A DNA stretch of 39,289 nucleotides from Planctomycetaceae bacterium. Its GTDB lineage: Bacteria > Planctomycetota > Planctomycetia > Planctomycetales > Planctomycetaceae. The notes under the pieces were generated by a model. That model saw only the letters and a program-made list of their open reading frames with translations, had not been told where the DNA came from and did not search any database. The stretch spans positions 1 to 39,289 of the forward strand of contig JAQGHS010000334.1 in NCBI GenBank assembly GCA_028291605.1, written 5' to 3'. The translations under genes were made by a program, and so were the position numbers. Positions 1 through 39,289 of the stretch are shown in pieces. How positions within the stretch are numbered: the first letter of the stretch is position 1; the number at the start of each line of letters is the position of its first letter.

Positions 1-599
1 TTGGCGCGGCCGCGGTCTTTCGAGGCCAACAATTCCATTCCGGACCGCAGACGACGTCGAATCGTACGATGGGTCTCGATCTTCTGCTGGAGTTCGCGGG
101 CCTGGTCCCCCTGTTCGGTGGTGGGGCCGGCGGCGAGCAACGCTTCCAGAGTCGTGGCGGCCTCGTCCAGCTTGCCGTCCAGAATGTTTTTCTTTGCCTC
201 TGTCAGATGTTGCTCACGCACTTTGTCTTCGTGCAACTGCCGCTGATCTTCGAATTTCTCTTTCAGGTCGGCCAACTGCTTCACCTGATCGGGATTCAGC
301 TTCGCCACGGCCGCATCGAGCTTCTCGATCTTTTGCTGGGCCGCATCGAAATCCTGCTTGGCGATCAGTGCCGCGCCCTGCTTGAATTGTTCTGCGTAGT
401 CTGCCTCGGGAGCATTCGGCTGAGTCGGTGATGTCTTGGCGGCGGCGGTTTTCTCGGTCCCGGCACCCTCACCAGCAGGCTTTGACACCGTACCGGGAGC
501 TGGTTTAGCGGAGGTGACAGGAGGCTTTTCACCTTGGCATCCGAAAGCCAAGATTGCCAGTAACACATTCAGCTTAAATAAGTTATGTCGCAATGGCAT
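1..599 (-). CDS. Putative lipoprotein with coiled-coil/TPR-like region, 3' part outside the window
   Basis: An open minus-strand frame starts at ATG 599 and runs off the left edge, so only about 199 N-terminal codons are present. The protein starts with a hydrophobic stretch ending in LAILAFGC, a lipobox-like site with the cysteine at residue 21, so it is probably exported and lipid-anchored. A Pro/Ala/Lys/Thr-rich linker follows (about residues 24-66). After that comes a highly charged Glu/Lys/Gln/Ala helical region resembling coiled coil or TPR-type solenoid. No catalytic motif is visible and I do not recognise a family. There is no clear Shine-Dalgarno. The start is chosen because it gives the signal sequence and is the first in-frame ATG. 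It is divergent from the DUF1549 gene at 1012. Confidence 0.7.
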   Translation of the reverse strand, partial: MPLRHNLFKLNVLLAILAFGCQGEKPPVTSAKPAPGTVSKPAGEGAGTEKTAAAKTSPTQPNAPEADYAEQFKQGAALIAKQDFDAAQQKIEKLDAAVAKLNPDQVKQLADLKEKFEDQRQLHEDKVREQHLTEAKKNILDGKLDEAATTLEALLAAGPTTEQGDQARELQQKIETHRTIRRRLRSGMELLASKDRGRA

Positions 600-1011
600 G
601 TCGTACTCATCAACCAGACGCGGTTCGAAACAGTGGCCCGAAGCCCCTCATCATTGTTGTCCTGTCAACAGTCCAAGTTACGTTCTCGGAGGCCGCTTTT
701 CCAGCGACTTTAACAGAGTGGCATCATTCTTGAGTGGTATTCGGCTTGGTTGTTAATCCCGTTTGAGGGGGCCAATCGCAGATTTACGGTAGCGCTCCGG
801 TGCCATTGTTCGGATCAGTCTCCCCAAAAACGGCTCAAATCGCAGTTCAAAAACGTAAGTCCTTGAGGTAGAATCAAATATAAACTGACACGTATGCGTC
901 GGTAACTCTGTTTGTGAGCGGAATAGCGCTAGCCACCGGTTTCGTGTGTTCCATGGAAGAACCGGTGGCTAGCGCCATCCCGCTCATCAGAAACTTTAGG
1001 GAGAACCACTG
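600..1011. other. Divergent intergenic region with one palindrome
   Basis: About 410 bases lie between two divergently transcribed genes and should carry both promoters, but I cannot point to convincing -35/-10 pairs. The only clear structure is the inverted repeat at 916-985, listed separately. Short frames crossing this stretch show no protein-like composition. Confidence 0.5.
916..985. repeat. Palindromic repeat, GCTAGC family, copy 1
   Basis: Two 26-nt arms (916-941 and 960-985) are inverted copies with only two mismatches, around an 18-nt loop. The core is GCGCTAGCCACCGGTT and its complement. The right arm ends 12 nt before the Shine-Dalgarno AGGGAG (998-1003) of the next gene. Related sequence occurs at 6336-6415 and 35421-35449, so this is a dispersed family and not a gene-specific operator. 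Confidence 0.75.
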
Positions 1012-3201
1012 GTGCTAAGGTGGATGATTGCCGGACTGGCCGTATGGAGTTTTCTCGGAGTGCAAACTGCCCGAACTGCGGAGGCCGCGCGACCCGTCAG
1101 TTTTGAACTCGATGTGCAACCCATTTTGACGCGCTTGGGTTGCAATGCCGGCGCTTGCCACGGAAAATCGCGTGGCCAGAATGGTTTTCAGCTGTCGTTG
1201 CTCGGATTCTTCCCCGATTTCGACTACATGACGCTCACGCAAGAGGCGCGCGGCCGGCGGGTTTTTCCTCCGTCTCCCGATGCCAGCCTGCTGTTGATGA
1301 AAGCGTCAGGGCAATTGCCGCACGGGGGTGGAAAACGCCTCGATCCCAACAGCCCCAGCTACACCCTGATTCGCGACTGGATCGCCCAAGGCTTGGCGCG
1401 ACGGATTCCTAATGAGCCGACGCTGTCCAAGGTCACCGTCGAACCGAGTGAAAAACTGCTGCCCCGCGACGCGAGCGTGCAGCTCAAGGTGACGGGGCAT
1501 TATTCCGACGGTGCGACGCGCGACGTCACGCCGTGGGCTGCGTTTCAATCGAATGAAGCAGGGATCGTGGCGGTCGATTTGAATGGGCTCGCCAAGGCTG
1601 GGCCAATTCCCGGCGAAGCAGCGATCATGGCCCGCTTCATGGGGCAGATCGCCATCTCCACGATCAGCATTCCGCTGGAGGGATCGGTCCCGCCCGAAAC
1701 CTATGTCAGCCTGCCGCGCTACAATTTTATTGACGGGCTCGTGTGGGACAAGCTGCAGCGTCTGGGGATCACTCCTTCGGCACCTTGCTCGGATACCACG
1801 TTTTTGCGTCGAGCTCATCTGGACGTCATTGGCCGGCTGCCGACCGCCGAGGAATCGCGGGCCTTCCTGGCAGATCCGTCCACCGACAAGCGGGTCAAGC
1901 TGATTGATTCGTTGCTGACTCGTCCCGAATACGGGGACTTCTGGGCCAACAAGTGGATGGACCTGCTGCGGCCGAATCCCTACCGCGTGGGGATCAAGGC
2001 GACATTCAATTACGATGCTTGGATCCGCGATAAATTCCGCCGCAATGTGCCTTACGATCAGTATGTTCGCGAGCTGTTGACCGCCCAGGGCAGCACGTGG
2101 CGCAATGGTGCGGTGACCTATTTCCGTGACCGTCGCGAACCCGATGAACTCACCACGATCACCAGCCAGCTCTTTCTGGGAGTTCGCCTGGAATGTGCCA
2201 AGTGCCACCATCATCCGTTTGAGGCCCTCGGCCAGGAGGATTTCTACGGATTAGCAGCGTACTTCTCGAAGATCGGCCACAAGGGAGTCGGCCTGTCACC
2301 GCCGATTTCCGGGGGTGAAGAGATCATCTTCACGGGGCCGGGGAGTGCGGTCACTCATCCGATCACTGGGGAAGTCTTGAAGCCCAAGCCGTTGTTTGGA
2401 TTGGCCCCTGTAGGCGAAAATGATGACCCGCGCGTGGTGCTGGCCAACTGGTTGACGTCACCCGACAACCATTATTTTGCTGAAGTCATGGCCAACCGTG
2501 TCTGGGCCGATTTGATGGGGCGTGGGCTGGTCGAGCCGGTCGACGACTTGCGAGCCACGAATCCCCCCAGCAATGGCGCATTGCTGAAGGCCTTGGGGAA
2601 CAACTTCCGGCAACAGAAGTTTGACATCAAGCAGTTGATTCGATCGATCACGACGTCGTACGTCTATGGGTTGTCATCGGAACCGACCGAGCGGAATATC
2701 TCGGACACGCGAAATTACTCGCGGCACTACCGACAACGGCTGCGAGCCGAAACGATGTTCGATGCCGCGTGTGACATCACGCAGGTGCCGGAGAACTTTG
2801 AAGCCACGCCACCCGGTTCACGCTCCACAGTCATCTGGACCACGCGCGTCGATTCGCTGTTCCTGGATTCCTTTGGCCGGCCCGATCCTAATCAAGATCC
2901 CCCCTGCGAACGGACCTCCGACACCACCGTCGTGCAAGCCCTGCACTTGATGAACTCACCCGGGTTGCACCGCAAATTGACGGCGGAAAAGGGCCGCGTG
3001 ACCGATCTGACCGCGAGCGATAAGACGCCCGCGGTCATTGTTGAAGAGCTCTATTTGCTGGCTTATTCACGATTGCCCAGCGCTGAAGAATCTCAAGTCG
3101 GGCAGGCCGTGTTTGCTCAGGCGAACGTGACCCGCCGCCAGGCCATTGAAGACCTGCTGTGGGCCTTGATAAATACGCCGGAGTTTGTCTTCAAGGATTG
3201 A
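1012..3201 (+). CDS. DUF1549/DUF1553 planctomycete cytochrome-type protein with Big_2-like domain
   Basis: 729 residues from GTG 1012, supported by Shine-Dalgarno AGGGAG 8 nt upstream; ATG 1024 is an alternative. A Sec-type signal peptide covers about residues 1-25. An N-terminal haem-like segment follows with Cys44, Cys49 and His50 (CNAGACH, four residues between the cysteines instead of two). A bacterial Ig-like (Big_2 type) domain spans about 139-225 and DUF1549 about 240-445, with a regular CAKCH motif at 395-399. DUF1553 spans about 470-715. These families are abundant in planctomycetes, are exported, and are presumed to be c-type cytochrome-like proteins of unknown reaction. The following PPC-domain gene is a common partner, so the two may work together at the cell surface. 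Function beyond family level is not visible. Confidence 0.9.
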   Translation: MLRWMIAGLAVWSFLGVQTARTAEAARPVSFELDVQPILTRLGCNAGACHGKSRGQNGFQLSLLGFFPDFDYMTLTQEARGRRVFPPSPDASLLLMKASGQLPHGGGKRLDPNSPSYTLIRDWIAQGLARRIPNEPTLSKVTVEPSEKLLPRDASVQLKVTGHYSDGATRDVTPWAAFQSNEAGIVAVDLNGLAKAGPIPGEAAIMARFMGQIAISTISIPLEGSVPPETYVSLPRYNFIDGLVWDKLQRLGITPSAPCSDTTFLRRAHLDVIGRLPTAEESRAFLADPSTDKRVKLIDSLLTRPEYGDFWANKWMDLLRPNPYRVGIKATFNYDAWIRDKFRRNVPYDQYVRELLTAQGSTWRNGAVTYFRDRREPDELTTITSQLFLGVRLECAKCHHHPFEALGQEDFYGLAAYFSKIGHKGVGLSPPISGGEEIIFTGPGSAVTHPITGEVLKPKPLFGLAPVGENDDPRVVLANWLTSPDNHYFAEVMANRVWADLMGRGLVEPVDDLRATNPPSNGALLKALGNNFRQQKFDIKQLIRSITTSYVYGLSSEPTERNISDTRNYSRHYRQRLRAETMFDAACDITQVPENFEATPPGSRSTVIWTTRVDSLFLDSFGRPDPNQDPPCERTSDTTVVQALHLMNSPGLHRKLTAEKGRVTDLTASDKTPAVIVEELYLLAYSRLPSAEESQVGQAVFAQANVTRRQAIEDLLWALINTPEFVFKD

Positions 3202-3211
3202 GGTTGTTGCC

Positions 3212-3360
3212 CCGTAGGATAGGCATCCTGCCTGTCAGTTGTCACCTCAAGTGACAAACCGGGAGTCCATTTACCCTACGATTGTCACTTAGAATCCCGC
3301 GTACTCTTGGTTCACCGCTTTGTCGCTTCGCGATTGACAGGCAGGATGCCTATCCTACGG
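3212..3360. repeat. 149-bp dispersed palindromic element, copy A
   Basis: Perfect 26-nt terminal inverted repeats (3212-3237 and 3335-3360) contain the core GTAGGATAGGCATCCTGCC. The interior includes a smaller palindrome, TTGTCACCTCAAGTGACAA. It sits 10 nt after the DUF1549 stop and ends 8 nt before the start of the next gene. A copy of exactly the same length with a similar interior lies at 7374-7522, and a minimal copy at 35452-35513. It carries no ORF of its own, so it resembles a MITE or REP-type element. Confidence 0.85.
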
Positions 3361-3368
3361 AAGACTCT

Positions 3369-4997
3369 ATGACTCGACTCGTCCTGCCCACACTCCTGTC
3401 GGCCCTGTTCTTGACATTGGGGCCATCGATCGCTGCCAATGCGGCCGCGCCCAAGATGGATATCCTATTCCCTGCAGGGGGAAGTCGCGGCGCGACCGTC
3501 AATGTGACGGTGACCGGGGCCGTCGATCCCTGGCCGGTCCAAGTCTGGTGCAGCCGGACGGAGTTGCAGATCAAAGTCCTGGAGGAAAAGGGCAAGCTGG
3601 CAATCACCATCCCCGCCGAGTCCCTCCCCGGTGTGGCCTGGATTCGGCTCCACAATCCCGAGGGCGCGTCGACATTGCGTCCGTTTGTGATTGGGACACT
3701 GCCCGAGGCGGAAGAAGTCGAACCCAACAACGATTTGACCAAGGCCCAGGTATTGCCGAGCAGCTCGGTGGTCGTGCAAGGGAAGCACCAGGCTGCGCAT
3801 GATGTCGATGTTTATGCCATCACGTTGAAGGCAGGCCAGACGATTGTCGCGGACCTCGACGGCAATCGCACGCTGGGAGCTCCCTCCGACGGAGTCCTGC
3901 AACTGGTCTCGTCACAAGGTTTCGTGCTCGAACAAAATGATGATGACCAGGGACTTGATCCCCGCATCGCCTTCACCGTTCCCGCGGATGGACAATACTA
4001 CGTGCGGACGTTCGCGTTTCCCGCTCAAACGGACTCCTCCGTTAACTTTGCAGGAGGCCCGAGCTGGCTCTATCGACTTACAATTACGGCCGACCGGTTC
4101 ACCGATTTCGTATTGCCGTTGGCCGTGACACGAGGCGTCGCTGGTGAGGTCGAAGCCCGCGGCTGGAATCTGGGCGCTGAGCCGGTCAAAACGGCGATTC
4201 CCGCTTCAGATACCGATGAGATCACGGTGCTCGTTCCGCAGAGTGGCAACGTCGTCACGGTCCCCACCGTGCCGTTTGCCGTCCTGGTGGAGCAAGAGCC
4301 GAATGTGCAGGCCCAGCCCAATGTCATCCCGATGCCCGTCGACGTCAGCGGAGTCGTCTCCGCGCCGGATGATGCCGACTTCTTTCGTTTTCCCGCGAAG
4401 AAAGGGCAGACGTTGCTGGTGAAAGTGGTCGCTCGCTCGCAAGGTTCGTTGATCGACCCCGTCGTCGCCATCTTAGATGCCGCTGGAAAGCAACTGCAGC
4501 GGGTTGACGATCAGGGCGACAAGCGCGATCCGGAATTCAATTGGAATCCTCCCGCTGACGGAGACTACCTGCTGACCGTGAGTGACCTGCACGGTCGCGG
4601 TGGACCTCGGTTCTACTACCACGCCAGCATCGCGCCGCACACACCCGACTACCGGGTGACCGTGGCCGCGGACAGTTTCGTCTTATCGATCGACAAACCG
4701 CTGGAGATCCCGATTACCGTCGAGCGGCTAAGTGGCTTTAAGGGTGAGATTGACGTCAACGTGACGGGACTGCCCGACGGAGTCACCGCCGCGGCCGTCA
4801 AATCTCTGGCGGAAGGGGACACCTCCAAGTTGGTGAAACTCGTGATCTCAGGGAATCCCGCAGCCTTTTCCGGGCCGTTGCAGATCATCGCCACATCGAT
4901 CGCGGAACCGAAGTTGATTCGCAAGCCGACTTTCAAACTGACTCCGTATCACGCCGACACGGATCAGTTGTGGCTGACCGTGATCAAGAAGCCATAG
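3369..4997 (+). CDS. Secreted protein with two PPC (pre-peptidase C-terminal) domains
   Basis: 542 residues from ATG 3369. An upstream TTG at 3282 would put translated repeat sequence ahead of the signal peptide, so it is rejected. The signal peptide is about residues 1-25 (hydrophobic stretch ending IAANAAA). A beta-rich domain follows (35-110). The first PPC-type domain runs about 117-240, starting at EVEPNNDLTKAQ and containing DVDVYAITLKAGQ and the acidic NDDDQGLDP. A second, more divergent copy runs about 307-432 (EQEPNVQAQ, DDADFFRFPAKKGQ). The C-terminal 110 residues are beta-rich. PPC domains are non-catalytic beta-sandwiches found on secreted proteins. It likely belongs with the DUF1549/DUF1553 gene upstream. 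It is convergent with the gene at 5021, 23 bp away. Confidence 0.85.
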   Translation: MTRLVLPTLLSALFLTLGPSIAANAAAPKMDILFPAGGSRGATVNVTVTGAVDPWPVQVWCSRTELQIKVLEEKGKLAITIPAESLPGVAWIRLHNPEGASTLRPFVIGTLPEAEEVEPNNDLTKAQVLPSSSVVVQGKHQAAHDVDVYAITLKAGQTIVADLDGNRTLGAPSDGVLQLVSSQGFVLEQNDDDQGLDPRIAFTVPADGQYYVRTFAFPAQTDSSVNFAGGPSWLYRLTITADRFTDFVLPLAVTRGVAGEVEARGWNLGAEPVKTAIPASDTDEITVLVPQSGNVVTVPTVPFAVLVEQEPNVQAQPNVIPMPVDVSGVVSAPDDADFFRFPAKKGQTLLVKVVARSQGSLIDPVVAILDAAGKQLQRVDDQGDKRDPEFNWNPPADGDYLLTVSDLHGRGGPRFYYHASIAPHTPDYRVTVAADSFVLSIDKPLEIPITVERLSGFKGEIDVNVTGLPDGVTAAAVKSLAEGDTSKLVKLVISGNPAAFSGPLQIIATSIAEPKLIRKPTFKLTPYHADTDQLWLTVIKKP

Positions 4998-5020
4998 GCG
5001 AGTCCAATCCCACGACAATC

Positions 5021-5872
5021 CTACAGCGCTCCGCTGCCTGTCAGCACCACTCGAATGGTTCGGAATAGGATCTTCAGATCGTTCCAGAAGCAGCAGTTCT
5101 GCAGGTACAACAGGTCCAGGGCAACCTTGCGTTTGAAGCTTTCGATGTTGTTGTCGTAGCCGTTCACGACTTGGGCAATGCCGGTCAGCCCGGGTTTTAA
5201 GCCCAGGCGGTGCAGATACCCGGGGACTTCCGCCGACAGTTTTTCGATGAACTCGGGCCGTTCGGGGCGCGGGCCGACCAGCGACATATCGCCTTTCAAA
5301 ACATTCCACAATTGCGGTAGCTCGTCCAGACGAGTCTTACGCATGAAACGACCGATGGAGGTCACTCGCGGATCATTCTTCTGAGCGAACTGGGCCCCAT
5401 TCTTTTCGGCATCGGTACGCATCGTCCGGAATTTGTACAACACAAACGGACGGCCGTAGCCGGTATCGCTTCTGCGAGAGGCTTGGCGTCGATTGTCCGA
5501 AATCTCTTCGGGCAGATCGTCGTTCCGTTTCCGGCGATCGGGCCTTGGCTTGCGATAGTTGAGCCCTACTCGCAACTGCGAAAAGATCATCGGCCCGGGT
5601 GACGTCAGCTTAACGGCAATCGCGACAAGTACCATCAACGGCAGTAAACAGACCAGCATGATGCTGGAGATCACGATATCGGTCAATCGCTTGGCCAGGC
5701 GCGTCCCTTCGCCCAGGCTGCGGACATCGCGCCTTGGTCGTTCAAGTTTCAGTCGTGTCAACCAGTCGGTCGGCGGTAACCCTGCCAGGTCGGCATAGTC
5801 CAATACGAGGTCGCTCAAGTCGCTCGGGGCGACGGTGGTCCGAGCGGGCGGAAGAGTCGTTTCTGTGGCCAT
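5021..5872 (-). CDS. Undecaprenyl-phosphate sugar (phospho)transferase, bacterial sugar transferase family
   Basis: 283 residues from ATG 5872. The family (PF02397) transfers a sugar-1-phosphate from a nucleotide sugar to undecaprenyl phosphate at the inner membrane, the first step of exopolysaccharide or O-antigen repeat-unit synthesis. Visible are one membrane segment (about residues 66-90), [13 protein letters not shown] (91-103), KFRTM (147-151), the catalytic-type Asp/Glu in [15 protein letters not shown] (181-195) and [10 protein letters not shown] (197-206), then KPGLTG. It is a short form without the four extra N-terminal membrane helices of WbaP/WcaJ. Odd features are an Arg/Asp-rich insertion at about 107-140, where family members usually have only a few residues, and the absence of any other polysaccharide gene nearby. 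Confidence 0.92.
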
Positions 5873-6445
5873 AGTTTGTGATCACGATCCCTACAAGCGC
5901 GGCGGAATACGCCAACGTTTCCCAAATACGACAAGCTCCGCTGAAAACATAGACCCCAGCGGCGTCTGTCGGGAGAGGATGATCCGGGGAATCGAAAAAT
6001 CGAGGATCATGCGATGTCGATGATGACGATTTTGAGGCGGAGTGGAGAGCCGAATTCGAGGAAATTTCGATTTTGGAACGCTGAATATGCAGCAAAGTCG
6101 GTATGAACGTCAAATACGGTCAAAACGGCGACGAAAGCATCCGTCCTTTACCTGTGGTCCTTAGCCCGTTGAATTCAGGGTCCAACTGACAACTGACAAA
6201 GGACGACTCCCTATCCTTCTGTCGTATTCATTCGCCACCTCTTTTAATTCGCTGCTGTCCGCCGCCAGCGAGACTTCCCGAGTCCGTTAAGGTACGATTT
6301 CCTTCGTGACTGATAGGCTCATCGTTACCAGACGAAATCAGCCGGAACGTGCTAGCGTCCGGTTCGAATGTTCAATCGGACCTCCGAACGGTGGGCTAGC
6401 GCCCACCGGCTGATTCGGATGCAAGAAACTCACGAAGGAGTCGGC
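5873..6445. other. Divergent intergenic region
   Basis: About 570 bases separate the sugar transferase (-) from the isomerase (+). Apart from the palindromic repeat at 6336-6415 and the Shine-Dalgarno AAGGAG at 6435-6440, I see no gene, RNA or convincing promoter. Short frames on both strands have no recognisable protein composition. Confidence 0.5.
6336..6415. repeat. Palindromic repeat, GCTAGC family, copy 2
   Basis: The 80-bp element begins AATCAGCCGG and ends with its complement CCGGCTGATT. Each arm contains GCTAGCG or GCTAGC. The arms pair imperfectly, so this is a diverged copy of the family seen at 916-985. Its left half is nearly the same as the single arm at 35421-35449. It ends 20 nt before the Shine-Dalgarno of the isomerase gene. 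Confidence 0.65.
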
Positions 6446-7384
6446 ATGCAACTCGGATTTGTCAGCGCCATTCTGCCCGATCTTACGCTGCCGGAAGTCG
6501 CTCAATTTGCGGCCGAGGTCGGATACTCCTGCGTGGAACTCATGTGCTGGCCCCCCAGTCGCGCCGAGCGTCGTTACGCCGGGGTGACCCATGTGGACGT
6601 CACCGACTTCGACGCCGCTCAGGCCACACAAGTCAACGGCCTCATGGCTGACGCCGGAGTGCAGATCAGCGGTCTGGGTTATTATCCCAATCCGCTCGCA
6701 CCGAATGTGGAAGAGAGCGAGCGAGCCATCGCGCAGATCAAGAAGGTCATTGCCGCGTCGTCCCTGTTGGGAATCGGCCGGATGAACACCTTCATCGGCC
6801 GCGACTGGACCCGCTCCGTCGACGATAACTGGCCCCGCTTTTGTGAAGTCTGGAAGCCGCTGATCAAGTTTGCTGAAGATCAGGGCGTGAAGGTCGGCAT
6901 TGAAAACTGCCCCATGCTGTTCTCGAAAGACGAGTGGCCGGGGGGAAAGAATCTGGCCACCACGCCGGCCATCTGGCGACGGATGTTCGACGAAATCCCC
7001 AGTCCGAATTTTGGCTTGAATTACGATCCCTCCCACATGGTGTGGCAACACATGGATTATCTCAAACCCATGCAGGAGTTCGCGTCCCGACTGCACCATG
7101 TTCACGCCAAAGACGTGCGACTCGATCAGGACCGACTGAATGATGTCGGAACGCTGGCTCATCCCTTGGAGTATCACATCCCCAAGCTCCCGGGCTTGGG
7201 CGAGGTCAACTGGGGCAAGTTTTTCTCGGTGCTCGGAGAAGTGGGTTACCGCGGACCGGTCTGTGTGGAGGTTGAAGATCGGACCTACGAACATTCGCTG
7301 GAGGCGCGAAAGACCGCCTTGAAACAGAGTGCTGTCTATCTCCGCAATTTCATCGCAGATCAAACGTCTTCGTCCGTGGGATAG
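6446..7384 (+). CDS. Sugar phosphate isomerase/epimerase, xylose isomerase-like TIM barrel
   Basis: 312 residues from ATG 6446, chosen because AAGGAG lies 5 nt upstream; earlier in-frame starts at 6368 and 6419 lie inside or just after the repeat. Residues consistent with the metal site of the AP endonuclease 2/xylose isomerase-like family (PF01261) are visible: Glu153 in GIEN, Asp194 and His197 in NYDPSH, His220 in HVHAKD and Glu275 in VEVED. Members isomerise or epimerise sugars and inositol derivatives using a divalent metal; the substrate cannot be told from sequence. There is no signal peptide, so it is cytoplasmic. The last codons and the TAG stop lie inside the palindromic element 7374-7522, suggesting the element's insertion redefined the C-terminus. 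Confidence 0.88.
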
Positions 7385-7522
7385 GCATCCTGCCTGTCAT
7401 TGGTCACCTCAAGTGACAAACCCGAAGTACATTCATCCTACGATTGCCACCTTGATCGCCGCGTACACTTGGTGCGCCGTTTTGTCGCTTCGCGATGGAC
7501 AGGCAGGATGCCTATCCTACGG
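7374..7522. repeat. 149-bp dispersed palindromic element, copy B
   Basis: Terminal inverted repeats of 26 nt (7374-7399 and 7497-7522) differ at two positions. The length is identical to copy A and the interior is closely similar, including the internal TTGGTCACCTCAAGTGACAA palindrome. The left arm overlaps the last codons and stop (TAG 7382-7384) of the isomerase gene. The right arm ends just before the giant gene's terminator. Confidence 0.85.
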
Positions 7523-7525
7523 ACG

Positions 7526-7567
7526 AAAAAACCGGCATGCGTGACTCACAAAGTCACGCATGCCGGT
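7526..7567 (-). terminator. Intrinsic terminator of the giant gene
   Basis: A perfect 16-bp stem (7531-7546 with 7552-7567, ACCGGCATGCGTGACT and its complement) encloses a 5-nt loop. Read on the minus strand it is followed by a run of six T (complement of A 7526-7531). It begins 32 nt after the stop of the giant gene at 7599, which is the expected geometry for Rho-independent termination. Confidence 0.85.
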
Positions 7568-7598
7568 TCGATTTACTATCAACATCTCGCCCGGCTGA

Positions 7599-10500
7599 TT
7601 AGTTCACGTTGATATTGCGGGTCCCGACATTGGTGTCGACACCGCTGACATTGGTGAGCTTCATACCGACAGTGCGAGTGATTCCCGTACCAGCCTTTGC
7701 CTGGAAGGTCACCCGTTCCAGCAGACGCTCCACAGTTGCCTGGGTGGCGTTGCCGTTGAGAGTCACAACCAGGTCCGGAGTTTTACTGCCCTTGCCACCC
7801 GCCACCGTTCCAATTTGAACGGAACCGGCCAGGACCTTTTTGCCCTTGAGATGGATGTCATTGGCGTCAGCACCCTTCTTGATGATTGCCAGGCGATCTT
7901 TCTTATCGCGGCCGGCAATAATCGAGACTGTCAACTTCGCACTGGAGAAGTTCGGATTGGTAATTCCATTCAGGTCGAAGGTCGCCGACGGGGCAACAAC
8001 GACCGGAGCGGAATGGAGACTATACGTTGCCGGTGCCGCGGGCAGCGTAATCGTCGGTTCTTCCGCCACGTCGATGAGATGGATCTCAACCATCGCATCA
8101 GCCGTCAGTGCCGTTGGGCTGCCGCTGTCCGTGACGCGTACCTGCAGGGTGAATGCCGGAGTCACCTCGAAGTTCAACGGCGTGGAATTGATCACCGAAA
8201 TCTGTCCCGTCGTGGGATTGATCGCGAATGCTCCGCTGGCGTTACCGCTGACAATCGAGTACGTCAACGATTGGGCTGGCAGATCGCCATCCGTCGCCGA
8301 GACCACTCCGACGATTGTTCCCGCTGTGGCATTCTCGGTAACCGTGAATGTCGGCGAGGCATTGTTGAACACCGGAATCACGTCATTCACGGGAGTGACC
8401 GTAATGGTCAGATCCTGAGTGGTCGTACGTGTCGGAGTGATATCAGTCGTCACCGACACCGTTACGTTGTAAACATTATTCGCATCGGCATCGGCCGGTA
8501 CTTCAAAGTTCGGGCTGTTCACAAAGGTGATTTCGCCCGTGACCGGATTAATGTTGAACCGTGCCGCATCGGGACCGGACAAGCTGTAAGTCAGCGTGTG
8601 GCCCGCAACCGGATCCGCATCCACGTTCAAGACCACCGTCGACGTCAGTGTGTTTTCTGGCACGCTCGCGGACGGCCCGCTTGTAATAGCCAGTTGATCG
8701 TCGTCAGTGATGTTGACGGTCGCCGTCAGATTGGAACCCAGCGTGATGTCTGCATCGTGAGCCCCGAAGCCATTGAGGGTCGCAATCACGGTTTCGAGAT
8801 CCTCGACGTCGGTATCATTATGCACCGTCACATCGATATCCGCCGTCGTCTGGCCGGCAGGAATCGTGACCGATCCCGACAGCGTCGTGTAGTCGGTCCC
8901 GGGTGTCGCTGTTCCCGCGATGGTGTAATTCACCACGGTATCAGTGGAACTCGGGGCACTCAGTGTGACGGTGAACTTGCCATTCGTCGGCGTATTGGAT
9001 TCCACCCCGTCAGTGACCTTGGCAATCGAAACCGTGGCCGTGTCGTTGTCGGTAATCGTCCCCGTGCCGGTGTCGGTGACATTGATCACTCGGCCACCCA
9101 GCGGTGTTGTGGAGCTGATCGCCGCGGTGAAGGTTTCGGTCCCTTCCAGAAGATTGTCGTCGTTGATGGCGACAGACACTTGCTTCGAGAACTGGCCAGC
9201 CAGGAACGTGATCTGCTGAGTCGTACTGGCGTAATCCGTTCCACCGCCAGTCGCTGAAATATCGGTAAAGGTGACGGTAATCGTCACGTCGATATCCAAC
9301 GCCTTGTCGGTGACCAGATCGAAGACCAGCGTACCATCTCCTTCGCCAACCGTGACGTTATTGATCGTGAAGGATGCGGTGTCGTTGTCGGTGATGGTCC
9401 CGGTTCCGGTATCAGTCAAGTTGACACTGCGGCCGTTCAATGGAGTCGCGGTACTCAGCGAGGCCACGAACGTTTCCGTACCTTCGACAATGTTGTCGTT
9501 TGTGATGGCTACGCTCACCGGCTTACTGATTTGACCGGCCAGGAAGGTGATCGACTGAGTGGTGCTGGCATAGTCAGTGCCGCCACCCGTCGCGGTACCA
9601 CTGCCGAAAGTTACGTTGATTGTGACATCAGTATCCAGCGCCTTGTCGGTGGTCAGATTGAAGACCAGGGTCCCGTCGGCCTCGTTGACTGTGACGTCGT
9701 TAATCGTGAAGGTCGCGGTATCGTTGTCGGTGATGTTGACGGTGGCCGGTGTGGCATTCGCAGTGATCTGCGGATCACCCGAGCTGATCCCCGTGAGAGT
9801 CACGATGACCGTCTCGGTGGCTTCGACGACGTTGTCAGTCAGCACGGAAACATCGATATCGGCCGTTGTCTGGCCGGCGGGAATCGTCACGGTTCCTGTC
9901 AGCGTGGTGTAATCGATGCCGGCGGTGGCCGTTCCCGTAATCGAGTAGGTCACGATCGTGTCGATCGAGCTGACCGCGGACTGGGTTACCCGGAACTTGC
10001 CGTTTGTGGGGGTGTTGGTTTCCGCCCCATCAGTGATCTTGGCAATCGTCACGGTTGCCGAGTCGTCGTCGGTAATCGTCCCCGTGCCAGTGTCAGCAAC
10101 GTTGATCAGTCGGCCACCCAGTGGCGTTGTGGAACTGAGTGCAGCGGTGAAGGTTTCGGTCCCTTCCACGAGACTATCGTTGTTGATGGCGACGGTGACT
10201 TGCTTGGATATCTGGCCCGCCAGGAAGGTGATCTGTTGAGTCACGCTGGCGTAGTCTGTTCCGCCACCCGTTGCCGTGACATCGGTAAACGTGACGGTAA
10301 TGGTCACATCGATATCCAGGGCCTTGTCGGTCGTCAGATCGAAGACCAGCGTGCCGGCACCTTCACCGACCGTCACGTTGTTGATCGAGAAGGTTGCGGT
10401 GTCGTTGTCGGTGATGGTCCCCGTTCCGGTATCGCTGAGATTGACACTGCGGCCACCCAACACTGCCGAGGTGCTGAGCGTCGCGCCGAACGTTTCGGTC

Positions 10501-13500
10501 GCTTCGACAATGTTGTCGTCCGTGATGGCGACACTGACGTGTTTGCTGCTCTGACCCGCCAGGAAGGTGATCGACTGCGTGGTGCTCACGTAATCGGTCC
10601 CGCCGCCCGTTGCCGTGCCACCGCCAAATGTCACGTTGATGATGACGTCAGTGTCGAGTGCTTTGTCGGTCGCCAGAGTGAAGACCAGAGTCCCATCTGC
10701 TTCATTCACCGTAACATTGTCGATGGTAAACGTCGCGGTGTCGTTGTCGGTGATATTCACGGTGGCCGGAGTGGCATTCACCGTAATCTGCGGGTCACCA
10801 GCACTGATTCCCGTGAGAGTCACGATGACCGTCTCGGTCGCTTCGACGATGTTGTCGGTCAGGACGGCGACGTTGATATCCACAGAAGTCTGACCGGCGG
10901 GAATCGTCACCGTTCCGGAGAGCGTCGTGTAATCACTGCCGGCAGTTGCCGTTCCCGTGATCGAGTAGCTGACGATCGTGTCGGTACTGCTGACCGCCGA
11001 TTGGGTGACCGTAAACTTGCCGTTGGTCGGCGTGTTGGTTTCCGCACCGTCGGTGATCTTCGCGACCGAAACGGTGGCGGAATCATTATCGGTGATGGTA
11101 CCAGTCCCGACCACACCAGTCACAATACTGGCCGCGGCCACTGGTGCGACTGGAGTGACTGTTCCCAAGGTCACGGTCAACGTCTCGTTCGCTTCGACCA
11201 GCAAATCGCCGGTCACATTGATGGTAATGGTCTGGATCTCATTGGCGTTCCCCGCGAACGTCAACGGACTACTTGTGACCACCGAGTAATCGGCTCCGGT
11301 CGCGGTGCCGTTGGCGACGTTGAAGGCGACCGTAAAGCCACCCGCCACCGCATTCGGTGAGGTAACTGTGAAGGTCATCGTGGTCGCACCGGCATCTCCT
11401 TCGGTGACGATGGGACTGCTGATGGTCAGCGTGTCCGTGTCATCGTTCGTGATCGTCCCCGTACCGACCGCCCCCGTCACGATACTCGCGGCCTGAACCG
11501 GAGCGACTGGAGTGACCGTACCCAAGGTCACTGAGAAGGTTTCATTCCCTTCCACAATCGTATCACCGTTTAGATTCACGGTAATCGTTTGGGTCTCACC
11601 GACAGTCCCGGTGAAGGACAGCGGGCTGCTGGTGACCACGGCAAAATCAGAACCATTTGTAGTGACATTGGCGATATTGAAGGCCACCGTGAATCCACCC
11701 TCGACCGCGTTCGGCGAGGTGACCGTGAAGGTCATCGTTGCCGGTCCGGCGTTCCCCTCAGTCACGACGGGGCTGCTGATCGTCAGCGTATTGGAATCGT
11801 CATTCGTAATCGTGCCTGTGCCCACGGCACCGGTGATAATGCTGCTGGCAGGAACCGGAGCCACCGGAGTAATCGTTCCCAGGGTCACCGACAGGGTCTC
11901 ATTGCCTTCGACGATCGTGTCGCCGTTCACATTGATCGTGATCGTATGCGTTTCACCGGCAGTCCCGGTGAACGTCAGCGGGCTGCTGGTGACGACAGTG
12001 TAGTCGCTGCCGTTGGTGGTCACGTTCGCGACATTGAAGGCCACGGTAAAGCCCCCCGCCACCGCATTCGGCGAAGTCACCGTAAAGGTCATCGTCGTCG
12101 GTCCCGCATTCCCTTCAGTCACCGTTGAATTGGTGATCTGCAAGGTATTGGTGTCGTCGTCGGCGATGTTCACTGTGGCGCTAGTACCACCTCCCAAGGT
12201 GATTTGGGGATCGTGTGCTCCGAATCCGGTCAAGGTGGCAATGACCGTTTCGGTCCCTTCCACAATCGTGTCGTTCAGAACTGGTACGTTAATCACTGCA
12301 CTGAATTGGCCAGCGGGAATCGTGACAGTTCCGCTCAGAGCCAGGTAGTCGTTACCGGCACCTGGCGTGGCTGTCCCGGTGACGGAGTAGGTCAGGACGG
12401 TGTCGGTCGAGCTGATCGCGCTGAGGCTGACCGTGAATTGCCCGTTCACGGGTATCGCACCTTCCGCTCCATCAAACGTTTTGGCGATCGAGACTGTCGC
12501 CGAATCATCGTCGTTGATCGTTCCAACTCCGGTGTCAGTCAGAATCACACCGCGGCCGCCGAGATTCGTGGCCGTGCTCATGACAACGGTAAAGTCTTCA
12601 GAGCCTTCGACGAAAGTGTCGTTGGTAACGGGCACCGTCACCTGGGCATTGAGTTGACCGGCAGTAATGGTGATGTGCTGCGTCGTATTCGTAAAGTCGG
12701 TACCCCCGGTCGCCGATCCATCCTGGAAGTTGATATCGATCACGAAGTCAATATCGAGCGGCCGGTCGAGAGTCAGGTTGAAGACCAAATTTCCGGCAGA
12801 TTCGCTGCCGCTCGCATCGCTGATCGTGACGACCACGGGGGGTTGGGTCAGCGTGACGTCATTGCCGCCCACGCCGCCATGATAGGAGATCGTGAAGCCA
12901 ATCCCATTGATGGTGACCGTCGAACCTTCAGCATGACCTGCGAATTCCCCGACCACCGCGCTGCCGCTGCCGTTGTCGATGAGAGTGATGACCTGACCGA
13001 TCAGGCTGGTAATGGTGCCGGACACGTCCAGGGTCGCATCGGTGACATCCACCGCACCGGTCGTGGCGATCTGATCCGCCTGACTGCCGGCAGTCGGCCC
13101 ATTCACTTGGGCGGTAAACGTCGCCCCGATGCTTACGGTCAATGCGCCAGTATGGAGAGTGGCGGTACCGCTGCCCCCTGGAGAAACATTGCCGCCGCCA
13201 TTTTCAATCGTAACAGCCGCCGCAATCGTTCCGGAGCCAGTCAAGGTGCCGAAGACCAACGTGGGTGAGGTCGTCGAACCATCGACCTGAAGTGTCCCGG
13301 TGTTGACGGAAGTGGTTCCCGTGTAGGTGTCAGTGCCTGTCAACTTCAGGATCGCAGACCCCTGCTTGGTCAGACCACCACCGCTGCCTTGAATGTTTCC
13401 GGCCAACGTGTTGTCAACGTTGCCCAGGCCCAGACTCAACGTATTGGATTGCAGATCAATAATCGCCCCCACGATGCTGTCGAGCCCGGGAACGCGGACA

Positions 13501-16500
13501 TTGCCCCCCAGAACCAGGGTCAGCGGCCTATTGAGATTCGCCGCATCCAAGTAAATTCCGCCAGCCACATTGATGGTTCGAGCGGTACCCGTCAACGCGC
13601 CTTCGGCGAGCAGGTTCACGGCTTCCTGGATCAATCCGGTCGCGGTGAACTGCACCGTGCTGGCATAGACGCTCAGCGACGAGAAGTCACCCTGGAAGCC
13701 GGCCGTCAACAGGTCCGTATCCGTGGCGAAATTGAGCCATGGGGAATAGTCGACCAGCCCGTTCACTTTGGCCGCGACGGCTGCCGGAGTGGTGACACCG
13801 AACGCATTGCCCGAGGCGTCCACCGCAGTTGCCGTGAGATTATTGAGTGCGAAGCCGATGTTCCCGGACAAATTGTTATTGAAGATCGTACCGGAGACCT
13901 GGGATCCGCTCTCTAAGCGAATGCCGTCACCCGTGTTATTCCGAATAAAGTTTTCCGTCACCGAGTCCAGAATGCCACTGTTGTCGATGCCAATGCTGGC
14001 TCCGGAAATATCATTTTGAACTACGGTCGCCGTGGAGCCTGCGGCGATACTGACGCCCACACTGGTTCCAGCGACACCATCAAACGTGTTACCGGTCAGC
14101 GTGGCAGTTCCATTGGACTGAACCAGAACACTGGTCTGCGTATTCGTCGTTGTATTACCGGTCAATTGCACGGGCTGATTGCCGCCGAAGCTGCCACCGG
14201 GCAGCCATTGGAAGCCCACGTTCGCATTCGTGACGGTGTTATCGCTGTAGAGCACCGTCGAGGACGCGCCGGAATGCGACGTGATGATAAACGCCCGCAT
14301 CAAATTCGTGTCGCCGTTGTTACCCGTCTGATTATTAAAGTCGTTGTTGCTGACGGTGATGTCACTCAGACTAGCGTTGCCGTTTTCCCAGATACCTCGG
14401 AACGACGCCTGTTGAGCGTTCAGCGTGCCCGTCACGTTGATGGTGTTGTTGTCGATCAGCAAACCATCAAATGAGGTCCCGCCACCCGAGTTCGACTGCA
14501 TGCCGACAGAACTGGAGAAGTTGGCTCCATCGCTCGCACCCGAGCCATCCATATCAATGATGTTGTTCGAGATCGTCTGGTTGGTTCCGAAGGAGAAGTG
14601 AATGCCGATGTTCTGGTTCACATCCCCTGGTGCAACAGTCGTATTCAAGTCAGCCGGCACCCGGATATGGTTGTTCGTCAGGGTCGTGCCGGCGTACTCA
14701 TCGGGTCCGCCACCGAAGAACATACCGATCGACAAGTCGAAGTCGAAGATCTCCAGATTCGAGATCGTCCAGCCCTGATTATCGGTCCCATCGAAGACGA
14801 ACACACCTTCCAGATTGGCGGCGGCCAGGTCGCCAGGACCTTGAATGCGAGCCGCACCGAGCGAAGTCGTCGTCCAGGTCACATCATTGACATTCGTGGG
14901 AACATACAGGCTGTAGTCATCGAAGCCGCCTGCGACGCCATCGTTACCCAGAGCCCAGCTCGCGGCGGCATTGGCCTCAGACCAGTCAAACGTGCCGTTA
15001 AGAATCACGGTGTCGCCATTGGCAACATTATCCATGATGGTCGCCAGCCGCGTGTAGTCATTGTCAGTCGCGGTCGGAGAAGTGGCTGGAGTGACATAGT
15101 AAACCCCGGCCGTAATCTGAATCAGACCGAGTGTCGCATCATCGTACTGGTCCTGGATCCTGCTTTCGGTGGCGAACTTTTGAGCGGTACTCATGGCAGC
15201 CGGCAGCAAGCCATCAAACGAGACGCCCGTAGCGTCGATCACTTCGTTATCGAGCGCGCCATCTTCCAACGTAATGTAATTGCCGCTTTGACCAGACAGA
15301 GAAAGATCGTTCAGAGTATTGCCGCCGATTGCGGTATCCGGACCGTTAACCAGCAATCCCACTGGACCACCCGTCACAGTGTTTCCGCTGCCGAACGACA
15401 CCTCCACTGGCGTTGCTGAGTAAGCGGAACTGTCGATCGCAATGCCAGCCACCGTGGAGTTAACAATGGCAACGCCGCTGATCGTACTCTGGCTGGCCCC
15501 GCTCGCTTGACCGAACTGAGGATCGGCATTCGTCGCCAAAATCCCATAATTGTTGTGAGTCAACAGGCCGCCGGACACAGCGACATTGCCGGTCGTCGCG
15601 GTGCTCCAGAGCAGAATGCCGTAGATCATGTCGGAGATGTTATTACCCGTGACCGAGGCTCCAACATTGCTGCCCAGTGAGGCGAGTTCAATACCAAAGT
15701 TCGTCGTCGAGGCCGGGAAATCGCCGTCGGTTTCGGCGGTGATCGTATTGTTGGAAATCGTGGCGTCAGTAGCGAGGCTGTACTGCAGGTTGTGGAAAAT
15801 GCCGCGATGATAGGTCGAGATGGTGTTGTGGTCGATCAAGGTTCCGGCGCCTGGCGACGCGAGATAGTAGTTGTCATCCTGCCAGCCGACATTGACCCGG
15901 GTCATGACGTTGTAAGAGACTATACCGTACACGTTCGCCTCAAAGGCCGTCGCCCGGCCCCGACCGCCACCGAAATTGTTTCCGGAGGGCAGATTGTCGA
16001 TCAAGTTGTGGCTGATGTCGTTTCCAGCCGCCGCAGTCACACCATTGACGCCGTCGACCAGCACGCCGTAGCGTTCCAGGTTCTGAATGATGTTGTTCTG
16101 CACATTCAGCGTCGCGTCAAATCCGCCCGGATTGGCATCGAAATCGCCGATACTATTGGCGATACCGGCACCCGTGTTGACTTCCACGCCATTGAGCACT
16201 CGTCCGTTAGTCAGTGCGGCATTGTGGCCATCAATCGTGAAGCCGCTCACCGTGACATCAACGTGCGTCGAGGCCTTGCCCACGCGAACGATCACGCCTG
16301 ATGTTGAAAGTTGAACTGATGTTTCGGTCACACCCGGCAAGATGATGGCTTCGCCGACACGCGTTCCGGTATTGGGATCAATCGCCGCATTGGGGCCGAC
16401 CAGGTGGAGAGATTTGTCGACGATCAGGTTGCCGACAAACGTACCGGACGCAACGTTGATGGTATCACCGGAAGATGCGGCATTAATGGCCGCTTGGATA

Positions 16501-19500
16501 GATTCGTCGGTCAGTCCAGTCCCCGGCGAGGTCACATACACATGCCCAGCGATGACTCGAATCAGACCGTTAGTCCCCGTGTCGGGAGCATGGACGATCT
16601 TGTCTTCAATCAGGAACGGATCGATCAGACCTTCCCAGTTGGTCGACGTGTAGGAGGTCAGGTCGTAAGCCTGGCCGGTACGATTGTCGATAAACAGCGA
16701 GTCGCCGGCGAAGATGTTCCCGGCCCCGATCGCGACCGTTCCGGCGGTGGCATCCAGCCGCAGGTCGGTCCCGTTATCGACGAGGCCGTCAAAGTTGTTC
16801 GCGGTGACGCTACCGTTACCGCCATTGGTGAAACGAATGCCGGTCGTGTTGTCGTAGATGTGATTGTTCGTAATCGTTGCCGCGCCGCCGTCGACATCGA
16901 TACCAATGTTAAATCCATGGATGGAGGCATCGTTGTTCTGAATGATTGCGGTGGCCTGAGATCCAGAAACGAGAATACCGGTGTCAGTCGTGCTCGCAGA
17001 ACCAGTCAGTTCCGTATCGTTCTGAACGGTGACACTCACTGCACCGCCACCAGCCTGCCCCAGCACTTTAACAGCTTGTAGTGTGGAACCCGTAATGCTG
17101 GCACCATCCAGAATCACGTTTGCTGGCGCGCTGGTGAGACCGAAAGTCGTCGTTCCAACTGGTCCCGCAGCTAGATTATTGGTGGCATAAACGCCAACCT
17201 TCGTGCCCGTAATCGAAACCGTACTGCCCAATGTTGGAGTTGTATTCGGGGAAACGGCCCAGACAATGACACCGTAATCTGTGCCAGAAATGGAGACGTT
17301 GGTAATCGTCGGGCCACTGGTTCCGGTGAGCGCAGCAAGCTGGATACCGAAGTTGTTGGCCAAAGCCCCGGTCTCCGCGAAGAACTGATCGTTATCGATC
17401 GTCAACGGAGTTGCGGCGGTCGATTGCAGATTATCCCAAATACCGCCGGCATAAGTGTGAAACTCGTTCCCAGTCACGCTGAAGGTGGCTGGCCCGCCGA
17501 CTGACGTATTATGCACATGCACGCCGAGGTGCACTTTAGTCATCAGGTTATTAGTGATGTCCGCATAGAAACCGGAACGGAGCGTCACGCCATAGCCGAA
17601 ATCGTAGAGTCCAATGTCATGGAACCAGTTACTGTCGATCACGTTGCCTTGTGAAGCTCCGTCACCGCGAACGCCGATGAAGACGTTCGCCAGGATGTTA
17701 TTGCGCACTGCCAATCCACCGGTCACCCCGACGGCTTGCACCGCATAAGACGTATTGGTGTCAGCGCCACTCGTATTGGCCGCCCCTGTGACCAGCGGAT
17801 CATCGCCGTCAATTTGCAAGCCTTGAATCGTCACGTTGTTCGCAGTCACCTTGAACACTGCGTTCTGGAAGGCACTCGTCGCGTCAGAAACGACATGAGC
17901 CTCAGCGCTGCGTGTCCCAGCACCACTGACTCCGGTATTCGGTCCTGAAATCGTCACTGACTTCGCGATCGTCAGGTTTTCCTTGTAAGTCCCCGCAGCG
18001 ACATTCACGGTCCCGCCAGCATCAACGGCGGCAACACCAGCCGTGATGGTATTGAACGCATTGAACCCGATGGCCATCGGGCCGGCGCCAGTGCCGATCC
18101 CGTCCGGATCGCTGAACCGTGCGCCGGCTGGATTCGTGTTGTCATCGACAAAGACCGCGGTCTTCGCACCAATCGCATTGACGCTGTTCAGATCCGATGC
18201 ACCGGTCAACGGACGACTGGTCGCGGTGGCATCCACGGACAGTTCGTTCAATCCGCGCACGCCAGTGAAACCATCCACCGTGTTGTTGATATTCCAGTTG
18301 ATGATAACCGTGATGGCATCGGTCGTGACATTACGCAGGAAGATTCCATCGGCACCGCCAACTCGCGTCAACACATTGTTGGTGAGCGTGAAACGGTCGC
18401 CCGGAGAAGTTCCGCCGCTGGCATCGCGAGCGAAGAAGACGTCATCCACATCGGTGAAGATGTTGCCGTCAACGATCAAGCCGGTCGTCTGCGAGGTCAG
18501 CATCAAGCCGCGATCAAAATTGCGGACACCGTTAATTCCGAAGAATTGATTCTGAGTGATCGAGATATCGGAGCTGTTGTCGTCATTCTGGCCGTTCTCA
18601 CGGACACCCGTGACGATTTCTCCGTTGGCTGTCGCGGCAATCTGGAAAATGTTGCTGTCGATCAGCAGGCCGTCGTATCCGGTGCCGCCAGTCGTGGCAT
18701 TCTGGAATCCATAGGAACGTCCCGCAGTGCCCAGCGTTCCATCCCCCTGGAAGGTCACGGTATTGCCAGTAATGTGCTGATTCGTACCGCCCCACAGATA
18801 GAACGCGATGTTCTGAGAACCTTCGTTGTCACCACCGATCGTGACAATATTGTTCTGAATCTTGGTGCCAGTGAACTGTCCCGGGGCAGCGTCCCAACCC
18901 AAGGTGACTGCCGACTCGAAATCGTCAATGTTCAGCTTCTCCACGGTGAGATTCGCATTCACTGCGACCGTCCCGCCGGCGTTATACAGAAACGATTCAT
19001 AGTTGCCGTCGAGGAGATCACCCTGTCCGATAATGTGTGCCGAAGAATCAGAACTCGTGATGGTCAGGTTGTCGACGCCACCCGGGAGCACGACGCCCCG
19101 AATGTCGCCATCCGAACTGGTGTTGAGACTCGCCAGATAGGCGGCACTAGCGTTCGTCGAGTTCCAGTTATAGAGCCCCTTGATGTCGATCGTCTGCCCT
19201 GTCGCCGCGGCGCCAATCGCATTCTGCAACCGGGTGAAGTCGTTGTCGGCCGCGCTGGTGTCACTCCCAGGAGTGACCGTGACTGTCGTCGGAAGCTGGA
19301 CGCCGGGCAGCAAAGGATTGGTATCGGGGCTGTAGATCAGCCAGGGTGCGAACTTGATGCTAGGCGAGTTCGCTATCGGTTGTCCGAGACCACCGGGATT
19401 GGCGGCCAGCGTGGGACCTGAAACATCTCCCCACCAGTTGCGGCTGGCGTCGATGGCGTCACTACCAGTACTGAGTGCAGTTAGCCCGACCCCCGTGCCG

Positions 19501-20618
19501 TTACCAGTGATCGAGTTGTACTCGATCGTACCGCTGATTGCGGCCTTCTGGGTGCCCCCCGGACCAATGAAAATCCCGTTGCCAGCGCCATGATTGGAAA
19601 TGATATTGTTGGCGATCACAAAACCGGTGACAGCCTGAGAGCCCGCTCCATCACCGATATGAATTCCGAGGCCGGTGCCACCCCCGTCGATTGTATTTCC
19701 AGTAATCGACAGGTTCGTAATTGCCGGACCGCTCACGGAATTTGTTCGAATGTCAACCGTTTGAAATCCAGACACGGTAGTAAGTACGTTGTTGGCAATC
19801 GAAACGTCACCGCGCTCCACCACGATGATCACCGACGCGAACCGTGATCCGGAGAACGTATTTCCGGTGATCTGGGTGTTGGTACCGATGCCCGGACTCA
19901 AGTAGACCCCTTGCCCCTGAATCACACCCTCGGCAGTAAAGGTATTGCCGCTGATTAACAAGTTTGAAGTATCAGGAGCATTGGTCTGGATGCCGGTCGA
20001 TCTCGGGCTGGTCGGGGCGGCAGTCTTGCTACCTACTTCGATCGTGTTATTGCTGATCGTGATGCCCGTGTTTTGGACGACGAGGCCGCCGCTGATACGG
20101 GTTCCCCCCGTGCCGCCGACGCCATTACCATCGAAGACGAAATAGAACCCGTCAATCGTCGTGTTGGCGTCGAGCAGTTTGACGTCACCGTCTGATCCCG
20201 ATGGCGGCGCCCCGACGTATGCGCCCGGTGCCCAGATCGTCGACAGCGGGGTCCGCGAGGAAAACGACGAATCCCAGCCACCGGTAATCGACAGATTGGT
20301 GGTGTTCGCGGAGTCCGCCACCGTCCAGCCGATATCCGCCAACGTGTTGTACGTTCCCGCCGCTACTTGCACGAAATCGTTACCGTCAGAGGCGGCCGCT
20401 GCCGAATCGATCGCCTTCTGGACTGTTCTATAGGGATTTGTAGCTGAACCGTCATTGCTGTCGTCACCAGTCAGTGCCACATGGAATGTCGACAGCAGAC
20501 ACCGGTCTTCCAAGTGTTCCATCAGGCCCGAGGCCAGATTTAACTTCCGGGCCCGGCGAACCGGTCGATTCCAGACACCCAGGGTTTTGAACGCTGAAAG
20601 CCATGATGTGAGCAGCAT
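7599..20618 (-). CDS. Giant secreted multidomain protein (beta-helix, Calx-beta, cadherin-like), 4,339 residues
   Basis: One uninterrupted 13-kb frame from ATG 20618. The N-terminus has a basic, mildly hydrophobic segment and MEHLEDRCLLS at about residues 33-43, matching the LEPR-XLL-type N-terminal motif of planctomycete giant surface proteins. Residues about 44-2,400 are parallel beta-helix modules rich in NNxI/GNT turns. DUF1565-like leads restart near residues 50, 445, 860, 1,370, 1,850 and 2,325 (for example GDTINVASGTF). An autotransporter-associated strand repeat (GGLTKQGSAILKLTG) lies near 2,410. Twelve Calx-beta domains span about 2,590-3,970, most ending ITDNDTAT or similar. Two cadherin-like domains follow (about 3,975-4,195), then a unique C-terminal domain ending VGTRNINVN. 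Calx-beta and cadherin folds usually bind calcium. A role as surface adhesin or matrix protein is inferred; no catalytic site is recognised. It has its own terminator and stands alone. Confidence 0.93.
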   Translation of the reverse strand: MLLTSWLSAFKTLGVWNRPVRRARKLNLASGLMEHLEDRCLLSTFHVALTGDDSNDGSATNPYRTVQKAIDSAAAASDGNDFVQVAAGTYNTLADIGWTVADSANTTNLSITGGWDSSFSSRTPLSTIWAPGAYVGAPPSGSDGDVKLLDANTTIDGFYFVFDGNGVGGTGGTRISGGLVVQNTGITISNNTIEVGSKTAAPTSPRSTGIQTNAPDTSNLLISGNTFTAEGVIQGQGVYLSPGIGTNTQITGNTFSGSRFASVIIVVERGDVSIANNVLTTVSGFQTVDIRTNSVSGPAITNLSITGNTIDGGGTGLGIHIGDGAGSQAVTGFVIANNIISNHGAGNGIFIGPGGTQKAAISGTIEYNSITGNGTGVGLTALSTGSDAIDASRNWWGDVSGPTLAANPGGLGQPIANSPSIKFAPWLIYSPDTNPLLPGVQLPTTVTVTPGSDTSAADNDFTRLQNAIGAAATGQTIDIKGLYNWNSTNASAAYLASLNTSSDGDIRGVVLPGGVDNLTITSSDSSAHIIGQGDLLDGNYESFLYNAGGTVAVNANLTVEKLNIDDFESAVTLGWDAAPGQFTGTKIQNNIVTIGGDNEGSQNIAFYLWGGTNQHITGNTVTFQGDGTLGTAGRSYGFQNATTGGTGYDGLLIDSNIFQIAATANGEIVTGVRENGQNDDNSSDISITQNQFFGINGVRNFDRGLMLTSQTTGLIVDGNIFTDVDDVFFARDASGGTSPGDRFTLTNNVLTRVGGADGIFLRNVTTDAITVIINWNINNTVDGFTGVRGLNELSVDATATSRPLTGASDLNSVNAIGAKTAVFVDDNTNPAGARFSDPDGIGTGAGPMAIGFNAFNTITAGVAAVDAGGTVNVAAGTYKENLTIAKSVTISGPNTGVSGAGTRSAEAHVVSDATSAFQNAVFKVTANNVTIQGLQIDGDDPLVTGAANTSGADTNTSYAVQAVGVTGGLAVRNNILANVFIGVRGDGASQGNVIDSNWFHDIGLYDFGYGVTLRSGFYADITNNLMTKVHLGVHVHNTSVGGPATFSVTGNEFHTYAGGIWDNLQSTAATPLTIDNDQFFAETGALANNFGIQLAALTGTSGPTITNVSISGTDYGVIVWAVSPNTTPTLGSTVSITGTKVGVYATNNLAAGPVGTTTFGLTSAPANVILDGASITGSTLQAVKVLGQAGGGAVSVTVQNDTELTGSASTTDTGILVSGSQATAIIQNNDASIHGFNIGIDVDGGAATITNNHIYDNTTGIRFTNGGNGSVTANNFDGLVDNGTDLRLDATAGTVAIGAGNIFAGDSLFIDNRTGQAYDLTSYTSTNWEGLIDPFLIEDKIVHAPDTGTNGLIRVIAGHVYVTSPGTGLTDESIQAAINAASSGDTINVASGTFVGNLIVDKSLHLVGPNAAIDPNTGTRVGEAIILPGVTETSVQLSTSGVIVRVGKASTHVDVTVSGFTIDGHNAALTNGRVLNGVEVNTGAGIANSIGDFDANPGGFDATLNVQNNIIQNLERYGVLVDGVNGVTAAAGNDISHNLIDNLPSGNNFGGGRGRATAFEANVYGIVSYNVMTRVNVGWQDDNYYLASPGAGTLIDHNTISTYHRGIFHNLQYSLATDATISNNTITAETDGDFPASTTNFGIELASLGSNVGASVTGNNISDMIYGILLWSTATTGNVAVSGGLLTHNNYGILATNADPQFGQASGASQSTISGVAIVNSTVAGIAIDSSAYSATPVEVSFGSGNTVTGGPVGLLVNGPDTAIGGNTLNDLSLSGQSGNYITLEDGALDNEVIDATGVSFDGLLPAAMSTAQKFATESRIQDQYDDATLGLIQITAGVYYVTPATSPTATDNDYTRLATIMDNVANGDTVILNGTFDWSEANAAASWALGNDGVAGGFDDYSLYVPTNVNDVTWTTTSLGAARIQGPGDLAAANLEGVFVFDGTDNQGWTISNLEIFDFDLSIGMFFGGGPDEYAGTTLTNNHIRVPADLNTTVAPGDVNQNIGIHFSFGTNQTISNNIIDMDGSGASDGANFSSSVGMQSNSGGGTSFDGLLIDNNTINVTGTLNAQQASFRGIWENGNASLSDITVSNNDFNNQTGNNGDTNLMRAFIITSHSGASSTVLYSDNTVTNANVGFQWLPGGSFGGNQPVQLTGNTTTNTQTSVLVQSNGTATLTGNTFDGVAGTSVGVSIAAGSTATVVQNDISGASIGIDNSGILDSVTENFIRNNTGDGIRLESGSQVSGTIFNNNLSGNIGFALNNLTATAVDASGNAFGVTTPAAVAAKVNGLVDYSPWLNFATDTDLLTAGFQGDFSSLSVYASTVQFTATGLIQEAVNLLAEGALTGTARTINVAGGIYLDAANLNRPLTLVLGGNVRVPGLDSIVGAIIDLQSNTLSLGLGNVDNTLAGNIQGSGGGLTKQGSAILKLTGTDTYTGTTSVNTGTLQVDGSTTSPTLVFGTLTGSGTIAAAVTIENGGGNVSPGGSGTATLHTGALTVSIGATFTAQVNGPTAGSQADQIATTGAVDVTDATLDVSGTITSLIGQVITLIDNGSGSAVVGEFAGHAEGSTVTINGIGFTISYHGGVGGNDVTLTQPPVVVTISDASGSESAGNLVFNLTLDRPLDIDFVIDINFQDGSATGGTDFTNTTQHITITAGQLNAQVTVPVTNDTFVEGSEDFTVVMSTATNLGGRGVILTDTGVGTINDDDSATVSIAKTFDGAEGAIPVNGQFTVSLSAISSTDTVLTYSVTGTATPGAGNDYLALSGTVTIPAGQFSAVINVPVLNDTIVEGTETVIATLTGFGAHDPQITLGGGTSATVNIADDDTNTLQITNSTVTEGNAGPTTMTFTVTSPNAVAGGFTVAFNVANVTTNGSDYTVVTSSPLTFTGTAGETHTITINVNGDTIVEGNETLSVTLGTITPVAPVPASSIITGAVGTGTITNDDSNTLTISSPVVTEGNAGPATMTFTVTSPNAVEGGFTVAFNIANVTTNGSDFAVVTSSPLSFTGTVGETQTITVNLNGDTIVEGNETFSVTLGTVTPVAPVQAASIVTGAVGTGTITNDDTDTLTISSPIVTEGDAGATTMTFTVTSPNAVAGGFTVAFNVANGTATGADYSVVTSSPLTFAGNANEIQTITINVTGDLLVEANETLTVTLGTVTPVAPVAAASIVTGVVGTGTITDNDSATVSVAKITDGAETNTPTNGKFTVTQSAVSSTDTIVSYSITGTATAGSDYTTLSGTVTIPAGQTSVDINVAVLTDNIVEATETVIVTLTGISAGDPQITVNATPATVNITDNDTATFTIDNVTVNEADGTLVFTLATDKALDTDVIINVTFGGGTATGGGTDYVSTTQSITFLAGQSSKHVSVAITDDNIVEATETFGATLSTSAVLGGRSVNLSDTGTGTITDNDTATFSINNVTVGEGAGTLVFDLTTDKALDIDVTITVTFTDVTATGGGTDYASVTQQITFLAGQISKQVTVAINNDSLVEGTETFTAALSSTTPLGGRLINVADTGTGTITDDDSATVTIAKITDGAETNTPTNGKFRVTQSAVSSIDTIVTYSITGTATAGIDYTTLTGTVTIPAGQTTADIDVSVLTDNVVEATETVIVTLTGISSGDPQITANATPATVNITDNDTATFTINDVTVNEADGTLVFNLTTDKALDTDVTINVTFGSGTATGGGTDYASTTQSITFLAGQISKPVSVAITNDNIVEGTETFVASLSTATPLNGRSVNLTDTGTGTITDNDTASFTINNVTVGEGDGTLVFDLVTDKALDIDVTITVTFTDISATGGGTDYASTTQQITFLAGQFSKQVSVAINDDNLLEGTETFTAAISSTTPLGGRVINVTDTGTGTITDNDTATVSIAKVTDGVESNTPTNGKFTVTLSAPSSTDTVVNYTIAGTATPGTDYTTLSGSVTIPAGQTTADIDVTVHNDTDVEDLETVIATLNGFGAHDADITLGSNLTATVNITDDDQLAITSGPSASVPENTLTSTVVLNVDADPVAGHTLTYSLSGPDAARFNINPVTGEITFVNSPNFEVPADADANNVYNVTVSVTTDITPTRTTTQDLTITVTPVNDVIPVFNNASPTFTVTENATAGTIVGVVSATDGDLPAQSLTYSIVSGNASGAFAINPTTGQISVINSTPLNFEVTPAFTLQVRVTDSGSPTALTADAMVEIHLIDVAEEPTITLPAAPATYSLHSAPVVVAPSATFDLNGITNPNFSSAKLTVSIIAGRDKKDRLAIIKKGADANDIHLKGKKVLAGSVQIGTVAGGKGSKTPDLVVTLNGNATQATVERLLERVTFQAKAGTGITRTVGMKLTNVSGVDTNVGTRNINVN
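8700..12850 (-). repeat. Array of 12 Calx-beta coding repeats in the giant gene
   Basis: In protein order the units end near nucleotides 12510, 12157, 11800, 11443, 11090, 10740, 10403, 10063, 9722, 9385, 9043 and 8700. Most close with an acidic linker such as ITDND or INDDD. Units fall into types by sequence. Units 2, 6, 9 and 12 share SATVSIAK-like starts and TGTATAGxDYTTL. Units 3-5 share TSPNAVAGGFTVAFN and are a tandem of about 357 nt. Units 7 and 10, and units 8 and 11, form two further types. Confidence 0.85.
9043..11090 (-). repeat. Duplicated three-domain block (about 1.02 kb x 2) within the Calx-beta array
   Basis: Units 6-7-8 (about 10063-11090) and 9-10-11 (about 9043-10063) have the same A-B-C order and are near copies. 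For instance, DGAETNTPTNGKF, NEADGTLVF and GRxINVxDTGTGTITD recur in the same places, at a spacing of about 1,018-1,020 nt. Unit 12 is a further A-type domain, so the block looks as if a third copy began. This points to duplication of a whole three-domain block and not to single-domain slippage. Confidence 0.8.
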
Positions 20619-20657
20619 ATTGTCGTCTCTAGTCTATCAAGGATGTTTGTTTGAAAA

Positions 20658-20676
20658 TTCCCTGCGCGGCAGGGAA
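20658..20676 (-). promoter_or_regulatory. Hairpin in the 5' leader of the giant gene
   Basis: A perfect 8-bp stem TTCCCTGC/GCAGGGAA (20658-20665 and 20669-20676) with a GCG loop lies 39 nt upstream of the ATG at 20618, flanked by A/T-rich sequence. It is probably within the transcript leader. A role in mRNA stability or translation is possible but is inference. Confidence 0.4.
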
Positions 20677-21036
20677 AATCCACGCAGAATCAATTGTTTG
20701 GTCGAATCACTAGTTGCGTGTCTGGCCGCGGGCCAAACGTCTACGGGGGTGGGAAATCAACCCCCCACGCGCGAATGTCGAAGGGAATTAGAGATCCAAT
20801 CTCTGGACGTTCCGATACACCTGGTGAAACATCCGGGCTCACGCGCCGTGGCACGCGGCAGCCGTTGAAAATGTTTCGTGATCAGTGCGCTGATATAGAG
20901 AATGTCAGATCTCGCAAATGGTTGTCAGCACCGTGAAATGGGCAGACCGTCGCCCACGTCATGCAATGCATTTCAATCCACTCGACGAAGAGACACTAAG
21001 GCTCACGCGAACCTTAACAAAACGATTAGTATCAGG

Positions 21037-21064
21037 TCAGCTCGGTGTGTAAGACCCGAACTGA
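21037..21064. other. Hairpin of unknown role, next to a 23S rRNA 3'-end-like stretch
   Basis: On the plus strand TCAGCTCGG (21037-21045) pairs with CCGAACTGA (21056-21064) over 9 bp including one G-T pair, with a 10-nt loop. No T run follows on either strand, so it is not a standard terminator. The overlapping minus-strand sequence at 21023-21043 resembles the conserved last bases of 23S rRNA, but the flanks do not continue the match. Confidence 0.3.
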
Positions 21065-21930
21065 CGACACTCCGTCAAGGTGACTGCAATCGGCCCGATT
21101 GCGTCCAAGAAATATTCAAGTTGTCTACGCATCAACAGTTGCTATAGAGTCACAGTCACGCGTCAAAATCCCTCGCAGACAGATTTGCCGCGCCTCCCAC
21201 CACTCCACCGAGTCATCTCCTACTGCCTGTCGGCGACCCGACAGATTAGTACCGCAGGACCCATTTTCCTGACCCGGCCGAACGATGCGAAAACTCACCA
21301 GTCCCCACTCTTTAGAATCTATGGCAAATTGAACAGCCCAGTGTACAACGACGTATTTCTCGCATTTCGCGAAAAAGTTTCCCAGTCGACGCAAGTCGTT
21401 TTCCAGGAACAGACGCCGATGTTCAGGTCTCTGCAACCGTTATAGGACGTCACAGAACCGTTCGCAAGCGGTAAAATTTCGACTTTCAAGACAGGAGGGA
21501 TTTACCTCGGGTGCGTTTTTGCATCACGGCTGCAAGGTGAGAATGACCGTTGCGAGAAATCCCCAAACAGGTCTCCTTCCCGCCTTTCGACCGCCATTCG
21601 CCAGTCGCGGGCGGACCGCTTGACTGAGGGGCGGTCGCGTGCCGGAGAGCCTCATATGAGATCCGCGGTTTGCCGCCTCCGGCACCGTCACCGATCAACA
21701 GGATGGGCAGCGTGTCACACGCTCGCCAGCAAATTGATTCGGATTAGCTGCGGCTCACCAAGAGATCCACTGCCAAGACGAATCTCTGTGAGTAGTTGCC
21801 CCGGTTGATGATTCTCAAGTCGGTCCCAGGCAGATTGAAGTGGTGGTCACTAACACTACTATACGGTGTGCCGGGATGGCTCTTTATGTATTGGCCGCGG
21901 CGTGTTGCGGCGGCGAGTTGAAAGGTAGTG

Positions 21931-22131
21931 TCAGGAGCCAGGTCCGGCGCGGTTTCCACTGCCGAAGAAATAGGCTTCCCGGCCGTTCAAGAAGTCGGAG
22001 TCGAAATTTGGCGGGAAGTAATCGCGATAACCCACGATCACCGGCAGCGTGACTTTCAGCCTCAACAAGCCGGCCACCAGCGTCAATGCGCGCTGCAACA
22101 TCCTTGTGCGGGAGTTCTGCTCAGTGCGCAT
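21931..22131 (-). pseudogene. Truncated N-terminal remnant of a DUF2306-like membrane protein
   Basis: From ATG 22131 a 66-residue frame begins with a basic and then hydrophobic helix (MLQRALTLVAGLLRLKVTL). It continues GYRDYFPPNFDSDFL and NGREAYFFG, which resembles, from memory, the opening of planctomycete-type DUF2306 membrane proteins. In those the sequence continues into a second membrane helix (WAFYxHI, SGP). Here the match stops abruptly after YFFG, the frame ends at 21931, and the rest of the protein is not found downstream. A possible Shine-Dalgarno AGGAG lies about 12 nt upstream of the start. I read it as a gene broken by deletion or insertion. Family assignment rests on this short motif only. 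Confidence 0.5.
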
Positions 22132-22243
22132 GTCAGCGGGGCTCCTGGGCAATTCGCCAGCAAGATGGTTTATCCGAGGGATCTGATCGGCTAGACTCTC
22201 AGGGATCATTCTGGATTCATTGCACACCTGCTGGAGTACTGCG

Positions 22244-22606
22244 ATGTCTGGCATTTTAACCGCTACTCTGCCGCTCGGCGAACTTTCCCCGATGCCCATC
22301 AATTCGGAATGGATCATCGAAGGCCTCCCGATGGCTTCCGGTACCATCCTGCTGCAGTCCGCAGACAAGAAAATGTCCTACGGAGCCTGGGAATGTACAG
22401 CCGGCCGATTTCAATGGATTTTCAGTTGGGACGAATTCGTCCACATCCAGGAAGGTGAGGTTATCATCCACGAGGAAGGGAGCCCCACCCATCATCTGCG
22501 CCGCGGTGACTTGGCTCATTTTCCGCTGGGGCTGAAGACGGTCTGGCACGTTCCCCACTACGTTCGGAAAGTCTTTACGCTACGGACCCCGGAACCGCTG
22601 GGGTAA
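22244..22606 (+). CDS. Cupin domain protein (DUF861/cupin_3 type)
   Basis: 120 residues from ATG 22244, with GGAG 7 nt upstream; the TTG at 22220 is rejected. The whole protein is one small beta-barrel cupin. The stretch SYGAWECTAGRFQWIF, then WDEFVHIQEGEVIIHEEG and RRGDLAHFPLG, matches the cupin_3 pattern (W-C-G-F-W, then E-x-GE, then GD-x-x-x-P-x-G) found in ureidoglycine aminohydrolase and EutQ-like proteins. The usual metal histidines of the first cupin motif are not all present, so catalysis is uncertain; it may bind a small carboxylated ligand. There is no signal peptide. It is first in a same-strand run with the amidohydrolase 96 nt downstream. Confidence 0.85.
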   Translation: MSGILTATLPLGELSPMPINSEWIIEGLPMASGTILLQSADKKMSYGAWECTAGRFQWIFSWDEFVHIQEGEVIIHEEGSPTHHLRRGDLAHFPLGLKTVWHVPHYVRKVFTLRTPEPLG

Positions 22607-22702
22607 TCAGAAAAGAGCGTGCTGGCTGCATTCGTCACATCGTCCACGGACTATGCTATGATCAACGATCGTTCCTCGATGAGTGTCGTCGGAGGTAGAA
22701 AT

Positions 22703-23680
22703 ATGTCAGTGACGCGACGTTCGTTTCTCCTGTCTGCGGCGGCCGGCGCCGCAGCGTGGCAATCGTCCCACCGTTGGGTCCGGGCAGCAGAACCCGCGGC
22801 AGGCAAAATCAAGTACATCGACATCCACACCCACTTGGGAGCCTTCTATCACGGGCAGGAGCTCACCGCGGAATTGCTCGTCAAATTCATGGATGAGCAC
22901 GATATCGAAAAGTCGTGTGTGTTGCCCCTTGTGTCACCCGAATCGGCACCCGTTCCACAACCAGTGTCGAATGCACTGGCTGCGTACAAAGCCTATCCGG
23001 ATCGCATTATTCCGTTCTGTGTCGTTGACCCCCGAGCCGTCACGCCACCGGGGCAACGGACTGGTCATGTCGCGGGTGTGAAGGGCCTAGTCGACATCCT
23101 GAAGCGGTATCAGGACGCGGGCTGCCGAGGCTTGGGCGAACACAAGACGGGGCTGTTTTTTGACGCCCCGCAGCAGATGTTTCTCTATGAAGCCTGTGAC
23201 ACGGTCGGACTGCCGATCTTGTTTCATCTGGACGATATTCGGAACCCCGATTCGCCCGGTTTGCCCCGCCTCGAAAACGTTCTCAAAGCATTTCCCAAGC
23301 TGCCGCTGATTGGTCACGCCGCCGGATTCTGGGCGTCGATTTGTGGAGACGCCACGTTGGAAGATTTTGGCAGATATCCTCCCGTCCCCAAACCGGTCCT
23401 GACGGGTGGAGCGCTCGATCGGCTGATGGCGAAATACCCGAATCTTTACGGGGACCTCTCGGAACCGGGGGGAGAAAAAGCGATTGCTCGCGATCCCGCA
23501 TTTGGCCGCGAATTCATCATCCGGAATGCCAACCAGCTATTATTCGGCACCGATGTCCTGATGCCCAACCAAAAAATCCCCCAGTTCGAACTGCTCGCCT
23601 CGCTGAATTTGCCGGCTGACGTGCAGTACAAGATCTATCGCGGGAACGCGATCAAATTGCTGAAAATGAACGGTAAATAA
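22703..23680 (+). CDS. Tat-exported amidohydrolase family protein
   Basis: 325 residues from ATG 22703, fixed by GGAGGT 6 nt upstream and by the signal; in-frame starts at 22619 and 22658 have no such site. The twin-arginine signal is TRRSFLLSAAAGAAA (residues 4-18). The mature part is a metal-dependent TIM barrel of the amidohydrolase-related type (PF04909). It shows HTH at 42-44 in YIDIHTHLG, then PILFHLDD, LPLIGHAAGFW, LYGDLSEPGG and LLFGTDVLMPNQ, the last with the usual strand-8 aspartate. These enzymes hydrolyse or decarboxylate small ring or carboxylate compounds; the substrate is not deducible. It is predicted to act outside the cytoplasm and is followed 65 nt later by the DUF1549/DUF1553 gene. 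Confidence 0.88.
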   Translation: MSVTRRSFLLSAAAGAAAWQSSHRWVRAAEPAAGKIKYIDIHTHLGAFYHGQELTAELLVKFMDEHDIEKSCVLPLVSPESAPVPQPVSNALAAYKAYPDRIIPFCVVDPRAVTPPGQRTGHVAGVKGLVDILKRYQDAGCRGLGEHKTGLFFDAPQQMFLYEACDTVGLPILFHLDDIRNPDSPGLPRLENVLKAFPKLPLIGHAAGFWASICGDATLEDFGRYPPVPKPVLTGGALDRLMAKYPNLYGDLSEPGGEKAIARDPAFGREFIIRNANQLLFGTDVLMPNQKIPQFELLASLNLPADVQYKIYRGNAIKLLKMNGK

Positions 23681-23745
23681 TGCGTTAGGAGATGTTGCCT
23701 GACGATCCGCGCACGACGTCGATATTTCTGGTGAGGCCCTGATCC

Positions 23746-26034
23746 ATGACGTTTTCTCCGGGATCTCGATTACTGGCGATCTGCCTCGGTTGTCTGCTGA
23801 GCATTGAGGTTTCGACGGCGGTTGCGCAAGACACACATTGGTCATTTCGTCCAATTTTCCGGTCGACGGTTCCCAGTCCAATCAGAGCCACCTGGATCCG
23901 CAATCCGGCAGATGCATTCATCCTTTCCCGCCTGGAAAAAGAGAACCTCGCTCCCTCCGCGGAGGCCCCTCGGGCGACGCTAATTCGCCGCGTGACACTC
24001 GATCTGATCGGACTTCCACCGACTGCTGCGGAATTCGAGGCGTTTCTGGCGGATGACGGCGCGGATGCCTACGAGCGCCTGGTCGACCGGTTGCTGGCAT
24101 CGCCCCACTATGGCGAACGTTGGGCCCGGGTCTGGCTTGATCTCTGCCACTATGGCGATACTGACGGGCACCTGACCGATCAGTTGCGGCCGGTTGCCTG
24201 GCGTTATCGTGATTGGGTGATGCGGGCCATGAACGCCAATCTGCCGTTCGACGACTTCACCGTGGCGCAGTTGGCTGGTGATCTGTCGGGCGATTCGCCG
24301 TACAGAGGTAGCGAACTCGACCCCGTGCTGGGTACCGGTTTCTTGAGGCAGACGCTCAGCAATCGAGAGGGTGGGGCGGATCTCGAAGAGTATCGCGTCG
24401 AGCAGATCGTCGATCGGACCTCGCTGGTTGGCATGATCTGGATGGGGCTCACGGTGGGCTGTGCCCGCTGTCACGACCATAAGTACGATCCGCTCAGCCA
24501 TGAGGACTTTTTTAAGCTCTACGCGTTCTTCGATCGTGCGGACGAAGTCAATATCGATGCCCCGTTGCCGCAGGAACGCGATGGCTATCGACGAGTGCGT
24601 CCGGAGTATGAACAGCGGCGGCAGACCTTGATTCGCGAAGCCGGTGATGGATTCAACTCGCTACAAAAACTCTGGGAAGAAAAGCTGCTGCATGCGGCGG
24701 CGCATCCCGGGGAAGATCATGTCTGGGACCGTCAATGGGAAGTGCTCGGACTGGTCTGGGGCGGTGGTCTGGGTGAGGGACAGCTGGAGGGCGTTGAAAT
24801 CGTCAAGCTGCCACGTGACCGCCGGACGGCGCGTCAGCGAGACGACCTGTTCGACTACTTTCTGCAACATAGTGCAGTGACTGATCCGAAGAAGTTTCAA
24901 GAACTCAAGCTGAACGAACTGCAGACGAAGCTGGTGGCTCTCAAGAAAGAACTTCCCCAGGCGGCAGCTACACGGGCTCCCGTCATGCAGGCCGCATTGA
25001 CTCCGCGAAAAACGTTCATTCACGAGCGAGGCGATTTTCGCAGTCCGGGCCCTGATGTCGTCGCCGGCACGCCAGACTGGTTGCCGGTCAAGCTGACTGT
25101 CGCTGCGGCGGCTTCTGACGGGATACCCGCGAAGTCCACTGAGCCGACCCGGTTGGATCTCGCGCGGTGGATTGTTTCGCGAGACAATCCCCTTACAGCG
25201 CGTGTCGTCGTCAATCGCTACTGGCAGGAATTCTTCGGGCGGGGCATCGTGGCGACGTCGGACAATTTGGGTGTTCGAGGGGCACCACCCTCGCACCCGG
25301 AATTGCTCGACTGGCTGGCGGAGGAATTCATCCGCTCAAGCTGGGATGTGAAGTCCATGCACCGGCTGATTGTCACCTCGGCGACCTACCGGCAGTCGTC
25401 ATTGCCGCGGCCCGAACTCGCCACAGTCGATCCCGGAAATGTGCTCCTGGCACGGCAATCGAGTCTCCGGATTCCCGCTGAAGCCGTTCGTGATTCGGGA
25501 CTGATCGCCAGCGGATTGCTGACTCGCACGCTGGGTGGCCCCAGCGTCTTCCCGCAGCAGAACGAGCGGGTCACGATGGAAGCGTTCGGCAGCAATTCGT
25601 GGCCCACCAGCACGGGGAGCGACAAGTATCGTCGCGGCCTCTACACCTTCATGCAGCGCACGTCACCCTTCGCTCAATCCATCACCTTCGACGCCCCCAG
25701 CCCCGCGCGAGCCTGCACCCGTCGCGATCGATCGAATACGCCTTTGCAGGCTCTGACGCTCCTCAATGATCCAGTCTTTTTTGAGATGGCAGGGGCGTTG
25801 GCTCAGCGGATTCTGCGTGAGGGCGGGACCGCTGATCGGGAACGACTGAGGTTCGCCGTGCAGGCGGCCCTGGCGCGGCCGGCGACGGATCGCGAACTGA
25901 AACTCCTCGAAAAATATCTTGAGCACGAACGCTTATTGATCAACGAAAAACAAGAGAAACCGACCGAGGTCTGGTGCTGGACGAAGCTGTCCAGCGTCGT
26001 ATTGAATCTGCATGAATTTGTGACGCGTGATTGA
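23746..26034 (+). CDS. DUF1549/DUF1553 planctomycete cytochrome-type protein
   Basis: 762 residues from ATG 23746, with a modest GAGG about 10 nt upstream. The signal peptide is about residues 1-27 (ends AVAQ). DUF1549 covers about 50-255 with the conserved [32 protein letters not shown] and [11 protein letters not shown] (haem-type CxxCH at 239-243). A variable charged middle region (about 280-430) is followed by DUF1553 at about 460-745, including [20 protein letters not shown] and [16 protein letters not shown]. Unlike the protein at 1012, it has no Ig-like domain and no extra N-terminal cysteine motif. The next gene, DUF1501, is the classic partner of this family in planctomycetes. The pair is exported and its biochemical role is unknown. 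Confidence 0.92.
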
Positions 26035-26051
26035 TTTGTCCAGCCGCTGAT

Positions 26052-26126
26052 CCGTAGGACGGGCACTCCTGCCCGTTTGCATTTGTGGCTCAAACGCGGA
26101 GACGGGCAAGAGTGCCCGTCCTACAG
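26052..26126. repeat. Divergent palindromic element, copy D
   Basis: Inverted arms (26052-26077 and 26101-26126) carry GTAGGACGGGCACTCCTGCC and its near complement around a 23-nt loop. The layout and the GTAGGA-GGCA-CCTGCC skeleton match copies A-C, but several positions differ, so it is a related subfamily. It lies between the DUF1549/DUF1553 and DUF1501 genes. Confidence 0.7.
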
Positions 26127-26194
26127 CATACGTTTGTCTGCTCACGCAATTAGTGAACTTTGTGATGCACGATGACCGATCCAGGGAGCCAACG

Positions 26195-27631
26195 ATGAAT
26201 CCTCTCGAACACCTCCAGTCGATCCAGCGGCGGTGCTTTCTGCAGCAGACGGCGTGCGGGCTGGGCTCGGTCGCGCTGGCAAATTTGTTGTCCGGGGCGG
26301 TGAGCGCGGCCGATGAGACTCCCTCGCTGGCCCCCAAGCCGCCTCACTTTCCCGCGCGGGCCAAGAATGTCATCTTTCTCTTTATGGCCGGGGCGCCCAG
26401 TCAACTTGATCTGTTCGACCCTAAACCTGAAATGCAGCGGTTGCACGGACAGCCGGTGCCGGAATCTTTCTTGAAGGGACTGACCGATTCCCTGATTAAG
26501 GGGAGTGCCCGGGTCATGGCGTCCCCCCGCAAGTTTGCCAAGCATGGCCAATGCGGGATGGACTTTTCCGATTACCTGCCGCGTCTCGCCACGTGTGCGG
26601 ACGATTTGTGTATGCTCCGCACTCTACACACTGACACCGCCAATCACGACCCGGCTCAGCTCTTGATGCAGTGCGGCGTGCCTCGTTTCGGATTGCCTTC
26701 GATGGGTTCGTGGGTGACCTATGGCTTGGGGAGCGAATCGCAGGAGCTGCCCGGTTTCATCGTGCTGTTGTCGAACAACGGACCGGGTGACATTGCCGGG
26801 ACCGCCCTGTGGGATAATGCCTTTCTGCCGACCGTCAATCGCGGGGTGACTTTCCGCAGCGAGGGTGATCCCATCCTGCATCTGGCCAGTCCGCCGGGTT
26901 TCACCCGCGACGAACAACGCGAGCGGCTGGCCGTCATCAATGATCTGAATCGAGCTCGCCTGGAAACCCAGCCTGATCCCGAGATCGCATCGCGAATCGC
27001 TGCCTACGAACTGGCCTTTCGGATGCAGGTCTCGGCCCCCGACCTGGTCAGTTTGTCGAGCGAGACCAAGGAAACTCTGGAATCCTACGGCATCGGAGAC
27101 CCCAAGCAGGATACATTTGCCCGGAATTGTCTCCTCGCCCGGCGCATGGTCGAACGGGGCGTGCGTTTTGTGCAACTCTATCACTACACGTGGGACGATC
27201 ATTCCAATTTGAATGAGAAGCTGAAGGTGAATTGCGACAAGACCGATCGCCCGGCCGCGGCCTTGATTCACGATCTCAAACAGCGCGGATTGCTCGATGA
27301 TACGCTGGTGATCTGGGGGGGCGAGTTTGGCCGGACTCCGATGAATGAAGTCCGGCGCGGGAACACGCCGGGCAAGGAGGGCCGTGATCATCACGCGGCG
27401 GCGTTCACGATGCTCATGGCGGGCGGCGGCATTCGGGGCGGGCAGATCATAGGTGCCACGGATGAGCTGGGCTATTCCCCCACGCAGGACCCGATCCACG
27501 TGAACGATCTGCAGGCGACCATCTTGCACGCCCTCGGGCTGGACCACGAGCGTCTGACCTTCCGACATCAAGGCCGAGACCACCGGCTGACAGACGTTGC
27601 TGGTGAGGTGATTTCCAAGGTGTTTGCGTAA
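26195..27631 (+). CDS. DUF1501 domain protein (sulfatase/alkaline phosphatase-like fold), exported
   Basis: 478 residues from ATG 26195, chosen over GTG 26153 because AGGGAG lies 6 nt upstream. The N-terminus QRRCFLQQTACGLGSVALANLL has a twin-arginine-like signal. The DUF1501 body follows, with NVIFLFMAGAPSQLDLFDPKP, LRTLHTDTANHDPAQLLMQCG, LPGFIVLLSN, WDDHSNLNE and DTLVIWGGEFGRTPMNE. The family shares the alkaline phosphatase/sulfatase superfamily fold, but the formylglycine-type C-x-P-S-R motif of true sulfatases is absent, so hydrolytic activity is unproven. In planctomycetes these genes typically follow DUF1549/DUF1553 genes, as here, and the two probably act together. The gap of 160 nt is partly filled by the palindromic element. 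Confidence 0.92.
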   Translation: MNPLEHLQSIQRRCFLQQTACGLGSVALANLLSGAVSAADETPSLAPKPPHFPARAKNVIFLFMAGAPSQLDLFDPKPEMQRLHGQPVPESFLKGLTDSLIKGSARVMASPRKFAKHGQCGMDFSDYLPRLATCADDLCMLRTLHTDTANHDPAQLLMQCGVPRFGLPSMGSWVTYGLGSESQELPGFIVLLSNNGPGDIAGTALWDNAFLPTVNRGVTFRSEGDPILHLASPPGFTRDEQRERLAVINDLNRARLETQPDPEIASRIAAYELAFRMQVSAPDLVSLSSETKETLESYGIGDPKQDTFARNCLLARRMVERGVRFVQLYHYTWDDHSNLNEKLKVNCDKTDRPAAALIHDLKQRGLLDDTLVIWGGEFGRTPMNEVRRGNTPGKEGRDHHAAAFTMLMAGGGIRGGQIIGATDELGYSPTQDPIHVNDLQATILHALGLDHERLTFRHQGRDHRLTDVAGEVISKVFA

Positions 27632-27763
27632 GAAGTGCTGGCCCACGTTTTGGCAAACGTGGCGACGTCACGCTCGTCGACAACTCTGGTTGTGGTTATC
27701 ATGGGAACTCCGACGCCGGGGCCTCCTGCCTCGGCCGCACATCCCCAGCTAAGGATGACTACC

Positions 27764-28627
27764 ATGAAGCGCATCGTCTGTCTGTTCGCTGCCCTCGCTC
27801 TGTTGTCTGAAGTTCAGGCCCAGGAAGTCAAACGCGACATCCCCTACGCCAAGCCGGCTCTGGAGCGGCAGGTGCTGGATGTCTATTCGCCGAAGGATGC
27901 GAAAGGGTTGCCGGTGGTCTTCTGGATTCACGGGGGTGGCTGGCAGGCGGGAGACAAATCTGACGTTCAACTCAAGCCGAAGTTTTTTGTCGACAAGGGC
28001 TTCGTGTTTGTTTCCACGAACTATCGGCTGCTGCCCAAGGTGGAGATGGAGACGATCTTTCAAGACATCGCGAAATCGATTCACTGGGTGCACGACCATA
28101 TTGCAGAATACGGTGGCGATCCTCAGCGGATCATCGTAGGTGGGCATTCCGCGGGGGCTCAATTGGCCGCGCTGATTTGTGTTGACGATCGCTATCTGAA
28201 GGCCGAAGGCTTGTCACTGGCGATCATTAAGGGATGTGTTCCGGTCGACGGAGACACCTACGACGTGCCAGCCATCATCGAAGTCGCCGAGACCCGCTGG
28301 CGAACCCACGGACTGCCCCCCTCGAAGTTTGGTCATCGCGAAAAGTTCGGTAACAGTCCCGCGAAGCATAAGGACTTTTCGGCGGTGACGCACATTGCCA
28401 AGGGCAAGGGGATTTCGCCATTCTTGATCATCCACGTGGCCGGCCATCCCGACACGACGGCACAAGCCGTGCGTCTCGCCAATTCCCTAAAGGAAGCGGG
28501 AGTGCCGGCGACGTTGTACAGCGGCAAAGAGACGACGCATAGCAAGATCAACAACGATCTGGGTGTCCCCGAGGATCCGGGAACAAAAGCCTTGGCTGAG
28601 TTCGTCGAAAAATCGCTAAAGAAGTGA
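27764..28627 (+). CDS. Secreted alpha/beta hydrolase (carboxylesterase-like)
   Basis: 287 residues from ATG 27764, with AAGGA 8 nt upstream. ATG 27755 overlaps that site, and the longer frame from 27635 adds low-quality sequence before the signal peptide. The signal is residues 1-20 (ends VQAQ). The oxyanion motif HGGGW is at 56-60. The nucleophile Ser129 lies in GGHSAGA, the likely acid is Asp230 in GHPDTT, and the catalytic His259 is in ETTHSK. Sequence such as [20 protein letters not shown] is typical of the esterase/lipase-like hydrolases related to feruloyl or acetyl esterases. It should cleave an ester outside the cytoplasm, possibly an acyl group on a carbohydrate. Last of the five-gene plus-strand run; the next gene is convergent. 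Confidence 0.9.
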
Positions 28628-28629
28628 TG

Positions 28630-28659
28630 GTAGCCTTCACGCGGAGCGATAAAGGCTAC
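28630..28659. terminator. Possible shared hairpin between convergent genes
   Basis: GTAGCCTT (28630-28637) pairs perfectly with AAGGCTAC (28652-28659) across a 14-nt loop. It lies between the stop of the esterase gene (28627) and the stop of the beta-propeller gene (28656, minus), overlapping the latter's last codon. The plus-strand tail is only TTTA, so termination strength is doubtful. Confidence 0.4.
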
Positions 28660-29585
28660 TTTAGGGGAACGCCTTCCACCGGCTTGCCGTTGGTGGTGAG
28701 CACCTGGATCTCGTGGGCCTTGTGCTTACCGGTGTAGGTCCAGACGAGTTTCTTTTCGGGGGTGACTTCCAGGACCTTGACCGGTCCGGTGGCTCCGTAG
28801 CTGGCGATCACCGTGTTGCCATTAGGCAAGCGGTGGGCGCCGCAGGGGTCGGCCAAGGGGTTGTCTTTGAAGTCGTCGTTGGAAATGCTCCAGACGATTT
28901 CGCCTTTTTCGGAGAACTCGACCACTTTGTTGGCGTGTGTTAGCGTTACGAGGGTCCGGCCGTTGGGCAGGCGGATCGCGGTGAACGGCCAGGCTTCTGC
29001 GGGGCGTCCGCCTAGTTCGGGGCCGTCTGTGATGAAGGCCTGCACGACCTTGCCCTGTGGTGTGTACTCTTTGACTTTGAACGCCAGGAGATGGGGGACG
29101 AGATAATTGCCGCTCGCCAGCTTGCGGGCCATCCGCGTCTGCATGTGGGCGTTATCGGTTTCCGGCAGCAGAGGGAATTCCATCAGGATCTCGGCTTTGT
29201 CCGAGAGCTCCATGAGCCGCGGCTTGGCACCGAGTTCTGTGACCAGCGTGCGACCGTCTGCCAGGCGTTGCACGGTGCCAATCTCGCGGTTTTCTGCCGA
29301 CTTGCGGTAGTGGAAGACGATTTTCTTATCGGGTGTGAACTCTTTGATTTCGTCGCCCCAGGCGATCAGCACGTTGCCGCTTGGCAGTACATATCCGTCG
29401 CGCGCCGCAGGTCTTCCAGAATCCCAAGACTCTTTGCCATCTTCATCGATGATCCCCGTAAAGGAGGGCCCGGCCACGAAGAAGGAATGGCGAATGGCGG
29501 GAGCATCCGTGGGCTCGGCATTGGTTGAGTTGGCCACCGCTAAGAGCAGCAATGCGGATACAACGAACGATCTGGTGAGCGACAT
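28656..29585 (-). CDS. Secreted beta-propeller protein of unknown function
   Basis: 309 residues from ATG 29585. The signal peptide is about residues 1-23 (ends TNAE). The mature protein is built of repeated blades marked by a Gly turn and a beta strand: LPSGNVLIAWGD, LADGRTLVTELG, LASGNYLVPHLL, LPNGRTLVTLTH and LPNGNTVIASYG. Between them come strands such as KVVEFSEKGEIVW and KVLEVTPEKKLVWTY. This is the pattern of PQQ-like or arylsulfotransferase-like propellers, but no catalytic histidine of arylsulfotransferases is identifiable, so it may be a binding protein. It follows the RuBisCO-like/cupin gene by 42 nt on the same strand and is probably co-transcribed. Confidence 0.8.
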   Translation of the reverse strand: MSLTRSFVVSALLLLAVANSTNAEPTDAPAIRHSFFVAGPSFTGIIDEDGKESWDSGRPAARDGYVLPSGNVLIAWGDEIKEFTPDKKIVFHYRKSAENREIGTVQRLADGRTLVTELGAKPRLMELSDKAEILMEFPLLPETDNAHMQTRMARKLASGNYLVPHLLAFKVKEYTPQGKVVQAFITDGPELGGRPAEAWPFTAIRLPNGRTLVTLTHANKVVEFSEKGEIVWSISNDDFKDNPLADPCGAHRLPNGNTVIASYGATGPVKVLEVTPEKKLVWTYTGKHKAHEIQVLTTNGKPVEGVPLK

Positions 29586-29627
29586 GAGATTGGTCCGCAG
29601 TTCGTGATCAGTGGTGATGCAAGTCGA

Positions 29628-31223
29628 TCACGGTGCCTGGGGGCGGTCTCGTTCGTGATCGACGATGCAGAAGAAGCCGAATGGTTCTGTGGATTCATTG
29701 CGGAGTTGATGCACGTGCATGGGGGGGACGTAGGCCACATCCATCGCCTTCAGTTGCACGATCTCGTCTCCCACTGCCAGCGTACCCTGGCCACGCACGC
29801 AAATGACCGCATGCGTGTGGGCATGTTTTTCCAGGCTGCTGAAGCCGCCCGGAGCGATCGCAAAATAGCGTAGATCGAAATCAGTTTGCTCGCCGAATGG
29901 GCCGATCAGTTCATGCCGCACGACGTCACGGAAGGGGAGACTCTGGCAGGCCTTATAGGCGGCGATCGGTCGTCCCTCCCACGCGCCGGTGGCGGGGCTA
30001 TGTGACAGATGCGTGAGGACCACCGGTGAGGCATTAGTACTCGCGGCGGCGGACCGTGGAACTTCGCACGCGGAGGCGAATCCGGTATCTGGTTCAACTA
30101 GACGGGTACTGAACTGCGATTCGATCCGCTTCAAGAATTCACGCGTGCTGTTTTTCAGGCTGCCCGAGTGTGACAGCAAGGCTCCACCGATGAGGAAGAT
30201 CGCGTCCGCTCCATACTGACGAGACATCTGGGGCAAATTATCAATCCGCATGCCGCCGGCAGGGGCAGGCCAGGCCGCTGATAATTGCCCCAATGGCGTC
30301 CGCAGGTGGCGCGTGATACTTTGGCAATCGGCCTGACTGAATGAGAAGCGTCCGCCGTAGTTTGGGAAGATCGAGATATCGGCCCCGATCAAGCGGAAGA
30401 GTTTGCCCAGCAACAGGCCCGTTTCGATTCCCTGCTTGGGTTCAACGCAATAGCCGCCTGCAAATGTCGGGTGAGCCATGACCAACGTGGAATATCGTTC
30501 CGCCAGCGAGCGAATCACATCCAACCCGGCGATGAATGGCGAGACCAAGACGCCTCGAATGCCCAGCGACAACGCATACTTCAGGTAGCGCTCAAGCTGC
30601 TCGACCGGCACCATCAAGTTCGGCAGATAGAGAGTGTTGCGACCAGTCTGGGCATTGGCTCGACAAACACCTTCGTGACAGCGGGCGATACGTTCCTGGA
30701 AGGCGCCAAAAGTTGCGTCGTGGAGATTGTGGTCGTCCTTCACCAGATCGCCGCCGCCAAGGGCAAACTCGTGCGCTAATGCGGCTAATTCGGGGATGCT
30801 TAATCCCACGGGTTTCAAGGCTGTGGCCAACAACGGGCGACCATGCACTCCCAGCAGACGACGCAGGCCTTCGACGCCAAATTGCGGGCCGCGGAAATTC
30901 CGCAGCAGTTCCTCCGGGAAATCGACGTCCGAGAGGCTGACATTCTTCTGCAACGAGGTATTCCCGAACAGCAGATTCAGCAGTTGCGGCAATTGCCCGC
31001 CGGCAAGCAGATGGTCGTAGCTGATGCGGGCCTCAAACCCGTCTGGCACACCGGGGATGGGCTGAATCGAGTCAATCCGTCCGACCCAGCGGCGAATCCG
31101 ATCGTCAGCCTCGGCGAGTGCGGGGGGGACCTCGACGGTTTGTTCGTACGCGATATTCTGGCAGACCTGTTCGACCGCATTCGGGGCGCAGCGTATGCGA
31201 TAAACGGCGGTGATCGGGGTCAT
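29628..31223 (-). CDS. RuBisCO-like protein (form IV) fused to a C-terminal cupin
   Basis: 531 residues from ATG 31223, where family similarity begins (ITAVYRIR). TTG 31298 or GTG 31289 would add a Ser/Thr/Ala-rich leader. Residues about 1-375 are RuBisCO large-subunit-like. Lys137 in ALKPVGLS aligns with active-site Lys175, but the next lysine is Val. VKDDH at 161-165 keeps the carbamylated lysine and the two aspartates, but Glu204 becomes His. Loop 6 is FPNYGGRF (286-293), without the catalytic lysine, and GGALLSHSG replaces the GGG phosphate loop. It is therefore not a carboxylase. Residues about 412-531 form a cupin with KHAHTHAV (466-473) and PPMHVHQ (500-506) as metal ligands. In R. rubrum a RuBisCO-like isomerase and a separate cupin convert methylthioribulose-1-phosphate to deoxyxylulose-5-phosphate and methanethiol. 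One fused enzyme for that route is my inference. Confidence 0.88.
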   Translation of the reverse strand: MTPITAVYRIRCAPNAVEQVCQNIAYEQTVEVPPALAEADDRIRRWVGRIDSIQPIPGVPDGFEARISYDHLLAGGQLPQLLNLLFGNTSLQKNVSLSDVDFPEELLRNFRGPQFGVEGLRRLLGVHGRPLLATALKPVGLSIPELAALAHEFALGGGDLVKDDHNLHDATFGAFQERIARCHEGVCRANAQTGRNTLYLPNLMVPVEQLERYLKYALSLGIRGVLVSPFIAGLDVIRSLAERYSTLVMAHPTFAGGYCVEPKQGIETGLLLGKLFRLIGADISIFPNYGGRFSFSQADCQSITRHLRTPLGQLSAAWPAPAGGMRIDNLPQMSRQYGADAIFLIGGALLSHSGSLKNSTREFLKRIESQFSTRLVEPDTGFASACEVPRSAAASTNASPVVLTHLSHSPATGAWEGRPIAAYKACQSLPFRDVVRHELIGPFGEQTDFDLRYFAIAPGGFSSLEKHAHTHAVICVRGQGTLAVGDEIVQLKAMDVAYVPPMHVHQLRNESTEPFGFFCIVDHERDRPQAP

Positions 31224-31285
31224 TTCGGGAGTGACCGAAGCGGTAGCCTCGGCGGAGTCGGCAGTGTCGGTGGCCAAAGTGGGGT

Positions 31286-31429
31286 TCACGGCATCCAAAC
31301 CGGCAGGGTGATAGTTTTCAATCCGCAGTCGGCGACCGTACGCACTTCAGTGAGTCCAGTCAGGCCGCAAATCTCCTGCAGCGTCAGGTTGATATTTTCG
31401 AACCGTACGAATTGTCGCAAGTCATCCAC
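31286..31429 (-). CDS. Possible 47-residue ORF upstream of the RuBisCO-like gene
   Basis: A minus-strand frame from GTG 31429 to TGA 31286 encodes a short protein starting VDDLRQFVRFENINL and ending LPVWMP. AGG lies 7 nt upstream of the GTG. Its stop overlaps the alternative GTG start (31289) of the RuBisCO-like gene in a GTGA, the usual layout for translational coupling. I recognise no family. It could be a leader peptide, a small subunit or chance; the overlap only matters if the downstream gene really starts at 31289. Confidence 0.3.
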   Translation of the reverse strand: MDDLRQFVRFENINLTLQEICGLTGLTEVRTVADCGLKTITLPVWMP

Positions 31430-31569
31430 AGATAACCTGTTGGGGTAAATCCCTTACACTTCGTGACGGCTCTTTCCTATCTCACTAAGGTACTCATTAC
31501 CCTTGAGGATGTATAGCCTAACGAGCTTTCGTCGTAGGACTGGTCGTGGAGACCCCACGGATACGGAGC

Positions 31570-33657
31570 CTACGGCTGCGCGAGGTCATGCTTGGCGAAC
31601 CAATCCAGCACTCGCTGGAGCACGTCTTCCATGTGGGGCAATTGCTTGATGGGGTGGCCTTCGTCGGGGTAGATGACCATCTCGGTTTCGACGCCACTCT
31701 GTTTCAGCGCCCGGTAATACATGATGCCCATCGGCAGCGGACAACGCCGGTCATTGGCTGCGTGCAGGATCAGCGTAGGTGTCTTGACCCTGGAGGCAAA
31801 CGTGAGCGGACTATGATCGCGCAGGGCTTGAGAGACCTCCCACGGCCGACCGCCGAACTCCCATTCGGTCCAGCTTTGGATGTCGGTCAGGCCCCACATC
31901 ACGTGCAGGTCGGTCACAGCATTCTGCGGAATGGCGGCCCGAAACTGATTCGTTTGACCAATCAACGAACAGGTGGTGAAGCCGCCATAACTGCTGCCAT
32001 AAATGAATTGCCGGCGAGCATCCACGACGCCCGTCTGCACCAGGTGTTCGATCCCAGTGAGAATATCTTCCATGTCGCGGCCACCGAGATCAAAGCGATC
32101 CCCATTGATGAACTTCTGGCCGTAGCCAGCGCTGCCCCGGAAGTTGGGCTGAAAGACGGCGTAGCCCTTCGCGGCGAGGACCTGCACGGTCATGTCGAAG
32201 CCGATCGCGGATCGGCCATGCGGGCCCCCGTGTGGATGCACGACCGTCTTGAACGGCGGCTTGCTGCCCGGCAGTGTTGGTCGCGTCAGGATCCCTTCGA
32301 TCTCGAGACCGTCACGGCTTTTCCATGTCACCACTTCACCCTGGGCAACGACTCGTTCTTTCAGAAACGGGTCTGCGGGGGGCAGCAGTTTGCGACGCGC
32401 GTCTGCCTGCTTCGTGAATTCGGCACTGTGCGCATCGGGCAGGCGCTCGGCGAGGGCCGCGGGACCCTCCCGAAGATTGAGACTCTCGGTGCGGTTCACG
32501 GTTTTGTCGGCCACGTTGAAATAGACCTTATCTCCGGACAGCCAGCAGTCTCGCGGCAAGGGAAATGCCGGGGGTAAGTGCGGCGGTTTTTCACCTTCCG
32601 GACTGTGCTGATCGAAGACGACATGGGGGACAGCCCCCGTGCTCACCAGATCGTTGACGGTCAGATTGAACACATCCATGTGTGAGCCGCGGCGTGGAAT
32701 GCTGAGATACAACAATTTCCGTCCGTCCGCGGAAATGCGGGGCGAGATTTCGGGACCGGGGCCAGTCGTCAACTGATGCAAGCTGTTGTCGGCGAGATCG
32801 ATTCGCCACAGGTCGTAATTCTGGTTGATGCTGTACCGCACCGACTCCCGCTGAGCCGATCGATTGGCGTGGACGATGAGCGACTTCCCATCCGGCGTCC
32901 ATTGCGGGTCGCCGTACCAGTGCTCATCGTCGGTGACCCGGATGATGCGCGAAGCGGCCACCGCGGTGGGTGGAGTTTGTAGATCGGCAATCCAGACCTG
33001 AGCGGGACGGTAACCTTCATAACCCTCACCCTGATCCTCGCGGACAACTCGTACGTTGTTACGGATCTCATTGGGCGTGCGGACATCGCGTCCATCATCG
33101 GCTACGAATGCGAGGCGTTTGCCATCCGCTGAGAAACTGACGTTGCCGTAAAATGGATCGCTGAAGACGCGCCCATACCGTTTTTTCGGACCAGCGAGCG
33201 GAATGGCTTTGGCACCGGCTGTGGAAATGAGCCACAGGTCCGTGGCCGGATCGCTATAAGGTGGGACCGGAGCGACGGACGTGCCGTCGGGCAACGGTCG
33301 CGTGGATTGAAAGACGATCCACTTACCGTCGGGCGAAAGGAGGGGGCTGCGGCCGTCGGGTTCACCCTCTTCGAGGGGCTGTTTTCGGGCTGCGTCTTGA
33401 TCGATTCTCCACAGGCTGAATCGGACACTGCGCGATGCCCGATCGGACCAGCGACGCATATAGACCACTCCGCCGGCATCCGGCAACACGAGCGGTGTCA
33501 GAGGCGAATCCAGTCGATACAGATCGTCGATGCTGATCAATTTGGGTTCGGCGGCCAGCGTCGCCGAGACGAGCAGCAGGCAGACGCTCAGCGTGGCGAA
33601 AATTCGGAGTGCAGAGCGACGATGCAGGAATGCCCAGAGATTGAAATCGATAAGCAT
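31570..33657 (-). CDS. Secreted prolyl oligopeptidase family (S9) peptidase
   Basis: 695 residues from ATG 33657. The frame extends to 33759, but this start places a clear signal peptide (FATLSVCLLLVSATLAAE) near the N-terminus. About residues 45-420 form a WD40/TolB-like beta-propeller (SPDGKWIVFQSTR, SADGKRLAFVADDGRD, TPDGKSLIVHANRS, SADGRKLLYLS). The C-terminal alpha/beta-hydrolase domain carries the triad Ser556 in GSSYGGF, Asp636 in HAANDRR and His668 in DEGHPI. This is the S9C-type dipeptidyl/acylaminoacyl peptidase layout. It hydrolyses short peptides that pass the propeller gate, here in the periplasm or outside. It lies about 280 nt upstream of the RuBisCO-like gene on the same strand, and no functional link is evident. 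Confidence 0.93.
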   Translation of the reverse strand: MLIDFNLWAFLHRRSALRIFATLSVCLLLVSATLAAEPKLISIDDLYRLDSPLTPLVLPDAGGVVYMRRWSDRASRSVRFSLWRIDQDAARKQPLEEGEPDGRSPLLSPDGKWIVFQSTRPLPDGTSVAPVPPYSDPATDLWLISTAGAKAIPLAGPKKRYGRVFSDPFYGNVSFSADGKRLAFVADDGRDVRTPNEIRNNVRVVREDQGEGYEGYRPAQVWIADLQTPPTAVAASRIIRVTDDEHWYGDPQWTPDGKSLIVHANRSAQRESVRYSINQNYDLWRIDLADNSLHQLTTGPGPEISPRISADGRKLLYLSIPRRGSHMDVFNLTVNDLVSTGAVPHVVFDQHSPEGEKPPHLPPAFPLPRDCWLSGDKVYFNVADKTVNRTESLNLREGPAALAERLPDAHSAEFTKQADARRKLLPPADPFLKERVVAQGEVVTWKSRDGLEIEGILTRPTLPGSKPPFKTVVHPHGGPHGRSAIGFDMTVQVLAAKGYAVFQPNFRGSAGYGQKFINGDRFDLGGRDMEDILTGIEHLVQTGVVDARRQFIYGSSYGGFTTCSLIGQTNQFRAAIPQNAVTDLHVMWGLTDIQSWTEWEFGGRPWEVSQALRDHSPLTFASRVKTPTLILHAANDRRCPLPMGIMYYRALKQSGVETEMVIYPDEGHPIKQLPHMEDVLQRVLDWFAKHDLAQP

Positions 33658-33762
33658 GACAAGCTGATCCACAGGTTGGTGGTTGCACACAGAGCGAAGG
33701 GACCGCGGGACGGTGGATTCTAGACCAGAGTCGATTCTGAGTGCCAGTGGATGTCGCATGAA

Positions 33763-33883
33763 AGAAGCTCGAAAGGCAAGTCTTAACTTTGCGTTTCGAG
33801 CTTCTCGGGTAGAATTTGTGAGCGGGAATGAGCGTGGAAGTTGAACGACCGCACTGACCGCTCAGCGCGCGATCAGTGCGGTC
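33763..33883. terminator. Two strong hairpins downstream of the stress-type gene
   Basis: The first has 12-nt perfect arms AGAAGCTCGAAA (33763-33774) and TTTCGAGCTTCT (33794-33805), with partial extra pairing inside. The second has 11-nt arms GACCGCACTGA (33847-33857) and TCAGTGCGGTC (33873-33883). Both lie after the minus-strand gene ending at 33972 and before the S9 gene. Neither has a long T run, so termination is likely but not certain. Confidence 0.5.
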
Positions 33884-33971
33884 ATTCGACGTGGCGGGAT
33901 GCGTTGGATTCAAGCCGAGTTCGCCGCGTCCACCACGCGTGCCACAGGATTTCTTGCCGAACTGGAGGTAA

Positions 33972-34490
33972 TCAAACCTTGTCCGGGACTTCGCTACCAG
34001 TTTCCTGAAAAATCGCCTGGGCGGCGTTGAGCTTCGCCTGGAATTCTTCACCAGAATCCGTGACCGCGACGAGGATTTTCCCGCGTTGCAGATCATCGTG
34101 ATAGAGATCCAAAAAGTCGTTTTCGACTTCCTTGGACAGCATGGCACCCAGGAAGCCGCCCATTGTGCTGCCCCCTGCAATGCCTGCAGCGCCCGCGATG
34201 ACCAACGGGACTGCGCCACTGGCAATACCCAGGGAAATGGCCGCAATTCCGCCCACCGTCGCTCCGATTGCCGCTCCTGACGCGACTTCGCCGGTACTCG
34301 TTGATCCACCTGTATGGTCTCGCCGGTACTCGAGAAAGTGCTCGTTGAATGTCTCGTTGGTACACGCGACGTTGATCTGGTCCTTCGTAAACCCGGCTGC
34401 CAGCAGCTTTGTTACGGCATTATCCGCGCTCGTAATATTCGAATAAATGCCCACGCAAAATGTTCGTTGCCAATTGTCTTCGGAACTCAT
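33972..34490 (-). CDS. Glycine-zipper membrane protein with general stress protein 17M-like domain
   Basis: 172 residues from ATG 34490. The frame stays open upstream to 35000, but that extension has no protein-like character and overlaps the plus-strand gene at 34963. Residues 9-45 (RTFCVGIYSNITSADNAVTKLL, then AAGFTKDQINVA) resemble the start of the general stress protein 17M/YflT-like fold, which senses or marks stress in several bacteria. Residues about 67-118 are a Gly/Ala-rich glycine-zipper double helix (GAAIGATVGGIAAISLGIASG, GIAGGSTMGGFLG) that probably inserts in a membrane. A charged C-terminal tail resembling the ferredoxin-like return strand follows (KILVAVTDSGEE). It is probably stress-related, by family only. 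It is divergently arranged with the small gene at 34963. Confidence 0.75.
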   Translation of the reverse strand: MSSEDNWQRTFCVGIYSNITSADNAVTKLLAAGFTKDQINVACTNETFNEHFLEYRRDHTGGSTSTGEVASGAAIGATVGGIAAISLGIASGAVPLVIAGAAGIAGGSTMGGFLGAMLSKEVENDFLDLYHDDLQRGKILVAVTDSGEEFQAKLNAAQAIFQETGSEVPDKV

Positions 34491-34962
34491 TTTAGCACCC
34501 ACTTTCGTGAAACTCGCCCCGTGTCCGCGTTGATTTCTCGAGCGGTCGCGGCGCACAATCCTTGTTGCCCCGGAGTGGATTTCCCGCTGGAATGCCATTT
34601 CGATTGTATGAAATGCGTCCAGTGGGCCTTCGCGAGGCCAGTATCCGATACACCAGGGATGCAACAATGATGCCGACAACCGAATGTCGCCTCGCGGATG
34701 ACGATTCTGACAGGATTCGTCGCTCGGCAGGCCGACAAACGGGAGGGCGTAACTCCATATGAGCCAAACTTGATATGGCAAAACGTCCGCGTCAATGGTC
34801 GACTGGACGGGGGGATGATATACTCGGATCGTCAGCGTGTTAAACGTCCTAACGTCGTCGCTATACCGTCGTGTTCCGTGTGGCCAGTGTGCTATTCGGT
34901 CGGTCGCCGGAGCGTTTTTCCATTGATTTGGTTCGGGTCTGTTGTCAGAACGGGGTGCCATC
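34491..34962. other. Divergent intergenic region
   Basis: About 470 bases lie between the stress-type gene (-) and the small unknown gene (+). Promoters for both must be here. TATACT at 34819-34824 could be a -10 box for the plus-strand gene, but no good -35 sits at the right distance. No gene, RNA or long repeat was recognised. Confidence 0.4.
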
Positions 34963-35286
34963 ATGCCGTTGTTTGAAATCGAAACGAACGCACACATCAT
35001 GATCGGCTGGGCCGATTCGAAAGAAGGGGCCGAGCATATCGCTCAGGAGAACTATCCCGGTGAAGACGTCGTGCGAGTCACGAAACGTCCGCGCGATGTC
35101 TGGGTGATCTCGAAGCGACTGCTGGGAATCAAGGACACCGTCAGTCCGTGCGATACGGCTCGTGATTGTCTAGCTCGGGCTCAGGGTGACAAGGTGCATG
35201 CCATCCGGCTGTATATGCTGGATACGGGCGTGGATTTGAATGAAGCTCAACGCGTGATTGAAACCAACATGTCGCTGGGCTGGTGA
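34963..35286 (+). CDS. Small conserved-looking protein of unknown function
   Basis: 107 residues from ATG 34963, with a G-rich stretch (CGGGGTG) just upstream. The sequence starts MPLFEIETNAHIMIGW, continues with SKEGAEHIAQENYPGEDVV, and has a basic middle (RVTKRPRDVWVISKRLLG) and an acidic C-terminal helix (LNEAQRVIETNMSLGW). Composition and codon use look like a real cytoplasmic protein, but I do not recognise the family and see no catalytic motif. A small hairpin follows 15 nt after its stop. It may be regulated with the divergent stress-type gene, but nothing shows this. Confidence 0.65.
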   Translation: MPLFEIETNAHIMIGWADSKEGAEHIAQENYPGEDVVRVTKRPRDVWVISKRLLGIKDTVSPCDTARDCLARAQGDKVHAIRLYMLDTGVDLNEAQRVIETNMSLGW

Positions 35287-35300
35287 TTCGTTCGTCGGTG

Positions 35301-35319
35301 GGCGGGTCTCTGACCCGTC
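35301..35319 (+). terminator. Short hairpin after the small unknown gene
   Basis: GGCGGGTC (35301-35308) and GACCCGTC (35312-35319) form an 8-bp stem with one wobble pair and a 3-nt loop, 15 nt after the stop at 35286. No T run follows, so this may be a weak terminator or another short palindromic repeat. Confidence 0.35.
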
Positions 35320-35420
35320 TGAGCCTCTAATCTTGGACATAGTAGACGATCGGCCGTCGCGAATTTCGCGTAGCGCACGACGTTCGCGCAACTTCGAATC
35401 TGTACAACTCCACAGCCAAA

Positions 35421-35449
35421 CCAGCCGGTATGCGCTAGCGTCCGGTTCC
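35421..35449. repeat. GCTAGC-family repeat, single arm (copy 3)
   Basis: The 29 bases contain CAGCCGG, GCGCTAGCGTCCGGTTC and little else. They are nearly the same as the left half of the element at 6336-6415, but the matching second arm is missing. The arm directly abuts the GTAGGATAGG element at 35452. Confidence 0.6.
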
Positions 35450-35451
35450 TA

Positions 35452-35513
35452 ACGTAGGATAGGCATCCTGGCTGTCATTTTTTCACATGACAGGCAGGAT
35501 GCCTATCCTACGG
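35452..35513. repeat. Minimal 62-bp palindromic element, copy C
   Basis: The same 26-nt arms as copies A and B (35452-35477 and 35488-35513, two mismatches) are present, but the interior is only 10 nt. It looks like a deletion derivative or the basic unit of the family. It ends 20 nt before the ATG of the DUF447 gene. Confidence 0.85.
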
Positions 35514-35533
35514 TCTTTTCGGTGGATCCACGC

Positions 35534-36109
35534 ATGATTTTGGAAGGGATTGTCACCAGCATTGATTCCGAAGGACTGGTGAACTTCGCCCCGATGGGCC
35601 CCTATGTCGAACCGTCATTCGCGACGCTTCGCCTGCGCCCCTATAAGACTTCGCGGACCTACCAAAATCTCAAGCTGCACGGGCAGGGAGTTTTTCACGT
35701 CACCGATGATGTGTTACTGTTGGCTCAGGCCGCGATTGGGGCGCTGAATCAGTTGCCCGAGATCATTCCCGCGACGCAGGTCAAAGGGCAGGTGATCAAA
35801 TCGGCCTGTCGCTGGTATGAGTTTGAAGTCACCGAACTGGATGATTCTCAAGACCGTACCAATATCATCGCGCGTGTGGTCCACATGGGGCGGCTGCGAG
35901 ATTTCGTGGGCTTCAATCGAGCCAAACACGCGGTCCTGGAAGCGGCCATTCTGGCGACTCGCGTGCATCTGCTGAAGCGAGATTACATCATGCAGGAGTA
36001 TGACCGGCTGCAGGTCCCGCTGGAGAAGACCGCGGGTGCTGCTGAGCTGGAAGCGTTTGCGTTGCTGCGTGATTTCGTCCAGCGGCGGATGGATGAACTT
36101 GATACGTGA
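35534..36109 (+). CDS. DUF447 family protein (flavin reductase-like FMN-binding fold)
   Basis: 191 residues from ATG 35534; GTG 35522 is in frame, but the family normally starts MILEGIVT. Conserved stretches visible are MILEGIVTSIDSEGLVNFAPMGP (given in parts: MILEGIVTS then VNFAPMGP), RLRPYKTSRTYQNLK, GVFHVTDDVLLLAQAAIG, ACRWYEFEV, RTNIIARVVH and GFNRAKHAVLEAAILATR. DUF447 (PF04289) has a split-barrel fold related to FMN-binding flavin reductases. It is known mainly from methanogens and from bacteria, including planctomycetes, that carry tetrahydromethanopterin-linked C1 genes. That makes a C1-pathway role possible, but no such neighbour is in this window. It is cytoplasmic. polA follows 98 nt later. 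Confidence 0.88.
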   Translation: MILEGIVTSIDSEGLVNFAPMGPYVEPSFATLRLRPYKTSRTYQNLKLHGQGVFHVTDDVLLLAQAAIGALNQLPEIIPATQVKGQVIKSACRWYEFEVTELDDSQDRTNIIARVVHMGRLRDFVGFNRAKHAVLEAAILATRVHLLKRDYIMQEYDRLQVPLEKTAGAAELEAFALLRDFVQRRMDELDT

Positions 36110-36207
36110 GACTGGATGAAGCCCATTACAGATCCGGACTGATGGGAGGGCGAGGCAAACACACCTTTGGTTAAACCGCTCCAATTGCCGGACGTTGAAA
36201 AGAGACC

Positions 36208-38907
36208 ATGCCAGAATCCATTTACATCCTGGATACTTTCTCCCTGATTTTTCAGGTGTTTCACGCTATCGGAAGTGAGATGACCAGTCCGCAGGGCCAG
36301 CCCACGAATGCGGTGTATGGCTTCACACGGGATCTCAATACGCTGCTCAAAGATCATAAGCCCGACTACTGGCTGGCCGCGATGGATTCGCCGGGTGAGG
36401 CCGTGCGCAGTGGCTGGTATCCGGAATACAAAACGAATCGCTCTGAGATGCCCCCTGATCTGCGGCCGCAGATCCCCATGATCCAACAGGTGCTGGAAGC
36501 GTTTGGCATCCCCGTCATCCAGCATGACGGCTGGGAGGCTGACGATGTCATGGCCACCGTCACCAAACTGGCAGTGGCCCAGGGACTGGATGTCATTCTG
36601 ATCTCCAGCGATAAGGACTGCCGGCAGTTGCTGGGGCCGCATGTCAGGATGCTCAATCTGCGGAAGAATACGTACTTCGGTGTCAATGAGTTGAAGTCGG
36701 ATTGGGGGATTACTCCAGAGCAGGCCATCGACTTTCAATCGCTGGTTGGCGACAGCGTTGATAACGTGCCGGGCGTCCCGTTGGTTGGACCGAAGAAGGC
36801 GAGCGCTCTGTTGCTGGAATTCGGCGATCTGGAAGGCGTTCTCGCGAATGCCGACAAAGCTCCCGGGGCCAAGCTGAAAGAGAATCTGAAGGTCTTCGCT
36901 GACCAGGCCAGATTGTGCAAGCGGCTAGTGAGACTCTATGACGATCTGCCTCTGGCGGTGGACTGGAATCAGGCGCGTGCCGGACAGTTACAGCACGCTC
37001 GGTTGGGCGAGTTGTTTACGGAGTTCGGATTCAAGCGGCTGGCCGATGAGATCAAGGCTCTGCGACCCGCGGCAGACGTTCACCAGCCACTTCCGGCGCA
37101 GCAAACTCGGGACTGGAAGATCGTTGATACGCCGGAGAAATTTGCGGCGTTTCTCGAGCAATTTCTGCTGCAGAAGCGATTCTGCCTGGATACGGAAACA
37201 ACTTCAGTAGATGCCGTGCGTGCCGACATTGTTGGCTGGGCGATCTGCTGGGAAGTCGGCTCGGGGTATTACATTCCCGTGCGTGGTCCGGCGGGCCAGG
37301 CAATGCTTGATCCGGCCATGGTTGTCGCGGCGTTCAAGCCTCATCTGGAAGACCCGACGGTCGAAATTTCGAACCAGAATATCAAGTACGACATGCTGGT
37401 CCTGCGCCGCGCCGGGATCAACATCGCGACCATCGGCAGTGATCCGATGATCTTCAACTATCTGCTGGACGCCGGGGCCCGCAGTCATGGGCAGGATGAA
37501 TTGTCCAAGCGGTATCTCGGGCATGAAATGATTCCTATCACGGCCCTGATTGGGACCGGTAAGAATCAGAAGTCGATGACTGAAATTGACATCCATGTGG
37601 TTGCGGAATATGCGGTCGAAGACGCAGAGATCGCACTGCAACTGTGCGGCAAGCTGGAACCCATCCTGCGTCACGCCGAGTTATGGGATCTCTACTGGGA
37701 CCTGGAACGTCCCCTGATTCCCGTGCTGGCTGAAATGGAGCACCGCGGGATCAAGGTGGATGCGGAGCTGCTGCGGACGCACAGCAAGTCGGCGGGCGAG
37801 CGGCTGGAATTGATCCAGGCGCAGATCTATGGGCTGGCGGGACGCGAATTCAATATCGACTCACCCATCCAACTGCGCGAGATCCTGTTCACCGAACTGA
37901 AGCTGCCCGTCTTCAAGAAAACCAAGACGGGCCCCAGCACCGACCAAGAGGTTCTGGAACAACTCGCGGTCCTGCATCCGCTGCCGAATAAGTTGATGGA
38001 GCATCGCAAACTCTCGAAGTTGAAGAGCACCTATCTCGACGCCTTGCCCGAGATGGTGAATCCCGAGACCGGCCGGATTCATGCCTCATTCAATCAAGTC
38101 GTCGCGGCGACCGGTCGGTTGAGTTCCAGCGATCCGAATCTGCAAAACATCCCGATTCGTACGGAAGAAGGCCGCCGCGTGCGGTCGGCGTTCATCCCGG
38201 GTGAACCGGGCTGGAAGCTGGTGAGTGCCGATTATTCCCAGATCGAGCTCCGCATCCTGGCCCATTACAGCCACGACAAAGCTCTGCAAATGGCGTTTGC
38301 CGCGGGGGTCGATATTCATACGGCCGTCGCCGCCGAGATCTATGGTTTTCATATGAATCTGGTGAGTGGCGAAATGCGCCGCGTGGCGAAAGCCGTGAAT
38401 TTTGGCGTGATTTACGGCCAGAGTCCCTACGGATTGTCGGCCGCGATCGGCATCAGCCAGGATGAAGCGGGGCGGTTTATCGACGACTACTTTACGAAGT
38501 ACGCGGGGGTCGAAGCCTTTATCGAAAAACTGCTGGAAGAGTGCCGCCAGACCGGCTACGCGACCACCATCAAAGGCCGACGTCGCGCGATCACCGGGAT
38601 TCGCGAATTGACCGGCCGCCGCCAATTGACGTTGCCCGAACGGACCGCGGTCAACACGGTGATTCAAGGCTCCGCAGCCGACCTAATCAAGCTGGCGATG
38701 ATCCGCATTCACAATCGCCTGAAGGCCGAAAACCATCCCGGCCGCATGCTGCTTCAGATCCATGACGAACTCGTATTTGAGGTTCCTGAGGCCGAAGTGG
38801 CCAGCCTCCAACAACTCGTACGCGAGGAAATGGAACAGGCCATCAAGCTGGATGTGCCGTTGAAGGTAGATGTTTCGGTGGGGGATAACTGGGCTGTGGC
38901 GAAGTAG
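36208..38907 (+). CDS. polA: DNA polymerase I
   Basis: 899 residues from ATG 36208, a normal length for the family. The 5'-3' exonuclease is at about residues 1-290 (ILDTFSLIF, WEADDVMATV, SSDKDCRQLL, GDSVDNVPGVPLVGPKKA). The 3'-5' proofreading domain is at about 315-500 with an apparently complete site: Asp328 and Glu330 in LDTETT, NIKYDML, and YAVED. The polymerase domain follows with motif A VSADYSQIELR (Asp675), motif B RRVAKAVNFGVIYG (Lys728) and motif C IHDELVFE (Asp853, Glu854). Motif B has phenylalanine at the E. coli Phe762 position, as expected for dNTP selectivity. It should fill gaps in repair and remove Okazaki primers in the cytoplasm. It carries every motif of an active three-domain enzyme. 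Confidence 0.97.
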   Translation: MPESIYILDTFSLIFQVFHAIGSEMTSPQGQPTNAVYGFTRDLNTLLKDHKPDYWLAAMDSPGEAVRSGWYPEYKTNRSEMPPDLRPQIPMIQQVLEAFGIPVIQHDGWEADDVMATVTKLAVAQGLDVILISSDKDCRQLLGPHVRMLNLRKNTYFGVNELKSDWGITPEQAIDFQSLVGDSVDNVPGVPLVGPKKASALLLEFGDLEGVLANADKAPGAKLKENLKVFADQARLCKRLVRLYDDLPLAVDWNQARAGQLQHARLGELFTEFGFKRLADEIKALRPAADVHQPLPAQQTRDWKIVDTPEKFAAFLEQFLLQKRFCLDTETTSVDAVRADIVGWAICWEVGSGYYIPVRGPAGQAMLDPAMVVAAFKPHLEDPTVEISNQNIKYDMLVLRRAGINIATIGSDPMIFNYLLDAGARSHGQDELSKRYLGHEMIPITALIGTGKNQKSMTEIDIHVVAEYAVEDAEIALQLCGKLEPILRHAELWDLYWDLERPLIPVLAEMEHRGIKVDAELLRTHSKSAGERLELIQAQIYGLAGREFNIDSPIQLREILFTELKLPVFKKTKTGPSTDQEVLEQLAVLHPLPNKLMEHRKLSKLKSTYLDALPEMVNPETGRIHASFNQVVAATGRLSSSDPNLQNIPIRTEEGRRVRSAFIPGEPGWKLVSADYSQIELRILAHYSHDKALQMAFAAGVDIHTAVAAEIYGFHMNLVSGEMRRVAKAVNFGVIYGQSPYGLSAAIGISQDEAGRFIDDYFTKYAGVEAFIEKLLEECRQTGYATTIKGRRRAITGIRELTGRRQLTLPERTAVNTVIQGSAADLIKLAMIRIHNRLKAENHPGRMLLQIHDELVFEVPEAEVASLQQLVREEMEQAIKLDVPLKVDVSVGDNWAVAK

Positions 38908-39031
38908 ACCACCGAAGCTCGAAACGCCGGCAAAGCAATTTCCTGAAGGGTTTTGAAACACAGAGGCACAGAGGTAACAGAGTTCCTCTCTTAGAGCTGC
39001 TAACAAAACGTCCGCCTAATGATGAGTTTGT

Positions 39032-39158
39032 GAACCACGAATCACACAAATGACACGAATTTGAAACAGAGTTGGATCGTATCGCGAGACAGATCGCTTG
39101 TTCCCTGAAATGCAATTTTAAGGATTTAGATTCGTGTCATTTGTGTGATTCGTGGTTC
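39032..39158. repeat. 127-bp palindromic element with 29-nt perfect arms
   Basis: Arms 39032-39060 and 39130-39158 are perfect inverted copies built on GAACCACGAATCACAC and ATGACACGAAT. The 69-nt interior has no ORF. The sequence type (accacgaat-cacacaaatgacacgaat) is the sort of short dispersed palindrome common in intergenic planctomycete DNA, stated from general knowledge. Confidence 0.8.
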
Positions 39159-39234
39159 AAAACGATCTCATCGCTCGGCCCATCGACGATGTGCCACGCA
39201 TTCCAGGTTTTGATAGTCGTCTTATGTTATTGAT

Positions 39235-39287
39235 CTTCGTGACCCTCTGTTCCAAATCCAATCTATTTTGAACAGAAGGTCACGAAG
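39235..39287. repeat. Inverted repeat at the window end
   Basis: CTTCGTGACCCTCTGTTC (39235-39252) and GAACAGAAGGTCACGAAG (39270-39287) pair over 18 nt with one mismatch around a 17-nt loop rich in A/T. It may continue beyond the window. Another dispersed palindrome or a strong terminator-like structure is possible. Confidence 0.65.
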
Positions 39288-39289
39288 GA

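Follow-up and report, generated by a model that had tools for sequence, protein, structure and literature searches.

The gene studied here, on the minus strand of a 39,289-nucleotide planctomycete DNA stretch (the window), encodes a form IV RuBisCO-like protein (RLP) fused to a cupin, and homology suggests that the product is probably a bifunctional enzyme of the methylthioadenosine (MTA)-isoprenoid shunt. The shunt was established in purple bacteria, where it uses two separate enzymes. In the proposed scheme, MtnA would make 5-methylthioribulose-1-phosphate (MTRu-1P), the substrate for the fusion, which the N-terminal DeepYkr-type RLP would convert to 1-methylthioxylulose-5-phosphate (MTXu-5P). 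The tethered cupin would then pass the methylthio group on to a thiol, with 1-deoxyxylulose-5-phosphate (DXP) and, after reduction, methanethiol as the products. The fusion would thereby stand in for the MtnB/W(C)/X/D branch of methionine salvage, which depends on oxygen. For the fusion itself we infer both activities, the substrate and any gain from the two domains being joined. We favour this reading because of the clades of the RLP and cupin domains, the presence of mtnA with mtnD undetected, and purifying selection on both domains, and also because related RLPs lie in mtnK-mtnA operons on rhizobial plasmids and the RLP and cupin genes lie side by side in Terrarubrum. Points against it are that no mtnP or mtnK scored over its cut-off, that the neighbouring genes show no evident tie to methionine salvage, that mtnA is nearly universal among relatives, and that RLP and cupin are often unpaired. 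The initial annotation had proposed a one-chain enzyme for both steps; the two clades and mtnA agree with it, and the mtnP supply and the channelling that it invoked were not borne out.

The fusion is a single open reading frame without an internal stop (29628–31298, minus strand). With residues counted from the ATG at 31223, it consists of the RLP domain (residues 1–372, 30108–31223; Pfam PF00016), a linker of about 42 residues (373–414, 29982–30107) and a C-terminal cupin (415–531, 29631–29981; PF07883), all on the minus strand. Pfam matches were RuBisCO_large at 9.6e-24 and Cupin_2 at 3.7e-12, and the motifs named in the initial annotation (VKDDH, KPVG, FPNYGGRF, HAHTH and HVH) were all found. 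The frame given there also stood, although its 5' end, the ATG at 31223 (531 residues), may be 25 codons too short. An in-frame TTG at 31298 (556 residues) appears to be the better start, since two congeners share both this codon and the residues that follow (LDAVNP...), and the ATG is not kept in one of them (L036). The fusion is not an assembly artefact, because the same two-domain single reading frame occurs in 18 other genomes. Relative to the nearest congener, dN/dS was 0.05 overall, about 0.04 in the RLP domain and the cupin alike, and 0.16 across the linker. Purifying selection on both domains is strong. A scan for promoters and terminators gave no signal beyond chance.

The best solved relative of the RLP domain is 3qfw, a 'Rubisco-like protein from Rhodopseudomonas palustris' (E 5e-77, 37–40% identity). 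In VIA-align the comparison with 3qfw gave Z 44.5 and an rmsd of 1.9 Å over 347 aligned residues, a Z score with which MtnW structures tie. R. palustris has two RLPs, RLP1 (DeepYkr, RPA2169) and RLP2 (Photo), and the MTRu-1P 1,3-isomerase activity of RLP1 has been demonstrated in vivo and in vitro (PMC5893883). Because 2qyg is titled rlp2, 3qfw should be RLP1 (RPA2169). In an IQ-TREE phylogeny, in which 3qfw served as the reference for the isomerase group and R. rubrum Rru_A1998 was not among the rows, a branch supported at 96/87 set MtnW, 4nas-type and Photo proteins apart from the fusions, stand-alone planctomycete RLPs, 3qfw and rhizobial RLPs. The root of this tree is unsure, since the sequences chosen as true RuBisCO outgroups (L013 and L018) lack typical RuBisCO motifs, as inspected in L013. 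Active-site residues follow the same division. The position of the MtnW catalytic Lys (K98) is Asn in the fusion, as in 3qfw (FGN versus FGK). The carbamylated-Lys/metal site of the superfamily reads KDDH in the fusion (residues 162–165, 30729–30740, minus strand) and in 3qfw versus KDDE in MtnW and Photo proteins, with KDDQ in L037 only, and GGRF (in FPNYGGRF) replaces the MtnW/Photo motifs in both the fusion and 3qfw. Homology therefore places the RLP domain in the DeepYkr type, the MTRu-1P 1,3-isomerase group, with the corresponding catalysis predicted, and outside the other functional clades that the initial annotation had asked about.

These data bear directly on a different assignment, in which the RLP domain would catalyze another reaction of the superfamily, as a DK-MTP-1P enolase, an apionate-type decarboxylase or a true RuBisCO, and the cupin would be unrelated to sulfur salvage. 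MtnW and OiaX models do score above noise, but the values are far under the curated NCBIfam cut-offs: 224 bits against 409 and 179 against 514 for MtnW, the 2,3-diketo-5-methylthiopentyl-1-P enolase, and 66.7 against 700 for OiaX, the apionate-pathway decarboxylase. MtnW was also rejected for its Lys in place of Asn and KDDE in place of KDDH. True RuBisCO was rejected on scores of 145 bits against 497 (form III) and 153 against 438 (subfamily), and on the His at a metal-site position where RuBisCO has Glu. The models for MtnW, OiaX and RuBisCO are also far under their cut-offs with 3qfw itself. Tree position and active-site residues match those of 3qfw, unlike those of MtnW or the Photo proteins, and mtnD, and hence the oxygen-dependent route in which an enolase would act, was not detected. 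We regard this assignment as very improbable.

Among solved cupins, 3ibm, 3kgz and 3jzv match the C-terminal domain at E values of 1e-23 to 1e-25, and the next match is TM1459 at 3e-6. The deposited name of 3jzv is Rru_A2000, which is the MTXu-5P sulfurylase of R. rubrum (PMC4958253). Fusion cupins were sister to Rru_A2000/3kgz/3ibm at 95/88 in the cupin tree, with other planctomycete cupins outside and deep branches among those other cupins poorly resolved. The likely metal ligands, an ExHxHxH motif (residues 465–471) and H505, have counterparts in 3jzv (ERHxHxH and WHQ), and E465, H467, H469, H471 and H505 are invariant in the 15 fusions compared. The domain thus falls in the MTXu-5P methylsulfurylase group and not in an unrelated cupin family, and thiol-dependent release of DXP is its predicted reaction. 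It is conceivable that the RLP is an MTRu-1P isomerase but that the cupin has diverged to act on another C1-substituted xylulose-5-phosphate, or mainly to bind or stabilize the product. Such divergence would fit the position of the fusion cupins on a branch of their own (98/97), beside and not inside the Rru_A2000 group, and the restriction of a linker motif, SACE, to the fusions. We nevertheless judge it unlikely, as the metal site and the C-terminal signature GF-C-V-RD-P are kept between the fusions and Rru_A2000, and dN/dS is equally low in the cupin and the RLP domain.

The AlphaFold2 model had a pLDDT of 82, with residues 378–403 below 50 and predicted to be disordered, so nothing supports direct channelling; the earlier claim that the fusion channels a reactive intermediate is left without structural support. 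Matches to the RLP domain took up the list from a structure search aimed at domain contacts. Linkers of the fusions span 36–70 residues and are variable except for SACE or a close variant, found in 13 of 18 (alignment A1, column 498) and here part of S-A-C-E-V (residues 384–388, with Cys386; 30060–30074, minus strand). Of these 18 sequences, those of RS_6_11, G326 and the three Nitrospirota lack the motif, and neither the listed C-termini of stand-alone RLPs nor the listed N-termini of stand-alone cupins have it. SACE might close over the RLP active site as a latch, as the RuBisCO tail does, or serve as a thiol. A bolder and quite doubtful idea is that Cys386 swings into the cupin site as a built-in thiol, where it would accept the methylthio group of MTXu-5P in a mixed disulfide on the protein and stand in for glutathione; if true, this would make the fusion a swinging-arm enzyme, not two tethered ones. 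The thiol of the methylsulfurylase step is expected to vary among organisms (PMC6302742).

Compatible with the shunt assignment, and with about an even chance of being correct, is the view that adjacent genes were joined passively, which left both activities intact and brought no channelling or functional gain. The disorder and variable length of the linker agree with it, as do the persistence of separate RLPs and cupins in the same phylum and the gene order in Terrarubrum, where RLP and cupin are neighbors in the fusion order, followed by cysE. Retention of the fusion over wide divergence and across phyla argues against a purely passive event, as does the conserved motif in the linker.

The fusion was found in 19 genomes (13 Planctomycetota; three Nitrospirota, among them Candidatus Magnetobacterium casense; one metagenome-assembled genome (MAG) labelled Gammaproteobacteria; and two MAGs without a phylum), with two of the 19 sequences partial because they end at contig edges. 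Identity of the protein studied here to the 18 others is mostly 42–94%. An even sample of 392 planctomycete genomes contained the fusion in seven, a stand-alone RLP of the same type in about 20 and a stand-alone cupin of the same type in about nine; one genome of this sample (G115) has both stand-alone genes, on separate contigs. In many Planctomycetota, then, just one of the two was detected, be it the RLP or the cupin, which indicates that the two steps are not always coupled. Stand-alone RLPs of the fusion group, with no cupin at the threshold used, were also seen in a small-genome planctomycete family (f23, e.g. L076, L082, L108 and L109), at two loci near a GAPDH-type gene. The best RLP tree requires three label changes, and an AU test did not reject a single fusion clade (p 0.44); either one origin or several would be consistent with this, and the fusion occurs across phyla. 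Viral contigs gave no relative, and the plasmid matches listed contained separate genes only and no fusion.

In the genome of the window mtnA is intact (446 bits, cut-off 279), and it was found in 14 of the 16 fusion genomes tested (8/8 from the family and 6/8 more distant), both negatives being small MAGs. Its presence discriminates little, however, since 52 of 59 relatives have mtnA over the cut-off, with or without the fusion. The acireductone dioxygenase gene mtnD scored over its cut-off in none of the 19 fusion genomes. Neither route considered for the supply of MTR-1P, MtnP or MtnN plus MtnK, was found: mtnP had no match over the cut-off among the 59 relatives, including complete ones that carry the fusion, and mtnK (MTR kinase) had none in 16 fusion genomes. 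The best mtnP match in the genome of the window, which is 87% complete, is a purine nucleoside phosphorylase (PNP) at 75 bits against a cut-off of 275, and the second PF01048 matches there resemble, by eye, an AMP nucleosidase and a different nucleoside phosphorylase. The initial annotation had suggested looking for mtnA or mtnP together with absence of the remaining salvage genes; mtnA is present and mtnD is undetected as anticipated, but with no mtnP or mtnK over the cut-off the supply of MTR-1P is only half shown. The PNPs of fusion genomes have VTD (VTDLC) at the position of Asn243 of the 6-oxopurine enzymes in the ten cases checked (L121, L123–L130 and L132), and an Asp at this position favors adenine nucleosides. 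For this reason the planctomycete PNP may be the source of MTR-1P. In the genome G441 the PNP gene lies directly upstream of an mtnA-type gene. Most fusion genomes have dxs. It was under the cut-off in G027, which is 99% complete and has the fusion, and in G026; because the latter lacks the fusion, the link between fusion and dxs is weak. G027 (L008, L096 and L138) is a candidate for a shunt that feeds isoprenoid synthesis.

Operon context was rejected as support, since no methionine-salvage genes neighbor the fusion in the window or at the related loci examined. At the Nitrospirota fusion loci, genes for a peptidyl-prolyl isomerase and for a fumarase-type subunit are the conserved neighbors. 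The window itself holds a plus-strand PSCyt2/PSD1 (DUF1549/1553) and DUF1501 pair typical of planctomycetes, followed by an alpha/beta hydrolase (23746–28627), a second PSCyt2/PSD1 gene (1012–3201), and a minus-strand gene (7599–20618) for a giant surface- or adhesin-like protein of 4339 residues, the scanned part of which is rich in Calx-beta and cadherin domains. Rhizobial and Devosiaceae plasmids (L113, L114, L115 and L116) carry DeepYkr-like RLPs in a different setting, an operon of mtnK, mtnA, the N-terminal half of a DXS-like transketolase, the C-terminal half of a transketolase and the RLP. This operon, which adjoins a sugar ABC transporter, reads like one for methylthioribose uptake and breakdown, with the split transketolase in the place of the cupin; we know of no description of such a methylthioribose operon.

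No description of an RLP-cupin fusion was found in the open-access literature searched, the founding shunt papers being outside its scope, in keeping with the initial annotation, which knew of no such natural fusion. Automatic annotation may well list it. The conserved one-chain version puts a likely shunt in Planctomycetota and magnetotactic Nitrospirota, in which, to our knowledge, it has not been described before, and it offers a natural construct for testing channelling of MTXu-5P. One genome, G369, encodes a nucleoside phosphorylase identical to PDB 4m1e; should it be Planctopirus limnophila, as this suggests, the fusion gene occurs in a species that is cultured and open to genetics.

The closest known systems are the separate enzymes of purple bacteria. 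R. rubrum Rru_A1998 and R. palustris RLP1 (RPA2169) are the counterparts of the RLP domain, which shares with 3qfw its tree group, KDDH, the Asn and FPNYGGRF, but they are stand-alone proteins with the cupin encoded separately. R. rubrum Rru_A2000 (3jzv) and R. palustris RPA2170, the closest PDB group to the cupin, share its metal-ligand pattern and C-terminal signature. Methylsulfurylases of this type are stand-alone and glutathione-mediated (PMC5893883), whereas the cupins of the fusions branch separately and follow a linker in which SACE is common. Methionine-salvage steps are also fused in one chain in Tetrahymena MtnBD and MtnAK (PMC3698126, PMC6302742), but these are enzymes of the universal oxygen-dependent pathway and contain neither an RLP nor a DXP-forming cupin. 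MtnW (YkrW) and the Photo-type RLPs share the RuBisCO-like fold and superfamily and differ in KDDE, in the base, in clade and in having no cupin. The fusion gives a known pathway a new architecture and no new chemistry.
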